NCBI GenBank assembly: GCA_947373185.1
Contig: CANBWP010000001.1
Span: 124,001 to 188,000 of the forward strand
Direction of reading: 5' to 3'
Source: Comamonadaceae bacterium
GTDB lineage: Bacteria; Pseudomonadota; Gammaproteobacteria; Burkholderiales; Burkholderiaceae_C
DNA length: 64,000 nucleotides
Positions 1-64,000 of this stretch are shown in pieces (the first letter of the stretch is position 1; every line of letters starts with the position of its first letter). The notes below the pieces were generated by a model, which was not told where the DNA came from, ran no database searches, and saw only the letters and a program-made list of their open reading frames with translations. Made by a program: the position numbers and the translations under genes.

Positions 1-15
1 AAAATTTGGAATGAT

Positions 16-888
16 TCACGATAATTTCTCAAGCAAAGCTTGGCCCATTTTGATTCGTTGTCCTGTTGCGATGCCCTGGGCAAGTTTGTATCCCTTGGGT
101 AAAAAAACCAAAATGGTTGACCCGTGTTGAAACCAGCCTAACTCCTGACCTTTGTAAGTTTGAATGGCACAAGGAATTTCGTTGGGACCTTCATAGTCCA
201 CATGGAACAATAAATTCACAGCATGGAGCCGAAGACTTGCCACCAAAATTGCCGCGACTGGCACCAAAATCATTGGAGAGCCGTCGGCCAATTTGAAATT
301 GAGTACAGCCCGTTCATTTTTGCAAAAAAGTTGTTCGACTCGCTTCAGGGCAATCGGGTTGACATTCCACGTATCTCCCGCGATGTGTGTGACATGCGTC
401 AATGTTGCATCTGCTGGTGCATGAAATCGGTGATACATGCTTGAGGTGAGTCTCAGGGTGACGTAAGTCCCGTTTTTGATGGACTCTACAAGTTCACCAG
501 TTCGAGGCGTAAAGCCCATCAGACTCGAAAGGCTGTACGGGAAACCTTTTGCTTGAAAGACTTGTGTGTAATCAATGGTGCCGCACTCGCCCACAATGGC
601 ATCGCAGGGGCTGCTCAAGACATGATGCCGCATGTCAACCGAGCGTGAACCAGGTTTGAGTTCTCTTGTAAAGCAGTCATGCATGCTGTCAAATTTTGTT
701 TTGGCAGCCTCAGACAAATCCAGATCAGAAAATAACTTCCAAACGCCAATGGAAACATCGCGAATGATGGGGTTTTTGATTTGACTCCACCAGCCGATGA
801 ACCGTGTCAATGCGATTCTCGGTATGCGATTGGTCAACAGAAAATTCAAGTCCTCCTGCGTTGTGATTCTTTGAATTAATTGTTTCAT
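16..888 (-). CDS. psd: phosphatidylserine decarboxylase proenzyme
   Basis: Makes phosphatidylethanolamine from phosphatidylserine at the inner membrane, using a pyruvoyl group formed by self-cleavage. The protein has the family block YHRFHAPAD in mid-sequence and a C-terminal HGST (Ser near residue 257) that fits the LGST-type cleavage site. I chose the ATG at 888 because AGGA lies 8 nt upstream. This gives 290 aa, a normal length. Starts at 894 and 936 are in frame but lack good spacing or add an unconserved charged N-terminus. It is divergent from the aminotransferase gene at 954, and the Pho box of that gene (888-905) touches this gene's start and SD. Family call is firm; start is moderately sure. 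Confidence 0.9.
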   Translation of the reverse strand: MKQLIQRITTQEDLNFLLTNRIPRIALTRFIGWWSQIKNPIIRDVSIGVWKLFSDLDLSEAAKTKFDSMHDCFTRELKPGSRSVDMRHHVLSSPCDAIVGECGTIDYTQVFQAKGFPYSLSSLMGFTPRTGELVESIKNGTYVTLRLTSSMYHRFHAPADATLTHVTHIAGDTWNVNPIALKRVEQLFCKNERAVLNFKLADGSPMILVPVAAILVASLRLHAVNLLFHVDYEGPNEIPCAIQTYKGQELGWFQHGSTILVFLPKGYKLAQGIATGQRIKMGQALLEKLS

Positions 889-905
889 TTTCATTTTCCT
901 GTCAC
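888..905 (+). promoter_or_regulatory. Pho box for the aminotransferase gene
   Basis: Half-sites TTTTCAT (888-894) and CTGTCAC (899-905) are 11 bp apart, as in the PhoB consensus of two CTGTCAT-like 7-mers with a 4-bp spacer. A -10-like TAAAAA follows at 916-921 after 10 nt, predicting a start near 928 and a leader of about 26 nt to the GTG at 954. The box overlaps the psd start region on the other strand. Confidence 0.7.
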
Positions 906-953
906 GAAATCTAAATAAAAAGAGGTCTTCCATCACTCAGCTTCGGATTCAAC

Positions 954-2597
954 GTGTCTGTTCAACTTGCCTTGTCTCTTGGTGCACTTGCGCTCTCATT
1001 GCCTTACGTTAAGCGTCGCTTGGAATTGTCCAGGGCGAAGCATCCTTCTCTCACGGGTCATTCCAGGATGGCGAAGCGAGTTGTTTCAATTCTGCCGGGC
1101 TATGAATTTAACGAAGATCAATTTTTTTCATGTGATGGCGCACCAGATTCAGTGGCCAACATCAGACGCGCTGCATTTTTTACTTTGGCAAACTTGTTGC
1201 AAACAAGACATGCAAAAAGCATTGAAATGACAACTCAGGCGCGTGAAATCATTTCCGATTTGCAATTCACTGGTGCCTATCGAGTGCCATTCCAATTCAG
1301 TCCGGTTGTTCGCCAACACATGAAAGTAGGTGCTTTTATACAGTCTGCTCATGGCGTATTTGTGACAGACCAAGATGGGCAAAAATTTTTCGACCTCACA
1401 GGCTCTTACGGCGTCAATGTTTTTGGTGCAGATTTCTACAAAACATGCATGGATGAGGGGGCCAAACGTGTGCATGATGTTGGTGCGACATTGGGGGCGT
1501 ATCACCCCTGTGTGGCTTACAACGTGCAACGCTTGAAGGAAATTTCTGGGCTAGAGCAAGTCTCATTTCACATGTCAGGGACTGAGGCCGTGATGCAAGC
1601 TGTCCGGTTGGCCCGTTATCACACAGGTCGTCAAAATTTGGTTCGCTTTTGTGGTGCGTACCATGGTTGGTGGGAGGATGTTCAGCCAGGGCCCGGCAAT
1701 CCAATGCCGCCCCGTGAAACTTACACATTAAGGGACATGCATGCCAATTCTCTGAAGGTGTTACGTACCCGCAAGGACATCGCCTGTGTTTTGATCAATC
1801 CTTTACAGGCACTTCACTTGAATCAAGGTGCCCCTGGTGATTCGTCTCTTGTCGATAGCAGCCGTAAAGCCTCCTATGACCGAGCAGCCTACACAGCTTG
1901 GCTGAAGGCTTTGAGGCAAGTTTGCGCAGAGCGTGGCATCGTTCTGATATTTGATGAGGTTTTTTTGGGATTTAGATTGGCCAAAGGTGGTGCCCAAGAG
2001 TATTTTGGTGTCAGAGCTGACATGGTCACTTATGGCAAAACACTGGGAGGTGGATTGCCTGTGGGTGTGGTCTGTGGTCGTGCTGATTTGATGAAACGAT
2101 TTAGATCGGAACATCCTGCTGACATTTGCTTTGCGCGAGGCACCTTCAATGCCCATCCGCATGTCATGGGCGCAATGTCTGTGTTTTTGGAGAAAATTGA
2201 CACACCTGAAATTTCGGCGATGTATCAAAACCTGGATGTGAAGTGGGACAAGCGCAAAGAGCGATTCAACCAAACCATGATGGACAACGATTTACCGCTT
2301 CGGGCTGCCAACATGTCTAGTGTGTGGAGCCTTTACTACACTGAACCATCGCGCTACAACTGGATGCTCCAATATTACCTGCGATCTGAGGGGCTGGCAT
2401 TAAGTTGGGTAGGAACGGGCCGTTTGATCTTCAGTCTTAATTATTCAGATGCTGATTTTGAAGAAGTGTTGAGTCGGTTTGTATCAGCTTGCGAGATGAT
2501 GAAAACAGACCACTGGTTTTGGGCGCCCCCAGAAACAAGCAACCAAAAAATTCGCAGAAGAATTATGAAGGAAATGTTCTTTCGCAAAACGACCTAA
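954..2597 (+). CDS. class III PLP aminotransferase, glutamate-1-semialdehyde aminomutase-like, with N-terminal extension
   Basis: PLP-dependent fold-type I enzyme. D334 in FDEV (cofactor pyridine) and K362 in TYGKTLGGGLP (Schiff base) are present, with HMSGTEAV and CGAYHGWWE as expected for the glutamate-1-semialdehyde aminomutase branch. At 547 aa it is over 100 residues longer than HemL. The extra N-terminus starts with a hydrophobic stretch (about residues 3-20) that could bind a membrane. The GTG start has GGAT upstream. With a Pho box in front, and next to psd and lipid genes, a role in tetrapyrrole synthesis is unlikely. The substrate is unknown; an amino-lipid or envelope amine role is possible. 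Family sure, role not. Confidence 0.8.
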   Translation: MSVQLALSLGALALSLPYVKRRLELSRAKHPSLTGHSRMAKRVVSILPGYEFNEDQFFSCDGAPDSVANIRRAAFFTLANLLQTRHAKSIEMTTQAREIISDLQFTGAYRVPFQFSPVVRQHMKVGAFIQSAHGVFVTDQDGQKFFDLTGSYGVNVFGADFYKTCMDEGAKRVHDVGATLGAYHPCVAYNVQRLKEISGLEQVSFHMSGTEAVMQAVRLARYHTGRQNLVRFCGAYHGWWEDVQPGPGNPMPPRETYTLRDMHANSLKVLRTRKDIACVLINPLQALHLNQGAPGDSSLVDSSRKASYDRAAYTAWLKALRQVCAERGIVLIFDEVFLGFRLAKGGAQEYFGVRADMVTYGKTLGGGLPVGVVCGRADLMKRFRSEHPADICFARGTFNAHPHVMGAMSVFLEKIDTPEISAMYQNLDVKWDKRKERFNQTMMDNDLPLRAANMSSVWSLYYTEPSRYNWMLQYYLRSEGLALSWVGTGRLIFSLNYSDADFEEVLSRFVSACEMMKTDHWFWAPPETSNQKIRRRIMKEMFFRKTT

Positions 2598-2601
2598 GGA
2601 T

Positions 2602-3417
2602 TTAGAAACGAAGGCCAATGGTGACACTGGCCTCTTTGAAATGAATGGTTTGCGAAGATTTGTCTTGTCTATCGCTTGTGACGACGTCAGTCATTAGCAC
2701 CCGTCCTGCTTTCAGCGTTGTTCTTGCAAAGTAGTTCTGCATAAAGTTAAATTCAAATCCAGTGCCCACATTTAACGCCGTGCCTGCCAAGTGGAACTTG
2801 TCATTGCGGGCTTGACCCAGCATGGTCATGGTGATATTGCTTTTAGGGATCACAATGCCAGCACCTGCCAATAAAAACCAATGCGATTTGAATTGACTTG
2901 GGAACACAGTGGCCGGGTATTTTTGTTCCAATTGAAGGGTGACTACATTCAGCCCATCAGTATGCTCATAGTGCATGAATGCAGGCGATAAATACTGCTG
3001 ACCACTGGCAGGGTATGTCGTATTTAAATAGTGACCTGATGCGCGAACTGTCTGGCCGTCAGAAACAACATATTTCATGTGGTCTAGGTTCAGTGCAAAT
3101 GCTATATCTGGTGTGTATTGGTAGGCCAATCTGAAATTGGTTTGTGGAATGGTGATTCGACCTGGATTCAAATAGGTATTGAACAATGTTTGAGTGTTGA
3201 GATTCTTCTGCGTATCTTTGGCACTCACTCCGTACAAGGTGAAATCATGCTCTTTGCCAGTGAAATGAATATCACTTTTTCCGTAGGACTCATTGTTCCA
3301 ACCCCATTCAATTGACCATGGTCTTTTGGTTTCAGGTTCTATCAGCGATTCCAAAGCCATGGCACTCAGTGCATGACACAGAAAAAGTGAGCCGAGCGTT
3401 ATGTGAAGGTAGTTCAT
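2602..3417 (-). CDS. outer-membrane beta-barrel protein of unknown function
   Basis: Product of 271 aa with a Sec signal peptide (cleavage after about residue 21, AMA), no long hydrophobic helix after it, alternating amphipathic strands, and a C-terminal phenylalanine after GLR, as in BAM-folded barrels. I do not recognise a specific family. It lies downstream of the Mpo1-like gene on the same strand, but a strong terminator-like hairpin (3437-3463) sits about 20 nt before its ATG and no SD is visible. It could be read through, attenuated, or have a promoter hidden in the hairpin region. It abuts the aminotransferase convergently (4 nt between ends). Confidence 0.65.
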   Translation of the reverse strand: MNYLHITLGSLFLCHALSAMALESLIEPETKRPWSIEWGWNNESYGKSDIHFTGKEHDFTLYGVSAKDTQKNLNTQTLFNTYLNPGRITIPQTNFRLAYQYTPDIAFALNLDHMKYVVSDGQTVRASGHYLNTTYPASGQQYLSPAFMHYEHTDGLNVVTLQLEQKYPATVFPSQFKSHWFLLAGAGIVIPKSNITMTMLGQARNDKFHLAGTALNVGTGFEFNFMQNYFARTTLKAGRVLMTDVVTSDRQDKSSQTIHFKEASVTIGLRF

Positions 3418-3432
3418 CGTTGGTGTGAAATG

Positions 3433-3463
3433 AAAAAAAACGCATTGTTCAACAATGCGTTTT
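3433..3463 (-). terminator. Rho-independent terminator or attenuator
   Basis: A perfect inverted repeat with 13-bp arms, AAAACGCATTGTT and its complement, around a single C. On the minus strand the stem is followed by eight T (3440-3433). It ends the 4100-3492 transcript, and lies directly before the ATG of the barrel gene at 3417. Confidence 0.85.
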
Positions 3464-3491
3464 GAAATATGTGGTTGAAACGAAGGAATAA

Positions 3492-4100
3492 TCAGTGGTA
3501 CATCTGCTTGGGATTGTTGTCCATCATTTCGCCACGCAAGAGGTACAGAGGCGCTTTGTGATAAAGGATGATGTCATGAAATGGATCGGTCAATATTTTT
3601 GTCATCCATACCAAGCCTGTTTGAACGTCCTTCAGAATGAATAAGTGCACTGTTCTGAAAAGTAAGCCGGCTACACCTAAAATCAACCAAGCGGCACCCA
3701 CTTGTCGCACCCAATCTTTCACAGTCACCCACGGTTCAATCAAGCCAAACAGGCCTGGCTGAACATAGAGCATCATGGGCAAAATTGCCCAAATGCTGAG
3801 CAATACAATTTTGCGGTTCAAGTTGTAACCAACCTTGATCTCTTCTTTGTATTCTTGAGTCGCTTGATTGATCTCGTCATAGCCTAAGGGTTCAAAGAAA
3901 AAATGCCCCGATTGCCGCGTTGTCATCGAAATCAACCAAGCAATCAGCGCGGAAATAACCGGATCGACAAGAAGGTAAGCGTAAGCAACCACGAAACTCA
4001 TCGCACTGATGAAATGCAAAGTTTGGTTGATTCGGCTGTGATGGTAATAGCGGTGATCATCAAAGCGTTGAATTTTTAAAGCTTCGAAAAATGTAGTCAC
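3492..4100 (-). CDS. Mpo1-like (DUF962-type) membrane protein
   Basis: 202 aa when started at the GTG at 4100, which has GAGGAG five nt upstream; in-frame codons further out (to 4229) have no such signal. The N-terminal half shows Y-x-H-H-S-R-x-N-x-x-L-H (residues 19-29), two hydrophobic helices, then GHFFFEP (residues 65-71). This resembles the DUF962/Mpo1 pattern of histidines plus GHxxxE; Mpo1 is a 2-hydroxy fatty acid dioxygenase of yeast. Two further hydrophobic segments follow. The match is by motif only, so the reaction is unproven. It has a Pho box (4165-4182) and is divergent from the GT4 gene, so a lipid role under phosphate limitation fits. Confidence 0.55.
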   Translation of the reverse strand: MTTFFEALKIQRFDDHRYYHHSRINQTLHFISAMSFVVAYAYLLVDPVISALIAWLISMTTRQSGHFFFEPLGYDEINQATQEYKEEIKVGYNLNRKIVLLSIWAILPMMLYVQPGLFGLIEPWVTVKDWVRQVGAAWLILGVAGLLFRTVHLFILKDVQTGLVWMTKILTDPFHDIILYHKAPLYLLRGEMMDNNPKQMYH

Positions 4101-4164
4101 ATCGTCTCCTCGTTGCAAATTTAAGTAGCACGTCTTGTGCATCCGGAGATGATTGTTGAATTTC

Positions 4165-4182
4165 ATGAAAATTGCATGACAA
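4165..4182 (-). promoter_or_regulatory. Pho box for the Mpo1-like gene
   Basis: Read on the minus strand, half-sites TTGTCAT (4182-4176) and TTTTCAT (4171-4165) lie 11 bp apart. A -10-like AATCAT (4154-4149) follows after 10 nt, predicting a start near 4142 and a 42-nt leader that contains the GAGGAG SD. Confidence 0.6.
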
Positions 4183-4230
4183 GTTGAACTTGTCACCGAA
4201 ATTTCATCAAAAATTTTTATGAAAGCCACA

Positions 4231-4248
4231 TTGTCATCAATTTGTTAA
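4231..4248 (+). promoter_or_regulatory. Pho box for the GT4 glycosyltransferase gene
   Basis: TTGTCAT (4231-4237) and TTGTTAA (4242-4248), 11 bp apart. Ten nt later GATGAT (4259-4264) is a weak -10, which would place the transcript start at about 4271, the A of the start codon. Confidence 0.6.
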
Positions 4249-4270
4249 ATCTAAAGATGATGATGTGTGA

Positions 4271-5464
4271 ATGGAAAATTCTGTTGAAACTCCCATCGTC
4301 CTGGAAGATTACCCTGCCAGTCGTCCTTCCTTGCGCATTGCTGTTGTGACAGAAACTTGGCCTCCTGAAGTCAATGGTGTCGCCGTAACATTGGCAAAGT
4401 TGGTTCAAGCGCTTGGCCATCGAAATCATGATGTTCAACTCATTCGCCCACGCCAAACCAAGTCTGACGTGTCTGTGAACGATTCAAGACTTGAAGAAGT
4501 TTTGATGCGTGGAATGCCCATCCCAAGATATCCCGAATTAAAGTTAGGACTTCCGAGTAAAAAAACATTGGTTAAAACATGGACACTTCGAAGACCGGAT
4601 GTCGTTCACATTGCAACTGAAGGACCTTTAGGGTGGTCCGCTCTTCAGGCTGCCAAGGTCTTGAAATTACCCGTGACTTCCGACTTCCGGACCAATTTTC
4701 AAAGTTATTCCAAGCATTACGGCGTGGGTTGGTTGCGTAAGCCTATCGTTGCGTATTTAAGAAAATTTCACAATGCCACAGCATTCACAATGGTTCCAAC
4801 CAACGAGCTTAGGCGCAGTCTGAGTGAAAATGGCTTCCTCAATTTGAAAGTGGTTTCCCGAGGGGTAGATACCAAACTGTTCAATCTTTCCAAGAGAGAT
4901 CCTGCGTTGCGGCAATCATGGGGTGCCAACGAAAATACAAAAGTGCTCATTTCTGTTGGCAGAATGGCGCCTGAAAAAAACCTAGAACAAGTGCTCAATT
5001 CTTTTGAAGCTTTGCGATTTATGGGTGACCAAATCAAATTGGTGATGGTGGGTGATGGGCCGCTGAAGGATCAATTTCAGCAAAAATATCCGGACATTAT
5101 TTTTCCAGGGATGTTGTCGCAGGCTCAGCTTTCGGTTTACTACGCCAGTTCGGACTTGTTCGTTTTTCCGAGTCAAACTGAAACATTTGGTAACGTCACC
5201 TTAGAGGCCCTCGCCAGTGGCATTCCCGTGTTGGCGTTTGATTGTGCCGCAGCCAGAGATTGGGTGAAATCTGGTATCAACGGATGGTTGGTTGCCGAAA
5301 ATAATCCTGCGGGCTTTGCGGCTCAAGCGGTATCCATTTTCAAAAATCCCCATCTGCTTGCCCAGGTCACACAAAGTACGCAAAAGCAGGTGGTGCATTT
5401 AGATTGGGATCAAATCGCTGAACAGGTCGAATCTGTTTTTGGCGATGCCATCCGAATCAGGTAA
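4271..5464 (+). CDS. GT4-family glycosyltransferase, candidate glycolipid synthase
   Basis: 397 aa with two Rossmann-like domains (GT-B). The N-terminus has VTETWPPEVNGVA, the family opening; the C-terminal domain has SVGRMAPEKN and E304/E312 of the EX7E motif in TETFGNVTLEA. It belongs to the branch holding SqdX, MgtA and Agt enzymes that transfer sugars to diacylglycerol or mannosides. No signal peptide; probably acts at the inner face of the membrane. The Pho box and the neighbouring ugd and lplT genes suggest synthesis of a glucosyl- or glucuronosyl-diacylglycerol that replaces phospholipid when phosphate is short. That acceptor is inferred. Its 3' end overlaps lplT by 55 nt, convergently. 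Confidence 0.8.
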   Translation: MENSVETPIVLEDYPASRPSLRIAVVTETWPPEVNGVAVTLAKLVQALGHRNHDVQLIRPRQTKSDVSVNDSRLEEVLMRGMPIPRYPELKLGLPSKKTLVKTWTLRRPDVVHIATEGPLGWSALQAAKVLKLPVTSDFRTNFQSYSKHYGVGWLRKPIVAYLRKFHNATAFTMVPTNELRRSLSENGFLNLKVVSRGVDTKLFNLSKRDPALRQSWGANENTKVLISVGRMAPEKNLEQVLNSFEALRFMGDQIKLVMVGDGPLKDQFQQKYPDIIFPGMLSQAQLSVYYASSDLFVFPSQTETFGNVTLEALASGIPVLAFDCAAARDWVKSGINGWLVAENNPAGFAAQAVSIFKNPHLLAQVTQSTQKQVVHLDWDQIAEQVESVFGDAIRIR

Positions 5465-6660
5465 AGCATACTGATGATCATCAAGGTGCCCATGATGCTC
5501 ATCACCCATCGGAGTGGAAAATCGATGGCCAACAAGCCTGTATACAGGCCCAACATCAGCATCACGCTAGCGTTTTCATTAAAGCCTTGTACTGCAATTG
5601 AGCGACCCGCTGTTAACAATACATAACCACGGTTTTGTAAAACTGCATTCATGGGAACCATGAGCATCCCACCTGCCAGACCCGTGAGAAGCATCAATGG
5701 AATGGCGATCCACAGAGAATTGGAAAATGCCAATGCTGGCAATGAAACCCCTAGCCAGATTCCCAAAGGCATGACTTTGTAGGCATGTTTGAGTGCAACA
5801 TAATGACCTGCAATGCTGGCACCAAAAATCACGCCAAATGCAACAATGGCTTGAAGCAAACTGGCTTTTTCAAGTGGCATGTCCAAGGCTTGCTTTGCCC
5901 AAAGTAAAACTGCAAATTGGACGACAGCGCCGATTCCCCAGAACAGCGTTGTAACAGCCAAAGAAATTTTTCCAGCCTCATCCTTCCATAGGGTTTGATT
6001 GCTTTCGAAAAAGTTGCGAAAAAGAGACCATGGATGGAAGCTTTGCTGCTCGTATTGAACCTTGACCGGCGGAATTCCAAAATTAAGCAATGCAGCAGTA
6101 CTGTAGATCGCGACCAAAGCCAGTAACGGACCCGCAAATTGGGTATGAAGATTTACATGGAAGGATTCTATGAATCGTGTGTTCAACGCATTCATCATTT
6201 CAAAACTTGTTGATGCCACAAGCAAGCCACCACATGCTGTGCCCAAAATCACAGACATGACCACGGTCACTTCTAGCCATCCATTGGCTTTCACCAAATT
6301 TTCCGAGCGGACCGTCTCTGTGACGAGCCCGTATTTTGCTGGTGCATATGCAGATGCTGCCATTCCGACGGCTGCAAAAACGATGAGTGGATGAATATTG
6401 CAGAAAATCATGGCAACACCAAGGACTTTCATCGCATTGGTGCAGGCCATCAATTTTGATTTCGGGAATGCATCTGCCAGCGGCCCCATGAGGGGTGCTA
6501 GGAAAACATAAGAGAGTGTGAAGGAAAACTTCAGTAAAGGCGCCCACCACCCAGGAAAGCCCTGCTCATGGAGAAAGGCAATACCCAGGATCAGAAGCGC
6601 ATTGTCTGCTAAGCCTGATGCAAATTGTGCACTGATCAGGTAAAAGAAGCCCTTTGGCAT
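5410..6660 (-). CDS. lplT: lysophospholipid transporter (MFS)
   Basis: 416 aa, about 12 hydrophobic helices, with the LplT-type opening (SAQFASGLADNAL) and the loop PLMGPLADAFPKSK between helices 2 and 3. LplT flips lyso-phosphatidylethanolamine and lyso-phosphatidylglycerol inward for re-acylation. The usual partner, the acyltransferase Aas, is not fused or adjacent. Its ATG (6660) directly abuts the ugd stop (6661), so the two are co-transcribed. In this phosphate-stress neighbourhood it may recycle lipids during remodelling. Confidence 0.8.
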   Translation of the reverse strand: MPKGFFYLISAQFASGLADNALLILGIAFLHEQGFPGWWAPLLKFSFTLSYVFLAPLMGPLADAFPKSKLMACTNAMKVLGVAMIFCNIHPLIVFAAVGMAASAYAPAKYGLVTETVRSENLVKANGWLEVTVVMSVILGTACGGLLVASTSFEMMNALNTRFIESFHVNLHTQFAGPLLALVAIYSTAALLNFGIPPVKVQYEQQSFHPWSLFRNFFESNQTLWKDEAGKISLAVTTLFWGIGAVVQFAVLLWAKQALDMPLEKASLLQAIVAFGVIFGASIAGHYVALKHAYKVMPLGIWLGVSLPALAFSNSLWIAIPLMLLTGLAGGMLMVPMNAVLQNRGYVLLTAGRSIAVQGFNENASVMLMLGLYTGLLAIDFPLRWVMSIMGTLMIISMLYLIRMASPKTDSTCSAI

Positions 6661-8085
6661 TTATGATGCAGAGGCTGATTCTTGATTTTTATGTCGATTT
6701 CCGACTTTGAAATTCAATGCCAATTGGTTGCGGCGACCAATTCCTTGGTAAGCAATGCCTAAGTCTTGAAGCATCTGAGGATCATACAAATTACGACCAT
6801 CCAAAATCAAAGCATGATTCATACTTTCTTTGAGAGTCTCAAAGTCAGGATGGTGAAATGTTTTCCACTCTGTCACGACCAGCAATGCATCAGCACCAGA
6901 TGCGGCTTCGTAGGCTGACTCAGCCATATGCAATCGCGATAATTCCTCAAAATGTTTCAAGTCACTTGACAGCGCCTCATAGCCTTCTTTGCCAGCAAGA
7001 GGGTCAAATGCATGCACAGTTGCGCCGCGTTTTAGCAGTTCTTGAATAATGATTCGACTTGGCGCTTCACGCATATCGTCTGTATTTGGCTTGAATGCCA
7101 GTCCCCACACTGCAAATTGCAAGCCACTGAGGTCTTCTCCAAAATGTTGAATGACCCGTGCGACAAGTAAAGATTTTTGATGGTCATTGACATTTTCAAC
7201 CGCGGTCACTACCTTCATTTGACTTCCACAATCAAGGGCCGTTTGGATCAAAGCTCTAGTGTCTTTCGGAAAACAGCTGCCGCCATAGCCAGTGCCCGCA
7301 TACAGGAAATCATGTCCAATTCGTTGGTCTGCTCCAATGCCACGTCGAATACTGTCAATGTCAGCGCCCAACAAATCAGATAAATTGGCAATTTCATTCA
7401 TGAATGAAATTCGAGTTGCCAACATGGCATTTGCGGCATACTTAGTCAATTCTGCGCTTCTCACATCCATCCAAATCGTGCGTGCATGGTGCCTGTTAAA
7501 ACTGGAATAAAGCAGCTCCATTTTTTGATGAACTGTTTTGTAGTTTGTACTTTCGTCCAAGCCAATCACAATTCGATCTGGGTGCATGAAATCTTTGATC
7601 GCGGCGCCTTCTTTCAAAAATTCAGGGTTTGAAATCACTTCAAACAGTGAGTCCTGAATACCTCTTTTTTGCAACTCAGCTTGAAGGCAGGTTTGGACAC
7701 GATAAGCGGTGCCTACGGGGACGGTTGATTTGTTGACAATGACTTTAAAACTCTTCAGATGTCTTCCAATTTGCGAAGCAACTGACAAAACATGCTGTAA
7801 GTCGGCTGAACCATCTTCTTTGGACGGCGTGCCAACTGCTATGAAAATCACCTCTCCGTGATCTACCGCTTCAGCCATATCAGTTGTGAAATGGATACGG
7901 CCCTCGGCACGATTCCGGGCCATCAGCTCTTGGAGGCCAGGTTCATAAATGGGAAGTCCTGCAGAATTCAACGTGGCGACTTTGTTTGCATCGCTGTCAA
8001 TGCAAATAACCTGGTGACCTAGATCCGCTAAGCACCCACCTGTTACCAAACCAACATACCCAGCACCGACAATTGAAATTTTCAT
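6661..8085 (-). CDS. ugd: UDP-glucose 6-dehydrogenase
   Basis: Oxidises UDP-glucose to UDP-glucuronate with two NAD+. The 474-aa protein has the N-terminal NAD site GAGYVGLVTGG and catalytic C271 in GYGGSCFPKDT, plus WGLAFKPNTDDMREAPS of the C-terminal nucleotide-sugar domain. A strong SD (AAGGAG) precedes the ATG. It heads a two-gene unit with lplT. UDP-glucuronate made here could feed the GT4 enzyme and the UDP-glucuronate epimerase at 11962-12972. A tentative Pho box lies upstream. Confidence 0.93.
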   Translation of the reverse strand: MKISIVGAGYVGLVTGGCLADLGHQVICIDSDANKVATLNSAGLPIYEPGLQELMARNRAEGRIHFTTDMAEAVDHGEVIFIAVGTPSKEDGSADLQHVLSVASQIGRHLKSFKVIVNKSTVPVGTAYRVQTCLQAELQKRGIQDSLFEVISNPEFLKEGAAIKDFMHPDRIVIGLDESTNYKTVHQKMELLYSSFNRHHARTIWMDVRSAELTKYAANAMLATRISFMNEIANLSDLLGADIDSIRRGIGADQRIGHDFLYAGTGYGGSCFPKDTRALIQTALDCGSQMKVVTAVENVNDHQKSLLVARVIQHFGEDLSGLQFAVWGLAFKPNTDDMREAPSRIIIQELLKRGATVHAFDPLAGKEGYEALSSDLKHFEELSRLHMAESAYEAASGADALLVVTEWKTFHHPDFETLKESMNHALILDGRNLYDPQMLQDLGIAYQGIGRRNQLALNFKVGNRHKNQESASAS

Positions 8086-8134
8086 GAATATCTCCTTGGT
8101 TGGATTAATTCTGAATATGTCAAATTTCCATGTC

Positions 8135-8163
8135 GTGACGTTTCTGTGTATTTTTGATGACGT
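8135..8163 (-). promoter_or_regulatory. possible Pho box upstream of ugd
   Basis: On the minus strand ACGTCAT (8163-8157) and ACGTCAC (8141-8135) are 22 bp apart, with a poor half-site AATACAC between them in the 11-bp register. No good -10 follows at the spacing seen at the other boxes, so this is tentative. Confidence 0.35.
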
Positions 8164-8208
8164 TGAAATTGTGCTTGAACGACACCCTGTGTCCGTCTGG
8201 TGAAAAAA

Positions 8209-8242
8209 ATGTCACAAAAAAGTCATCTTGAGCCACTATAAA
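8209..8242 (+). promoter_or_regulatory. Pho box and -10 of the alkaline phosphatase pair
   Basis: ATGTCAC (8209-8215) and AAGTCAT (8220-8226) are 11 bp apart; TATAAA (8237-8242) follows exactly 10 nt later. The predicted transcript start (about 8249) coincides with the ATG at 8248, and there is no SD, so the mRNA may be leaderless. Confidence 0.7.
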
Positions 8243-8247
8243 ACATC

Positions 8248-8790
8248 ATGAACACTTACCTCAAAACTACTTTGCTTGCCATCAGTGCTGGATTTATTGG
8301 TCTTGGATGCAGTGCGCAAGTGAGATCGCAAGAGCGAATGGATGTGAGGGAACCCATCGTTTTAGAAATTCAATCTTTCTTTAAAACGCCGATTGGCCCT
8401 AAAGGCTTTGAAATGACTGAAGGTGTGATTCGGGCTTCCGGTCAAACAGTACGCTTGTCGGGCTACATGGTTAAAAAGGAAATGCCAACACTTGGCGCCT
8501 TCATGCTGACGCCCAGACCAGTGCAAATGAGTGAACATGCGGATGGCGAAGCAAATGATCTTCCTGCTGCATTTTGCTGGGTCTACTTAGATCCAAAACA
8601 AGCTAATTGGACAGTGCCTCATGTCCCAGGGCTCGTCACGGTGGAGGGGCAGTTCAGTGTGACTCGACGCGAGGATTCTGAGGGAAGTGTTGCATGGTTC
8701 CATCTTCAATTAGCGCCAGATGCCATCCGTGCAGTTCAAGCGGAAGTTCCATTTAATCAACGCGTGAGTCATTCAACTCATTCACATTGA
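8248..8790 (+). CDS. exported protein, DUF3299-like
   Basis: 180 aa with a signal peptide (residues 1 to about 23). The stretch LSGYMV, then LTP, a cysteine in FCWVYLDP, and VPGLVTVEGQF resemble the general layout of DUF3299 proteins, whose function is unknown. A cysteine in GLGCS near residue 21 is not a proper lipobox. It is first in a unit with the alkaline phosphatase (9 nt between genes) behind a Pho box, so it probably serves phosphatase export, maturation or metal supply. That role is inferred from position only. No SD precedes the ATG. Confidence 0.55.
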   Translation: MNTYLKTTLLAISAGFIGLGCSAQVRSQERMDVREPIVLEIQSFFKTPIGPKGFEMTEGVIRASGQTVRLSGYMVKKEMPTLGAFMLTPRPVQMSEHADGEANDLPAAFCWVYLDPKQANWTVPHVPGLVTVEGQFSVTRREDSEGSVAWFHLQLAPDAIRAVQAEVPFNQRVSHSTHSH

Positions 8791-8799
8791 AAGTCAACG

Positions 8800-10836
8800 A
8801 TGTCTTTAGAAAAAATCAAACCCAAGTTTTACATCACATCTTTGGCTGCATTGTCATTACTGGCCAGCCATGCCGTGATGGCTGCGCCAGAAGTATCGCG
8901 ACTGACGCCCCCGAGTGAACTTTTTACAAGTGGTCAAGCGGCTCCCCTCATCGCACGTTTTTTACCAGAACAGCGTTTTGATTTACAAGCAACGATCGTT
9001 CCAGATGCGGCAGACAAAAACATTGCAAAAGCTAAGTTCTATGTCGATGGGGTAGAAATCAAACAAGATGTAGCCATGAAATCTTGCGTCACAGGTTGTT
9101 TGCCCAAAGTAGCTAAACATGCAAGCATCGTCACTCTACGGGCATATTCGAACGCTCAGCCAGGAGTTCATGTCTTTCAGGTAGAAGCGATTCAAAATGA
9201 TGGCCAAGTTACCAAAGCTTCTGGAAATTTTGAAATTGTGCCATGGCAAGTTGGTGGTCGAAAAATTAAAAACATCATCATTATGTTAGGTGATGGCATG
9301 GGTGCAGCCCAAAGAACAGCAGCACGTATCGTCTCGCAAGGTTATGCGCAAGGCAAGGCCAAGTCACCTTTGGCCATGGACACATTTCCAATTTCGGGAC
9401 AAATTAAAACCGCTTCGCTGAATTCACTTGTCACTGATTCCTCGCCAGGTATGTCAGCTTATGTACTCGGCAATAAAAACAACAACAACGAAGAAGGTGT
9501 TTTTCCAGATGACACCCTAGATCCTTTTGACAACCCCCGCATCGAATATTTGAGTGAATATTTAAGCCGTACACAGGGCAAGGCCTTGGGTTTGGTCACT
9601 ACGGCAGATGTATTTGATGCAACGCCTGCCGCCAACGCAGTTCATACTAGCAACCGTGGCGCTGGAACGGGGATCGTTGATCAATATTTGGACGATCGAA
9701 AATTGACAGGTTTGTCCGTCTTGATGGGAGGCGGTCGTAAATGGTTCCTACCCGCTACTGTGCCTGGTTCAGCCAGATCGAATACCCATGATTACGCTTT
9801 CTCTTCAACTGACGGCCACACTGCTGACATTGTTAAAAAGTGGGGCGCTGCACCTGGGCAATTGGACAAAGACAGAGACTTGATTGCAGATTTTCAAACT
9901 GCGGGCTTTAAATATGCATCCGATTTCACCACTCTGTCTGCAATCGATGTCAAAACAACAGACAAATTGTTGGGTCTTTTTGCCTATTCAAACATGAATG
10001 TCGCGCTCGACAAAATTGATGGCAGAAGAAATATCGCTAAAGGTATGAAAGGCCGTGTTGTGGATGATTTTGGTTTTCCAGACCAACCGATGTTGGAGGA
10101 AATGACGTCGAAAGCTTTGGGTGTTCTCAAGAAAAATAAAAAGGGATTTGTTTTGATGGTGGAAGGTGCTTCAATTGACAAGCAAGCCCACAACATGGAT
10201 ACAGAGCGTTGGATTTTGGATACGATTGAATTTGACCGCGCCATCAAAATTGCGCAAGAATTTGCCGAAAAAGATGGCGAAACCTTGGTCATTGTGACCG
10301 CCGATCATGAGTGTTCTGGTGTTGCGCTGATTGGTGGTTCAATGGTCACTGATGCCAAACTTCAAGAACTGGCCAAAGAGGGTGGGGCTTCCAATTTACG
10401 CGATAAAGTCGTTGGTATCTATGAAAAAGCTGGATTTCCAAAGTACACCATCAGTGCTGACGGCTACCCTGCAATCACAGACATTGATTACCGATTGTTA
10501 GTGGGGTATGGCGCAAATTCTGACCGTTACGAAGACTGGCGCGCCAACCCCTTGCCAGTTCAAGATTCGCAACAGCCATTTGCAAAATCGGCACCATTGT
10601 TAGCCTATCCGGTGGATCCCAGTGCGCGTGATATGGATGGGAAATTTTTGGTGACGGGCCAGGTGCCTGGTAACAGTGGTGTGCACACTGCCACTGACAT
10701 TCCAATTTCTGCCATGGGCCCAGGCGCTTGGTCTTTCACAGGCGTTTTAGACAATACCGATGTTTTCTTTCACATGGCCCAAGCCGCAGTCAAAGGCGTG
10801 GTAAAGCCTAATTTCAATCAATCAAGGAAGCGCTAA
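8800..10836 (+). CDS. alkaline phosphatase, large form with N-terminal extension
   Basis: Periplasmic phosphomonoesterase of the PhoA superfamily, 678 aa. After a signal peptide (to about residue 29, VMAA) come some 130 residues of beta-rich, Ig-like sequence. The catalytic domain starts near residue 155 with IIIMLGDGMG (metal Asp) and has the nucleophile in TDSSPGMSAY, VEGASIDKQAH, VTADHE (metal ligands) and a C-terminal HTATDIPISAMGPGA. All core residues are seen. E. coli PhoA is about 470 aa, so this is a long variant. It is transcribed from the Pho box at 8209. The last 23 nt overlap the end of lptF, convergently. Confidence 0.88.
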   Translation: MSLEKIKPKFYITSLAALSLLASHAVMAAPEVSRLTPPSELFTSGQAAPLIARFLPEQRFDLQATIVPDAADKNIAKAKFYVDGVEIKQDVAMKSCVTGCLPKVAKHASIVTLRAYSNAQPGVHVFQVEAIQNDGQVTKASGNFEIVPWQVGGRKIKNIIIMLGDGMGAAQRTAARIVSQGYAQGKAKSPLAMDTFPISGQIKTASLNSLVTDSSPGMSAYVLGNKNNNNEEGVFPDDTLDPFDNPRIEYLSEYLSRTQGKALGLVTTADVFDATPAANAVHTSNRGAGTGIVDQYLDDRKLTGLSVLMGGGRKWFLPATVPGSARSNTHDYAFSSTDGHTADIVKKWGAAPGQLDKDRDLIADFQTAGFKYASDFTTLSAIDVKTTDKLLGLFAYSNMNVALDKIDGRRNIAKGMKGRVVDDFGFPDQPMLEEMTSKALGVLKKNKKGFVLMVEGASIDKQAHNMDTERWILDTIEFDRAIKIAQEFAEKDGETLVIVTADHECSGVALIGGSMVTDAKLQELAKEGGASNLRDKVVGIYEKAGFPKYTISADGYPAITDIDYRLLVGYGANSDRYEDWRANPLPVQDSQQPFAKSAPLLAYPVDPSARDMDGKFLVTGQVPGNSGVHTATDIPISAMGPGAWSFTGVLDNTDVFFHMAQAAVKGVVKPNFNQSRKR

Positions 10837-11935
10837 GATTTGAAACAGAGCGGTGAGAAGGCGAGAGCCTTCTCCATTCAATGTTGAATTCTGTGTGCAA
10901 GTACCAAATCAGCACGATGAGTGAAGCAGAGCCATGTACGGCCAAAAACATGAAGCTAAAACTTAAAGAGCCATCCGCTATCAATCTTTTGCCTATCGTC
11001 AACATGTTGAAATAACCGACGAAGCAAAGTAATGAAATGCCCAATGCGTAACTTTTACCAACACGAGGATTCACACTGGCAAGTTGTAAAGCCAGCAGTG
11101 AAAGGTTAAACGCGGAAACAAATAAACCAATTCGCCAATAAAGTTCACCTCGGTGAATGGGTTCTTGGCTGAAAAGCAATTCGTAGGTACTCACCATCTG
11201 GCTTTGAAAGTCTGAAAGCCTGTGGCTGACTGGATCCATTCTAAATTTTAAATTTTCAAATTCAGTCAGTCGGATTTCGCCGGTCTTATGATTTAGAACG
11301 GATTGTTGACCATGCCTGAGCGCTAAAAATTTGTCTGAAAGAATATATTCAATGACACCAGTTTGTGCTGTCGTCATTGTTTCAACATCACCTTCAGTTT
11401 TTGAAATAAACACACGACTTGCTTCATTCTGGCGTGTTTTATCTTTTTCTATAAAAAAAACCATTTGTTTGGAAGCTGATTCAGAAAATTGACCTGGGGA
11501 AACCCGCTCAATATCGCTTCGCATGTCGAACTTGTCTTTTAAAGATTGAGTTTGTATGTTGCTCCAAGGCCACGCCCATGTGGCAAGCAAGACAATGACC
11601 AATAAGATTGGCCAAGTAAATTTCCAAAGTGGCTTTAGAAAATGAGTAAGACTTAAACCACTAGAAAACCAAATGACCATCTCACTGTCCATGTACATTC
11701 TAGAAAATGTGTAAACAGTAGATACAAATAAACTCAAGGTCAATATTGGCGCCGCATTGCCAACGCCATTCAGACCAATCAGCAGAATCACTTCAGTTGG
11801 ATCTGCTTGGCCTCTCGCTGCAAGTCCCAAAATCCGAATCAACATGATGGTCATCACGATCGTAAATAAGATGACCGTCGTACCGCCAAAATTCCGAAGC
11901 AGTTCCTTTTGAACAGATTTTTGAAATAAATTCAT
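10814..11935 (-). CDS. lptF: LptF-family LPS export permease
   Basis: 373 aa from the ATG at 11935 (an earlier in-frame start at 11983 adds unconserved residues). It has three N-terminal helices, a periplasmic beta-jellyroll containing SPGQFSES, and three C-terminal helices, the LptF/LptG layout. LptF with LptG and LptB2 extracts LPS from the inner membrane. It lies downstream of the epimerase gene with a probable promoter shared through the Pho palindrome; the track back to 11983 overlaps that gene. No lptG or pepA is adjacent, unlike the common order. It may be the only lptF or a paralogue for modified LPS; the window cannot tell. Confidence 0.8.
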   Translation of the reverse strand: MNLFQKSVQKELLRNFGGTTVILFTIVMTIMLIRILGLAARGQADPTEVILLIGLNGVGNAAPILTLSLFVSTVYTFSRMYMDSEMVIWFSSGLSLTHFLKPLWKFTWPILLVIVLLATWAWPWSNIQTQSLKDKFDMRSDIERVSPGQFSESASKQMVFFIEKDKTRQNEASRVFISKTEGDVETMTTAQTGVIEYILSDKFLALRHGQQSVLNHKTGEIRLTEFENLKFRMDPVSHRLSDFQSQMVSTYELLFSQEPIHRGELYWRIGLFVSAFNLSLLALQLASVNPRVGKSYALGISLLCFVGYFNMLTIGKRLIADGSLSFSFMFLAVHGSASLIVLIWYLHTEFNIEWRRLSPSHRSVSNLSASLID

Positions 11936-11961
11936 GGAGAGGCAAGCATTTCGCTGTATTT

Positions 11962-12972
11962 TTATGAATTCGAAGGCTGCCATTGTTCAAGCCAGTTCGT
12001 CATTTCCCTTAAGCCAACTTTGAGTGAGGTGTTGGGCCATTGCCCAATCCATTTCACCAATTTTTCATCACTTGCACATGTCAGCGGTACATCTGAAATT
12101 TGCATGGGGGCGAACTGGACAATGGGGTCTATTTTTAGACACTCAGATAGTTCGTTGACAAAATCAGTCACTTGCACCGGGTTTGAATGTCCGATGTTGA
12201 CAACTTCTGATTTGTTTTTTCCGATTTCAAGTTCAATCAATTTTGAAATCGCGTAAACAGTGTCATCCACATAAGTGAAATCCCTTTTCAGTAAACCATT
12301 CCCAAATAACTGAAGAGGTTGACGAAGTTTTATTTTTTGAGCGAACAATATTGGCGCCATGTCCAGTCTTCCCCATGGACCGTAGACGGTAAAGAATCGA
12401 AGTCCAAGTGATGGGGTTTTGTATTGCGCATGGTAGGCTAAAGCCATTGCCTCATTGGCCATCTTTGTGGCCGCATAAAACGATTCAGGTTTATCTGTTC
12501 GATCGGTTTCCTTGAAGGGGGCCTCACTTCGTGCGCCATAGACGCTCGAAGAACTGGCATACAAGAATTCTGCGATGCCAAATTCTTTGCATGCATCCAG
12601 CACGTTTGCGAACCCCACTAAATTTGAATTCACAAAGTCCATGGGGGCTTGCACAGAGTGTCTGACGCCTGCCTGCGCAGCCAAGTGAACAACAACATCT
12701 GGTTGATTGCGTTTGAACAACTGTTGGACCAGGCTGCGATCTGAAAGGTCGCAAACTTGGTATTCAATCAATTGATTTTTTAATAAATTCGCCAATCGAT
12801 CTTGCCGTAAACGTTGCAATTTCAGATGATTCGTATCGCCTACGTCAAAAAAATGGTTGCGAAAGTTAAATTTGTCGCAAGCAATCACCTCAAAGTTCAT
12901 GCTGTGCAATTTGCAAGCGAGGTGGGAACCTATAAAGCCAGCTGCACCCGTAATTAAAACTTTGCGTTTCAT
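11962..12972 (-). CDS. UDP-glucuronate 4-epimerase (NAD-dependent, SDR)
   Basis: 336 aa short-chain dehydrogenase-type epimerase. It has the N-terminal NAD site GAAGFIGSHLA, the catalytic SSSSVYG serine region and YAATK (Tyr/Lys). Sequences HLAAQAGVRHS and LRFFTVYGPWGRLDMA are typical of UDP-glucuronate epimerases, which make UDP-galacturonate. The substrate comes from Ugd. Its promoter is the minus-strand reading of the palindromic Pho box (12990-13012). The -10 TAAATT (12984-12979) puts the transcript start at the ATG itself. It is followed by lptF. Confidence 0.85.
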   Translation of the reverse strand: MKRKVLITGAAGFIGSHLACKLHSMNFEVIACDKFNFRNHFFDVGDTNHLKLQRLRQDRLANLLKNQLIEYQVCDLSDRSLVQQLFKRNQPDVVVHLAAQAGVRHSVQAPMDFVNSNLVGFANVLDACKEFGIAEFLYASSSSVYGARSEAPFKETDRTDKPESFYAATKMANEAMALAYHAQYKTPSLGLRFFTVYGPWGRLDMAPILFAQKIKLRQPLQLFGNGLLKRDFTYVDDTVYAISKLIELEIGKNKSEVVNIGHSNPVQVTDFVNELSECLKIDPIVQFAPMQISDVPLTCASDEKLVKWIGQWPNTSLKVGLREMTNWLEQWQPSNS

Positions 12973-12989
12973 TCACAAAATTTAATTGA

Positions 12990-13012
12990 GTTTCATGACA
13001 CTGTCATGAAAC
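12990..13012. promoter_or_regulatory. palindromic Pho box driving two divergent operons
   Basis: A perfect 23-bp palindrome with arms GTTTCATGACA and its complement around one C. Either strand reads as two half-sites 11 bp apart: GTTTCAT plus CTGTCAT on plus, GTTTCAT plus GTGTCAT on minus. On both strands a -10-like hexamer follows after exactly 10 nt: TGAAAT (13018-13023) toward the PAP2 operon and TAAATT (12984-12979) toward the epimerase. Confidence 0.75.
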
Positions 13013-13040
13013 TTGGTTGAAATAAAAATGTCTCAAAAGT

Positions 13041-13877
13041 ATGTCTTCACCCTGGAAATTTGCTTTGAATACGTCACATATGCAATCCAACGAAGGTAAG
13101 CACCTGATGCTTTATGCCATCTATGGGTGCAGCATATTCCTCAGTTTCAGCCTGATTTTGTTGAGTTCAGGCTTGAATCAAGTGTGGATGTCAGCTATTC
13201 ATTCGAACCCGTATATGCCCGAGTGGATCTGGGCAATCCTCAATCTCGGTGGCGACGCATGGGTAGTTTTACTGATACTTTTATGCTTAGAAGCTAAACC
13301 CAGCTTCAATACTTCATGGTCTCTTAAAACCTGGATTTTGGGTGCATTCGCAGTTCAACTGATCAAACAAGTTTTGCCAATGCCGAGACCTGCAAACGTG
13401 ATTGGATTAGAGCATTTAACCTTGATTGACCATCCGCCTTTAATGAGCGGCTCCATGCCCTCTGGTCACGCTTTGGCTGCGATGTCTTGCGGATTGATTG
13501 TGTGTGCGGTGTTGAAAAAGCGCTGTGCAAGTCCTATCTGGCTTGCATTTGTACTTTTCATAGCGATTTTGGTCGCTTGGTCTCGCGTTGCAGTTGGTGC
13601 CCATTGGCCTGCTGATGTGATAGCAGGGATAGGGCTTTCAATATTGATTGTGTGTCTTGCTTATGTTTGGGATGTTCGTGGTCCTTGGCATGTTTGGTTG
13701 GAAAAGCCCGTGGGTGGGACTTTTCTGATCATTCTGCATATCTTCATTGCATGGCATTTGACAGTCCCTCAATCTGATTTTGCATTGATTCAATTCGTGC
13801 AATTGAATCTGGCCTTGATCTCCTTGATGAAAGCCCTGGACCTGATCAGGCGAAATTTTTTTGTGCACTTGCAATGA
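13041..13877 (+). CDS. PAP2-superfamily membrane phosphatase (first of two)
   Basis: 278 aa with about six hydrophobic helices. The three PAP2 active-site motifs are intact: KQVLPMPRP (KX6RP), PSGH, and SRVAVGAHWPAD (SRX5HX3D). Such enzymes remove phosphate from membrane lipids, for example lipid A (LpxE, LpxF), phosphatidylglycerophosphate or undecaprenyl pyrophosphate. First gene of a five-gene Pho-box operon. The ATG at 13041 has no SD; the in-frame ATG at 13107 has GAAGG seven nt upstream and would give a more typical N-terminus, so the start is uncertain. Lipid A as substrate is an inference from the neighbouring sugar-transfer genes. Confidence 0.8.
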   Translation: MSSPWKFALNTSHMQSNEGKHLMLYAIYGCSIFLSFSLILLSSGLNQVWMSAIHSNPYMPEWIWAILNLGGDAWVVLLILLCLEAKPSFNTSWSLKTWILGAFAVQLIKQVLPMPRPANVIGLEHLTLIDHPPLMSGSMPSGHALAAMSCGLIVCAVLKKRCASPIWLAFVLFIAILVAWSRVAVGAHWPADVIAGIGLSILIVCLAYVWDVRGPWHVWLEKPVGGTFLIILHIFIAWHLTVPQSDFALIQFVQLNLALISLMKALDLIRRNFFVHLQ

Positions 13878-14845
13878 ATGGCCCTGAATTTATGACGCAC
13901 CTCCCCATTGAGAAAAATCTAGATCCACATATTCGACTTCGAAAGTGGTTCTATCGAATTACTTTTTGGGCACTTGCATTGTCGCTTTTAATGGCCCTTC
14001 TGCGAAAGACAGATTGGCATGCCACGCTATCAATTCTTTTGGGGATGCCTGTGCAAGTCATTGTGTTCTGTGCAGCAGGTTGGTACGCCAGCTTCTTGTT
14101 CAGGGCACTTCGGTTTCAAACTGAGTGGCAATATAGCGGTCGTATTGCGTTTTTTGATGCTTTGAAGGTGACATTTATCCACAATGCGGCCGTCGTTTTG
14201 GTGCCATTTCGGGTGGGTGAATTCGGGTACCCCATGTTGGTTCGTCGTTTATTGCCAGTGACTTGGCAGCAATGTATTCGCAGTTTGCTTTGGCTTCGAT
14301 TACAGGACGGCACCGTGCTGCTGAGCATTTCCTTTTTGCTCGTACCAATTGGTGATAACTACATCAAGTTAGGTGCGCTTGCCTTTGCGGCCTTATTGAT
14401 TGCATTGACTCGTCAGCATTGGTTGAAATTATTACGTTCGCGTCATTTTATGGTTCAACAAATGCGAGCTTTTTTACACCAACGCTCAGATTGGCGAGGC
14501 TGGGTCTTATCGGTTGCAAATTGGTTAGTCAAACTCTGCGTGGTTTCCGTGATGTTGCAACAATTTATGAATGTCACGCAGATCCAAGCTGTTCGTGGTG
14601 CATTGACGGGAGAACTGTCTGCCTTGCTTCCCTTAACTGGCCCTGCAGGATTGGGTACCTATGAGCTGGGCGTTTGGAGTGGCCTTGGGTTGTCTTGGTC
14701 TGAAATGCAGCTTTTGGTTTCAAGTGTTCTTTTCACGCATCTGTTTTTTTTGGCATTGTCGCTGGGTGGTGCCTTGATTGCGTATGCATTCAATGATTCA
14801 TTGTTTGTGGTGAACACTTCTCGTGAGGTTCATGGCCATGGATGA
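13874..14845 (+). CDS. LPG-synthase-TM/UPF0104-family integral membrane protein
   Basis: 323 aa, about eight hydrophobic helices, with RVGEFGYP in the middle and PLTGPAGLGTYELGVW near residue 255, the signature of the YbhN / MprF-flippase-like domain family. Members act with lipid glycosyltransferases or flip lipids; no catalytic domain is fused here. The ATG overlaps the previous stop by 4 nt (ATGA). It precedes a polyprenyl-phosphate glycosyltransferase gene, so it may flip the polyprenyl-phosphate sugar. That is inferred. Confidence 0.72.
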   Translation: MNGPEFMTHLPIEKNLDPHIRLRKWFYRITFWALALSLLMALLRKTDWHATLSILLGMPVQVIVFCAAGWYASFLFRALRFQTEWQYSGRIAFFDALKVTFIHNAAVVLVPFRVGEFGYPMLVRRLLPVTWQQCIRSLLWLRLQDGTVLLSISFLLVPIGDNYIKLGALAFAALLIALTRQHWLKLLRSRHFMVQQMRAFLHQRSDWRGWVLSVANWLVKLCVVSVMLQQFMNVTQIQAVRGALTGELSALLPLTGPAGLGTYELGVWSGLGLSWSEMQLLVSSVLFTHLFFLALSLGGALIAYAFNDSLFVVNTSREVHGHG

Positions 14846-15869
14846 AGGAAATTATATTTTGGAATCGATTGATTCTCGATCGGTCCCACACAGATTGTCG
14901 GTAGTCGTACCGATGTTCAATGAAGAGGAGCTGGCAGCAGACTTGATCAATGCCGTTCACAATGCGCTAGCTAAGTATGCAGATCCGTGGGAGCTGATTG
15001 TTGTAGATGACGGCAGCAGTGATCAGACGTGGACTCATTTGGTGAACAGTGCAAAGCAGACCGGCCCCCACATTCGACCCATCAGATTATTGCGAAATTT
15101 CAAACAGACCGCAGCAATGCAAGCTGGAATTGATGCCGCTAGAGGAGACGTTATTGTGACCATGGACGGTGATTTGCAAAATGATCCCAAAGATATCCCC
15201 GCCATGGTTGCTAAATTGTTAAATGAAGATTTAGACATGGTTGCAGGCTGGCGTCAGAAGCGACAGGATGGGTTTTGGTTTCGTAAGTTGCCTTCGATGT
15301 TGGCCAATCGATTGATACGGAATGTCAGCGGTTTGAACTTCCAAGATTTGGGCTGTAGTCTCAAAGCATTTAGAGCGCCTGTTCTTCGCAAAGTCCGTTT
15401 GTACGGTGAAATGCACCGATTTATTCCCGCGTGGCTTGCCACTGTTACATCACCTCAAAGAATGGCTGAGATGCCGGTGAGTCACTTCCCTCGTACCAAG
15501 GGGCAGTCAAAGTACGGTCTTTCTCGAACTTTCAGGGTGTTGCTGGATCTCCTGTCAATTCACTATTTCTTGCGATTTGGTTCGCGACCAGGCCATTTTT
15601 TTGGGGGCCTTGGGAGTATCGTGACATCAGTTGGGACCTTAATTTTGAGTTACTTAGGCTTTTTAAAGTTGAGTGGTGAGTCCATAGGCAATCGTCCACT
15701 GATGTTTTTAGGCTTTTTTGCGGTGGTCAGTGGTTTGCAATTGCTGACGACAGGGGTACTTGCTGAAATACTCATGCGTACTTATTACGACGCTGGGAAA
15801 TTCAACTCGTATCACACGCTGAATCATCCTTCCGTTGAATCAACTCAGGCTTGGTATGTTGCAAATTGA
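14838..15869 (+). CDS. GT2 polyprenyl-phosphate glycosyltransferase (ArnC/GtrB-like)
   Basis: Transfers a sugar from a nucleotide to a polyprenyl phosphate on the cytoplasmic side. The GT-A domain has VVVPMFNEEE, VVDDGSSDQT and TMDGDLQNDP (DXD-type metal site), and the C-terminus has two membrane helices as in ArnC, GtrB and the rhizobial RgtE. I prefer the ATG at 14838 (343 aa) with GAGG 9 nt upstream; ATG 14832 and GTG 14823 are also in frame and overlap the previous gene. The sugar cannot be read from sequence. With ugd and the epimerase co-regulated, galacturonic or glucuronic acid is a reasonable guess. Confidence 0.83.
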   Translation: MDEGNYILESIDSRSVPHRLSVVVPMFNEEELAADLINAVHNALAKYADPWELIVVDDGSSDQTWTHLVNSAKQTGPHIRPIRLLRNFKQTAAMQAGIDAARGDVIVTMDGDLQNDPKDIPAMVAKLLNEDLDMVAGWRQKRQDGFWFRKLPSMLANRLIRNVSGLNFQDLGCSLKAFRAPVLRKVRLYGEMHRFIPAWLATVTSPQRMAEMPVSHFPRTKGQSKYGLSRTFRVLLDLLSIHYFLRFGSRPGHFFGGLGSIVTSVGTLILSYLGFLKLSGESIGNRPLMFLGFFAVVSGLQLLTTGVLAEILMRTYYDAGKFNSYHTLNHPSVESTQAWYVAN

Positions 15870-17457
15870 CCCCAGCACTCGCGTCAAATTATCTTGGCTT
15901 CTCGGGGCACTTGGTTTACTAGTTTTCTTTCTCATCGGTATTGATCAGTCCTTGCTATTTGATGTAGATGAAGGCGCCTTTTCTGAGGCAACGCGTGAAA
16001 TGTTCGTGTCACGCGATTGGTGGCACACCACTTTGAATGGTGAAGACCGATTTGACAAACCGATTGGCGTTTATTGGTTGCAGGCAATCAGTGTCTCGTT
16101 GTTTGGCATCACTGAATTTGGATTTCGATTTCCCTCGGCAATGTCTGCATGGCTTGCGAGCTTGGCGCTTGCCAAATTCTCGCAACATCTGTGGGGTTAC
16201 AGGGCTGCGGTTCTGACCGCACTCATTTCTGCAACCAGTCTCGGTCCTTGGGCCATGTCGCAAACCGCAAGTGCTGACGCCTTGTTGAGTTTATTCTTTG
16301 TCTTGACTTTCTTGGATCTATGGCGTGCATTGACAGCGCGTCAAGTTGGTCCAGGTCGTCGAGTGGCATTGTGGATGGCTTTGGGCCTGTTGGTGAAGGG
16401 GCCCATTGCCCTTGTTCTGCCATTTGGAAGCCTGTTTATTTTTGGACTCCTTGACAAACAAAGTCGAACACGAATTTTTCAACTCCTCAAAGATCCTTGG
16501 TCTTGGTTCATTTTGATTGCCGTGGCATTACCTTGGTATGTCTATGCCTATTTTCGCCATGGTCAGAATTTTATTGATGGTTTCATTTTGAAACACAATA
16601 TTGAGAGGTTCACTGGCAGTATGGAAAGTCATACTGGCCATTGGGCGTATTTTCTCGTTGCGTTGCCACTTCTGTGGTTACCTTGGTCACCCTTATTGTT
16701 GCGGGCTTTGTTTTTGCTGCGCAGCCAATGGCATCAAGCATTTTTAAAATATTGCTGGGTTTGGTGTGTGTTTGTGCTTTTATTTTTTTCAATGGCCAGC
16801 ACCAAATTGCCTCATTATTTACTCTATGCGGGACCCGCTGTCTGTCTCTTGATCACGTATTCAGCGCTCAGTGCGAATCGTCGATTTTGGTTGGTAACCT
16901 GGACTTGCGCCCTGATAGGCTTTTCTGTCCTGTTGTTCTTACCCGAATATTTGATTCAGCATTCAAATGTGATTAAAGATCCAACTTACCGATTGCTGAT
17001 TGAAGATGCTTCATCGATTGAGGCGAAATCATGGCTCTTTGTCATTCCATTGATCTTCTATATCAAGCTCACAGTTCAAAAAATCATTGAATTATTTTTT
17101 AAATCTGAAATTAGACTCACACAAGGCACAGGTTTTATCGCGTTTGCAATATTTCAAATCGTCATTGTTGGCTTTATTGTCCTGCCATGGTGGTCGCGAA
17201 CATTGCAGTCACCTGTTTATGAGCTGTCGATGCGAATGAAGAATGACCCTCGTCGAGTCGTTCAGTGGGGTGTTCATTTGCCATCTTTTTCTACGTACAG
17301 ACAACAATCGACTCCCAGACGTACGCCTTCGGTAGAAGAGCTGGCATTGGTTAAAAATCAAAGTGATCATTGGACGAGCGACTGGGAGGCGATTGAAACA
17401 AAGGGCCCCTATTCAATTGTCCGTTCACGTGCTGTGTCAGCTCCGGCGCTCAACTGA
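15856..17457 (+). CDS. ArnT-like GT39 glycosyltransferase
   Basis: 533 aa from the ATG at 15856 (a TTG at 15835 extends it). Multi-pass protein with the ArnT/PMT first-loop signature DVDEGAFSEATREM, GEDRFDKPIGVYW, and about 12 helices. The family takes a sugar from a polyprenyl phosphate and places it on lipid A, core LPS or protein at the periplasmic face. It overlaps the GT2 gene by 14 nt, consistent with the two working in series: GT2 makes the carrier-linked sugar, this enzyme uses it. Rhizobial RgtA-D, which add galacturonic acid to LPS, are the closest functional parallel I would propose. Confidence 0.85.
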   Translation: MLQIDPSTRVKLSWLLGALGLLVFFLIGIDQSLLFDVDEGAFSEATREMFVSRDWWHTTLNGEDRFDKPIGVYWLQAISVSLFGITEFGFRFPSAMSAWLASLALAKFSQHLWGYRAAVLTALISATSLGPWAMSQTASADALLSLFFVLTFLDLWRALTARQVGPGRRVALWMALGLLVKGPIALVLPFGSLFIFGLLDKQSRTRIFQLLKDPWSWFILIAVALPWYVYAYFRHGQNFIDGFILKHNIERFTGSMESHTGHWAYFLVALPLLWLPWSPLLLRALFLLRSQWHQAFLKYCWVWCVFVLLFFSMASTKLPHYLLYAGPAVCLLITYSALSANRRFWLVTWTCALIGFSVLLFLPEYLIQHSNVIKDPTYRLLIEDASSIEAKSWLFVIPLIFYIKLTVQKIIELFFKSEIRLTQGTGFIAFAIFQIVIVGFIVLPWWSRTLQSPVYELSMRMKNDPRRVVQWGVHLPSFSTYRQQSTPRRTPSVEELALVKNQSDHWTSDWEAIETKGPYSIVRSRAVSAPALN

Positions 17458-17487
17458 CTAACTTCTGTTTGAAAGCTTGCCCATCAC

Positions 17488-18207
17488 ATGAACATGAAGT
17501 TGTATTTTTTACCTGGATGCTTAGGCTTGCTCGTATCCGCTGGACTTTTCTTTTCCATATGGCCGCAAGCTGATATTTGGGTTTCTCAACTCTTTTACGC
17601 TGGTGATGGTAAATTTCCTGCCAATCAACTTTTTGTGGTTCAAGCGGTTTACAACGGTGTTCCCTGGATTGGTCGCATATTATTTTTTATATCAATTTCA
17701 TTCTTATTGCTTGCGATTTTTTTCCCATTTCAAGTATCAAGACGAAATTGGCGCAGAAGTTCTGCATTTTTCTGTGTGGTGATTCTTGGAATTGGCTTGA
17801 TTGTTCACTCGGTGTTGAAAGATGGCATGGGGCGACCGCGTCCGAGGGACATTGCTGAGTTTTCTGGGCCGACTTCTTATGTACCTGTTTTCACAACAAG
17901 TCACTTTTGTGCCACGAATTGCTCTTTTGTGAGTGGCCACGCTGCAGTTGGTTTTTCGCTGATGTCTCTGGGCATGCTCGGTGTCAAGCGGCGACGCCAT
18001 TTTTGGTTTTCAGTGGGACTTATTTCTGGTGGTCTCATTGGCTTCGTTCGCATCGCTCAAGGCGGTCATTTTTTGAGCGACATCATTTTCTCCTTTGTTG
18101 CAGTTTGGTTGACATATTTACTGATACGTGGGGTGTGGCTTCGTTTCAGAGTTTGGCAATTGTTCAAGCCCCGACTGGCTGTGCCGATTCTCAAGCAAAA
18201 TTTATAA
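17488..18207 (+). CDS. PAP2-superfamily membrane phosphatase (second of two)
   Basis: 239 aa, five to six hydrophobic helices. The active-site motifs are KDGMGRPRP (KX6RP), SGH in CSFVSGHAAV, and RIAQGGHFLSD (RX5HX3D); the serine before the arginine is replaced by valine. The layout with a long loop ending in CATNCSF resembles the LpxE/LpxF group of lipid A phosphatases. It closes the operon begun at 13041, 30 nt after the GT39 gene. Two PAP2 enzymes in one operon could act on the 1- and 4'-phosphates of lipid A; this is untested. Confidence 0.8.
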   Translation: MNMKLYFLPGCLGLLVSAGLFFSIWPQADIWVSQLFYAGDGKFPANQLFVVQAVYNGVPWIGRILFFISISFLLLAIFFPFQVSRRNWRRSSAFFCVVILGIGLIVHSVLKDGMGRPRPRDIAEFSGPTSYVPVFTTSHFCATNCSFVSGHAAVGFSLMSLGMLGVKRRRHFWFSVGLISGGLIGFVRIAQGGHFLSDIIFSFVAVWLTYLLIRGVWLRFRVWQLFKPRLAVPILKQNL

Positions 18208-18249
18208 TCCTCTGTTAAATGGTGCACCAAAAAAAACACCATCACAAAT

Positions 18250-18288
18250 TTGTCATAAATATGTCACTGACCGAGGGAAGAATGTCAT
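18250..18288 (+). promoter_or_regulatory. Pho box upstream of ppk
   Basis: TTGTCAT (18250-18256) and ATGTCAC (18261-18267), 11 bp apart, followed after 10 nt by AAGAAT (18278-18283). A third half-site ATGTCAT (18282-18288) lies about two turns further on. Predicted start near 18290. Confidence 0.65.
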
Positions 18289-18318
18289 AAAGACTTCTCG
18301 AATTTCGCGAGTCTGTTC

Positions 18319-20439
18319 ATGCTCTTTGCTAATGGATGCCTTCAAGTGATCAATTCAACCTCATTGCCTTCAGTTCTCGCGGGTTCCGACTTCGACTTAC
18401 TTGATCGAGATGGAAGTATTTTGGCTTTCAATGAGCGAGTGCTTGATTGGGCCAAGCGACCAGAAGTACCTTTGCTTGAGCGACTGCGTTACCTGTGCAT
18501 CGTGTCTTCTAACTTGGATGAATTCTTTGAAGTTCGAGCAGATTTGCACATGGCTGCATTTCGAAATCAAGATACCAAAGGTCAATACAGCACCAAAACC
18601 TTCGAAACAGTCTATCAATCTGCTCGCAATTTGGTCAATGAGCAATACAGTTTGTACAACGATGTCTTGCTGCCCAGCCTAGAACAAGAGGGCCTGCGTA
18701 TCCTTTCGCATGGTGACCGCAATGCTGCACAAAAAAAATGGGTGCACGATTATTTCCGGCGTGAAGTGAAGCCTTTGCTGGTTCCTGTGGGACTGGACCC
18801 TGCCCATCCATTCCCGCAAGTTGCAAACAAGTCCTTGAATTTCATTGTTCAGTTGTCTGGCAAAGATGCTTTCGGACGCTCCAACGATATTGCCATCGTC
18901 AAAGTGCCTCGCGTATTACCGCGGGTCATCCCCTTGCCCGCCAAAGTGGCTGGAAAAGGAATGGCATTCGTTCTTTTGTCCAGTGTGATCAGAGCTCATT
19001 TGGAAGACCTGTTCCCTGGCCGTCATGTGGGGCAGTTTTCACAATTCCGGGTGACCCGTAATTCTGATCTGTCGGTCGATGAAGAGGAAGTCGAAAATTT
19101 GCGCACTGCGCTTCGTAAAGGTTTGCAGCATCGTCAGTACGGTCAAGCCCTTCGGCTTGAAGTATCTGACAGCTGTTCTAACCATTTGTCGGAGTTCTTG
19201 CTGAACCAATTTAACTTGCCCCCCTCTGCACTTTTTCGTGCGGCAGGGCCCGTTAATTTGGTGCGCTTGAATCAATTGATTGATTTGGTCAATGATGCTT
19301 CTCTGCTCTTTCCTCCATATCAATCGAGTTATCCCAAACAACTCCCCCAAGGCGGTTCGATATTTGCCCGCATGCAACAAGGGGATGTCCTGATTCACCA
19401 ACCGTTTGAGAGTTTTGATGGGGTTTTGGCCTTTCTCAAAGAGGCGGTTGAAGACCCTCATGTGTTGGCTATCAAGCAAACCATTTACAGAACGGGCAGT
19501 GATCCTGCCATGATGAACTTGCTGCGTGAGGCCGTGCGTCGCGGCAAGGAAGTGACTGCAGTGGTTGAACTGAAAGCAAGGTTTGATGAGGAAGCCAATA
19601 TCAATTGGGCTGAGCAATTAGAGTCAGTCGGAGCCCAAGTTGTTTATGGCGTGGTGGGTTTAAAGACGCACGCCAAAATGCTGTTGGTCACGCGGCGTGA
19701 AGGTCGAGTTTTGAAACGCTATGGCCATTTGTCAACAGGTAACTACAACCCGCGGACTGCCAAACTTTATACAGACCTGAGTTACCTAACTTGCGATCCA
19801 CGAATGACGGCTGACATGGACACACTGTTTGTGCATTTGGCCAGTCCAAGTCGTTTGGGGCGCATGAACAAACTGTGGGCTGCGCCATTCCAACTGCAAA
19901 AGAAAATGGTTGAAAAAATCGAAGCAGTTGGCGAAGCTGCGGCCAAGGGTTTGCCAGCTCGCATTGTTGCGAAAATGAATTCCTTGACAGATCCTGTCTT
20001 GATCAAGGCATTGATAGCAGCAGGGCAGCAGGGTGCTCAGATCGACTTGATTGTCAGGGGTGCATGCATGTTGCCTGCGGGTTTGCCTGGTCAAACAGAC
20101 AACATCCGAGTGCGATCCATCATTGGCCGTTTTTTAGAGCATTCTCGGGTCTTCTTTTTTGAAGCGGGTGACGTGCAAGACATCTATCTCGCAAGCGCAG
20201 ACTGGATGACCCGCAACATGACCCGTCGTGTTGAGCTTGCCTGGCCCGTTATGGCGCTTGAATTGCGCCAAAGAATCATTGACGAATGCTTGCTTGCTTA
20301 CTTGCATGACACCCGAAATGCATGGACCCTAGAGGCGGATGGCAAATACCATCGGGTTGAGAAAAAAGGTCAAAAACCTCAAAGTGCACAGGCTTTGTTG
20401 ATGCAGAAGTACTCGCCCAGTCATTCAAAATCAAAGTAA
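18319..20439 (+). CDS. ppk: polyphosphate kinase 1
   Basis: Reversibly polymerises ATP gamma-phosphate into polyphosphate. 706 aa with the four PPK1 domains in order: N-terminal helices (LRYLCIVSSNLDEFFEVR), head domain, and two PLD-like catalytic domains with the phospho-histidine region GLKTHAKMLLVTRRE and YGHLSTGNYN, ending with HSRVFFFEAG and SADWMTRN. The ATG at 18319 has no SD; the in-frame GTG at 18346 is an alternative start. It follows a Pho box. sixA comes 27 nt downstream and ppx is nearby on the other strand, making a polyphosphate block next to pst-pho. Confidence 0.95.
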   Translation: MLFANGCLQVINSTSLPSVLAGSDFDLLDRDGSILAFNERVLDWAKRPEVPLLERLRYLCIVSSNLDEFFEVRADLHMAAFRNQDTKGQYSTKTFETVYQSARNLVNEQYSLYNDVLLPSLEQEGLRILSHGDRNAAQKKWVHDYFRREVKPLLVPVGLDPAHPFPQVANKSLNFIVQLSGKDAFGRSNDIAIVKVPRVLPRVIPLPAKVAGKGMAFVLLSSVIRAHLEDLFPGRHVGQFSQFRVTRNSDLSVDEEEVENLRTALRKGLQHRQYGQALRLEVSDSCSNHLSEFLLNQFNLPPSALFRAAGPVNLVRLNQLIDLVNDASLLFPPYQSSYPKQLPQGGSIFARMQQGDVLIHQPFESFDGVLAFLKEAVEDPHVLAIKQTIYRTGSDPAMMNLLREAVRRGKEVTAVVELKARFDEEANINWAEQLESVGAQVVYGVVGLKTHAKMLLVTRREGRVLKRYGHLSTGNYNPRTAKLYTDLSYLTCDPRMTADMDTLFVHLASPSRLGRMNKLWAAPFQLQKKMVEKIEAVGEAAAKGLPARIVAKMNSLTDPVLIKALIAAGQQGAQIDLIVRGACMLPAGLPGQTDNIRVRSIIGRFLEHSRVFFFEAGDVQDIYLASADWMTRNMTRRVELAWPVMALELRQRIIDECLLAYLHDTRNAWTLEADGKYHRVEKKGQKPQSAQALLMQKYSPSHSKSK

Positions 20440-20466
20440 CGTTCAATTGGCAATGCAGAGTGCCCC

Positions 20467-20928
20467 ATGGATCTGATATTTTGGCGACATGCAGAAGCGT
20501 TCGATGCCTTAGAGGGGCAGGATGACTTGTCACGAACGCTAACGCCTAAAGGCGAGAAACAAGCGCACCGAATGGGGCAGTGGTTAGATCGTCAGTTGCC
20601 TGAAGGCGTTCGGGTGATTTCAAGTCCAGCGTTGCGATGCGAACAGACGGTAAAAATGTTAGGCCGTAAGGTTAAATTTAAATCTGACTTATTGCCTGAT
20701 GCCGCATTAGACGACTTGCTCGTGACAGCTGGTTGGCCCGACTCTAAGATGTCAGTTCTGTTGGTGGGCCACCAGCCCGTGCTTGGTCAAGCCATTGCTT
20801 ATCTTCTCGGTGTACCGCAAGGCGAACTTTCTGTTCGAAAAGGTGCCGTGTGGTGGCTCCGAAGTCGGGTGAGAGACGGCGTGACACAAACCGTTGTGGT
20901 CAGCGTTCAAACACCCGAATTGCTCTGA
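20467..20928 (+). CDS. sixA: phosphohistidine phosphatase SixA
   Basis: 153-aa histidine-phosphatase-superfamily protein. The N-terminal RHAEA carries the catalytic histidine; SSPALRCEQT and the second histidine in VGHQPVLGQ complete the site. SixA removes phosphate from phosphohistidine on signalling proteins, shown for ArcB and the nitrogen PTS in E. coli. It follows ppk closely and probably shares its transcript. Why it sits beside polyphosphate genes is unknown. Confidence 0.85.
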   Translation: MDLIFWRHAEAFDALEGQDDLSRTLTPKGEKQAHRMGQWLDRQLPEGVRVISSPALRCEQTVKMLGRKVKFKSDLLPDAALDDLLVTAGWPDSKMSVLLVGHQPVLGQAIAYLLGVPQGELSVRKGAVWWLRSRVRDGVTQTVVVSVQTPELL

Positions 20929-21450
20929 TCAAGACTTCGCTGGACGACCCGTTTTCAGTGCCGGTACGCTTGTCAATGCGGCCAAAAAGGCTTTTTCATT
21001 GAGGCCACTCAACAATTTCAAGCCTGCACGCAAAATTTCACTTTTCTTGGCGCTGTGCTTCAAAGTGAGCGCTTTTTGCTTCAAAGAAGCAATGGCTTGG
21101 TATTCATCTTTAGGAAATGTGAAGCTATCACGAACCAACTTGGGTTTTTTGAATTTTGGCTCAATGACTTTGGGTTCTGTCACTGTCTTGGCTTTTGGCT
21201 TTGCAGCTGGCTCGCTTGATTTCTTCAACGCTGGCTTGCTTCTTGCTGGTTGGGTTGGTGCCTTGGCTGGTGTTTTCGATATCGCTTTAGTCGGTGCTTT
21301 GCCAGCAGCCTTGCGCGGTGTTTTTGCACCTGCTTTTTTAGCAATCCGTCGAACTGGGTTCTTCTTTGCAACTGGCTTCATCGGTGCCGCAATGCTGGTG
21401 GGTGATGTTTCTGGTGAGGTAATGCTGGAGTCGGTGTTGACAGTTGACAT
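20929..21450 (-). CDS. Lys/Ala/Pro-rich, histone H1-like protein with conserved C-terminal domain
   Basis: 173 aa from the ATG at 21450 (a TTG at 21462 is also in frame). Residues 25-90 are a low-complexity run of Ala, Lys, Pro, Thr and Ser with repeats such as KAPTKA and KTPAKAP, like H1-type DNA-binding tails or PhaF. The last 60 residues form a non-repetitive helical domain starting LVRDSFTFPKDEY with KSEILRAGLKLL, reminiscent of a ribbon-helix-helix partner. Possible nucleoid or polyphosphate-binding protein; no direct evidence. It is convergent with sixA (1 nt between ends) and downstream of ppx on the same strand. Confidence 0.6.
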   Translation of the reverse strand: MSTVNTDSSITSPETSPTSIAAPMKPVAKKNPVRRIAKKAGAKTPRKAAGKAPTKAISKTPAKAPTQPARSKPALKKSSEPAAKPKAKTVTEPKVIEPKFKKPKLVRDSFTFPKDEYQAIASLKQKALTLKHSAKKSEILRAGLKLLSGLNEKAFLAALTSVPALKTGRPAKS

Positions 21451-21498
21451 GACAAATTTCAAAAAAGAGTTAAACGTGTAAATAGTTTATATCGTTTT

Positions 21499-23004
21499 TT
21501 ACTTGACTTCAAGCCATTCCAATTGCCATGCAGTTTTTTGCCAAGCAATACATTCCTCCCGGAGGAGGTGCGCTGATTGCGGCCATTGATGTACCCAAGA
21601 TTTTTTACACTGGATCACAAAAGCATTTTGTGAACCCTCAACTTTGCGAAGGGCCATTCCCTTGAGGTCTGGATCTCGCCGGGCATGACACAAAATGGCG
21701 GCCATGCGGATGCTCAAAAGTTGATGCACAAATTCAGAGTTCTTCAATTCAAACTCTAACTTCTTTAACTTGCCTCTGTGTCCAAGAATCAATTGACTCA
21801 GACGATGCAACTCTGACATGGAAAAACCAGGCAAATCTGCGTTGTCCAAAATATATGCACCATGCTTGTGAAAGTCGCTGTGTGATATTCGAGTGCCAAT
21901 TTCAAGTAAATGCGCAGCCCATGTTAATTTTTTCTCAAGGCGATTGGTTTCAGCCGGATCGACACTGGATTTTTCGAAAATACCCTTGAACAATGTGAGT
22001 GCTGTTCGTTGGACGCGTTCGGCTTGTGCGACATCGACTGCAAATCGATTGCCCAAGGCCAAGACCATGCTGCTTCGCAGGTCAGTATTTTCTTCACGCT
22101 GCATGAGGTCGTACAGCACGCCATGCCTCAATGCACCTTGTGCAGCGTGCATCGTTTCAATTTGCATCAGATCAAAAAGTGCACACAAAACAGCCAATCC
22201 CCCGCCGATGACTGGTTTGCGGTCTTCTTTAACGCCATCCAGTTTAAGTGCATCGCTACGGCCGGCTTTGATCAATTTCTCTTTTAACCAGTCTAGTCCT
22301 TCACGTGTAATCACTTCTTCTGGCCAACCTGCAGCATGCAGCACATCAGTGACGGCGCCAATCGTTCCCGACGAGCCGTAGGCCATATCCCAGCAATTTC
22401 TTGGATAAAGCGCAAGTGCTTCATCTAACACTGCTTTGGCTGCAACTTCTGCCCACTCAAAAGCCAAGGGTGTAAATTGACCTTCAGCGAAATACTTCAT
22501 AGACCATTTAACGCTGCCAACACGGTAAGACTCCATGGTTTGAGGTTTGTAGCCTTTTCCCAAAATCATTTCTGTGGATCTGCCGCCAATGTCGATCACC
22601 AATCTTTTTTCTTCGGATTGGGGCAACAGATTGACCACGCCCGAATAAATCAGTCGCGCTTCTTCTCGGCCAGAAATGACCTCAATTGGGAAACCTAAAA
22701 GTTTTTCTGCATGGCTTAAAAATTCGTCACGATTCTTAGCCTCTCGCAGAGTTTGAGTCGCTACTGCGCGTACATGTTTGGGGCCAAAGCCAGACAAGCG
22801 CTCAGAAAAACGGGCTAAACAATCCCAGCCTCGCTGCATCGCTTCTTTGGACAGCATGCGTTCTGCGTCCAAGCCATTACCTTGCCGGACTGTTTCTTTA
22901 AGATATTCCACGCGCCGGATATGCCCGTGCTCAAGTACGCCAATTTCGAGGCGAAAGCTGTTGGAGCCTAAATCAATGGCCGCCAGTAGTTGTCCGTTTT
23001 TCAT
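21499..23004 (-). CDS. ppx: exopolyphosphatase / guanosine pentaphosphatase
   Basis: 501 aa of the Ppx/GppA family in the ASKHA fold. The N-terminal AAIDLGSNSFRLEIG and the middle VIDIGGRSTEMILG are the phosphate-binding loops, with E in SGREEARLIYSGV; the C-terminal third is the HD-like helical domain. It degrades polyphosphate, opposing Ppk, and family members can also hydrolyse pppGpp. It is divergent from pstS; a Pho-like inverted element (23054-23082) lies 50 nt before its start. Confidence 0.92.
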   Translation of the reverse strand: MKNGQLLAAIDLGSNSFRLEIGVLEHGHIRRVEYLKETVRQGNGLDAERMLSKEAMQRGWDCLARFSERLSGFGPKHVRAVATQTLREAKNRDEFLSHAEKLLGFPIEVISGREEARLIYSGVVNLLPQSEEKRLVIDIGGRSTEMILGKGYKPQTMESYRVGSVKWSMKYFAEGQFTPLAFEWAEVAAKAVLDEALALYPRNCWDMAYGSSGTIGAVTDVLHAAGWPEEVITREGLDWLKEKLIKAGRSDALKLDGVKEDRKPVIGGGLAVLCALFDLMQIETMHAAQGALRHGVLYDLMQREENTDLRSSMVLALGNRFAVDVAQAERVQRTALTLFKGIFEKSSVDPAETNRLEKKLTWAAHLLEIGTRISHSDFHKHGAYILDNADLPGFSMSELHRLSQLILGHRGKLKKLEFELKNSEFVHQLLSIRMAAILCHARRDPDLKGMALRKVEGSQNAFVIQCKKSWVHQWPQSAHLLREECIAWQKTAWQLEWLEVK

Positions 23005-23053
23005 CTGAGTACTTCAAAGTTGCGCAGAATAGTCATTCAATTCACGTTATTTT

Positions 23054-23082
23054 GTGTCTATTTTTTGTCATTTTGATGACAA
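23054..23082. promoter_or_regulatory. Pho-like element between ppx and pstS
   Basis: GTGTCTA (23054-23060) and TTGTCAT (23065-23071) are 11 bp apart on plus, and TTGTCAT with ATGACAA (23076-23082) makes an inverted repeat. Toward ppx, CAAAAT (minus strand, 23054-23049) sits 10 nt after the second half-site and may be its -10. Orientation is uncertain. Confidence 0.45.
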
Positions 23083-23150
23083 ATTGTGCCTGATTGCCTA
23101 ATAAATACTTCTGATTGGCTTGCTGGGACCCAAAGTGCATAAGTTGAAGG

Positions 23151-23195
23151 GTGTCTATAAATTGACATTAATTTGTCACAATTGGCGGCTAAATT
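23151..23195 (+). promoter_or_regulatory. Pho box and -10 of the pst-pho operon
   Basis: Three half-sites in an 11-bp register: GTGTCTA (23151), TTGACAT (23162) and TTGTCAC (23173-23179). The -10 TAAATT (23190-23195) follows 10 nt later, giving a start near 23202 and a leader of about 85 nt to pstS. Confidence 0.8.
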
Positions 23196-23286
23196 AAAAG
23201 GGTGCTGCAAAAGTCTGCCGTGAATACAAGGCAGGCATGTTGCACATACAGACATCGAGTATCAACCTCTGAATCAAGGATTCAAA

Positions 23287-24309
23287 ATGCTAAAGATCAA
23301 AACTTGGGTTGCGGCACTGGGCCTGACCGCCGTTGCAGTGACCTCCATGGCCGCCGAACTGACGGGTGCTGGCGCGACCTTCCCATTCCCAATTTATGCC
23401 AAATGGGCTGAAGCTTACAAAGCCAAGACCGGCAACAGTATGAATTATCAGTCCATCGGCTCTTCTGGTGGCATCAAACAAATCAAAGCCAAAACAGTTG
23501 ACTTTGGTGCAACAGATGCTCCCTTGACTGCTGAAGAGTTGGACAAAGAAGGCTTGGTGCAGTTCCCTGCCATCATTGGCGGTGTGGTGGCTGTTGTGAA
23601 CATTGATGGCATCAAGCCTGGTCAAGTTAAATTGACGGGTGACATGTTGGCCGACGTTTTTGCTGGCGTCATTGGCAAATGGAATGACAAGCGCATTGCG
23701 GACATGAACCCAGGCGTCGCTTTGCCTGATGCTGCCATTACTGTCGTTCACCGTGCCGACGGCTCTGGCACGACTGCTGTGTTTACAGACTATTTGGCCA
23801 AAGTCAACGCCAACTGGAAATCGACAGTGGGTGCTGGTGCTGCGGTGAAGTGGCCTGCGGCTTCCTCAGTTGGTGGCAAGGGAAATGAAGGTGTTGCGGC
23901 TAACGTGACCCGTATCAAAAACTCCATCGGTTATGTTGAATATGCATACGCTAAGAAAAACAACATGGCGCATTTGAACTTGCGAAATCAGGCTGGCCAA
24001 GTGGTGGCGCCTGATGATGAAACATTCGCAGCTGCGTCTGCCAGCACTGACTGGTCAAAAGTTCCCGGTATGAGCATCTACTTGACCAACGCACCTGGTG
24101 CCAAGTCATGGCCCATCACTGGCGCTTCTTTTATTCTGATGTTCAAAGAGCCAGCCAACAAGGCCAACTCAGCAGAAGTCTTGAAATTCTTTGACTTTGC
24201 TTTCAAAGAAGGCAAAAAAATGGCCACTGAATTGGAATACGTGCCAATGCCTGATGCCACAACTGACTTCATTCGCAAGAGCGTTTGGAACCACGTGAAC
24301 GTGAAGTAA
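23287..24309 (+). CDS. pstS: phosphate ABC transporter, substrate-binding protein
   Basis: Periplasmic phosphate-binding protein of the PstSCAB uptake system. 340 aa with a signal peptide cleaved near SMAAE, then [29 protein letters not shown] and [16 protein letters not shown], which form the phosphate pocket. First gene of pstS-pstC-pstA-pstB-phoU-phoB-phoR, directly behind a three-unit Pho box. Confidence 0.97.
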
Positions 24310-24320
24310 TTGGGACTTCT

Positions 24321-25301
24321 ATGAACGACGCAGACATTTTGATGACCCCTCACCGCCAGAGCGTTCTGCGCTGGCAGAGGTGGCAAGACTTCTTTTTTGA
24401 GAAGACCACCATGGCTTTTGCGCTGTCCACGTTGGTGGCGCTGACCGGCATCATTGTCTCGTTGTTCATCAGTTCTTGGCCGGTGCTCACCACATTCGGT
24501 TTTGAATTTTTCTATACCGTTGAGTGGGACATCATCAACTCCAAATTTGGCGGATTGATTGCCATTTTTGGAACGGTTGCCACGGCAACCATTGCCATTC
24601 TGATTGCATTGCCCTTGAGTTTTGGCATTGCAGTATTTTTAACTGAAACATGCCCTATGTCATTGCGTCGTCCATTGGGAACGGCCATTGAATTGTTGGC
24701 AGCTGTGCCGTCGATCATTTACGGCATGTTTGGTTTGTTTGTCTTTGCGCCTTTATTTGCTGAATACGTTCAGCCCGCTTTGGCTGCGACACTGGGACAA
24801 GTACCTGGTCTTGGAATTTTGTTCACGGGTGCCTTCAATGGCATCGGTATTTTGGCAGCTGGCCTGATTTTGGCCATGATGATTTTGCCTTTCATTGCCT
24901 CTGTCATGCGCGATGTGTTTGAAATCGTACCGCCCATTTTGAAAGAATCTGCTTACGGCATTGGTTGCACCACTTGGGAAGTGGTCACCAAGATTGTGTT
25001 GCCCTACACCAAGACGGGAGTCGTGGGCGGGGTTATGTTGGGTTTGGGGCGCGCATTGGGAGAAACCATGGCTGTGACCTTTGTCATTGGCAATGCCCAC
25101 AAATTATCACCTTCGCTGTTTTCACCTGGTAACTCAATTGCCTCCACCTTGGCGAATGAATTTGGAGAGGCCGAACCGGGTTTGCATTACGCGTCTCTCT
25201 TTTCTTTAGGCCTGGCATTGTTCTTAATTACATTGGTTGTTCTGTCGTTGGCCAAATGGATGTTAATCCGTGCAGAAGCCAAGAAAGGCATGAAGTCATG
25301 A
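24321..25301 (+). CDS. pstC: phosphate ABC transporter permease PstC
   Basis: 326 aa from the ATG at 24321, 11 nt after the pstS stop; the open frame runs back to 24285 inside pstS but without a start signal. Six helices and the EAA loop [24 protein letters not shown] that contacts PstB. Forms the membrane channel with PstA. Confidence 0.95.
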
Positions 25302-26164
25302 CCATTCAAAGCAATTTGGATCCTTCCATTTACGCAAGACGCAAACGCGCCAACTTTATCGGCTTGGTTTTGTCCATGTCGGCCATGGCCATTGGCCTGA
25401 TTTTCTTGCTTTGGATCTTGACCATCCTCATGTTCAAAGGCTTTTCTGCTTTGAACTTCGCCATGTTGACGCAAAGCACCCCGGCCCCAGGCTCTGAGGG
25501 CGGCGGCTTGGCCAACGCCATAGTGGGTAGCCTGATGATTGTGGTTTCATGCGCCTTGCTGAGTACCCCCATTGGTGTATTGGCGGGCGTCTACCTATCA
25601 GAATATGGTGATCGCAGCAAAATGGCTGCCATCACCCGTTTTGTGAATGACATCATGTTGTCTGCACCGTCCATTGTGATTGGCTTGTTTGTCTATGCCT
25701 TGGTGGTGGTACCTTCTAAGCACTTCTCTGGCTGGGCTGGCACCATTGCCCTCTCATTGATCGCGATTCCAGTCGTCGTTCGCACCACAGAAAACATGCT
25801 GAAATTGGTACCAGTGAGTTTGCGTGAAGCTGCATTTGCGCTGGGCGCACCCAAATGGAAAGTGTCAACATCGGTCGTTTTAAAAGCTGCAAGAAGCGGC
25901 GTGATGACCGGATTACTCCTGGCCTTGGCTCGTGTCAGTGGTGAAACGGCCCCCCTGTTGTTCACCGCATTGAATAATCAGTTTTTCTCTCTTGATATGA
26001 ACAAGCCAATGGCCAATTTGCCAGTGGTCATCTTTCAATTCGCCATGAGCCCCTATGACAATTGGGTCAGTTTGGCATGGGGTGGTGCTCTGCTGATCAC
26101 GCTCACAGTTTTGGCACTCAACATCGTTGCACGCGTTGTGTTCCGAGAAAAAGTTGCAGCTTAA
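25298..26164 (+). CDS. pstA: phosphate ABC transporter permease PstA
   Basis: 288 aa, six helices, EAA loop [15 protein letters not shown]. The ATG at 25298 overlaps the pstC stop (ATGA), which marks the true start; the frame opens earlier at 25256 inside pstC. Pairs with PstC. Confidence 0.95.
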
Positions 26165-26185
26165 ACATTCAACGGACTAATTAAT

Positions 26186-26962
26186 ATGAATACTTTGCCT
26201 GCTACCAAAGAAACAATCCTTGAAGTTCGCAACTTGAACTTTTACTACGGCGCATTTCAGGGTCTGAAAAACATCAATTTAGACATTGAAAAAAATACCG
26301 TGACAGCCTTCATTGGGCCATCAGGATGCGGCAAATCGACACTGCTCAGAACACTCAATCGCATGTATGACCTCTATCCAGGCCAGCGTGCGGAGGGCGA
26401 GATTAATTTTGCGGGTGAGAATATTCTCAATCCCAAGCAAGATTTGAACTTGTTGCGATCGCGTGTAGGGATGGTTTTTCAAAAACCAACGCCATTCCCC
26501 ATGTCGATTTACGACAACATCGCCTTTGGTGTTCAGCTTTATGAAAAGCTGTCCCGCAGCGACATGGACGACCGTGTCGAGTGGGCATTGCAAAAAGCAG
26601 CCATTTGGGACGAAGTTAAGAACAAGCTGAATCAAAGCGGCTTGTCTTTATCTGGTGGTCAGCAGCAACGTTTGTGCATTGCACGGGGCATCGCTGTCAA
26701 ACCCTCCATCTTGTTGTTGGACGAGCCTACCTCGGCTTTGGATCCAATTTCAACAGGCAAAGTAGAGGAATTGGTGCATACCCTGAAGAGTGAATACACT
26801 GTGGTGATCGTGACACACAACATGCAGCAAGCTGCACGTGTGTCTGACTACACTGCTTACATGTACTTGGGAGAATTGATGGAGTTTGGAGAAACCGATC
26901 AAATTTTCATGAAGCCCGCCCGTCAAGAAACTGAAGACTACATTACTGGCCGATTCGGCTAA
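26186..26962 (+). CDS. pstB: phosphate ABC transporter ATP-binding protein
   Basis: 258 aa ATPase with Walker [10 protein letters not shown], signature [14 protein letters not shown], Walker [14 protein letters not shown] and the H-loop in [15 protein letters not shown]. Energises phosphate import and, with PhoU, passes the phosphate status to PhoR. Confidence 0.97.
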
Positions 26963-26976
26963 TTAGGAGTTAGAAA

Positions 26977-27675
26977 ATGGACAAACATATTTCAAGTCAA
27001 TTCGATGCCGAATTGGGCAGTGTTTCTACACGGGTTCTTGAGTTGGGTGGATTGGTGGAGTCGCAAATCCGTCATGCGGTCTATTCACTCTCGCAATTCA
27101 ACAGCGAAGTGGCAGACCAAGTGATTGCAACGGAAGCCAAAGTTAACTCGATGGAGGTTGAGATTGACCGCGATTTGTCCTCCATCATTGCGCGTCGTCA
27201 ACCGACAGCGCGTGACCTTCGCTTATTGATTGCCATCTCAAAAATCACTGCCAATTTGGAACGCGCAGGGGATGAATCGGAGAAAATTGCACGAATGGTC
27301 AAAGCCATTATCAACAGTGGTAGCGCCCGTGCGTTGCCATCGTCTGAGTTGCGCATAGCGTCGGACTTGGCTTCTGGATTGCTTCGCAAAGCTTTAGATG
27401 CTTTTGCGCGTCTGGATGTGACAGAAGCAGTTTCTATTTTGAAAGAAGACGATTTGATCGATGCAGAGTTTGACGGCTTTGTTCGCAAATTGGTGACCTA
27501 CATGATGGAAGATCCTCGCACCATCTCGGCCAGTCTTGATCTGTTGTTTGTGGCCAAAGCCATTGAGCGAATCGGTGATCACGCAAAGAATATCGCTGAA
27601 TTTATCATTTACGTTGTCAAGGGTGCAGACGTTCGGCACATCGCCTTGGCTGATGTGGAGTCGGCCGTTCAATGA
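26977..27675 (+). CDS. phoU: phosphate signalling accessory protein PhoU
   Basis: 232 aa all-helical protein made of two PhoU repeats (each with a conserved ERIGDHAKNIAE-type or ERAGDESEKIARM helix, near residues 85-100 and 190-205). It links the Pst transporter to PhoR and keeps the kinase off when phosphate is plentiful. A clear TAGGAG SD precedes the ATG. Confidence 0.95.
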   Translation: MDKHISSQFDAELGSVSTRVLELGGLVESQIRHAVYSLSQFNSEVADQVIATEAKVNSMEVEIDRDLSSIIARRQPTARDLRLLIAISKITANLERAGDESEKIARMVKAIINSGSARALPSSELRIASDLASGLLRKALDAFARLDVTEAVSILKEDDLIDAEFDGFVRKLVTYMMEDPRTISASLDLLFVAKAIERIGDHAKNIAEFIIYVVKGADVRHIALADVESAVQ

Positions 27676-28382
27676 GAAACTTGCCCCGCATTCTGATTGT
27701 CGAAGATGAGCCTGCGATTGCAGAGTTGATCGCAGTCAACTTGCGACACAATGGCTTTCAGCCCATTTGGGCGATGGACGGCGAAACAGCGCAAAAAGAA
27801 TTGGACGATGTCTTGCCCGATGTCATTTTGCTAGATTGGATGTTGCCTAAAGAAAGTGGTCTCAGTTTGGCCAAGAAATGGCGCAACGACAAACGATCGC
27901 AAACCATTCCCATTTTGATGTTAACGGCACGTGGTGACGAAGTGGATCGCGTTGCGGGCCTTGATGCTGGCGCAGATGACTACATCGTGAAGCCATTTTC
28001 GACCAAAGAGCTGTTGGCGCGTATTCGTGCTGTGCTCAGAAGACGTTCACCAGAACAGTCCGCAGGCCGTATTCAAATGGGGCAGTTGCTATTGGATGCG
28101 GATACGCATCGAGTGAGTTTTCAAGATCAACCACTCAAACTCGGACCCACAGAGTTCAAACTGCTTCAATATTTCATGACGCACAAAGAGCGAGTGCACA
28201 GCCGTGGCCAATTACTCGACCGAGTCTGGGGTGACCATGTGTTCATTGAAGAGCGCACGGTGGACGTTCATGTCAAACGTCTTCGAGAAGCTCTTGGTGC
28301 TGCTGGTAACATGGTGGAAACGGTTCGTGGAGCAGGTTACCGCTTCACGGAAATGACTCAAACTGCAAGCACGGCTGGCTAA
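27672..28382 (+). CDS. phoB: phosphate response regulator PhoB
   Basis: 236 aa OmpR-family regulator: receiver domain with VEDEP, phospho-acceptor Asp in LLDWMLPKESG and Lys in DDYIVKPFS, then a winged helix whose recognition part is EERTVDVHVKRLREALG. It is the expected binder of the 11-bp-spaced half-sites found across this window. The ATG overlaps the phoU stop (ATGA). Confidence 0.96.
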   Translation: MRNLPRILIVEDEPAIAELIAVNLRHNGFQPIWAMDGETAQKELDDVLPDVILLDWMLPKESGLSLAKKWRNDKRSQTIPILMLTARGDEVDRVAGLDAGADDYIVKPFSTKELLARIRAVLRRRSPEQSAGRIQMGQLLLDADTHRVSFQDQPLKLGPTEFKLLQYFMTHKERVHSRGQLLDRVWGDHVFIEERTVDVHVKRLREALGAAGNMVETVRGAGYRFTEMTQTASTAG

Positions 28383-28397
28383 CTACCAGCGTTTTTT

Positions 28398-29723
28398 ATG
28401 TTTCCACGTACCCTCGGCCTGATATTTTGGATGGCCGTTGCTGCTATAACGGGCTATTGGATGAATCCAACGACTGGTCCCGTGCTTGGCGCATTCTTTG
28501 TCTGTCTTTTCACGGTCATCAAGGACTTATGGAAAGGGCAAAAAATCGCCAAGTGGTTGCGACACAACAACGTTCAAGATCCACCTGAAATGGGCGGAAT
28601 TTGGGGGGATTTGATCGATCGCATGCGGCGTATCTTGAACGAGCAGCGCAAGCAAACTCAAAATGAACAGCAGCGTCTTCAAGATTTTTTGTTGGCCATT
28701 CAAGCCTCCCCAAATGGTGTGGTCCTTCTAGATCCTGAAGGCCGTATCGAATGGTGTAATCAAACTGCAGCCCAGCATTTAGGAATGGATGCGAAAAGGG
28801 ACCTGATGCAACATGTGGTTCACCTCGTGCGCGACCCTGTATTTAAAAAGTACTTGACCAGTGATGGCCATGAGGGTGAAGTTGTGATTGACGGTCGAAG
28901 TGCATCTTTGCAAAAAACCGTCAAATTGTCAGTGCAGCTCCACAGTTACGGTGAAAGTCGGCAGCTCTTGTTGACGCGTGATGTCACAGCTGTTGCACAC
29001 GCTGATGCCATGCGGCGCGATTTTGTTGCCAATGTTTCACATGAAATCAGGACCCCGCTGACTGTGATGAGCGGCTTCATTGAAACTTTGCAGAGTCTTC
29101 AATTGGATGCTGAAGAACGTGATAAATATCTGGGGCTGATGGCTGTTCAAGCTGAGCGCATGCAAGATTTGGTCAATGATTTGCTCATTCTTTCACAGCT
29201 TGAGGGCAGCACATTGCCCTCGACCAATGATCCTGTTTCTTTAGATGGTTTGATGGCCGGCATTGAATCTGAAGCGCGTGGCTTGTCTATGGCGCAACTG
29301 CGCTCAGGTGAAGAGCCGCAAATACTTCATTTTGAAAGCTCCCCCGGAGTTCAATTGTTGGGCGCGTCCAAAGAACTTCACAGTGCTGTCGCTAACCTCG
29401 TCAACAACGCTGTTCGTTACACACCTGCGGGCGGTTTGATATCAGCGCTTTGGACACTATTGCCTGATCAAAGAATTCAATTCAGTGTCGTTGATACAGG
29501 ACCAGGCATTGCCTCAGAGCACTTGCCCAGGTTGACCGAACGCTTTTACAGAGTAGATCGCAGTCGATCACGAGAGTCCGGTGGTACGGGCTTGGGACTT
29601 GCTATTACAAAACACGTGATGCAACGACATGGCGGGGAACTGAAAATTGAAAGTGAATTGGGCAAAGGTTCTCGATTTATTTTGATTTTCCCCGCATCGC
29701 GCGTGAGCACGCAAGCTCACTGA
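28398..29723 (+). CDS. phoR: phosphate sensor histidine kinase PhoR
   Basis: 441 aa: two short hydrophobic helices at the N-terminus, a PAS domain (GVVLLDPEGRIEWCN), the H-box VANVSHEIRTPLT, N-box VANLVNNAVRYTP, and G-boxes DTGPGI and GTGLGLAITK. It has no large periplasmic domain, as usual for PhoR, which senses through PhoU and Pst. Last gene of the operon; overlaps the corA-like gene by 7 nt, convergently. Confidence 0.95.
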   Translation: MFPRTLGLIFWMAVAAITGYWMNPTTGPVLGAFFVCLFTVIKDLWKGQKIAKWLRHNNVQDPPEMGGIWGDLIDRMRRILNEQRKQTQNEQQRLQDFLLAIQASPNGVVLLDPEGRIEWCNQTAAQHLGMDAKRDLMQHVVHLVRDPVFKKYLTSDGHEGEVVIDGRSASLQKTVKLSVQLHSYGESRQLLLTRDVTAVAHADAMRRDFVANVSHEIRTPLTVMSGFIETLQSLQLDAEERDKYLGLMAVQAERMQDLVNDLLILSQLEGSTLPSTNDPVSLDGLMAGIESEARGLSMAQLRSGEEPQILHFESSPGVQLLGASKELHSAVANLVNNAVRYTPAGGLISALWTLLPDQRIQFSVVDTGPGIASEHLPRLTERFYRVDRSRSRESGGTGLGLAITKHVMQRHGGELKIESELGKGSRFILIFPASRVSTQAH

Positions 29724-31027
29724 GTTGGTTTCACGGCTCTCGGCAATTTTCTGCGCTCAAAAAGCTTGAGGCCCAGAAAAGTCAGATAACCAATGACTAT
29801 CGAGACAAGGGCAAAACCACCATATGCAATGGGCCACTCAATGCCCTGCGTCATCATGGAAAACTCAGACATGCCGCCCATACCGGCCAAAATGTTGATC
29901 GGCATGAACACAACGCTGAAAACGGTCAACTGGTTCACACGTTTATTTTGATTGATGTTGATGAAGCCGATGGTGGCATCCATTAAGAAATTAATCTTAT
30001 CGAACAAAAATGCTGTATGACTGTTGAGTGACTCAATATTCCGCATCACCTGCTTGGCATCGTCAATTTGAGAGTCCTTGAGCAATCGCGCCCGAAGTAA
30101 AAAATTGAGCGCTCTTTGCGTATCAAGAATATTGCCTCGAATCCGTCCATTTTCAGATTCTTCTTCTGCAATATTTGCCAATGTGATTGCAGCTTGATCA
30201 TCGGTGACGTGTTCGCTCAAAACCAATTTCCCCACTGAATCTAGTGTGGCATAAATTTGTTCCAGTGAGTCGGCAGAACACTCAACGTCTGCTGCATAGA
30301 GATCTAACAAAACGTCAACACAATCGGTGACATAACCTGGCTGCGTCAATGCCCTTCGTTTTTGCAATTTGAAGACTGGTAATTCTTCGTCACGAATGGT
30401 GAAAATAATACCGCCATGCAAAATGAAAGCAACCGAAATACTGCGAGCCTCACCTAGTCGGTCGAGTAAAAAATTGGAATGTAGATGGATGGCTTCGTTG
30501 GTGTCGATGAAAAATCGCGAAGAGACATCTAACTCGGTTTCCTCTAAAGGTCCAGGCAACTCAATGCCGAAATGATGTCCAATGAATGATCGTTCGGCTT
30601 TGCTGGTCTTTAAAAGGTCTATCCAAATTGGCTTCAGATTGTCAAGGTCGGATCGGCCGTGAACGGGCGCTTGTTTCAATCGACCATCGGCCAATTCAAA
30701 GACACTGACCTTGCTATTTTCAAAGTCAAGAATTCGGTCTTTTGCCAGTTGCTCTCTTAACTCATTGGACATTTCCCAAAGTATTTCATTTTGTCGATGA
30801 ATAGGTACGCGTGACCAAACCCAATGTGCATCGTCCAAACTTAACTTATCGAGCGCAACAGCCATTTCTTTTGAGCTGTTTGCAGAAATGAAGTTGAACA
30901 ATTCAGCATCATGTTGCCTGTGAACAACGGATTGAATTCTTGAGTTGTTCGGCATGTTTTGTTTGTCAACCATTGAGCCAATCAGTTTTTGTTTTTCGAG
31001 AATCAGGGCTAATTTTTCGTTTGACAT
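29717..31027 (-). CDS. CorA-family divalent cation transporter with variant signature motif
   Basis: 436 aa. A long soluble N-terminal domain with coiled helices is followed by two C-terminal membrane helices and a short basic tail (ERRKLPRAVK), the CorA layout. The usual GMN motif at the end of the first helix reads GMSEF in AGMGGMSEFS, so the selectivity loop differs. It may carry Mg2+ or another divalent ion. Placed between phoR and a Pho-regulated TonB locus, it could supply the counter-ion taken up with phosphate; this is inferred. A weak Pho box lies upstream (31134-31151). Confidence 0.75.
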   Translation of the reverse strand: MSNEKLALILEKQKLIGSMVDKQNMPNNSRIQSVVHRQHDAELFNFISANSSKEMAVALDKLSLDDAHWVWSRVPIHRQNEILWEMSNELREQLAKDRILDFENSKVSVFELADGRLKQAPVHGRSDLDNLKPIWIDLLKTSKAERSFIGHHFGIELPGPLEETELDVSSRFFIDTNEAIHLHSNFLLDRLGEARSISVAFILHGGIIFTIRDEELPVFKLQKRRALTQPGYVTDCVDVLLDLYAADVECSADSLEQIYATLDSVGKLVLSEHVTDDQAAITLANIAEEESENGRIRGNILDTQRALNFLLRARLLKDSQIDDAKQVMRNIESLNSHTAFLFDKINFLMDATIGFININQNKRVNQLTVFSVVFMPINILAGMGGMSEFSMMTQGIEWPIAYGGFALVSIVIGYLTFLGLKLFERRKLPRAVKPTQ

Positions 31028-31133
31028 AAATGCATCTTCAGGTGAAGTCTATTCATTTTCATTGACATCCATGCATGGAAGAGATTGCAACGGTTTTTAA
31101 ATAGGCTTTCAGTTCTAAGCGTACGAAATTCTT

Positions 31134-31151
31134 GTGACAAGTCTATGAATT
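31134..31151 (-). promoter_or_regulatory. possible Pho box for the corA-like gene
   Basis: Minus-strand half-sites AATTCAT (31151-31145) and TTGTCAC (31140-31134), 11 bp apart. The hexamer 10 nt later, TACGCT, is a poor -10, so confidence is low. Confidence 0.35.
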
Positions 31152-31250
31152 TCTGTCATGTATGGATAGTTCAATTGCTGTCGATGGCAGGCTTACAGAC
31201 GTTCTCGAACAAGATGAAATCAAAGGAGGTTTGATGGGTCAATTTAAGGT

Positions 31251-31306
31251 GTGTCATTAAAGTTTCATAAAAGTGGCGTCTAACTGACATTGAGGTTTAC
31301 TAAAGT
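31251..31306 (+). promoter_or_regulatory. four-unit Pho array and -10 of the TonB-receptor operon
   Basis: Half-sites GTGTCAT (31251), GTTTCAT (31262), GTGGCGT (31273) and CTGACAT (31284-31290) repeat every 11 bp. TAAAGT (31301-31306) follows 10 nt later. This could bind two PhoB dimers in tandem. Predicted start near 31312, leader about 50 nt. Confidence 0.75.
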
Positions 31307-31361
31307 CGAACAGGTAAAAAACACAGACTTTTACCTAGCATTAACTTTTGATGGACCTCAC

Positions 31362-33680
31362 ATGATTCCTAAATTTTCACCCAAGCAAAAACATTTAGCC
31401 TATTTGGTTTCTTTGGCTGTTTTGAGCTTTGCGTCTGCACCCCATGCCATTGCTCAAACAGCACCCGCTGTCGATTTGGGCACCATCGGTGCAAGTACCG
31501 CTGCAGGTGCATTTCGCGCCAGCGATGCCATCAAGGGCACAGCCACAGCCGTTGCCCCCACTCAGGCCAGCCTGCAAGCCACGCAGCCACAGTCCATCAT
31601 CACACGTGAGTTCATTGACTTGTCGGTTGCGCCAACAGCAGAGTACAGCCGCATTGTGAACATTGCCCCTAGCTTGTCAGGTGACTCAGCCAATGGCCCT
31701 GGACTGAGCGAAACCAAAACCACCTTGCGTGGTTTCAGTGATGACCAATACAACATCACCTTTGATGGCATTCCATGGGGTGACACCAACAACCCAGCTC
31801 ACCACTCCACATCCTTCTTCCCCGCCTTCACCATTGGTGGCGCGGTGGTTGAACGTGGCCCCGGCAATGCCAGCAACTTAGGCTACGCCACATTTGGTGG
31901 TTCCATCAACTTGTTTTCTAAAAAGCCATCTCAGGACAAGTCATCGACTTTCTACTCCAGCATTGGCAATTGGAATACCAGCTTGGTCGGTGTCGGATAC
32001 GAAAGTGGCCGCTTGGCCGATCTGGGTGACGCCACTTTGCAGTTGAATGTGCAAGAACTGAAGTCGGATGGTTATTTGAGCCATAGCCCTGTCAAAAGCG
32101 ATAACTTGACTGTCAAATTTGAGCGCCCTGTGGGTGACTCTACTTTGTTGACGGTTTTCTCAACCGTGAACCAAATCCACTATGCGCAACCTGATAGCAA
32201 CAAAGGTGCCACACTTACTCAAATTGCCCGATTTGGAAAAAATTTCCAATTGGACAATGATCCAACCAGCATGAACTATCAGGGCTACAACGCCACCACC
32301 AAGGACACTGATTTTTCTTATCTGCGTTTGAGAAGCGAATTGCAAGATGGTTGGAACTCTGACAACCAGCTTTACACCTACGCTTACAACAATCAGACCA
32401 AATCTTCGACAGATCCAACATGGACTGGCACTACGGGTACCAATCCTGATCCCCGCAGAACCGCACCTGCCGGTACTTGGGTCAAGTCCAGCTTGATTGC
32501 TTTGAATGGCAATATCCCAGGCATTGACAAGCAAAACAAATACCGCGTTGTGGGCGATATTTTGAAATTGACCAAACAACTGGACACCGGTTTGGTGCGT
32601 GTCGGTATGTGGTACGAAACATCTGACACAGATCGCCACCAATATGACATTGACTTGACCACAGGCGGCTACAACCGCAAAGAAGGCACTGTGGCCAACG
32701 GCACTTTCTTGGCCGGCACGACTCGCCCGATCGACAGTGTCTTGTTTGACCAGCAATCAAAAATCACGTCGACGCAGCCGTTTGCTGAATTTGAGTGGAA
32801 AGCCACAGCGGACACAACCATCACACCCGGTTTGAAATCACTCAGTATTTCTCGCTCTGTGACTTCGCCAGTTGAGCAAACCACACGTGAATTGAACCAC
32901 GCTGCCTGGAAAACATACACAGCAACCTTGCCCTTCTTGACAGTCAACAAGCAGTTGTCCAATGAATTGTCTGTTTATGGTCAGTATGCGCAAGGCTTTC
33001 AGATTCCAGATTTGAAAACCTTCTACATTGCCAACCCTTCTTTGAACAGCGCTGAGCCACAAAAATCTACCAACTACCAGTTGGGTGTGGTTGGTAAATC
33101 TGACAAGATGACTTGGGATGTGGATGTTTATCAAATCAACTTCACCAACAAGTTGGTTTCCAATGGTCTCACCGGTGCCAATGCTGCGTACATCAACATT
33201 GGTGGCGCAACTTACAAAGGTGTGGAAGGTCAAATGGCTTTTGTGATGGGTGGCGGTTTCTCCGTCTTTGCCAACGGCTCCATCAACAAGGCTTTGGCCA
33301 ACGACACCGGCAAGCAAATTTCGGGTGCGCCTGAAATGACGGCTGCTTTGGGTGCCTTGTTTGCACAAGGCCCATGGGCTTCTTCCGTGGCTTTGAAGCG
33401 CACAGGTGCTGTCTACCAAAAAGATTACACCAATCAGGCTTACTATGATTTCTATAAAACAGCGGCTTATGACAACGTCGACTTGGGTGTGTCTTACACC
33501 ATGAAGAATGTGGCCATGTTCAAGGCAGTCAAAGTACAGATGAATGTGTTCAATTTGGCCAACAGCCAGAAAGCAACCGCCATCACTGCGGCCAGCTCTT
33601 CAGTGACCGGTACCGCTTACGACACCTACATTTTCCAGGCACCTCGCAGCGCTCAAATTTCAGTGAAAGCTGACTTCTGA
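31362..33680 (+). CDS. TonB-dependent outer-membrane receptor, Pho-regulated
   Basis: 772 aa from the ATG at 31362. The frame opens at 31290 but that part lies in the Pho array. Signal peptide cleaved after HAIA; plug domain with SIITREFID, TLRGFSDDQYNITFDGIPWGD and FGGSINLFSKKP; 22-stranded barrel ending in a terminal phenylalanine. Uses proton-motive energy from ExbB/ExbD/TonB, encoded directly downstream, to import a ligand. The Pho promoter and two phosphatase genes in the locus suggest a phosphorylated organic compound as ligand. The ligand itself cannot be read from sequence. Confidence 0.9.
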   Translation: MIPKFSPKQKHLAYLVSLAVLSFASAPHAIAQTAPAVDLGTIGASTAAGAFRASDAIKGTATAVAPTQASLQATQPQSIITREFIDLSVAPTAEYSRIVNIAPSLSGDSANGPGLSETKTTLRGFSDDQYNITFDGIPWGDTNNPAHHSTSFFPAFTIGGAVVERGPGNASNLGYATFGGSINLFSKKPSQDKSSTFYSSIGNWNTSLVGVGYESGRLADLGDATLQLNVQELKSDGYLSHSPVKSDNLTVKFERPVGDSTLLTVFSTVNQIHYAQPDSNKGATLTQIARFGKNFQLDNDPTSMNYQGYNATTKDTDFSYLRLRSELQDGWNSDNQLYTYAYNNQTKSSTDPTWTGTTGTNPDPRRTAPAGTWVKSSLIALNGNIPGIDKQNKYRVVGDILKLTKQLDTGLVRVGMWYETSDTDRHQYDIDLTTGGYNRKEGTVANGTFLAGTTRPIDSVLFDQQSKITSTQPFAEFEWKATADTTITPGLKSLSISRSVTSPVEQTTRELNHAAWKTYTATLPFLTVNKQLSNELSVYGQYAQGFQIPDLKTFYIANPSLNSAEPQKSTNYQLGVVGKSDKMTWDVDVYQINFTNKLVSNGLTGANAAYINIGGATYKGVEGQMAFVMGGGFSVFANGSINKALANDTGKQISGAPEMTAALGALFAQGPWASSVALKRTGAVYQKDYTNQAYYDFYKTAAYDNVDLGVSYTMKNVAMFKAVKVQMNVFNLANSQKATAITAASSSVTGTAYDTYIFQAPRSAQISVKADF

Positions 33681-33682
33681 TC

Positions 33683-34339
33683 ATGACACTGAGCAAGCTT
33701 TTTGATTTGGCGAACGCCTCTGGCGGTACGCTGTATTTGATGGCTTTGCTCTTGTTGGTGGCCTTGACGGTCATCATCGAGCGAAGCCGTTATTTGTCGA
33801 AGATGCAACAAGATGGTGAAAGTCTGATTGACCTGTTGCATGATGGTTCTGCCCTGAACAGAGACATTCTGATCAAAGCACTGCAGCAGCACGAAAATTT
33901 GCCTCACGCCAGTGTGGTCCATGCCTCGCTCATTGAGCCTGACACGTCTGACCGTGATGCTTGCGCCGGTCATTTGGAAGAAGCCATCATGCGCGAAGTG
34001 CCTGCATTGGACAGATCTTTGTGGGTGCTGGATACCGTCATTACCTTGGCACCGTTGTTGGGTCTCTTTGGCACCATCATTGGCATGTTCGGTGCGTTCT
34101 CTGTGTTGGGGGATGTTCAAAATGGCGCAAGCCAGGTAACGGGTGGTATTGCGGAGGCTTTGATTGCAACAGCCTCAGGTCTGTTGATTGCCATGGTTGG
34201 ACTGGTTTTCTTCAATTGGCTCACCACCAAAGTTCGAATGATCGTGCACCAAATGGAAATTCTCAAGGTCATGATTTTGAACCGCCGATTTGGTAGCCAA
34301 CAACCGACCAATGTGCGTGGCAATTTGAAGGCTGTTTGA
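33683..34339 (+). CDS. exbB: ExbB/MotA/TolQ-family proton channel protein
   Basis: 218 aa, three membrane helices. The conserved block LDTVITLAPLLGLFGTIIGMFGAF and GGIAEALIATASGLLIA in the second and third helices form the ExbB pore. With ExbD it powers TonB. It starts 2 nt after the receptor stop, so it is dedicated to this receptor's operon. Confidence 0.92.
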   Translation: MTLSKLFDLANASGGTLYLMALLLLVALTVIIERSRYLSKMQQDGESLIDLLHDGSALNRDILIKALQQHENLPHASVVHASLIEPDTSDRDACAGHLEEAIMREVPALDRSLWVLDTVITLAPLLGLFGTIIGMFGAFSVLGDVQNGASQVTGGIAEALIATASGLLIAMVGLVFFNWLTTKVRMIVHQMEILKVMILNRRFGSQQPTNVRGNLKAV

Positions 34340-34340
34340 C

Positions 34341-34736
34341 ATGCGCTATTTTGAAACACGCAAAGCACGCATTGAGATCATTCCAATGATCGACATCATG
34401 CTGTTCTTGCTGGTATTTTTTGCCATGATGACCTTGCGCATGATTCCCACATCGGGCCAGGTCAGTAAATTGCCCACCAGCAGCACGGCCAGCGCCATTC
34501 CTTCGCCCAAGCTGTTGGTTGAAATTCGAAGCAATGGCCAATTGTTGGCGGAGGGGCGTGAAGTTGAACCCGCTGACATTTCAGCCTTGGTCAAGTCGCG
34601 TGATCCCGCCAATTTGGCCGTCACCATTGCTGGCAGTGATGATGCTTCAATGCAGCACCTCATGAAGGCTGTGGATGCGGTGCGCATGGGCGGCGCGACT
34701 CAAATTGGACTGGCTGCCAAACAGGTGTCACATTGA
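34341..34736 (+). CDS. exbD: ExbD/TolR-family protein
   Basis: 131 aa, one N-terminal helix containing the functional aspartate in PMIDIMLFLLVFF, then a small periplasmic domain. Starts one base after the exbB stop. Partner of ExbB. Confidence 0.92.
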   Translation: MRYFETRKARIEIIPMIDIMLFLLVFFAMMTLRMIPTSGQVSKLPTSSTASAIPSPKLLVEIRSNGQLLAEGREVEPADISALVKSRDPANLAVTIAGSDDASMQHLMKAVDAVRMGGATQIGLAAKQVSH

Positions 34737-34765
34737 CTGCAAGTTTGAATCCCCAGGGGCAGTGG

Positions 34766-35422
34766 ATGCCCCTCGCTAAGAAGCATGGCCCTCGAAGTTT
34801 TTGGACTTCTCTGGGTTCTGCACTCATGCTTGAAGTGGGCGTTGTCACCCTCATTTTTGTGTGGGTCATCCTGCACCCCCCCGAAGAAATTCGGCAGGTT
34901 GTGCCGCTGGTCATGTCCATGATGGATGCGCCCAAGGAAGTACAAGCGGCGCCGCCCAAACCAGCCAAGGTGCCTGACGTCCCACCCAAAGTCAAAACAC
35001 TGACCCCGCAAGTCGTGCCAGAAGTTCGACAAGCCGTGGAACCCGCGCCCCCCCTTGTGTCAACGGCCACGGCTTTCTCGGCCCCAGTGCCTCAGGTTCA
35101 GCCACCTGTTGCTGCGCCTGTGAGCCCTGCGCCACCGCTGGTGGACCCGGCGCTGGCTTACAACGTCAAATTGGCTGCAGCGGTGCAAGCCGCCTTTGTG
35201 GTACCGGGTCCAGCGGCCGCACTTGGATTTAAGGGCCGGGCTCGTGTAGAGTTCCACTTGAAGGATGGTGTTGTGAGCAATGCCAAAATTCTCCAGGCCA
35301 GTGGGCTCGGCGCTGTGGACCGTGCTGCCTTGAAGGCGGTTGAGGTGGCTTCATTTCCTGCACCACCTGTTGCGCTCTTGGGCAAAGAGGGGGTCTATCA
35401 GATCTGGGTCGCTTGTTATTAA
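34766..35422 (+). CDS. tonB: TonB-like energy transducer
   Basis: 218 aa from the ATG at 34766, which has AGGGG upstream; a TTG at 34733 overlapping the exbD stop is the alternative. One N-terminal helix, a proline-rich periplasmic spacer (about residues 40-130, many Pro-Pro and Pro-Lys), and a C-terminal TonB domain with GRARVEFHLKDGVV and LGAVDRAALKAV. Carries energy from ExbBD to the receptor. Confidence 0.88.
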   Translation: MPLAKKHGPRSFWTSLGSALMLEVGVVTLIFVWVILHPPEEIRQVVPLVMSMMDAPKEVQAAPPKPAKVPDVPPKVKTLTPQVVPEVRQAVEPAPPLVSTATAFSAPVPQVQPPVAAPVSPAPPLVDPALAYNVKLAAAVQAAFVVPGPAAALGFKGRARVEFHLKDGVVSNAKILQASGLGAVDRAALKAVEVASFPAPPVALLGKEGVYQIWVACY

Positions 35423-35445
35423 TTTTTTGAGATTGCTTTGAAATC

Positions 35446-36837
35446 ATGTTTGAGCCTGTCCGTATGTTGGGATTGATTCGCACCGTGAGTGTGTGCCTGT
35501 TGGCATTGAGCGGCTTGCAGGCGGCAGCTTCAGGCATTCATTCTGTGTTCACTGTGCAGGCACCAGAAGGTCAGTGGGTGGTTCGCGCATTGACCACCAC
35601 TGCACATTGTCCAAAGATTCAGTGGGATCGGAAAAAAGCCGAACAGATGAAAGTGCGCGCGCCCCAAGGCGAGGTGCCTGTTCGTTCAGATGCGGTGCAA
35701 TCTGATAGCAAACCCGCTGTGTTTGACATCACAAGTTGTGAGGCTCACTGGCCAAAAGGTGCAAAGTCGGCCAAGATTGAAGGCCGCGCCGTCCCTGCGC
35801 CGGGCAAGACCCTTCAACGAATTTTGATCATTGCCGATACAGGCTGCAGATTGAAAGCTTCCGAAAATGCATTTCAAGATTGCAACGATGCTGACAAGTG
35901 GCCCTTTCAGAAAGTGGCGCAAAGTGCTGCCAAATTAAAACCCGATTTGGTGGTTCACATTGGTGACATCCATTACCGTGAAAGCCCCTGTCCAGAGGGT
36001 CGTGCCGGCTGTGCAGGTGCGACTTGGGGGTATGGCTGGGATGCTTGGCGCGATGATTTTTTCAAACCTGCACAGCCTTTGTTGGCTGCTGCGCCTTGGT
36101 TGTTTGTTCGGGGCAATCATGAGTCTTGCTTCAGGGCGGGGCAGGGTTGGTTCCGTTTTGTCGATGCCTTGCCTTGGACGCAGGCGCGCAATTGCAACGA
36201 TCCAGCCAACGACATGCAGGGTGACTTCTCAGAGCCCTATGCCGTCAGCCTCTCTAAGTTCGCGCAGTTCATTGTCTTTGATTCATCCAAGTCCAGTGGC
36301 AAAGCCTATCAGCCAGAAGACCCCGCGTTTCTCAAATACCAAGCTCAGGTCCAGTTGGCCGCACAGTTGGCAACGAAAAAAGCGGAGAGTTTCTTCATCA
36401 ACCATCACCCTTTGTTGGCCGCAGCGTCGAGCCCGGATGCGAGTAAATTTCGCCCAGGCGGCAGTGCAGGATTGCAATCGGTGTTCAGTATGAGCGAACC
36501 GCAGCGTTTGTTTCCTGCCAATGTGAGTGTGGCAATGCATGGCCATGTGCATTTGTTTGAAGCCATCAGCTTTCAAACAGACCATCCCGTGTCCTTGGTG
36601 ATGGGCAACTCTGGCTCCATGAATGAAGGTTTCGCACCCAAGGACATCAAGCCTACCGACAGGGTTTACAAAGATGCTGTGGTGGACAATTATGCGTCCC
36701 GCTCTGACTATGGATTTGCCACCCTGGACCGTGTCTTCGAAGGCGGTCAAGAAACTTGGCTTTTGACGGAGTACACGACGGAAGGTCAGGCCGTGATTCA
36801 TTGCAAACTGAAGCAAGGTAAAAGCCGTTGCGATTGA
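35446..36837 (+). CDS. secreted calcineurin-like metallophosphoesterase
   Basis: 463 aa with a signal peptide (cleaved near LQAAASG). Metal-binding motifs in order: IADTGCR, HIGDIHYRE, FVRGNHES, FINHHPLL and MHGHVHLFE, matching the DXX...GDXH...GNHE...H...GHXH pattern of purple-acid-phosphatase-like enzymes. Six or more cysteines fit a periplasmic, disulfide-bonded protein. It probably cleaves phosphate esters delivered by the receptor. It is the fifth gene of the receptor operon (24 nt after tonB). Substrate unknown. Confidence 0.82.
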   Translation: MFEPVRMLGLIRTVSVCLLALSGLQAAASGIHSVFTVQAPEGQWVVRALTTTAHCPKIQWDRKKAEQMKVRAPQGEVPVRSDAVQSDSKPAVFDITSCEAHWPKGAKSAKIEGRAVPAPGKTLQRILIIADTGCRLKASENAFQDCNDADKWPFQKVAQSAAKLKPDLVVHIGDIHYRESPCPEGRAGCAGATWGYGWDAWRDDFFKPAQPLLAAAPWLFVRGNHESCFRAGQGWFRFVDALPWTQARNCNDPANDMQGDFSEPYAVSLSKFAQFIVFDSSKSSGKAYQPEDPAFLKYQAQVQLAAQLATKKAESFFINHHPLLAAASSPDASKFRPGGSAGLQSVFSMSEPQRLFPANVSVAMHGHVHLFEAISFQTDHPVSLVMGNSGSMNEGFAPKDIKPTDRVYKDAVVDNYASRSDYGFATLDRVFEGGQETWLLTEYTTEGQAVIHCKLKQGKSRCD

Positions 36838-36875
36838 ATGGATGACTGGCGGATCTTGTGGGGCACCGCCTTGAG

Positions 36876-36931
36876 GTTTCATATTTAATTCATCTCCTCG
36901 TCACTGAGTTTTCATTTTCATTTGGCAAATT
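36876..36931 (+). promoter_or_regulatory. four-unit Pho array and -10 of the phoX-like gene
   Basis: Half-sites GTTTCAT (36876), AATTCAT (36887), TCGTCAC (36898) and TTTTCAT (36909-36915), every 11 bp. CAAATT (36926-36931) follows 10 nt later. Predicted start near 36938, leader about 49 nt. Confidence 0.7.
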
Positions 36932-36986
36932 AAAGGGGTGGCTGCCATCTGCAGCGTACTTTTTTCACTTGAACTTAGGAAAATCA

Positions 36987-38942
36987 ATGTCCGCAACACC
37001 TCAATTCAATCGCCGTCAATGGCTCCAAACATTTGCCGGCGCGCCCTTGCTGCCTCTGGCGACTTCGCTCAGCGGCGCAAGCCTCATGCTCTCAGCCTGT
37101 GGGGGTACATCGCATCCGTTGGCAAGTTTCACCAGCGCCACATTCAGCTCTATGCCTGCGCCATCCCTGGCCAATGCTGCACAAATGGCCACCACGACCG
37201 TGGGTTCGACCATGAGTTTGAATTTCAGTGACGGTTCACAGCAAAGCTACAAACTGAGCTATCAGCCTTTCTTTGTAACGGGTGATTTGGTTTCCGATGG
37301 CCAAGGCGGAAAAATCTTGTCGGGTGGCTACTTTGACATCAACAACCGCCCCATCTTAGACACCACAGTGGCTGGCAAAGAGCGCCAATTCTTTTCCGAC
37401 TCACCTGATGGCACATCCTTGCTCACGGTGCCCAATGCCAGTGTGCCGGGTGTCAAGGGCAATGCTGTTTTTTCAGTGGTTCAATTTGAATACACGACCT
37501 GGGCGCAAGATGGCGTGACAGGGATGTATGGCAAATTGCCTTCCCCCATTGCGGTACTGACCTTAGATCAAGATCCCACAACGGGTAAGTTGAGCTTGGT
37601 GAAATACCACAACGTCGACACGTCTGGGGTCAATGGCTTGTGGATCACATGTGGTGCCAGCTTGTCACCTTGGGGGACACATTTGTCAAGCGAAGAATAT
37701 GAGCCGAATGCTTTTACGGCTGCAACGGACCCGCAATTCAAAGCCTTCAGCAAGAACCTGTATGGTTCTGAAACAGCCGCAAACCCTTACAACTATGGCC
37801 ACATGCCAGAGGTCACGGTCAACCCTGACGGTACCGCGACGATCAAAAAACATTACAACTTGGGCCGAATTTCTCACGAACTGGTTCAGGTCATGCCAGA
37901 CAACCGCACGGTGTTCATGGGCGACGATGCCACCAACAGCGGTTACTTTGTGTTTGTGGCGGACAGAGAGAAAGATTTGAGCGCGGGCACCTTGTATGTG
38001 GCCAAAGTTGGCGCTGGATTTTCCATTGACCCTACCGCCCCTGCTGCACCCCTGACATGGATCAAGCTGGGCTCTGCGACCAGTGCCGAAATCAAAACGC
38101 TGGCCAATACTTTGAGGCCCACTGACATCATGTGGGTGTCTGCATCAGATCCCCAAGATGCGAGCTACACCAAGGTCAATGCCAACGGCAGAACCGAATG
38201 GATCAAGTTGAACCCCGGCATGGAAAAAGCAGCCGCGTTTCTCGAGACCCATCGGTATGCTTCGTTGGTGGGGGCATCGATGGGCTTTAGCAAGATGGAG
38301 GGCACCACCGTCAACATCAAAGACAAGGTGGCCTATTCTGCTTTGCAAAACTGCATCGCCTCCATGGTCGCTGGCAACGCCTACAACACCGTGGGCAATG
38401 GTGTGAGTCTTGCCAGGGCGTTGAATGCGGGCGCTGTCATGGCCTTGAACTTGAAGGGTGGCCTCAAAGACACCGCAGGTGTTGCCATCAACAGTGAGTG
38501 GATGCCCGCTGATACGAAAGCCTTGATCACGGGAGAAGACATAACAGCCGATGCATTGGGCAATACGGCCAACCCGGACAAAATTGCCAATCCTGACAAT
38601 TTGAAATTCTCGGAAAGCATGCGCACCTTGTTCATTGGTGAAGACAGCAGCCAACACGTGAATAATTTCTTGTGGGCATACAACATTGATACCAAGGTCT
38701 TGTCGCGCATCATGTCCATCCCCTCGGGCGGAGAGTCCACCGGTTTGCACGCTGTGGATGAACTCAATGGTTGGACATACATCATGAGCAACTTCCAACA
38801 TGCGGGTGATTGGCTCCCGATCCACAGTAACGTGAAGTCAACACTGGAGCCTTTGATCAAAGCCAACTACAAAGAAAAATTTGGTGCTGCCGTGGGTTAC
38901 TTGACGGCAGATTTGACGCAGATGCGCTTGTCAAAGGCTTGA
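36987..38942 (+). CDS. phoX: PhoX-family (DUF839) alkaline phosphatase, Tat-exported
   Basis: 651 aa from the ATG at 36987 with AGGA upstream; the frame opens back to 36858 but crosses the Pho array. The N-terminus has the twin-arginine signal NRRQWLQ, then LMLSAC, a lipobox-like cysteine, so it may be a Tat-exported lipoprotein. The DUF839 propeller shows TCGASLSPWGTHLSSEEYEP, GRISHELVQVMPDNRTVFMGDD and FIGEDSSQHVNNFLWAYNI, the blocks that hold the Fe/Ca cofactor in PhoX. Releases phosphate from many monoesters outside the cytoplasm. Second phosphatase of this locus, third in the window. Confidence 0.85.
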   Translation: MSATPQFNRRQWLQTFAGAPLLPLATSLSGASLMLSACGGTSHPLASFTSATFSSMPAPSLANAAQMATTTVGSTMSLNFSDGSQQSYKLSYQPFFVTGDLVSDGQGGKILSGGYFDINNRPILDTTVAGKERQFFSDSPDGTSLLTVPNASVPGVKGNAVFSVVQFEYTTWAQDGVTGMYGKLPSPIAVLTLDQDPTTGKLSLVKYHNVDTSGVNGLWITCGASLSPWGTHLSSEEYEPNAFTAATDPQFKAFSKNLYGSETAANPYNYGHMPEVTVNPDGTATIKKHYNLGRISHELVQVMPDNRTVFMGDDATNSGYFVFVADREKDLSAGTLYVAKVGAGFSIDPTAPAAPLTWIKLGSATSAEIKTLANTLRPTDIMWVSASDPQDASYTKVNANGRTEWIKLNPGMEKAAAFLETHRYASLVGASMGFSKMEGTTVNIKDKVAYSALQNCIASMVAGNAYNTVGNGVSLARALNAGAVMALNLKGGLKDTAGVAINSEWMPADTKALITGEDITADALGNTANPDKIANPDNLKFSESMRTLFIGEDSSQHVNNFLWAYNIDTKVLSRIMSIPSGGESTGLHAVDELNGWTYIMSNFQHAGDWLPIHSNVKSTLEPLIKANYKEKFGAAVGYLTADLTQMRLSKA

Positions 38943-39006
38943 ACACCAGCGTTGATTGGGCCAATGAACGCTCTAAAATTGAGGACATGTTGCGCATGTC
39001 CTTTTT

Positions 39007-39387
39007 TTGACTCTTTTTGTTTCTGCCAATGCCTTGGCGTGGAATCCATTTGCTTCAGACGATTTCAGTGAAGTGGCCTTGTCCAAGGCGGAGTTACAGA
39101 AAGTTCAAGTCAATGCGGGTTGGGCCAAGGGCGATGACCAGACCTTGATCTTTGAGGTGAACAATGGGCTAAAGGGGCCAATGCAATGCGGCGCAGCCAA
39201 TGTCGATTTGAACGATGGCAAGTCAGTTGGCAAAGTGTTCATGCCCAAGTTTGCCATTCCAGGCCATGCCACACGCAATGCCAGCATGTCGGTGGTCAAG
39301 GGCACCATGAAGGCCTATGCGCTGACTTGTTCTTGCTTCAAAAAGAAAGGGGCTGGGGATTGTGTGAATCCCTTGAAGTCATTTTGA
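39007..39387 (+). CDS. small exported protein with apparent frameshift in its signal peptide
   Basis: The frame opens with TTG at 39007 and gives 126 aa. The start is odd: ATGs at 38987 and 38996, with GAGG upstream, run into a TGA after a tract of seven T (39002-39008). One extra T would join them to this frame and give a normal signal peptide ending ANALA. So the gene is phase-variable, frameshifted, or starts at TTG. The mature part is about 115 residues with three cysteines near the C-terminus (TCSCF...DC) and one near QCGAAN. No known family. Neighbours: phoX upstream, a hydrolase gene abutting convergently. Confidence 0.5.
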   Translation: MTLFVSANALAWNPFASDDFSEVALSKAELQKVQVNAGWAKGDDQTLIFEVNNGLKGPMQCGAANVDLNDGKSVGKVFMPKFAIPGHATRNASMSVVKGTMKAYALTCSCFKKKGAGDCVNPLKSF

Positions 39388-40275
39388 TTAAAACTCGAGG
39401 GTTTGCCCTTCAGTCATCACGATGACTTTGGTGCTTGAGCCTTTCATGGCTTCCACGAATTCTGCAGCTGTGCCTTTGGCCAAGGGATTGGAGCCGTGGT
39501 GGATGGGAATGACCATTTTGGCTGGAATCCAGTTCTTCATGCCCCATGCTGCGTCTTCAGGATCCATGGTGAAGTTGCCTCCAATGGGGATCAGCACCAA
39601 GTCAGGTTTGTAGCGGTCATAGATGAACTTCATGTCGCCGAACAAGCCGGTATCGCCCATGTGCCAAATTTTGAAACCATTTTCCAATTGAATGATGTAA
39701 CCCACGGCTTCGCCTGCTGGGTGCGATTCATTTTTGCCAGTGGCTGGGTTGTTGTGCACCAGCAGCGAGGAGTGCTCAGCTTGTACGGCGGTCACTTTGA
39801 TACCTGGCAATGGGTTGACATGGCCTGTCTTGTTAAAGCGGTGACCTAAGTTTGCAGGCAAGATGCCCAAGGTGATCAGCGGCGTGACCATGTCTGCGGG
39901 GCCATAAAGCATGGTGTTCTGAGCTTTGGCAATGGCCGGCGCATCACCAATGTGGTCGACGTGCGCATGGGTCACCAGCAACAAGTCCACTTTGCCAAGT
40001 GCAGAGAGATCGGTTTTATAGGGGGCTGGCGTTTTCGGGCCACCCGTCAACCAAGGGTCAATGACGATGGTTTTGCCGCCTGGTGATTTGATTTTGAAGC
40101 CCGCTTGGCCAAACCAATAGAGCTCAGTTTTGCCAGACACCGCCTGCGCTTGGGCAGGGGCATGCAGGCTGGCCATGCCAAGCCCCAAGGTCAGCGACAG
40201 TGCCAAGCCAAGGCTGGCGGTCAGATGGGAACCTGCCTTGGCAGCAGTCGAGAAAGTGTGTTGAATGGCGCGCAT
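39388..40275 (-). CDS. metallo-beta-lactamase-fold hydrolase (UPF0173-like), exported
   Basis: 295 aa from the ATG at 40275, which has GGAG upstream; an in-frame start at 40296 is less likely. It has a signal peptide ending AQAQA, then WFGQAGFKI, HAHVDHIGDAP (zinc ligands), HMGDTGLFGDM and IPIHHG. This is the UPF0173 metal-dependent hydrolase family, mostly cytoplasmic; the signal peptide here is notable. Substrate unknown. Confidence 0.8.
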   Translation of the reverse strand: MRAIQHTFSTAAKAGSHLTASLGLALSLTLGLGMASLHAPAQAQAVSGKTELYWFGQAGFKIKSPGGKTIVIDPWLTGGPKTPAPYKTDLSALGKVDLLLVTHAHVDHIGDAPAIAKAQNTMLYGPADMVTPLITLGILPANLGHRFNKTGHVNPLPGIKVTAVQAEHSSLLVHNNPATGKNESHPAGEAVGYIIQLENGFKIWHMGDTGLFGDMKFIYDRYKPDLVLIPIGGNFTMDPEDAAWGMKNWIPAKMVIPIHHGSNPLAKGTAAEFVEAMKGSSTKVIVMTEGQTLEF

Positions 40276-40417
40276 GATTTCTCCAAGAATGGACACTGCA
40301 TGCTAGAGGGCTTTTGACGCCTGAATACTAGGGTTTTTCATAGGTCGCAAGAATATCTCTCATGCCACGTGCAAGCACAGTTCTGACACACTTGCGGTCA
40401 TTCACCAGGAACGACTC

Positions 40418-41230
40418 ATGAAAACCACAGGCCGCCTTCCATGGCTCACTTCACTCAGTCTTTTAGGACTTTGCTTCTTCATGACGACACTGCACGCTCA
40501 AACGCCAGCCAGCTTGGCACAAGAATTTGCGCCAACGGGCACCTTGCGTGCGTCGATCAATCTGGGCAATCCCATCTTGGCCAACAAAGATGCTCAGGGC
40601 CAAGCTGTGGGCGTCTCGGTGGATTTGGCCACTGAATTGGCCAAACGTTTGGGTGTTCCGCTCAGTTTGGTGGTGTTTGATGCCGCCGGTAAATCAGTGG
40701 ACGCTGTGACGCAAGAAAAGGCCGATTTTGGGTTTTTTGCCATCGATCCTGTCAGGGGCCAGGGCATTGCGTTTACAGGCCCCTACATCTTGATTGAAGG
40801 CAGCTACTTGGTCAGTGACAACTCGCCAATCACGCGCAACGAGCAGGTCGACCAAGTAGGTACACGCATCGCAGTGGGCAAAGGCAGTGCCTATGACTTG
40901 TTTCTCACACGAGAAATTAAACAAGCGACGCTACACCGCGCGCCCACTTCGCCGACCACCGTCGATTTTTTCTTGTCTGAAAAATTGGACGTTGCTGCAG
41001 GCGTGAAACAGCAACTCGAAATGGATGCCAAGCGATTGCCCCATTTGCGTTTGCTCCCAGGGAGATTCATGGTGATTGAGCAAGCCATGGGTCTGCCCAA
41101 AACGCGAAGTGACGCAGCGCAAAACTATCTCAAGAAATTTGTCGAGGAGATGAAGGCCTCTGGTTTTGTGGCGGCTTCCTTATTGCGCCATCACATTGAA
41201 GGCGCGGCCGTTGCACCGGCAACGCCCTGA
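40418..41230 (+). CDS. family 3 periplasmic solute-binding protein
   Basis: 270 aa with a signal peptide (cleaved after HAQ). The SBP_bac_3 pattern is present: GVSVDLATELAKRLGV, ADFGFFAIDPVRGQGIAFTGPY and RIAVGKGSAYDLFL. It probably binds an amino acid or similar small polar solute. No permease or ATPase gene is adjacent, so it is either an orphan or serves a remote transporter. AGGA precedes the ATG. Confidence 0.8.
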   Translation: MKTTGRLPWLTSLSLLGLCFFMTTLHAQTPASLAQEFAPTGTLRASINLGNPILANKDAQGQAVGVSVDLATELAKRLGVPLSLVVFDAAGKSVDAVTQEKADFGFFAIDPVRGQGIAFTGPYILIEGSYLVSDNSPITRNEQVDQVGTRIAVGKGSAYDLFLTREIKQATLHRAPTSPTTVDFFLSEKLDVAAGVKQQLEMDAKRLPHLRLLPGRFMVIEQAMGLPKTRSDAAQNYLKKFVEEMKASGFVAASLLRHHIEGAAVAPATP

Positions 41231-41247
41231 TCTGCCAACTTGAACAT

Positions 41248-41691
41248 TCATTTCCAAGGCGTGAAGGCAGGCACAGCACAAGGCCCTTGCGCGTCAATCG
41301 ATTTGAAATCGGCTGGGCCCACAATTTCTAAGTACTCCATGTCGGGGGAGTAGTCGAACAGGTAGTGAACGATGCCAGGGCGCTGATGCACGACGTCACC
41401 AGCTTCCACCAAGGTCTCCTTGTCCTCGTACATGAAGCGCGCCCAGCCCTTCATCATGATCACAATTTGAAACTCGGCCACATGGAAGTGCCAGCCTGTG
41501 CCCGTTTCGGGGGGCATGTTGGCCTTGGCAATGTGCGCCACCACCTTGCCCCGTGTGGCCTTGGCCACGCCTAAGTCTTTGTAAACAAAAAAGTCGCGCA
41601 GGCCTCCGGGCAAGAACTGTGTCTTGCTCATTTTCACGTGCGAAAAGTCGGTGTGGCTCTCATAAGTTGGGGCTAAGGCAGTCGTGCTCAT
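41248..41691 (-). CDS. cupin-domain protein
   Basis: 147-aa single-domain cupin. The first motif is in GTGWHFHVAEFQIVIMMKG (metal ligands His, His, Glu) and the second in VHQRPGIVHYLFDY. It lies 2 nt after the GST stop on the same strand, so the two are co-transcribed. Role unknown; single-domain cupins include sugar-binding proteins and small dioxygenases. Confidence 0.75.
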   Translation of the reverse strand: MSTTALAPTYESHTDFSHVKMSKTQFLPGGLRDFFVYKDLGVAKATRGKVVAHIAKANMPPETGTGWHFHVAEFQIVIMMKGWARFMYEDKETLVEAGDVVHQRPGIVHYLFDYSPDMEYLEIVGPADFKSIDAQGPCAVPAFTPWK

Positions 41692-41693
41692 GG

Positions 41694-42371
41694 TTAAAAC
41701 TCCACTTCAAGTTCTTCAATGTCATCAGGCTCGGCCTGGGCTGCTTCACACCACTCCTTCATGAAAGAAGTGGACATGATGTGTTGGCAGTACTTTTGAC
41801 ACACAGGGTCCAAGTCAATGCCATAGGTGTAGAAGCGTGTGACCACTGGCGCATACATGGCGTCTGCCAGCGTGGGTTTTTTGCCAAAGAGAAACGGGCC
41901 TTTGTGTTCGGTGAGGCATTCGATCCAAATGGTCGTGATGCGATCAATGTCGAGCTGAGCTTTGGACCAGACTTTGAAGCTTTTGAATTTGGCCTTGATG
42001 TTCATGGGCAGCGATGAACGCAGCGCAGAGAAACCAGAATGCATCTCGCCGCAAATTGCACGGCAATGTGCGCGCTGCACCGCATTGGAGGGTAGAAGTT
42101 GTGCTTTTGGTGCAATCTCGTTGAGGTATTCGCCAATGGCCAAGGTGTCCCAAACCTTCACATCTTCGTGCGACAACATGGGAACCAAGATGGAGGGCGA
42201 CAGCAAAAGTAGTTCCGCGCGGGCATCAGCTGAGTCAGTGGCAACAGCCACTTCTGAGAATGAAAGCCCCGACATTTTGACCATTAACCAGCCACGCAAA
42301 GACCATGACGAGTAGTTCTTGCTGCTGATGGTCAGCGTGGTCTTCAAGACAAGTTTGGCAGCACGTGGCAT
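41694..42371 (-). CDS. glutathione S-transferase family protein
   Basis: 225 aa from the ATG at 42371. Thioredoxin-like N-terminal half with SSWSLRGWLM in place of the usual SPYV segment (a Ser is the likely catalytic residue) and SILVPML around the cis-proline; helical C-terminal half with KKPTLADAMYAPV. Probable detoxification or thiol-transfer enzyme. An in-frame start at 42410 lies in the hairpin region upstream and is less likely. Confidence 0.78.
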   Translation of the reverse strand: MPRAAKLVLKTTLTISSKNYSSWSLRGWLMVKMSGLSFSEVAVATDSADARAELLLLSPSILVPMLSHEDVKVWDTLAIGEYLNEIAPKAQLLPSNAVQRAHCRAICGEMHSGFSALRSSLPMNIKAKFKSFKVWSKAQLDIDRITTIWIECLTEHKGPFLFGKKPTLADAMYAPVVTRFYTYGIDLDPVCQKYCQHIMSTSFMKEWCEAAQAEPDDIEELEVEF

Positions 42372-42405
42372 ATCGACTCTCGATGGATGAGGACGAAAAG
42401 CTTCT

Positions 42406-42441
42406 TGCAAAAGTTATGCCATTCGTGGCACAACTTTTGCA
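42406..42441. repeat. long hairpin with TTCG loop upstream of phaZ
   Basis: Arms TGCAAAAGTT (42406-42415) and AACTTTTGCA (42432-42441) are perfect complements. Inside them TGCCA and TGGCA continue the stem after one A-C mismatch, closing on a TTCG tetraloop. Neither strand has a proper T tract after it, so it is not a standard terminator. It lies between the divergent GST and phaZ genes. Confidence 0.7.
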
Positions 42442-42488
42442 CAGTTCTTTTGACCTCGAGCAAATGCTCTCAATTGGTGAAGGAAATG

Positions 42489-43703
42489 ATGTACCAAAAC
42501 TACCAAGTGATGGCCAATGCCTGTGACCCTGTTCGGAAGCTGGCTGAAAAGTCCCAATCCATGTTGTCGCATTGGCCCACCGCCAAGGCCATGCCATACG
42601 GCCGCTGGGTTGAAGCTTATTTGGAGCAGGTGAGCCTGATGGGTCTCACCCATCAGCGGCCTGCCTTTTTGATCGACGCTGTGAAGAACTTTGACGGCTC
42701 TGAATCTCAGATCGAAGAGACAACGGTCAGTCAACGCGTCTTTTGTAACTTGGTCTGTTTCAAGAAAAAGGGCGTCAAGGGCCTACCACGGATCTTGTTG
42801 GTAGCCCCCATGTCAGGCCACTTTGCCACATTGCTGCGCGGCACCGTTCAAACCTTGGTCCAAGACCATGAGGTTTACCTCACTGACTGGTTGAACATCC
42901 GTGACATTCCCTTGTCTGCAGGCAAGTTCGATTTGGATGCGTACATTGATGAGATCATTGCGTCACTGCATGCATTGGGTCCTGGCGTGCACTTGATGGG
43001 TGTCTGCCAGCCAACGGTGGCATGTCTGGCCGCCACCAGCATCATGTCGGAAGACAAAGATCCCTGCGTGCCATCAAGTCTGACCTTGATGGCTGGGCCG
43101 ATTGATACGCGCATCAATCCCACGCAAGTGAATGAGCTGGCCATGACCCAACCCATCGAATGGTTTGAGAAAAATTTGTGCTCCCATGTGCCCTTGCAGT
43201 TCTCGGGTGCTGGTCGCAAGGTCTATCCAGGTTTTGTTCAGCTCTCGGCTTTCATGAACATGAACCTTGAACGCCACAAAAAATCTTTCAAAGATTTGTT
43301 TGACTTGCGGCTTTCAGGCGATAAAGACAAAGCCAATGCCATCCGCGATTTTTACCAAGAATATTTCGCCATCATGGATTTGTCGGCACCGTTTTATTTA
43401 GAAACTGTCGAGAAAGTTTTTCAAAAACATTTGCTCCCTAAAGGCGAGCTCACCTACAAAGACCGAGTTGTCAATCCTGCCAGCATTCGAAATACCTTTT
43501 TGATCACGGTTGAAGGCGAGCGCGATGACATTTGCGGCATCGGACAAACTTTGGCGGCGCAAGATTTATGCAGCAAATTACCAGCCTATCAAAAGACCCA
43601 TCACTTGCAAGCAGGTGTGGGTCATTACGGTGTGTTCAGTGGCAAACGTTGGGCTTCTCAAATTTACCCTGTGGTACGCAACGTCATTCAGAGTGTCAAC
43701 TGA
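42489..43703 (+). CDS. phaZ: intracellular poly(3-hydroxybutyrate) depolymerase
   Basis: 404 aa. Mobilises stored PHB granules. It has the PhaZ N-terminal helices and the lipase-box-like GVCQPTVA with a cysteine nucleophile (C173), as in Ralstonia-type intracellular depolymerases; TVEGERDDI and GVGHYGVFSG near the end carry the Asp and His of the triad. The ATG pair at 42486/42489 has AAGG just upstream; the frame opens at 42387 but passes through the hairpin. Confidence 0.9.
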   Translation: MYQNYQVMANACDPVRKLAEKSQSMLSHWPTAKAMPYGRWVEAYLEQVSLMGLTHQRPAFLIDAVKNFDGSESQIEETTVSQRVFCNLVCFKKKGVKGLPRILLVAPMSGHFATLLRGTVQTLVQDHEVYLTDWLNIRDIPLSAGKFDLDAYIDEIIASLHALGPGVHLMGVCQPTVACLAATSIMSEDKDPCVPSSLTLMAGPIDTRINPTQVNELAMTQPIEWFEKNLCSHVPLQFSGAGRKVYPGFVQLSAFMNMNLERHKKSFKDLFDLRLSGDKDKANAIRDFYQEYFAIMDLSAPFYLETVEKVFQKHLLPKGELTYKDRVVNPASIRNTFLITVEGERDDICGIGQTLAAQDLCSKLPAYQKTHHLQAGVGHYGVFSGKRWASQIYPVVRNVIQSVN

Positions 43704-43753
43704 TCCGTTGTCGATCGATGCATGTCGACTTCAGCGCATCCACGCCTGTCGCA

Positions 43754-44506
43754 TCATTCTAAAAAATGAGCGCGTAATTTCTGCAAGGCGGCAGGTGTGA
43801 GCCCCAGCTGGTTTGAAAGATAGGAATGGACCCCGCCATGTTCAGTTTCAATGATGTCCAATGAAGCTGTGAGAAAACTCTCTTGAACTTCCCATACAAT
43901 TTTCAAAACATCGGGCGAGAGCGTGGTGGCGCCCGTGCTGTTGCGCTTGTAGAGTTGGTTGGTCAGCAAGTAGTCATGCCAAATGTCTTTCTCTGAGACG
44001 CCCAAGGCAAACAGCACCAGCGCAGCTGCCAGCCCCGTTCGGTCTTTGCCGGCGGTGCAATGAAACAGCAAGGGGTCTGGCTTGTCCAATAAATGCTCAA
44101 ACAATTGTGCAAAGCGATGAGAGTCAAGGCGCACAAAGTCTCGGTACGTGGTCTGCATGGCGTCCAAGGCATCGACTGCAGTGAGGGGCTTGCCTGATAG
44201 GTGATGGGCTTGTAGCCGTTGAACCACGGTGGGCTCTATGTTCAGGCTGTGGCGTTCAATCTGGGGCCAGTGATACGACTGCGCTTGGCTTTCCTGCTGC
44301 CCTCTGAAATCGAACGCACGCGCAATGCCTAAGGCTTCAAGTTGCGTCACATCCTTGGGTACCAAATTGGCCAAATGATCAGATCGAAAAAGCTTGCGCC
44401 ATTTCACAGGCCGATTTTCGTGCCCCTTGTAGCCGCCCAAGTCTCGAAAATTAGAGGCGCCTTGAAGCGGAATGTGACGCCGAGCCAAGTCTTGCGGTGT
44501 GTGCAT
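43754..44506 (-). CDS. tyrosine/serine-type protein phosphatase (Y_phosphatase3)
   Basis: 250 aa with the P-loop HCTAGKDRTG (CX5R) and the family N-terminus GASNFRDLGGY. Members dephosphorylate phosphotyrosine or phosphoinositide-like substrates. I chose the ATG at 44506; a TTG at 44515 overlaps the ABC ATPase stop. It is the last gene of the amino-acid ABC operon, with only 5 nt between, which is unusual company. Function here unknown. Confidence 0.8.
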   Translation of the reverse strand: MHTPQDLARRHIPLQGASNFRDLGGYKGHENRPVKWRKLFRSDHLANLVPKDVTQLEALGIARAFDFRGQQESQAQSYHWPQIERHSLNIEPTVVQRLQAHHLSGKPLTAVDALDAMQTTYRDFVRLDSHRFAQLFEHLLDKPDPLLFHCTAGKDRTGLAAALVLFALGVSEKDIWHDYLLTNQLYKRNSTGATTLSPDVLKIVWEVQESFLTASLDIIETEHGGVHSYLSNQLGLTPAALQKLRAHFLE

Positions 44507-44511
44507 GGCTG

Positions 44512-45249
44512 TCAAGTCAGAGCGGACAGGAACTGCACCAACTCAGGTGTTTTCGGATGACCGAAAACTTCAGCCGGTGTACCGCTTTCATGCACACGTC
44601 CTTGGTGCATGAAGATGACGCGGTCAGCCACCTTGCGGGCAAAGTTCATCTCGTGCGTCACCATCAACAACGTCATGCCTTCTTCGGCCAGGCTTTCTAC
44701 CACCCGCAGTACTTCGCCGACCAACTCGGGGTCCAGTGCCGATGTGATTTCATCGCAGAGCAAAATTTGAGGTTCCATGGCCAATGCGCGTGCAATGGCC
44801 ACGCGTTGCTGTTGACCACCAGAGAGCTGGTCAGGCCAGGCTTCAAATTTCTCACCCAGGCCCACGCGTTCCAGCAATTTGTGCGCTTGTGCGGCCGCGC
44901 TGGCCTTGTCTTTTTGTTTGACCAAACCGGGTGCCAACATGATGTTCTGACCTACACGCAGGTGAGGAAACAAATTGAAACTTTGAAAAATCATGCCGAC
45001 TTTTTGTCGAAGACTGCGCATCGCTTGGGCATCGTGATGCAGCAAGGCTTGATGGTCGACTGTCAAGGTACCGGCTTGAAAGGTCTCTAAGCCATTGACG
45101 CAGCGAAGCAAAGTGCTTTTGCCAGAACCACTTTTGCCGATGATGGCAATCACTTCACCAGCGTGCACTTGAAGGTCAATGCCCTTTAAAACTTCGTTGT
45201 CGCCAAAGCTTTTGCGAAGTCCCTGAATGGCCAACAAAGGTTCATGCAT
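44512..45249 (-). CDS. polar amino-acid ABC transporter ATP-binding protein
   Basis: 245 aa, GlnQ/HisP type: Walker A GKSGSGKST, Q-loop IFQSFNLFPHL, signature [15 protein letters not shown], Walker B ILLCDEITSALDP and VTHEMNFARKVAD. The ATG at 45249 overlaps the permease stop by 8 nt; the frame opens at 45285. Energises the two permeases encoded upstream. Confidence 0.92.
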   Translation of the reverse strand: MHEPLLAIQGLRKSFGDNEVLKGIDLQVHAGEVIAIIGKSGSGKSTLLRCVNGLETFQAGTLTVDHQALLHHDAQAMRSLRQKVGMIFQSFNLFPHLRVGQNIMLAPGLVKQKDKASAAAQAHKLLERVGLGEKFEAWPDQLSGGQQQRVAIARALAMEPQILLCDEITSALDPELVGEVLRVVESLAEEGMTLLMVTHEMNFARKVADRVIFMHQGRVHESGTPAEVFGHPKTPELVQFLSALT

Positions 45250-45895
45250 GTCCACGTTGGACCTTTCGTTCGAGTTGTTTTGCAAAGTAAGAGACCGGAA
45301 AGCACAGGGCGAAATACAAAAGTGCTACGCAGCTGTAAACCAAGAAGGGTTTGAAGGTGGCGTTCGTGATCATGGTGCCGGCTTTGGTCAGTTCAATGAA
45401 GCCAATGACGGAGGCTAAGGCGGTTCCCTTGATCACCTGCACCAAGAAGCCCACAGTGGGCGGAATGGCAATTTTGAAAGCCTGCGGCAAGATCACGTAT
45501 CGCAGTTGCTCGAAAAAGCTCAAGGCCAAACTTTGACTGGCTTCCCATTGCCCCTTGGGGATGGCGTTGACACATCCTCGCCAAATTTCCGCCAGAAAAG
45601 CGCTGCTGTAAAGGGTGAGGGCCACACCGGCTGCTAACCAGGGCGAGGTTTCAATGCCAATCAAAGCCATGCCAAAGTAAGCCAAAAAAAGTTGCATGAG
45701 CAGGGGCGTGCCTTGGAAAATTTGCACATACACATTGACGAAGCATCGGGCCCATTTGCTGGCGGACAAGCGGGACACCAGCAGCAGCAAGCCCACCAAG
45801 CCGCCCCCCACAAAAGCAATGAGCGAGAGCATCACGGTCCAGCGCAATGCCATCAGCAGGTTTCTGAAAATATCCCAAAGAGAAAAATCAACCAT
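45242..45895 (-). CDS. amino-acid ABC transporter permease (second)
   Basis: 217 aa from the ATG at 45895 with GAGAG upstream (frame opens at 45919). His/Glu/Gln/Arg-type permease: five helices and the EAA loop QWEASQSLALSFFEQLRYVILPQ. Forms a heterodimer with the permease at 45909-46571. Confidence 0.9.
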   Translation of the reverse strand: MVDFSLWDIFRNLLMALRWTVMLSLIAFVGGGLVGLLLLVSRLSASKWARCFVNVYVQIFQGTPLLMQLFLAYFGMALIGIETSPWLAAGVALTLYSSAFLAEIWRGCVNAIPKGQWEASQSLALSFFEQLRYVILPQAFKIAIPPTVGFLVQVIKGTALASVIGFIELTKAGTMITNATFKPFLVYSCVALLYFALCFPVSYFAKQLERKVQRGHA

Positions 45896-45908
45896 TTTGA
45901 AACTCTCT

Positions 45909-46571
45909 TTAGCGACCAAACAAAAAGCGTGGGCCGAGCCAGTTGAGCAAACGGCGCAAAGCCATGGCCAGGGCCAAGTAGGTCAAGGTGGCGACGATGA
46001 AGGCTTCAAAGGCCCTGAAATTGCGGCTTTGAATGAGGTTGGCGGCATGGCTCAGTTCTTCAGTAGAAATCTGCCCACACACGGCAGAGCCCAACATCAC
46101 GATGATGATTTGACTGACCAAGGCTGGCCAAACTTTTTGCAGTGCAGGCGGCAATACCACATGCGCGAAAATTTGAACCGGCTTTAAAGCCAAACTCAGT
46201 GCGGCCTCCATCTGACCTTTGGGCGTTGCTTCTATGCCCGCGCGAATGATCTCTGTGGCGTAGGCGCTCAGATTGACCACCATGGCAATGATGGAAGCCA
46301 CCTCGGGTGACAAACGCACACCCAAGGCGGGCAAGCCAAAGTAAACAAAGAACAGTTGCACGATGAAGGGTGTGTTGCGGATGGTTTCCACATAGCTGCC
46401 CGCCAAGGCGCGCAAAGGCAAACTGCCATGAACGCGGGACCAGGCAAGCAAAATGCCAAGCACCAATCCCAACACGGTAGAAACGCCTGTCAGCCCAACG
46501 GTCCAGGCGACGCCCTTCACCAGCAAAGGCCATTCAGCCAGGACGCTGATGAAATCTAGTTCAATGCGCAT
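45909..46571 (-). CDS. amino-acid ABC transporter permease (first)
   Basis: 220 aa, five helices, EAA loop QMEAALSLALKPVQIFAHVVLPP, and the N-terminal VAWTVGLTGVSTVLG block of the HEQRo permease family. Lies 18 nt after the binding-protein gene and 13 nt before the next permease. Confidence 0.9.
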   Translation of the reverse strand: MRIELDFISVLAEWPLLVKGVAWTVGLTGVSTVLGLVLGILLAWSRVHGSLPLRALAGSYVETIRNTPFIVQLFFVYFGLPALGVRLSPEVASIIAMVVNLSAYATEIIRAGIEATPKGQMEAALSLALKPVQIFAHVVLPPALQKVWPALVSQIIIVMLGSAVCGQISTEELSHAANLIQSRNFRAFEAFIVATLTYLALAMALRRLLNWLGPRFLFGR

Positions 46572-46589
46572 GAGCGACCAGGTGCGCCA

Positions 46590-47390
46590 TCAAAGTGGCA
46601 GATCGCCAGCAGGGCGGCCCAACCATTTTTGAGACATCTTGTCGATGTCACCGGCCTTACGACCTTGGGCAATGATTTCGTTCACTTTCAAACGCAGCTT
46701 GTCTTCACCCTTGGCCACACCGATGAAATTGGGGGAGTCTTTCAGCAAGAGTTTGTACTCCGTGTTCAAGCCTGGGTTTTTGGTCATGATGGTGCCGGCC
46801 ACCGAAGCGCCTGTGGCAATCACTTGAACCTGACCCGATATGAAGGACGAGATGGTGGCGTTGTTGTCTTCAAAGCGTTTGACATCGACACCAGATGGCA
46901 TCACTTTGGAAAGTTCTTGGTCCTCCATGGCACCACGTGTGACGCCCACCGACTTGCCCACCAAGTCATTGAAGCTTTTGATGCTGACATTTTTGGCCGC
47001 AAAAACCGCTTGGAAAAAGGGAGAGTAGGCTGATGTGAAGTCGATCACCTTTTCACGTTCGGCATTTTTACCCAAGGTGGAAATGACCAAGTCTGCCTTT
47101 TTGGTTTGCAAATAAGGAATGCGGTTGGCACTGATGACTGGAATCAATTCAACTTTGACGCCCAATTTTTGGCCGATGTAATTGGCCATTTCAACGTCCA
47201 GCCCCTGAGGTTGAAGGTCAATGCCCACAAAACCGTAAGGCGGGTAGTCTGTTGGAATGGCAATTTTGATGAGCTTGGATTTCATGACATCGTCCAAGGC
47301 ATTTTGAGCATGGACGGCTGTACCGGTCAGAGCCAAGCCGGCCAAGAGGGCCAAAACCAAGCGGCGTTGTGCAACAAAACTGAATTTCAT
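46590..47390 (-). CDS. amino-acid ABC transporter substrate-binding protein
   Basis: 266 aa family 3 binding protein with a signal peptide (cleaved after VHAQ). Blocks IPTDYPPYGFVG, GLDVEMANYIGQKLGVKVELIPV, KADLVISTLGKNAEREKVIDFTSAYSPFF match the amino-acid group. First gene of the five-gene operon 47390-43754. Specificity not readable. Confidence 0.9.
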   Translation of the reverse strand: MKFSFVAQRRLVLALLAGLALTGTAVHAQNALDDVMKSKLIKIAIPTDYPPYGFVGIDLQPQGLDVEMANYIGQKLGVKVELIPVISANRIPYLQTKKADLVISTLGKNAEREKVIDFTSAYSPFFQAVFAAKNVSIKSFNDLVGKSVGVTRGAMEDQELSKVMPSGVDVKRFEDNNATISSFISGQVQVIATGASVAGTIMTKNPGLNTEYKLLLKDSPNFIGVAKGEDKLRLKVNEIIAQGRKAGDIDKMSQKWLGRPAGDLPL

Positions 47391-47575
47391 GAATGAACTC
47401 CTGATGAGGTTAATGCGAAGATGCCATCGGTTTGCAAGACTTGTGCCGCCTTTTGACGCGCTTCAAAGGGGCGGGATTTCATTTCAAGACATTGTATGCA
47501 CCAATAAGAGGAGGGCGGCTAAGGGGATGTGCGAGGCGCACCTTTTGCGGGATTCTTGAAAATCTGAGTGCCTGA

Positions 47576-47605
47576 TTGCGCGAGCCTAATTTTCGGTGCT
47601 ATAAT
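47576..47605 (+). promoter_or_regulatory. sigma-70 promoter of tRNA-Arg
   Basis: A perfect -10 TATAAT (47600-47605) lies 10 nt before the tRNA, with a -35-like TTGCGC (47576-47581) 18 nt upstream. Confidence 0.6.
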
Positions 47606-47615
47606 CGACAGCTTA

Positions 47616-47692
47616 GCGGCTGTAGCTCAGCTGGATAGAGTACTTGGCTACGAACCAAGGGGTCGTGGGTTCGATTCCTGCCAGCCGCACCA
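47616..47692 (+). tRNA. tRNA-Arg (anticodon ACG)
   Basis: Full cloverleaf with encoded CCA. Acceptor arms GCGGCTG (47616-47622) and CAGCCGC (47682-47688) pair perfectly; anticodon stem CTTGG/CCAAG with loop CTACGAA gives ACG; the T-arm has GGTTCGATTCC. The A34 is expected to be edited to inosine to read CGU, CGC and CGA. Confidence 0.97.
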
Positions 47693-47721
47693 GATTTCGA
47701 TTGCAAGATCGTATCTAGAAC

Positions 47722-47755
47722 ACAGCTTAGAGGCTTACGTCTCTAGGCTGTTTTT
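47722..47755 (+). terminator. Rho-independent terminator after tRNA-Arg
   Basis: Stem ACAGCTTAGAG (47722-47732) and CTCTAGGCTGT (47741-47751), 11 bp with one G-T type mismatch, 8-nt loop, followed by TTTTT. Confidence 0.8.
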
Positions 47756-47819
47756 CTTTGTGCGATCCGTTTTCGCGTCATTTCGAATTTCAACTGTGGT
47801 TCTTCCAAACCTAAAGGTC

Positions 47820-48392
47820 ATGAGCAAAGCATTCACCCGCGAATCTGATGCCGACGTCCAAGACGATGGCGAGGACCCGAGTCTGCCACCGCTGCCAGCT
47901 GGCGCGCGCAATTACATGACGCCCAAGGGCTACTCAGATTTGCGAGCCGAATTGTTCATGCTCATGGACGATGAGCGCCCCAAGGTCGTGGACATTGTGC
48001 ATTGGGCTGCCAGCAATGGCGACCGCTCAGAAAATGGCGACTACATCTACGGCAAAAAAAGATTGCGAGAAATTGACCGGCGCATTCGCTTCCTGACCAA
48101 GCGCTTGGAAATTGCCGAAGTTACCGATCCCAGCGTTCATCACGGCAAAGATCAAGTTTTCTTTGGTGCCACAGTCAGGTACGTCGAAGAAAATGGTGAA
48201 GAACGCACCGTCACCATTCGGGGTATTGACGAGGCTGACAGCCTAAACGGTGAGGTGAGCTGGGTGTCGCCGATTGCGCGCACCTTGCTCAAATCAAGCA
48301 CGGGCGATGTGCTCAAATTGGTCACGCCGCAAGGCTGGCGCGAGATTGAAGTGCTCGAAGTGACTTACCCCCAAGCTGGTGAACCCTCCTAG
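47820..48392 (+). CDS. greB: transcription elongation factor GreB
   Basis: 190 aa. Rescues backtracked RNA polymerase by stimulating transcript cleavage. The N-terminal coiled coil carries the acidic tip residues in ASNGDRSENGDYIYGKKRLREID, typical of GreB rather than GreA, and the C-terminal FKBP-like domain ends with VSWVSPIARTLLKSS. The ATG at 47820 follows AAAGG; the frame extends back to 47568 only through the tRNA gene. Faces spoT. Confidence 0.93.
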   Translation: MSKAFTRESDADVQDDGEDPSLPPLPAGARNYMTPKGYSDLRAELFMLMDDERPKVVDIVHWAASNGDRSENGDYIYGKKRLREIDRRIRFLTKRLEIAEVTDPSVHHGKDQVFFGATVRYVEENGEERTVTIRGIDEADSLNGEVSWVSPIARTLLKSSTGDVLKLVTPQGWREIEVLEVTYPQAGEPS

Positions 48393-48395
48393 TCA

Positions 48396-48411
48396 GCGAG
48401 CAGCCGCTCGC
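48396..48411. terminator. short hairpin between greB and spoT ends
   Basis: GCGAGC and GCTCGC around AGCC, placed between the convergent greB and spoT stops. No T tract on either side, so terminator activity is uncertain. Confidence 0.3.
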
Positions 48412-48416
48412 CCACC

Positions 48417-50738
48417 TTACTCTTCGGGTGCGTTTTGACCGCGAACTCTGTGGGTGATGCGCTCAGCATTCAACACAGCAGGTGTGCGTTTTAAATTCTT
48501 CAAAACCGTTTCCAGGTGGCTCAGGTCACGCACTGAAATGATGAAGGTATTTTGGGCGGCGTCTTGTGCACTGGCTTGCCCCATCTCCACGTGGGTGATG
48601 TCCACTTCTGAGTTGGCCAGGGTGCCAGCTACGCGGGCCAACACGCCTTTGGTGTTGACCACCGTGACGCTGATGCTGGTTTCAAAACTGCGCTGCGGTT
48701 CATCGGACCACTCCACCCCAATGAAGCGCTCGCTGTCTTTTTGTTGAAGTTTTAAGCCCACGCTGCAATCGGCCGTGTGCACGGCCAACCCTTCTCCGCG
48801 GCCTAAATAGCCAATGATTTTGTCGCCTGGCAGTGGGTGGCAGCAATGCGAATAAACCACCGACGCATTTTCTGAACCATCAAGCATGATCGCGCCTTGC
48901 GACACACTTTCATGCGCCATGAAACGCTCGCGCGTCATGAGAAGTGGATCAGGCTTCTCACCCAATTCAGACAACAAGGCTGCAATTCGTTTGGCCACAA
49001 TGCTGGCGATGCGTTTGCCAAGGCCCACATCGACCAACAGATCGCTGCGGTTCTTGTTGCCTGTGAAGCGCAACAATTTTTCCCACAAGGCTTGATAGCG
49101 CGCTGGGTCTTCGGGCATTTGCTCTATGCCTTCAGCACGCAAAGCTTGCGTGAGCAATTTCAATCCCAAGTCCATGGACTCGCTGTGGGCCATGGTTTTC
49201 AAGTGGTGCCGAATTCTGGAACGAGCCCGTCCTGTGCGAACAAAGCCAAGCCAAGATGGGTTGGGCGCTGACACTGGTGCTGTCATGACCTCGACCACAT
49301 CGCCGTTTTTCAACTCGGTGCGCAAAGGCACTTGCTGATTGTTGATTTTGGCGGCCACCAAGTGATCGCCTAAATTGCTGTGAATCATGTAGGCAAAATC
49401 GACCACCGTGGCACCACGGGGCAGCGACATGATTTGGCTCTTGGGTGTGAACACATAAACTGCATCGGGGAACAAGTCGACCTTGACGTGATCCCAAAAT
49501 TCGGAGGCATCGTGGGTCTCCTTTTGAATGTCCAGCAGGGATTGCAACCACTGCGTGCCCAAACGCTCAGACGCCATGCTGCCCGACTCATTGTCTTTGT
49601 AAAGCCAATGCGCAGCCACACCGGATTCCGCCACAACATTCATGGCTTCGGTTCTCATTTGAAACTCGACATTGACACCCGAAGGCCCAACCAGGGTGGT
49701 GTGCAGCGATTGATAGCCATTGACCTTGCCAATGGCAATGTGGTCCTTAAAACGGCCCGGTACGGGTTTGTACATCTGATGCAAGATGCCCATGGCTGTA
49801 TAGCAATCAATCACGGAAGGCACGATCAATCTGAAGCCGTAAATGTCGGTGACTTGTGCAAAGCTCAGATGCTTGTCATCCATTTTTTTGTAAATGGAAT
49901 ACAGTGTTTTTTCTCGACCGGTGATTTGAACCTGCATGCCCGCTTGGGCAAAAGTCGATTCCAATTCGCCTTGTACTTTTTGAATCAAATCGCGTCTGCG
50001 ATTGCGCGCTTTGGCCACGGCTTTGGCCAAAATGGCATAGCGCCAAGGTTTTAAATGGCGGAACGATAAGTCTTGCAGTTCCCGATAAGTTTGGTTCAAG
50101 CCCAATCGGTGCGCAATGGGGGCATAGATCTCTAAAGTCTCTGAAGAAATACGGCCCCATTTGTCCCTCGGCATGTCGGACATGGTGCGCATGTTGTGCG
50201 TGCGATCTGCCAGCTTGATTAAGATGACGCGCACATCGCGGGCCATGGCCAACAACATTTTGCGAAACGATTCCGCTTGGTTTTCTTCGCGGGTGTTGAA
50301 CTCCAGTTTGTCCAACTTGGTCAGGCCATCCACCAACTCGGCCACTGAAGATCCGAACTTTTCAATCAGGTCCGACTTGGTGACGCCGCAGTCTTCCATG
50401 ACGTCGTGCATCAAAGCCGCCATCAGTGCGGGGGCGTCCAGTTTCCATTCAGTGCATTGCGATGCGACCGAGATGGGATGGGTGATGTAGGGCTCGCCGT
50501 TTTTGCGCAATTGCCCTAGGTGGGCTTCGTCTGCAAACCGATAGGCTTTGCGAACCAGTTCAATGTCGGAGGCCGAGAGGTAGCCTAATTGGGCGACCAA
50601 GGCGGCAAAACTGGCAGCGGCAGCATTGGCTGCGCTGGCGGTGGGGGTGCCCACTTGGATGTTGTGAGCGTTGTCGCGCATTCCGGGTATTGAAGTACTA
50701 CCGGATTTGTGAAAAATAGAAGAAAAAGCTGCGCGCAT
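48417..50738 (-). CDS. spoT: bifunctional (p)ppGpp synthetase/hydrolase
   Basis: 773 aa with all Rel/Spo domains in order: HD hydrolase (HPISVASQ, ALMHDVMEDC, about residues 85-115), synthetase (YSIYKKMDDK, YGFRLIV, NGYQSLHTT), TGS (VYVFTPKSQIMSLPRGATVVDFAY), helical region with the zinc-finger-like HCCHPLPGD, and a C-terminal ACT domain. The intact HD site supports SpoT rather than hydrolase-dead RelA. Last gene of the yicC-gmk-rpoZ-spoT order. The first 20 residues are variable and the ATG at position 20 is a possible start. Confidence 0.94.
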   Translation of the reverse strand: MRAAFSSIFHKSGSTSIPGMRDNAHNIQVGTPTASAANAAAASFAALVAQLGYLSASDIELVRKAYRFADEAHLGQLRKNGEPYITHPISVASQCTEWKLDAPALMAALMHDVMEDCGVTKSDLIEKFGSSVAELVDGLTKLDKLEFNTREENQAESFRKMLLAMARDVRVILIKLADRTHNMRTMSDMPRDKWGRISSETLEIYAPIAHRLGLNQTYRELQDLSFRHLKPWRYAILAKAVAKARNRRRDLIQKVQGELESTFAQAGMQVQITGREKTLYSIYKKMDDKHLSFAQVTDIYGFRLIVPSVIDCYTAMGILHQMYKPVPGRFKDHIAIGKVNGYQSLHTTLVGPSGVNVEFQMRTEAMNVVAESGVAAHWLYKDNESGSMASERLGTQWLQSLLDIQKETHDASEFWDHVKVDLFPDAVYVFTPKSQIMSLPRGATVVDFAYMIHSNLGDHLVAAKINNQQVPLRTELKNGDVVEVMTAPVSAPNPSWLGFVRTGRARSRIRHHLKTMAHSESMDLGLKLLTQALRAEGIEQMPEDPARYQALWEKLLRFTGNKNRSDLLVDVGLGKRIASIVAKRIAALLSELGEKPDPLLMTRERFMAHESVSQGAIMLDGSENASVVYSHCCHPLPGDKIIGYLGRGEGLAVHTADCSVGLKLQQKDSERFIGVEWSDEPQRSFETSISVTVVNTKGVLARVAGTLANSEVDITHVEMGQASAQDAAQNTFIISVRDLSHLETVLKNLKRTPAVLNAERITHRVRGQNAPEE

Positions 50739-50814
50739 GCCTCAAATGTAACGCGAGTCAGTGGCCTTCAGAAAGCCCTCGAAAAGGGCAGCTTCAATTT
50801 GGGTTTTCCAGACA

Positions 50815-50848
50815 TGAAAAAGCCCCAGGTCTTGAAACTTTGGGGCTT
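50815..50848 (-). terminator. terminator after rpoZ
   Basis: Stem AAGCCCCA (50820-50827) with TGGGGCTT (50841-50848). On the minus strand it is followed by TTTTT. It lies between rpoZ and spoT and may only partly separate them. A second small hairpin, CCAAACC with GGTTTGG, lies just before it at about 50855-50873. Confidence 0.7.
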
Positions 50849-50886
50849 GGGGTGCCAAACCGCAAGGGTTTGGCGAGGGGTAGAAA

Positions 50887-51087
50887 TTAGTTTACTTTTT
50901 TGAGCATTTCCAAACCAACTTTGCCGGCAGCAATTTCGCGCAGGGCAGTGACGCCAGGCTTGTTTTTGCTTTCGACTCGGGGGGTGTGGCCTTGGCTCAG
51001 CATGCGGGCACGGTAAGTTGCCGCCAATACCAATTGGAAACGGTTAGGGATCTGTTCCAAGCAATCTTCAACAGTGATGCGGGCCAT
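50887..51087 (-). CDS. rpoZ: RNA polymerase omega subunit
   Basis: 66 aa. Starts [22 protein letters not shown], the standard omega N-terminus with the NRF core, and [16 protein letters not shown] in the middle. Helps assemble the beta-prime subunit and forms one (p)ppGpp site. Lies 20 nt after gmk. Confidence 0.96.
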
Positions 51088-51107
51088 GACGGTCTCCGGT
51101 AAAAAAT

Positions 51108-51728
51108 TCAGGTGATATGAAGGGATTCGAAAGTTTCGGCACGGTCTCGGCGCTGGGCAATGTACTTGAGGCGCTGAGCATGCACGATGGCCTTGAGGTC
51201 AAACAGGGCGCGATCGAATACTTCGTTGATTATAACGAAGTCAAATTCTTTGACCTGGGCCAGCTCAATGGCCGCATTTTGAAGGCGCAATTCAATGGTT
51301 TCTGAGCTGTCCTCGCCCCGGCGCTCAAGCCGGCTGCGGAGTTCTTCCCAACTGGGGGGCAAGATGAAGATCAAGATGGCGTTGGCGTACATCCGTTGAA
51401 TTTGGATGGCGCCCTGGTAGTCAATTTCCAATATGACGTCGGAGCCTTGCGCCATTCGCTCTTCCAGCATGCGCTTGGAGGTGCCATAGCGGTGACTGTG
51501 GACATTGGCCCATTCGACAAATGCATCCGCTGCCACCATGGCGTCAAACTCTTGCTGCGACACAAAGAAGTACTCACGGCCATGCTTTTCTTGGCCTCTG
51601 GGTGCGCGCGTGGTGTGTGACACCGAGGGGAGCACGCGTGTATCGAGTTCCATCAAGGCCTTGACCAGGCTGGACTTGCCCGCACCACTGGGGGCGGCTA
51701 CAACGTAGAGGTTTCCAGGATATTCCAT
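51108..51728 (-). CDS. gmk: guanylate kinase
   Basis: 206 aa. Phosphorylates GMP to GDP. P-loop [12 protein letters not shown]-binding [22 protein letters not shown], and [12 protein letters not shown] are the family blocks. Follows yicC, precedes rpoZ. Confidence 0.96.
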
Positions 51729-51778
51729 GGCAAGGAGTGTAATGGTGTCTGGGGCTGGTCTTGGGGCTGAATCGGCAC

Positions 51779-52696
51779 TTATTCGATGTTTTGCACCTGC
51801 TCACGCATTTGCTCAATCAGGACCTTCATGTCGACCGAGATTTTGGTGAGCTCGAGGGCGGCTGACTTGGAGCCCAGGGTGTTGGCTTCGCGGTGCAGTT
51901 CTTGGATGAGAAAGTCCAGGCGCTTGCCAATGTCGCCGCCTTTTTTGACCAAGCGGCTGATTTCGTCTAAGTGCGATGCCAATCGGGTGAGCTCTTCGGC
52001 CACGTCAATGCGAATGGCAAAGGCCGTGGCTTCGGTCAGTGCACGGTCTTTGGCTACATCCGACGACACATTGCCATCCGACAAGGCCATGGCTTCGTTC
52101 CAGCGGTCAATGAAGCGCTGGCGCTGTTGTTCTACCAGTTGAGGCAGCAGCGGAGCAGCTTGTTCTGCCAGTGTGCGCAGCTGGCCAATGCGATCTTGCA
52201 GCATCTCGGCCAAACGGGCGCCTTCTCTGGCGCGGGCATCTTTCAGAGATTTGACGGCTTGCGTGGCCAAGGGCATGAGGTCGGCATCTTGCAAGCCAGC
52301 GCCAGACTTTTCATGCGAAGCCAGTTTGATCACGTCCGACACGCTCAATTCGCGCGCTTGAGGCAACCAGTTTTGAATCTTGTGTTGAAGCGCGACCAGT
52401 TTTTGCAGCGTGGCCATCGAGGGATCGGCCAGGTCGTTGTCTTGGGCGCTGTGGTACACGGCACGCACTTCTACTTTGCCCCGCTTGATGTGCTGGGTGA
52501 TGTGTTCTCGGAGGGCTGGCTCTGTGTGCCGTAGCTCATCGGGCAAGCGAAAACTGAGGTCGAGAAAACGGCTGTTGACCGATCGAATTTCAAGGCCAAA
52601 GCGAATCGCGGGTGTGGCCGATGTGTCGGCGGTTCCCTCGGCGGCAGGCGTGTTGGATTGCACGCTGGCGTACCCGGTCATACTGTAAACTGGCAT
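51779..52696 (-). CDS. yicC: YicC-family endoribonuclease
   Basis: 305 aa with the N-terminal SMTGYAS and [15 protein letters not shown] of the YicC family and the conserved C-terminal DUF1732 end ([20 protein letters not shown]). Family members degrade RNA. Between GYAS and the conserved RSVN block there is a longer Ala/Thr-rich insert than I expect. Start of the gmk-rpoZ-spoT strand; divergent from rph. Confidence 0.9.
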
Positions 52697-52843
52697 GAAA
52701 TCTTTCTAGGATGCGGCAGACAAGGGGCTGCGGTTCAGTCGGGGGCTTTGCGAATGCCTATCGCCCATTCCTGATTATCTCAAACTAATCTTGATTTTCA
52801 ATTCAACGCGTTCCTCTCACAACTCAATCAGCAATACCGTTTC

Positions 52844-53605
52844 ATGACTTTAGCCCATACGTCCACTTTTGCCCGTGCCCATGAGCGCACGCCCGACCAA
52901 TTGCGCCAAGTTCGCATCACACGCGGCTACACCGTTCATGCCGAGGGCTCTGTCCTGATTGAGTTTGGTGATACCCGCGTGCTGTGTACGGCATCGGTGG
53001 AAGAAAAAGTGCCGGGCCACAAAAAAGGCAGCGGTGAAGGTTGGGTCACGGCAGAGTACGGCATGTTGCCCCGCGCCACGCACACACGCGGCGATCGAGA
53101 GGCTGCGCGCGGCAAACAAAGCGGTCGCACCCAAGAAATTCAGCGACTCATTGGGCGCTCCATGCGCGCTGTGTTTGATTTGAAAAAACTGGGCGAGCGC
53201 ACCATTCATTTAGACTGCGATGTGCTCCAGGCCGATGGCGGAACACGCACAGCCAGCATCACAGGGGCTTTTGTGGCTGCGCAAGATGCCGTAGATTGGC
53301 TTATTCACCAAGGCAAACTGAAAGAGTCACCCATCCTTGATTCGGTGGCGGCCATTTCTGTGGGCCTCAAAGAAGGCGTTGCCTTGCTCGATTTGGACTA
53401 CACCGAAGACTCTTCATGTGACACCGACATGAATGTGGTCATGACGGGTGCTGGCAATTTTGTGGAAGTGCAGGGCACAGCCGAAGGTGTGGCTTTCACG
53501 CGCAAAGAAATGGACAGCTTGTTGGCCTTTGCAGAAAAAGGCATTGCCGAATTGGTGCAATTGCAAAAGGCCTCGCGCCAGTCGCACGTGCACGCTGGTG
53601 TTTGA
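52844..53605 (+). CDS. rph: ribonuclease PH
   Basis: 253 aa phosphorolytic 3'-5' exoribonuclease that trims tRNA ends. N-terminal RPDQLR-like [16 protein letters not shown], then [18 protein letters not shown] with [16 protein letters not shown] (phosphate and RNA contact) and [20 protein letters not shown]. No truncation, unlike the E. coli K-12 frameshift allele. Confidence 0.96.
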
Positions 53606-53609
53606 TGTC

Positions 53610-54212
53610 ATGAAAATGGTCTTGGCTTCCAACAACGCGGGCAAATTGGCCGAGTTGCAAACCATGTTTGGTGCCCTCCACGTGCAATTGGTGCGTCAGT
53701 CTGAGCTGAATATTTCGGAGGCGCAAGAGCCCTTCAAAACATTTGTGGAAAACGCATTGGCCAAAGCACGTCATGCGTCAATGCACAGCGGCTTGCCAGC
53801 GGTCGCCGACGATGCCGGCTTGTGCATCGATGCGTTTGGCGGCCTACCGGGGGTGGACACAGCCTACTATTGCACGCAATTTGGCTATGAAAAATCGGAT
53901 GCCAACAATGTGCGTGCAGTGCTGGCGCAAATGGCCCACATTGACAACCGACTTGCAGCCATGGTCAGCACTTTGGTGGCCGTGCGCAGCGCCTTCGACC
54001 CCGAGCCACTGATTGCGGTTGGCCGCGTGGTCGTGGACATTGCCCGTGAGCCTGTTGGTACCAACGGTTTTGGTTTTGACCCTGTGTTGTTCTTGCCAGA
54101 GTTTGGTAAAACCTTTGCCCAATTGCCTGTCGAAGTGAAAAACGCCAACAGCCATCGTGGCCGATCTTCCCAGGCCATGGTGGCGCTCATGCGCGAACGC
54201 TGGGGTTTGTAA
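53610..54212 (+). CDS. rdgB: non-canonical purine NTP pyrophosphatase (Ham1/RdgB)
   Basis: 200 aa. Removes ITP, dITP and XTP. LASNNAGKLAEL at the N-terminus, FVENALAKARHAS, ADDAGLCIDAFGG and GTNGFGFDPVLFLPE are the family sites. The ATG at 53610 is 4 nt after the rph stop; the open frame further upstream overlaps rph and is not used. Confidence 0.95.
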   Translation: MKMVLASNNAGKLAELQTMFGALHVQLVRQSELNISEAQEPFKTFVENALAKARHASMHSGLPAVADDAGLCIDAFGGLPGVDTAYYCTQFGYEKSDANNVRAVLAQMAHIDNRLAAMVSTLVAVRSAFDPEPLIAVGRVVVDIAREPVGTNGFGFDPVLFLPEFGKTFAQLPVEVKNANSHRGRSSQAMVALMRERWGL

Positions 54213-54215
54213 GCC

Positions 54216-55421
54216 ATGAGCCATCCCTTTGACGTGGTTCACGCCATGCGGCCAGGCTTGCTGCAGCTGCAAGCCTTACCCCCACTTTCCTTGTACGTGC
54301 ACTTGCCTTGGTGCATCAAAAAATGTCCCTATTGCGATTTCAATTCGCATGAATGGCGTGACAAAGACCAAGGCATGCCCGAGCAACGTTACATTGATGC
54401 GTTACTGGCCGATTTAGAAATCAGCTTGCCTCTCATTTGGGGTCGGCCTGTTCACAGTATCTTCATCGGTGGTGGCACCCCCAGTTTGTTTGATCCCGCC
54501 AGCATCGATCGCTTGATCAGTGGGATTCGCGCGCGTTTGCCTTTGGAAGCCGAAGCCGAAATCACCTTAGAGGCGAATCCTGGCACCTTTGAGAAAGACC
54601 GTTTCAAAGCCTTTCGTGCCGCAGGTGTGACGCGACTGTCCATTGGCGTACAAAGTTTCAATGATGCGCACCTCAAAGCCTTGGGGCGTGTTCACAATCG
54701 CGATCAGGCCATGGCCGCCGTGATGGAAGCGCAAAGTGCGTTTGACACGTTCAACCTGGATTTGATGTACGCATTGCCTGGGCAAACGCTGGCTGATTTG
54801 ACGCAAGACATCGAAACGGCTTTGAGTTTCAAGCCGCCGCACATCTCCATTTACCATCTCACCATCGAGCCCAATACGCTGTTTGCCAAACATCCTCCCT
54901 TGTTGCCAGAAGATGACGATGCTTACGCCATGATGGACTTGATCACCGACATGACGGGAACTGCTGGGTTGCAGCGCTATGAAGTGTCAGCCTATGCCAG
55001 GCCTGGCCACCGGTGCTGGCACAACCTGAATTATTGGCAGTTTGGCGATTACTTAGGCATTGGTGCGGGTGCCCACAGCAAGTTGAGTTTTGCGCACCGC
55101 ATTACGCGGCAAGTGCGCTATCGCGAACCGCAGCTCTACATGGCACAAGCTCTGAAGGGTGAGCCCGCCACCCAACATGAAGAGGTGACGCGTGACGATT
55201 TGCCCTTTGAATACATGCTCAACGCGCTGAGGTTGAAAGAAGGTTTTAGCCTGCAAGACTATATGGCGCGCACAGGCCTGGCCATGACATCGATTCAAAA
55301 AGGATTGGCAGCCGCAGAGGCCAAAGGTTTGATCGCGCGTGACTTGGCCAAGGTCTGGCCCACGGAGCGTGGCTTTGATTTTTTAAGTGACTTGCAGGAA
55401 TTGTTTTTGGCCGACCGCTGA
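54216..55421 (+). CDS. hemW: radical SAM heme chaperone HemW
   Basis: 401 aa. CIKKCPYCDFNSH holds the CX3CX2C iron-sulfur motif, with FIGGGTPSLF and LEANPGTFEKDRF as SAM-contact blocks. Often mislabelled as oxygen-independent coproporphyrinogen oxidase; the CPYC-type motif and absence of the HemN N-terminal part support HemW. Starts 3 nt after rdgB. Confidence 0.92.
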   Translation: MSHPFDVVHAMRPGLLQLQALPPLSLYVHLPWCIKKCPYCDFNSHEWRDKDQGMPEQRYIDALLADLEISLPLIWGRPVHSIFIGGGTPSLFDPASIDRLISGIRARLPLEAEAEITLEANPGTFEKDRFKAFRAAGVTRLSIGVQSFNDAHLKALGRVHNRDQAMAAVMEAQSAFDTFNLDLMYALPGQTLADLTQDIETALSFKPPHISIYHLTIEPNTLFAKHPPLLPEDDDAYAMMDLITDMTGTAGLQRYEVSAYARPGHRCWHNLNYWQFGDYLGIGAGAHSKLSFAHRITRQVRYREPQLYMAQALKGEPATQHEEVTRDDLPFEYMLNALRLKEGFSLQDYMARTGLAMTSIQKGLAAAEAKGLIARDLAKVWPTERGFDFLSDLQELFLADR

Positions 55422-55440
55422 CCATTCAAGCCAAGAAAAT

Positions 55441-55812
55441 TCAGGCGTCTGAAGTGGCAAGCACCGTGCTCATGTTCTTGCCAAAGTGACCAAACATGGC
55501 CATTGTTTTTTCGGTTGGAATGAGGTACTTGGCGCGTTTGTCTTCCGGCTGATTGAAAGTCAGCAGCAAATCGCGCTGACGCAAACGTGTGATGCGTTTG
55601 TGCAAAGTGGCAGGCGAACCCAAGTGCGCCAAATTGATGGCTTCGCGAACAGTCATGGGGCTTTTTTCAAACCAACGCAAAGCAATTTCTTCCAGCAATG
55701 CCTTTTCATTGGCATCTAGATTGGGTGCATCGGGCAGTTTTTGAAGGGCCTTTGCCAATTGCAAAAAACGCAGATAGGCATTGGCAGTAGGAGAGCCGTC
55801 TTGAATATTCAT
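55441..55812 (-). CDS. MarR-family transcriptional regulator
   Basis: 123 aa winged-helix protein: helices, then MTVREAINLAHLGSPATLHKRITRLRQRDLL (recognition helix in SPATLHKR) and the wing LTFNQPEDKRAKYLIPT. Probably acts as a dimeric repressor. Downstream of the molybdenum hydroxylase gene on the same strand (76 nt apart); a link is possible but not shown. Confidence 0.8.
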   Translation of the reverse strand: MNIQDGSPTANAYLRFLQLAKALQKLPDAPNLDANEKALLEEIALRWFEKSPMTVREAINLAHLGSPATLHKRITRLRQRDLLLTFNQPEDKRAKYLIPTEKTMAMFGHFGKNMSTVLATSDA

Positions 55813-55888
55813 GGGGCTAGTTTAATGGAAGCAAGTCAAGATTTCGCATTTAAATTTGCAAAGGGCTCACTTTCAGTGTGAAAGAAAA

Positions 55889-58234
55889 TCACTGAACATG
55901 CAAAATTTCCCAAAGCCTAAATGGCGTCAATGGCATTTGCAGTTTTGACGATTTTTGAGCTTGACCGTTTCGGGCCAAAGCATCTGCAATCGCATTGACC
56001 ACGCAGGGCGTCGCGCCAATGGTGCCCAACTCCCCCACACCTTTGACCCCCAGCACATTGTTGGTACTGGGCACGGTTTGGTTTGTGAATGTATGGAACA
56101 TTTGCGGCATGATGTCAGCTCGCGGTGCGGCATAGTCCATCAAGCTGCCCGTCACCAATTGGCCGCTTTCAGCGTCATACACCAAAGCCTCTAAGAGAGC
56201 CTGCCCCATACCTTGCACGGCGCCACCGTCGAGTTGGCCTTCCACAATCATGGGGTTCACGATGCGGCCAATGTCATTCACGGAGGTATAGGACACCACT
56301 TGAGTTTCACCCGTGGCTGGATTCACTTCGACTTCGCAAATGTGGCAACCGTTGGGCCATGTGGGGCCACTGGCGGTGGTGCTGGCGTGCATTTCAATGC
56401 GGGCATCGGGCTGGCGTTTGGCCAAATCGGCCAAGGAGATTTTCAAGTCAGTGCCTTTGACGCTGAACGCACCGGCTTGATAGGCCAAATCGGCAGGTGA
56501 TGCTTCCAGCGCTTGCCCCGCCAACTCGCGGGCTTTGTCGAGGGTCTTTTCTGCGCCGACCCGCATGGCAGAGCCACCGGTGAAGAGAGAGCGGGAACCC
56601 GCACTGCCAAAGCCATTGGCGCGGTCGGTGTCGCCCAAAATAACGCGCACTTGGGAGATGTCCACGCCAAACACATCGACGACCAACTGCGCCAAAGAAG
56701 TGGCAATGCCTTGACCCATGGCATTGACGGCCGACGCCACCTCAATGGTGCCATCGGCCAAAATTTGAACGTGCACGTTTTCTTCGAGGGCATTACCGCC
56801 CGTCCATTCCAAAAAGGTGGCGATGCCCAAACCGCGCCACAGGCCTGTGGCTTTGGAGGCGGCTTCGCGTTTCTCAAAACCTAACCAATCGGCTTTGCTC
56901 AGAGCCTCGTTCATGATCATTTCAAAGGCGCCCACGTCATAGACCTGGCCCATGGGGTTTTTGTAAGGCATTTGCGAAGGCTGGACAAAGTTTTTGCGGC
57001 GCAATTCAATGCGGTCGATGCCGCTGACGCGTGCGGCCTCGTCCATCAAACGTTCCATGTTGTAAATGGCTTCAGGGCGACCAGCGCCGCGGTACGCACC
57101 CGTACTGGCGGTGTTGGTGGTCACGCCTGTAAAGTGATAGTCAATGGTTTGGATGTCATAGACACTGCTTTGCACCCAAGGGCCAATCAGCATTTGAATG
57201 GCCAGACCCGTCATGGTGGGATAGGCACCTACGTTGGCCAAAGTTTCAATGCGCAGGCCCAGAATCTTGCCGTCTTGGGCCAAGGCCAAGGCCGCCTGGG
57301 TCTCAATGTCACGCCCATGAGAGCTGCTTAAAAACTCTTCGCTGCGGTCTGCAATCCACTTCACAGGGCGGCCCAACGTGTGTGCGCAATAGGCGGTGAC
57401 CACATCTTCGGCATAGGCGCCGGTTTTCATGCCAAAACCGCCCCCCACATCACCCACAATCACATGCACTTTTTCTTTGTCGATGCCAATCAAATCGGCC
57501 ACCGTGTTGCGAACACCCGTGGGCATTTGGCTGCTCAAGCGCACGTGCAAGCGGCCACCCTCGGGGTAGGCCAAAACACTGCGCGGTTCAATCGACAAGG
57601 CGGCCAAGCGCTGGTTCACAATGTCCAAGCGCACCACATGAGCGGCCTGCTCAAATGCGGCTTGTGTGGCCTTGGCATCGCCGTAGCGGGTTTCGGCCAC
57701 GCGGTTGTCTGTGGCACCTGCCAGCATGGGGGCGTTTGCCGCCAAAGCGTCTTTCAATTGGGTGGCGCTGGGCATGGCATCGAAGTCGATCTCAATGGCT
57801 TCTGCGGCATTGCGCGCTTGTTCTTCTGTGTCGGCCACCACGGCTGCCACTGGTTCTCCCACAAATCGCACTGTGTCGGTGGCCAAGACATGGCGCGTGT
57901 TGGCCGAGAGTTCTGAGCCGTCGGCGCGCTTGAAATTGAGCGGTCGCGCCATGGGCTTGACCCCCTTGGCCAGCAAGTCTTGGCCTGTCCAGACGGCATG
58001 CACGCCTGGCATGGTTTTGGCCGCGTTGGTGTCGATGCGGGTGATCTTGGCGTGGGGGTAGGGTGACCTTAAAAACACCAAATGAGTTTGCTGGGCCAAA
58101 CTGAAGTCGTTGGTGTATTGGCCAGCGCCTGCCAGCAATTGCTGGTCTTCCACACGCTTGACGGCATTGCCACTGCCAAATCGTGTGGTCTCTTGCGTAG
58201 TTCCTTGAGAGGCGTTGGCGGTCGTTGTGTTCAC
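55889..58234 (-). CDS. molybdenum hydroxylase large subunit (CoxL/XdhB-like), orphan
   Basis: 781 aa from the GTG at 58234, preceded by AAGGAG; upstream frame to 58330 has no start signal. Molybdopterin-binding subunit of the xanthine oxidase family: GSGNAVKRVEDQQLLAGAGQYTND, GGGFGMKTGAY, the active-site loop AYRGAGRPEA and catalytic Glu in GVKGVGELGT. True CO dehydrogenases (form I) have AYRCSFR, so this is a form II or other aldehyde-type hydroxylase. The medium (FAD) and small (2Fe-2S) subunit genes are missing on both sides. Confidence 0.88.
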   Translation of the reverse strand: MNTTTANASQGTTQETTRFGSGNAVKRVEDQQLLAGAGQYTNDFSLAQQTHLVFLRSPYPHAKITRIDTNAAKTMPGVHAVWTGQDLLAKGVKPMARPLNFKRADGSELSANTRHVLATDTVRFVGEPVAAVVADTEEQARNAAEAIEIDFDAMPSATQLKDALAANAPMLAGATDNRVAETRYGDAKATQAAFEQAAHVVRLDIVNQRLAALSIEPRSVLAYPEGGRLHVRLSSQMPTGVRNTVADLIGIDKEKVHVIVGDVGGGFGMKTGAYAEDVVTAYCAHTLGRPVKWIADRSEEFLSSSHGRDIETQAALALAQDGKILGLRIETLANVGAYPTMTGLAIQMLIGPWVQSSVYDIQTIDYHFTGVTTNTASTGAYRGAGRPEAIYNMERLMDEAARVSGIDRIELRRKNFVQPSQMPYKNPMGQVYDVGAFEMIMNEALSKADWLGFEKREAASKATGLWRGLGIATFLEWTGGNALEENVHVQILADGTIEVASAVNAMGQGIATSLAQLVVDVFGVDISQVRVILGDTDRANGFGSAGSRSLFTGGSAMRVGAEKTLDKARELAGQALEASPADLAYQAGAFSVKGTDLKISLADLAKRQPDARIEMHASTTASGPTWPNGCHICEVEVNPATGETQVVSYTSVNDIGRIVNPMIVEGQLDGGAVQGMGQALLEALVYDAESGQLVTGSLMDYAAPRADIMPQMFHTFTNQTVPSTNNVLGVKGVGELGTIGATPCVVNAIADALARNGQAQKSSKLQMPLTPFRLWEILHVQ

Positions 58235-58368
58235 TGTAGTGGTCTCCTTGACGCGCAGTTTAGCTTTGAAGTGGTCTTTTTGCAGAAAAGGGGTTTCAGG
58301 ACGGGTTTTGAGTTGCCGCCTCGGGGACACTTGATTAGGATAGGGTCACTATTGAAGTGAGGTGAGGG

Positions 58369-58821
58369 ATGGACAATTTTTTATTGCTGGTGGTTGGGGT
58401 GCTGTTTATCTTGATGGCCGGCCTCCTGATTTTTTACTTTCAAACCCAGCAAAACTTCAAAGCCATTGCTGAAAAGTTAGAGGCCATCGAGCACCCTCAT
58501 ACGGGCTTGCGCTCTACCGAAATGCTTCAGCGCGATTTGGCTTTGCACCGTGACGTGTTGTTTGTGCTTGAAGCTGACATTTCGAAAAACAAACGAGAGT
58601 CTTTGACCGAAGATGAATTGAAGACCTTTGATGTCGCGCGGCATCACATCAAGGCCAGCATTGCAGGACTGAAAAACAATGGCGATTGGATCGGCTTGCC
58701 GTTTGAGTATGAGTGGGTCGAAATGCTCGATCGCTTGCCCAATGTTTTGACGCTGTACCGAAAAGCAGAGGCAGAAAAGCAGGCCATGGAATTGGCGCAA
58801 GACAAAGGCTTGCCCAATTAA
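58369..58821 (+). CDS. small membrane-anchored protein of unknown function
   Basis: 150 aa. One N-terminal helix (residues 4-24), then a soluble, charged, helical region likely to form a coiled coil (QQNFKAIAEKLEAIEH) and a C-terminal tail rich in Glu, Lys and Ala. GTGAGGG lies before the ATG. I do not recognise a family. It is alone between the hydroxylase gene and the FNR box. Confidence 0.6.
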   Translation: MDNFLLLVVGVLFILMAGLLIFYFQTQQNFKAIAEKLEAIEHPHTGLRSTEMLQRDLALHRDVLFVLEADISKNKRESLTEDELKTFDVARHHIKASIAGLKNNGDWIGLPFEYEWVEMLDRLPNVLTLYRKAEAEKQAMELAQDKGLPN

Positions 58822-58874
58822 AGCCCTAGGGAGCCGATGGTTCCGCTTCAGTTGAACCGTTCATCTTGCAATTC

Positions 58875-58888
58875 TTGATTTACATCAA
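58875..58888. promoter_or_regulatory. perfect FNR box
   Basis: TTGAT (58875-58879), four bases TTAC, ATCAA (58884-58888): an exact match to the FNR consensus. It lies 56 nt before the histidine kinase start, a distance suited to activation at about -41 if transcription starts near 58923. Confidence 0.75.
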
Positions 58889-58943
58889 GGATTGAAGAGC
58901 CACAAGCACGGTTTCAGACAACGCTTGCAAGCAAAATAGGCCC

Positions 58944-60980
58944 ATGCGCCTGAGCTTCAAACCTGCACACTCTGTGATTTTGTTGGCTGGCATGACCGTT
59001 TGCGTTGTGCTGGTGGCCGTATTGTTGTTGTTGCGCGACTTGCGTCTTCGAGAATTAGAGCGCTCGCGCCTTGAAACACAAGGCTTGACACAGCTCTTCA
59101 TGCGCCAGGCTGAACACAGCTTTGAGTCGGCCGACATGGTCATTCAAGGTGTTCAAGAACGCTTGCAAACAACCCTCGGCAGACAGTTTGCTTTGGACAG
59201 TGAACAAATTCATTTGTTGCTCAATACCCGTGCCCATGCGCTCAATGCCACCGGTGCCTTGCTGTTGATTGACCACCGAGGTCAGGTGGTCAACAGCTCG
59301 GTGGACAGTCCTGAACTTGGCAACAACTTCGCGAACACCGATGTATTCAAAGCCTTGGCGAGCCATGAAGATGGGGGCCTCTACATCGACCGGCCCCGTA
59401 AAACACAGCAAAAAGGTCTGTGGACTTTGAATTTAGCCCGTCGTTTAGAGGGTGCAGGCAACGAATTCAGAGGTGTGGTGATGGTGGTTTTGCAGGTTGC
59501 CAATCTGGAATTGCTTTTCAGCCACGTGAAACTGGAATACGCGCGGCCAATTTCTATTTATTTGGCCGACGGCACTCTGGTGGCCAGTTCGCCCCATCGT
59601 GAGAATTTGCTGGGCACTGTTGCACCCGAATTAAACCGGGAGCCCTTGCCGCAGACAGGCGGTGAATTGAAGCTGATTCAGCACCACAGCGGCGATGGCG
59701 CAGGCATTGTGTTTTCATTAGGGCGGCTTAAGAGTTTTCCGTTCCTGGTCAGTGTCATGAACGATGAGGACATGTCGCTGGCGTCTTGGCGTGAAACCTC
59801 AGTGCCGATTGCACTGGGTGCCATCTTGATGTTGATTGCCATTGTCTCTTCTGCAGGCTACTTGATGCGAGAGATGAAGCGTGAAGAGCACATGGCAGCA
59901 GCGCTCAGTGAGGCCCATGTTCGATACCACCATACGGTGGAATCAGTGATGGACGCCATTGTGGGCATCGATGAGCACCAAGCCATTCAACTTTTCAATC
60001 CTGCGGCTGAGAAGATGTTTCAGATGCAAGCGGGCGAAGTGTTGGGCCAGCATTTGTCTGTCTTGCTGCCAGCGGGCATGCGTCATGCACACGTTGTTCA
60101 TGTGGAGAATTTTTCAGGCTCTGCGGGTGTCTCACGCGCCATGGCACCGAGGTTGGATGTCATGGGTCGGCGTGCAGATGGTTCCGAATTTCCCATTGAA
60201 TCGACCATTTCAAAAACATTGATTGGTGGCAAAGTGCAGATGACTGCCGTGTTGCGTGATGTCACGCAGCGCAGACGCGCAGAAGCCGAACTTCGCAACA
60301 TGAACACCCAATTGAGGGAGTTGTCGGCTTCTTTGCAAGAGGTTCGCGAACAAGAGCGTTCGCGCATTTCACGAGAGCTGCACGATGACTTGGGGCAGCA
60401 ACTCACCGGCTTGAAATTGGAATTGGCTTGGCTGAGTTCGCGCATCAAAGAAGGCCGCGAAATGCCCCTCGAGCGGGTAACGGACATGAAGCGCATGTTG
60501 GATGTCGCCATCACGTCGGTGCGTCGAATTTCAACCGATCTAAGACCCTTGATTTTGGACGACTTGGGCTTTGCAGAGGCCGTGGCGTGGCAGGTGTCAG
60601 AAGTCGTGAAACGAAGCGGTTTGAGCGTTGAGCTTGACTTGCCTGCGCATGAGTTGGTCAATGACGATGCACGTGCTACAGCACTTTTTCGCATCGTTCA
60701 AGAAGCCTTGACCAACATCGTGCGCCACGCAAATGCCCAGCATGTGTTCATTTCCTTGTCCACCGATGGCGATTCATTGTGTCTTCGCATACAAGACGAT
60801 GGCGTGGGCATGCCGGAGAAAATTCGCACTGGCGGCATTGGTTTGGTCAGCATGCGCGAAAGAGTCAGCTCACTAGGCGGTGAGTTCACGTTGACTGAGG
60901 CGACACACGAAGGCAACAAGCAGGGCGTATTGATTGAAGTGAAACTGCCGCTGGCTACCCATGAGTTGGGAGAAGCATGA
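58944..60980 (+). CDS. NarX-type sensor histidine kinase with Cache and PAS domains
   Basis: 678 aa. Helix 1 at about residues 13-33, a periplasmic Cache-like domain to about 285, helix 2 (about 290-310), a PAS domain (GIDEHQAIQLFNPAAEKMF, about 330-445), then HisKA_3 with the phospho-histidine in ISRELHDDLGQQL and an HATPase_c domain ending DDGVGMPEKIRTGGIGLVSMRER. It phosphorylates the regulator encoded next (ATGA overlap). The FNR box upstream suggests expression without oxygen. The signal is unknown. Confidence 0.88.
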   Translation: MRLSFKPAHSVILLAGMTVCVVLVAVLLLLRDLRLRELERSRLETQGLTQLFMRQAEHSFESADMVIQGVQERLQTTLGRQFALDSEQIHLLLNTRAHALNATGALLLIDHRGQVVNSSVDSPELGNNFANTDVFKALASHEDGGLYIDRPRKTQQKGLWTLNLARRLEGAGNEFRGVVMVVLQVANLELLFSHVKLEYARPISIYLADGTLVASSPHRENLLGTVAPELNREPLPQTGGELKLIQHHSGDGAGIVFSLGRLKSFPFLVSVMNDEDMSLASWRETSVPIALGAILMLIAIVSSAGYLMREMKREEHMAAALSEAHVRYHHTVESVMDAIVGIDEHQAIQLFNPAAEKMFQMQAGEVLGQHLSVLLPAGMRHAHVVHVENFSGSAGVSRAMAPRLDVMGRRADGSEFPIESTISKTLIGGKVQMTAVLRDVTQRRRAEAELRNMNTQLRELSASLQEVREQERSRISRELHDDLGQQLTGLKLELAWLSSRIKEGREMPLERVTDMKRMLDVAITSVRRISTDLRPLILDDLGFAEAVAWQVSEVVKRSGLSVELDLPAHELVNDDARATALFRIVQEALTNIVRHANAQHVFISLSTDGDSLCLRIQDDGVGMPEKIRTGGIGLVSMRERVSSLGGEFTLTEATHEGNKQGVLIEVKLPLATHELGEA

Positions 60981-61618
60981 TCAAAATAGAAGTCCTCATC
61001 GCTGATGATCACGCCATCATTCGAGCTGGCTTGAAAAAAATCTTGGCAGATACCGACGACATGGTGGTTGCAGGTGAGGCCATGAATGGGACGGTCGCCC
61101 TTGAGAAAGTGCGCGAACGTGACTGGGGCTTGGTCGTGCTCGATTTGTCAATGCCAGGGCGCAGCGGCATTGAATTGATCAAGCTCATCAAAGCTGAAAA
61201 ACCCAAATGTCCTGTGCTGATTTTCAGCATGCACCCGGAGGAGCAATATGCCGTCAGGGCCCTGCGGGCTGGCGCCTCGGGTTATTTGTCGAAAGAGGGG
61301 GACAGTGATTTGATACTGCCCGCCTTGCGCAAAGTGGCCGCTGGCGGTGTGTATTTCAGCGCCAAAGTGGCCGAACTCTTGGTTTCTGAAGCGACGCCGC
61401 ATACCGAAGCTTTACCGCACAAGCGCTTGAGTGACCGCGAGTTTCAAATTTTCGATCGCATCGTACGGGGTATGAGCTTGACTGAAATTGCCCGTGAGTT
61501 GTCCTTGAGCATCAAGACCGTCAGTACGCACAAATCCCACATCATGGCCAAGATGGCCATGAGCACCCAAGTGGACTTGGTGCGATACGCCATTGCGCAC
61601 CATTTGATCTCGGACTGA
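60977..61618 (+). CDS. NarL/FixJ-family response regulator
   Basis: 213 aa: receiver with DDH, phospho-Asp in VVLDLSMPGRSG and Lys in GYLSKEGD, then a LuxR-type helix-turn-helix (LSDREFQIFDRIVRGMSLTEIARELSLSIKTVSTH). Its ATG overlaps the kinase stop. It likely controls the cytochrome genes that follow; a 16-bp imperfect palindrome at 61650-61665 is a possible site. Confidence 0.9.
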   Translation: MIKIEVLIADDHAIIRAGLKKILADTDDMVVAGEAMNGTVALEKVRERDWGLVVLDLSMPGRSGIELIKLIKAEKPKCPVLIFSMHPEEQYAVRALRAGASGYLSKEGDSDLILPALRKVAAGGVYFSAKVAELLVSEATPHTEALPHKRLSDREFQIFDRIVRGMSLTEIARELSLSIKTVSTHKSHIMAKMAMSTQVDLVRYAIAHHLISD

Positions 61619-61649
61619 TTGCGGTTGATTCAGCAGTTTGCCTGAGGCC

Positions 61650-61665
61650 ATCGGAATATTCTGAT
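61650..61665. promoter_or_regulatory. imperfect palindrome upstream of the cytochrome genes
   Basis: ATCGGAATATTCTGAT reads as an inverted repeat with one mismatched pair. It lies about 93 nt before the monoheme cytochrome gene and could be an operator for the adjacent regulator. Evidence is symmetry and position only. Confidence 0.3.
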
Positions 61666-61757
61666 GCGCAGATTCATCCCACGCTGATATTCAAAACTTC
61701 TTCCGCTCGGGAGAATCGACCCTAGAAATTCAAGAACGTTGAAAAAGGGTCTACCAA

Positions 61758-62111
61758 ATGAAAATCAATTCCAAATTTGCATTGTCTGCCGCTGTGGCCT
61801 TGTCCACTTTGGCGTTTTTCCCAAGCGCACATGCCTTAGATGAAGAGGCAGCCAAGGCATTGGCCAAGCAAAACAACTGCTTGAAATGCCACGCGATTGA
61901 AAAAGAAAAAGATGGTCCTGCCTACAAAGCGGTGGCTGCCAAATACAAAGGCAAAGCCAATGCAGAAGCGCGCTTGATTGACCACATCACATCGGGCGAG
62001 AAAGCCAAGTTTCCGGATGGTCACGAAGAAGAACACAAGATTGTGAAAACTTCTCCTCCCAAAGACGCCGCACAAATTAAAAACTTGGTGCAGTGGATTT
62101 TGGCTCAGTGA
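61758..62111 (+). CDS. small monoheme cytochrome c lacking a methionine ligand
   Basis: 117 aa with a signal peptide (cleaved after AHA) and one heme site CLKCH near residue 43. The size and C-terminal helix (AAQIKNLVQWIL) fit class I cytochrome c of the c551/c5 type. No methionine occurs after the heme site, so the usual sixth ligand is absent; histidines in DGHEEEHK may replace it. It sits before mtrA, in the position of periplasmic shuttle cytochromes such as MtoD in iron oxidisers. Function inferred. Confidence 0.8.
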   Translation: MKINSKFALSAAVALSTLAFFPSAHALDEEAAKALAKQNNCLKCHAIEKEKDGPAYKAVAAKYKGKANAEARLIDHITSGEKAKFPDGHEEEHKIVKTSPPKDAAQIKNLVQWILAQ

Positions 62112-62163
62112 TCGATTTACGCATGACTGATCTTTTCAATATTTCAACCTTTTGGGTATCACT

Positions 62164-63180
62164 ATGAAATTAATCCGCAAGTTCATGTCGGCCCTGGTGC
62201 TGTTAAGCAGCTTAGGATGGGCAGCTACGGCCATCACAGCCCACGCAGCTGATGCGCCTGCTGCGCCAGCCGTCAATGCAGCCAACGCACAGCGCGCTCA
62301 GGAAGCCTTGAAAAAAGACGCCATCTGCACCAAGTGCCACGACGAAAGCGAATCGGCACCTGTGTTGTCGATCTACCAAACCAAACACGGTGTGAAGGGT
62401 GATCCCAAAGCCCCTAACTGTCAGTCCTGCCACGGTATCAGCGACAAGCACGTCAAAGGTGACCCTGTCACCAAAGTTCGCGCTGCGCCCGATTTCGTCT
62501 TCAAGAAAGGCGCCTTCCAAGCTTCTGGCGACAAAGAGCGCGCCGGCCAATGTTTGACTTGCCACAAGGACAGCAAACGCAACAACTGGGATGGCGGCAA
62601 ACATGACACCAGTGGGGTGGCTTGTAATGATTGTCACAAAGTGCACCGTCCTGCAGACAAAGTGTTGTCCAAAAAAACTCAAACTGAAGTTTGCTACACC
62701 TGCCACAAAGAGCAACGTGCTGACAGCAAAAAAATCTCTCACCACCCCCTTGAAGAAGGCAAAGTGGCTTGTTCAGATTGCCACAACCCACACGGCTCGA
62801 CCGGTCCTAAATTGTTGAAGAAAAACACAGTGACCGAGACTTGCTATCAGTGCCACGCAGAAAAACGCGGCCCCTTCTTGTTCGAGCACCAGCCCGTTAC
62901 TGAAGACTGCGCAAACTGCCACACACCTCACGGCTCCAACATCACACCCTTGTTGAAATCACGTGCACCTTTCCTTTGCCAAGAGTGTCATGACGGTACC
63001 CATGCCAGTGGTACGCCTGCCGGCGTCAATGCAGCCGGCTATCAAGGTGGACTGTCTAGGACCAATGCCGCTGGCGCAGCGCAGTACCCCAGCAAAAATT
63101 TGGTGGGCCGCGGATGCATGAATTGCCACAGCCAAGTCCATGGAACCAACAGCCCTGCTGGCGGTTACCTGCAACGCTAA
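62164..63180 (+). CDS. mtrA: periplasmic decaheme c-type cytochrome, MtrA/DmsE/PioA family
   Basis: 338 aa from the ATG at 62164 with a signal peptide (cleaved after AHA). Ten CXXCH motifs: CTKCH, CQSCH, CLTCH, CNDCH, CYTCH, CSDCH, CYQCH, CANCH, CQECH and CMNCH. Length and spacing match MtrA/DmsE. Such cytochromes sit inside an MtrB-type porin and carry electrons across the outer membrane, outward for metal or DMSO reduction or inward for Fe(II) oxidation. The porin gene follows after 22 nt. No surface MtrC-type cytochrome is visible before the window ends. Confidence 0.93.
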   Translation: MKLIRKFMSALVLLSSLGWAATAITAHAADAPAAPAVNAANAQRAQEALKKDAICTKCHDESESAPVLSIYQTKHGVKGDPKAPNCQSCHGISDKHVKGDPVTKVRAAPDFVFKKGAFQASGDKERAGQCLTCHKDSKRNNWDGGKHDTSGVACNDCHKVHRPADKVLSKKTQTEVCYTCHKEQRADSKKISHHPLEEGKVACSDCHNPHGSTGPKLLKKNTVTETCYQCHAEKRGPFLFEHQPVTEDCANCHTPHGSNITPLLKSRAPFLCQECHDGTHASGTPAGVNAAGYQGGLSRTNAAGAAQYPSKNLVGRGCMNCHSQVHGTNSPAGGYLQR

Positions 63181-63202
63181 TCAACCTATATTGGAGAACA
63201 TC

Positions 63203-64000
63203 ATGAAAGTTCAAGGACACAATTTACGGTTGAGTGCCATTGCGGTCGCCGTATCTGGTATGTTGTTGAGTATGGCGGCACTTGCCGATGATGCCGAAAT
63301 CAAGGCATTGACTCAACCTGCCAACACCATGGAAATTGGGGTCGTCTCACCTTCCGCCACTTCTGCCAAATTTGGTGAATACAACGGGTTGAACACATCT
63401 TCCACCAAATTGACGGGTGGTCTCAGTCTTCGAGGTGGCACGGCCTATTCAAACAACGAGCAAGGTGGCTTGGAGCGGTGGTCATTGCAGGCGCGTGACA
63501 TCGGCTTGTCCTCTGGTTCTGCAGAGCTGAGCGTCGCTGAGCAAGGTGCATGGAGTTACAAGTTAGGTTTCGATTCTCTGCGCCATAACCTCGATGGCAC
63601 TTACCAAACGCCTTACATCGGCGCCATTGGGGGCAATCAATTCACGCTGCCAAGTAATTTTGGATTGGCGGCCACATCAGGCGCCGGCACCAATGTCTTG
63701 ACAGCCAATCAGTTGGCCGCATTTCACAATTTAGACATTTCCAGCACACGCAAAAATTCTTCTTTGAACGCCACGCTGGCCATTGATTCAAGAACCAGTT
63801 TGGCCTTCGACTTTAACCATCTGATTCAAAGTGGTTCCAAGTTGATGGGCTTCGGTATTGCGGGTTTTGGTGGTGCAACGGGTGAGGCTGTGGCCGTATT
63901 GCCCATGCCGACTTCTTCCAAAACGGACACCGTGAGCTTGGCGCTCAATTGGAGAGGTGATCAGTCATTTGTAAGCACTTCTTATTTTGGCTCTTTTTAT
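63203..64000 (+). CDS. mtrB: MtrB/PioB-family decaheme-associated outer-membrane porin (cut by window end)
   Basis: Open from the ATG at 63203 (SD TTGGAG) to the last base: 266 codons, no stop. Signal peptide cleaved near ALADD; then SATSAKFGEYNGLNTSS, the family opening, and repeated beta-strand pairs. Full proteins are about 700-800 residues, so roughly one third is here. No CXXC motif in the N-terminal part, unlike Shewanella MtrB, but as in many betaproteobacterial homologues. Forms the sheath for the decaheme cytochrome. Confidence 0.88.
   Translation, partial: MKVQGHNLRLSAIAVAVSGMLLSMAALADDAEIKALTQPANTMEIGVVSPSATSAKFGEYNGLNTSSTKLTGGLSLRGGTAYSNNEQGGLERWSLQARDIGLSSGSAELSVAEQGAWSYKLGFDSLRHNLDGTYQTPYIGAIGGNQFTLPSNFGLAATSGAGTNVLTANQLAAFHNLDISSTRKNSSLNATLAIDSRTSLAFDFNHLIQSGSKLMGFGIAGFGGATGEAVAVLPMPTSSKTDTVSLALNWRGDQSFVSTSYFGSFY

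Follow-up and report, generated by a model that had tools for sequence, protein, structure and literature searches.

The window analysed here, a stretch of 64,000 nucleotides from the genome of a freshwater Limnohabitans bacterium, contains a gene module arranged as two divergent arms. The minus-strand arm consists of LptF2 (10814–11983), which is paralogous to LptF, a permease of the LPS exporter, and an epimerase (11962–12972), the ORFs of which overlap. The plus-strand arm carries, in this order, the phosphatase PAP2A (13041–13877), a membrane protein of the LPG_synthase_TM/UPF0104 family that is presumed to flip polyprenyl-phosphate sugars (13874–14845; PF03706, 45 bits), the glycosyltransferases GT2 (14823–15869) and GT39 (15835–17457), and a second phosphatase, PAP2B (17488–18207). 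A palindromic operator candidate, TTTCATGACACTGTCATGAAA, lies in the divergent promoter (12991–13011). All module ORFs were found and all are open, in keeping with the gene set listed in the initial annotation; the range 11962–18207 assigned to it holds for the gene content but leaves most of the LptF gene outside. Since neighbouring genes from PAP2A to PAP2B either overlap or lie 30 bases apart, these five genes probably form a single operon. (The start codon of PAP2A is uncertain and its true start may lie further downstream, while GT2 might alternatively start at an ATG at 14832.) Genes for a lipid-type GT4 and for LplT adjoin the module. The whole is housed in a Pho island, with phoA on one side and ppk on the other; the region 18319–29723 contains ppk, a SixA-like gene, ppx and pstSCAB-phoUBR, ORFs that were named by inspection and whose order is kept in relatives.

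Both PAP2 proteins retain their catalytic motifs, as originally described. The best match of PAP2B is to the LpxF model NF045633, with 114 bits against a cut-off of 400, and the protein is therefore named only LpxF-like; the R. phaseoli LpxF candidate, which was identified by model score and not by experiment, itself scores 80–81 bits with the same model. These two proteins are the best BLAST pair and share one clade (support 100/99) in a PAP2 tree from which three references longer than 400 residues were excluded and in which several references sit on long branches. Structure searches with PAP2B returned weak matches to YodM (E 0.01) and LpxE (E 0.06). On sequence grounds PAP2B is thus a candidate LpxF-like lipid A 4'-phosphatase, the counterpart of the LpxF-like enzyme proposed earlier. 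The proposed LpxE-like enzyme stands less firmly. LpxE is the top PDB sequence-profile match of PAP2A (PF01569), suggesting that this protein may be LpxE, but structure comparison leaves LpxE and YodM tied. A grouping with undecaprenyl recycling enzymes, which the initial annotation had set against its own reading, is touched by the best NCBIfam match of PAP2A, the undecaprenyl-diphosphatase SepP (52 bits, cut-off 250); an undecaprenyl-pyrophosphate or lipid phosphatase is the alternative name.

The GT2 protein is identical at 162 of 299 residues (54%) to the GT2 within the R. phaseoli rgt cluster, which we take to be RgtE from its position among three GT39 genes, and this agrees with the RgtE-like character first attributed to it; its top NCBIfam match is ArnC, under the model's cut-off. 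A genome scan for GT2 loci matched at least 591 stretches; of the 80 top-ranked among them, 63 also contain a UPF0104 family match. Supply of UDP-GalA, in agreement with the initial reading, appears to be encoded in the window: a protein of the UDP-glucose 6-dehydrogenase (UGD) family (6661–8085, minus strand), the presumed source of UDP-GlcA, matches TIGR03026 with 437 bits (cut-off 190), and the epimerase (PF01370/PF16363) is probably a UDP-glucuronate 4-epimerase. The latter name rests on PDB matches, of which the best is 5u4q, labelled dTDP-glucose 4,6-dehydratase, followed by MoeE5 and 6zl6. No ArnA above cut-off was found in the genome, the best match reaching 133 of the 777 bits needed. 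An L-Ara4N pathway was rejected on this score and on that of GT39, which obtains 129 bits with the ArnT model (cut-off 567).

GT39 (PF13231) is the only member of its family found in the genome. Its profile matches ArnT 5ezm with E 6e-46, while BLAST against the R. phaseoli GT39 proteins found no match at E 0.1. In the GT39 tree it falls on the side of ArnT, in a separate 18-row clade (98/99), off the branch of R. phaseoli GT39 a–d; an assignment to RgtA–D was therefore discarded, and of the ArnT/RgtD-like label only the first half is retained. GT39, a predicted lipid A glycosyltransferase, accompanies PAP2A across loci: 26 of the 55 loci used (taken from the 80 top-ranked stretches of the genome scan) have both, 5 and 3 have one of the two and 21 have neither (p 1e-7, a non-independent test, the loci being related). 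For RgtD-side GT39 and PAP2B the corresponding counts are 17, 14, 5 and 19 (p 0.014, with the same dependence); six loci that are, or possibly are, RgtA–C (L105, L116, L121, L124, L127 and L129) were counted here as RgtD-side, and their removal by hand gives 17, 8, 5 and 19. In many other genomes LpxF-like genes occur together with an RgtD-side GT39; none was found in this one, and the 4' end of lipid A may therefore stay bare. Replacement of both phosphates by GalA, as claimed initially, is consequently not supported in that form.

LptF2 matches TIGR04407 with 298 bits, above the cut-off of 230, and is the third gene of the LptF/LptG family, the canonical pair lying on another contig. The initial assignment to the LPS exporter is thereby upheld as to family but has to be amended to a paralog, 51% identical to canonical LptF. 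This paralog is specific to the genus and occurs in 10 of 90 genus genomes, all of which also carry the module; in a well-assembled relative (G216) the module is present but LptF2 is missing. Values of dN/dS between 0.05 and 0.13 across six pairs indicate purifying selection. In the alignment with canonical LptF, which comprises 15 LptF2 rows with five genomes entered twice, charge differs at 22 columns. The LptF tree, read with L101_mod, L260_fam and L078_mod disregarded (branches of 5–10), places LptF2 among canonical rows (92/81), its exact place being unsure. LptF is present in 6 of the 80 top-ranked GT2 stretches among the 591 or more that matched, and its linkage to such loci recurs in several lineages.

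We interpret the module as a divergon for lipid A remodelling that would remove phosphates, add GalA and export the product through LptF2, likely switched by phosphate starvation, a reading to which we assign a probability of roughly 55%. Phosphate starvation would probably turn the divergon on; UGD and the epimerase would then produce UDP-GalA, from which GT2 would load GalA onto polyprenyl phosphate for flipping by the UPF0104 protein. In the periplasm, PAP2B would take off the 4'-phosphate and PAP2A the 1-phosphate of lipid A, each freeing Pi, and GT39 would attach GalA, most likely where PAP2A has acted. The duplicated and diverged LptF2 would finally replace or join LptF in LptB2FG, thus allowing export of phosphate-poor LPS.

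The location of the module within a Pho unit, noted from the beginning, is also seen in close relatives, with ppk directly adjoining the module in 10 of 11 close-clade loci. The promoter palindrome is real too: TTTCATGACACTGTCATGAAA is the sole site in the genome at up to three mismatches (the reversed pattern gives 0), it is kept in all ten close-relative loci with an assembled copy of this region, a count that includes the window itself, and 31 of 37 columns of its block are invariant in their alignment, the figures for the two flanks being 9 of 38 and 1 of 45. Its description as a shared Pho palindrome is less secure, for a matrix derived from the Pho promoters nearby ranks it only 41st, and matches to the E. 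coli Pho pattern in the window are at chance level (9 versus 6.5 expected). As a simple Pho box it is therefore a weak candidate, and because it fits the Pho boxes of neighbouring promoters poorly, Pho control, presumably through PhoB, is probable mainly on account of location. This leaves room for an explanation, unlikely in our view, in which the module decorates LPS with GalA to stabilise the envelope or to resist peptides, with no Pho response, the position in the island being historical and the palindrome belonging to another regulator. Besides the poor matrix fit, such an explanation can draw on the second Limnohabitans clade, in which the palindrome was not found, and on L046, L047 and L061, GT2 loci of other genera in which a two-component system is present instead of ppk; among the 80 top-ranked stretches of the 591 or more that matched, ppk appears in only 2, both from Limnohabitans. 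Against it, the two Limnohabitans clades hold the module beside different parts of one and the same Pho island, phosphate removal suits a Pho setting, and the promoter carries TGTCAT half-sites plus a site overlapping the palindrome (14.07 bits, rank 12 with the local matrix, not kept in all relatives), the best promoter site having a P of 0.009.

The target of the enzymes could also differ. A Pho-induced glycolipid pathway, in which the PAP2 proteins turn phosphatidate into diacylglycerol and GT39 adds GalA, LPS not being the target, would accommodate the YodM-like fold of PAP2A, the adjoining GT4 and LplT genes and the fact that phosphatidylglycerophosphate is a substrate of PgpB-type enzymes. 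The lipids known from low-phosphate conditions, moreover, include uronosyl diacylglycerols (PMC9804370). The LpxF-like nature of PAP2B, the ArnT type of GT39 and the linkage to LptF in several lineages nevertheless make this pathway improbable. Transfer of GalA to the core part of LPS or to some other glycan at the cell surface, with the PAP2 proteins recycling polyprenyl pyrophosphate, agrees with the SepP match of PAP2A and with the R. phaseoli GT39 genes beside the RgtE-type GT2, which we take to be the core transferases RgtA–C, but is hardly likely given that the module GT39 lies off the RgtA–C branch, that five further PAP2 proteins are encoded elsewhere in the genome and that PAP2B is LpxF-like.

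Lipid A remodelling with GalA is already known from rhizobia, Oligotropha and Caulobacter, where the pathway, in the sections of the source consulted, comprises RgtE, RgtD, RgtF, LpxE and LpxF, with the Oligotropha homologues of rgtE, lpxE and rgtF bearing adjacent locus numbers (PMC7663294). As far as those sections describe it, the module shares with this pathway an RgtE-like GT2, an LpxF-like and perhaps an LpxE-like PAP2, a GT39 and the UDP-GalA supply, whereas its GT39 is on the ArnT side with no RgtD-side companion, and the Pho island and the divergon with an LptF paralog are its own. The ArnC/ArnT system for L-Ara4N is alike in the fold family and the best NCBIfam and PDB matches of GT2 and GT39, but these proteins fall under both cut-offs and a uronic-acid donor is encoded, with ArnA lacking a match above cut-off. 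Phosphate signalling, presumed for the module, also alters envelope lipids in P. aeruginosa, which forms GADG and MGDG at low phosphate (PMC9804370), and in an E. coli pst mutant, which has less lipid A 1-pyrophosphate (PMC2648988); the accessible parts of these reports concern glycerolipids or lowered LpxT, in contrast to the dedicated lipid A phosphatases and GalA transferase predicted here. Finally, LptF2 passes the LptF cut-off like the component of the LptB2FG exporter, but is a second, diverged LptF besides the canonical pair, placed in a modification divergon. Within the portions of the open-access literature covered, neither a Pho-linked GalA-lipid A operon nor a phosphate-linked LptF paralog was found reported; it is this Pho and LptF setting that appears to be new.

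The phosphates of lipid A are a fixed phosphorus cost to Gram-negative plankton, and remodelling at low phosphorus is well described for glycerolipids. Tentatively, the divergon may constitute a starvation switch in which phosphorus-poor, uronic-acid LPS is combined with LptF2, the cell thus having two exchangeable LptB2FG exporters, the second with its own substrate specificity, chosen by phosphate supply. The duplication of LptF, with its 22 charge-changed columns, offers a natural experiment on the recognition of lipid A by LptB2FG.

The open reading frames of both operons are present as the initial annotation had described them, and the module is real, conserved and coherent, probably a variant of the known GalA-lipid A type. 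On the minus strand, the first gene of the operon is the epimerase (11962-12972), followed by LptF (10814-11983) with overlapping ORFs, while the plus-strand operon runs in the order PAP2A, UPF0104, GT2, GT39 and PAP2B, with ORFs that overlap or nearly touch. To the left of the module lie phoA and the gene for a UDP-glucose 6-dehydrogenase family protein (UGD), and to its right ppk, a SixA-like phosphatase, ppx and pstSCAB-phoUBR (the names of ppk and the pst-pho genes were assigned by inspection). The gene before phoA (8248-8790) encodes a 180-aa protein with no Pfam or NCBIfam match, which stays beside phoA in loci L189, L194, L196 and L197. Possible further phosphatases are found at 35446-40296: a metallophosphatase-like ORF (by inspection), a PhoX family protein and a metallo-beta-lactamase-fold protein.

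The GT2 protein shares 83-84% identity with those of loci L050 and L051, in line with the source genome being a Limnohabitans, and 54% identity over 299 residues with an R. phaseoli GT2 lying among three GT39 genes, a position on the basis of which the latter is considered RgtE (RL1470 in R. leguminosarum; PMC7663294). Against the ArnC model it scores 176 bits, below the 529 cut-off. Because ArnA has no match above cut-off in the source genome, and UGD and epimerase are both encoded, the likely candidate donor for GT2 is UDP-GalA, judging from gene content. The consecutive arrangement of GT39, UPF0104, RgtE-type GT2 and epimerase in Mesorhizobium (L087, 7211-12035), possibly an RgtF/RgtE locus, supports UPF0104 as carrier flippase.

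At E 0.001, the source genome yields no PMT_2 match besides GT39. The proposed likeness of GT39 to RgtD is not borne out by the tree, in which 18 module GT39 rows, this one included, form a clade (98/99) on the ArnT side and R. phaseoli GT39 a-d fall elsewhere. A second GT39, found in the loci of other genomes, groups with R. phaseoli GT39d (83/71), which by elimination is RgtD. In the 55 of 80 GT2 loci with enough flank, which are related loci, 26 combine module GT39 with PAP2A, 5 and 3 have one without the other, and 21 lack both (odds ratio 36, p 1e-7); second GT39 and PAP2B occur together in 17, one alone in 14 and 5, and neither in 19 (p 0.014), some loci scored here as RgtD-side being, or possibly being, RgtA-C. 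Module GT39 shows no association with PAP2B in the 55 loci (p 0.79). The simple reading would be two half-modules, each lipid A end having one phosphatase and one transferase. GT2 is accompanied by RgtD-side GT39 and PAP2B alone in L066, L073 and L075-L077, and by GT39 and PAP2A alone in L095, L102 and L110-L112; the half-modules are thus separable. Since the window holds both PAP2 proteins and GT39 and lacks the second GT39, either GT39 would serve both lipid A ends or the 4' end would be left bare.

The best NCBIfam family of PAP2B is LpxF, at 114 bits (under the 400 cut-off), the best R. phaseoli match to this model scoring 80-81 bits. Among the compared PAP2 proteins of R. phaseoli, Mesorhizobium and the source genome, this R. 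phaseoli LpxF candidate is also the best BLAST match of PAP2B (26% over 212, E 8e-14), and it forms one clade with 17 PAP2B rows (100/99) in a 44-row tree. PAP2B is here termed LpxF-like rather than LpxF.

The canonical LptF/LptG pair of the source genome lies on another contig, and its LptF is 51% identical to that of the window (LptF2). The LptF2 clade is found in 10 of 90 genus genomes, source genome included (65-71% identity to window LptF2), all of them with the module as well (in G276 GT2 is truncated at a contig end, and in G261 LptF2 and module are on separate contigs). LptF2 is present in 10 of the 11 close-clade loci with the stretch assembled, the exception being the well-assembled G216; among 200 family genomes, two LptF matches occur only in the source genome, G031 and G098. 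In the tree, LptF2 falls within the LptF clade of the genus (98/98) and its stem is long (1.3), indicating duplication followed by rapid divergence, and its dN/dS of 0.05-0.13 (six pairs, one near saturation) indicates purifying selection at present. LptF lies within 10 kb of GT2 in 6 of 80 loci, compared with about 0.4 estimated for 1.375 Mb of random sequence, taking one pair per 3-4 Mb genome. The five cases outside the window's clade all score above the LptF cut-off. In G297 and G298, LptF is situated between PAP2A and PAP2B, with the sole further LptF/LptG-family match on a different contig; G299 and G300 have a tandem pair of LptF/LptG-family genes. This recurrent linkage supports LPS as the target of the module. 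In marine gammaproteobacteria, LptF flanked by PAP2A and PAP2B (L093, 13399-14466; L101, 13384-14442) is apart from the other LptF/LptG-family gene.

The divergent promoter does contain a palindrome (12991-13011), as first proposed, and the block is kept in 10/10 close-clade loci (31/37 columns; flanks 9/38 and 1/45). The palindrome is a single site in the source genome, readable either as a pair of outward TGTCATGAAA half-sites or as a direct repeat of 11 bases. Its description as a Pho palindrome fares less well: with a Pho-box matrix of 20 sites taken from the promoters of pstS, GT4, ppk and phoA it scores 8.3 bits, ranking 41 in the window (41 sites versus about 26 simulated). A downstream site overlapping it scores 14.07 bits and ranks 12 (13 sites at or above 14 bits versus 1.4 simulated), and is missing in L185-L187; for the best site of the module promoter, simulated intergenic sequence gives P 0.009. 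Of 11 close-clade loci, all but L188 have the module next to ppk. In a second Limnohabitans clade the palindrome is absent and the module adjoins, in 5 of 7 loci, the PSD-AT3-Mpo1-GT4 genes, which form the left part of the Pho island in the window. Outside the genus no Pho link was seen, ppk occurring in 2 of 80 GT2 loci, both of this genus. Pho control of the module is predicted as likely.

The genes at 16-6660, encoding a PSD-like decarboxylase, a class III aminotransferase, an Mpo1-like protein, a GT4 near glycolipid synthases and LplT, are possible low-phosphate lipid genes; in the second Limnohabitans clade they also accompany the module. Among the strongest Pho-box-like sites is one in the GT4/Mpo1 promoter, which scores 26.2 bits and is itself part of the training set.

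Replacement of lipid A phosphates by GalA (PMC7663294) and uronosyl glycerolipids at low phosphate (PMC9804370) are already known, lipid A 1-pyrophosphate is reduced in an E. coli pst mutant (PMC2648988), wild-type Caulobacter and glycosphingolipid mutants at low phosphate are without remarkable LPS differences (PMC6445935), and PMC11828411 concerns aminolipids. As far as searches of an open-access library show, the location in a Pho island is new, and so are the divergon and the LptF paralog.
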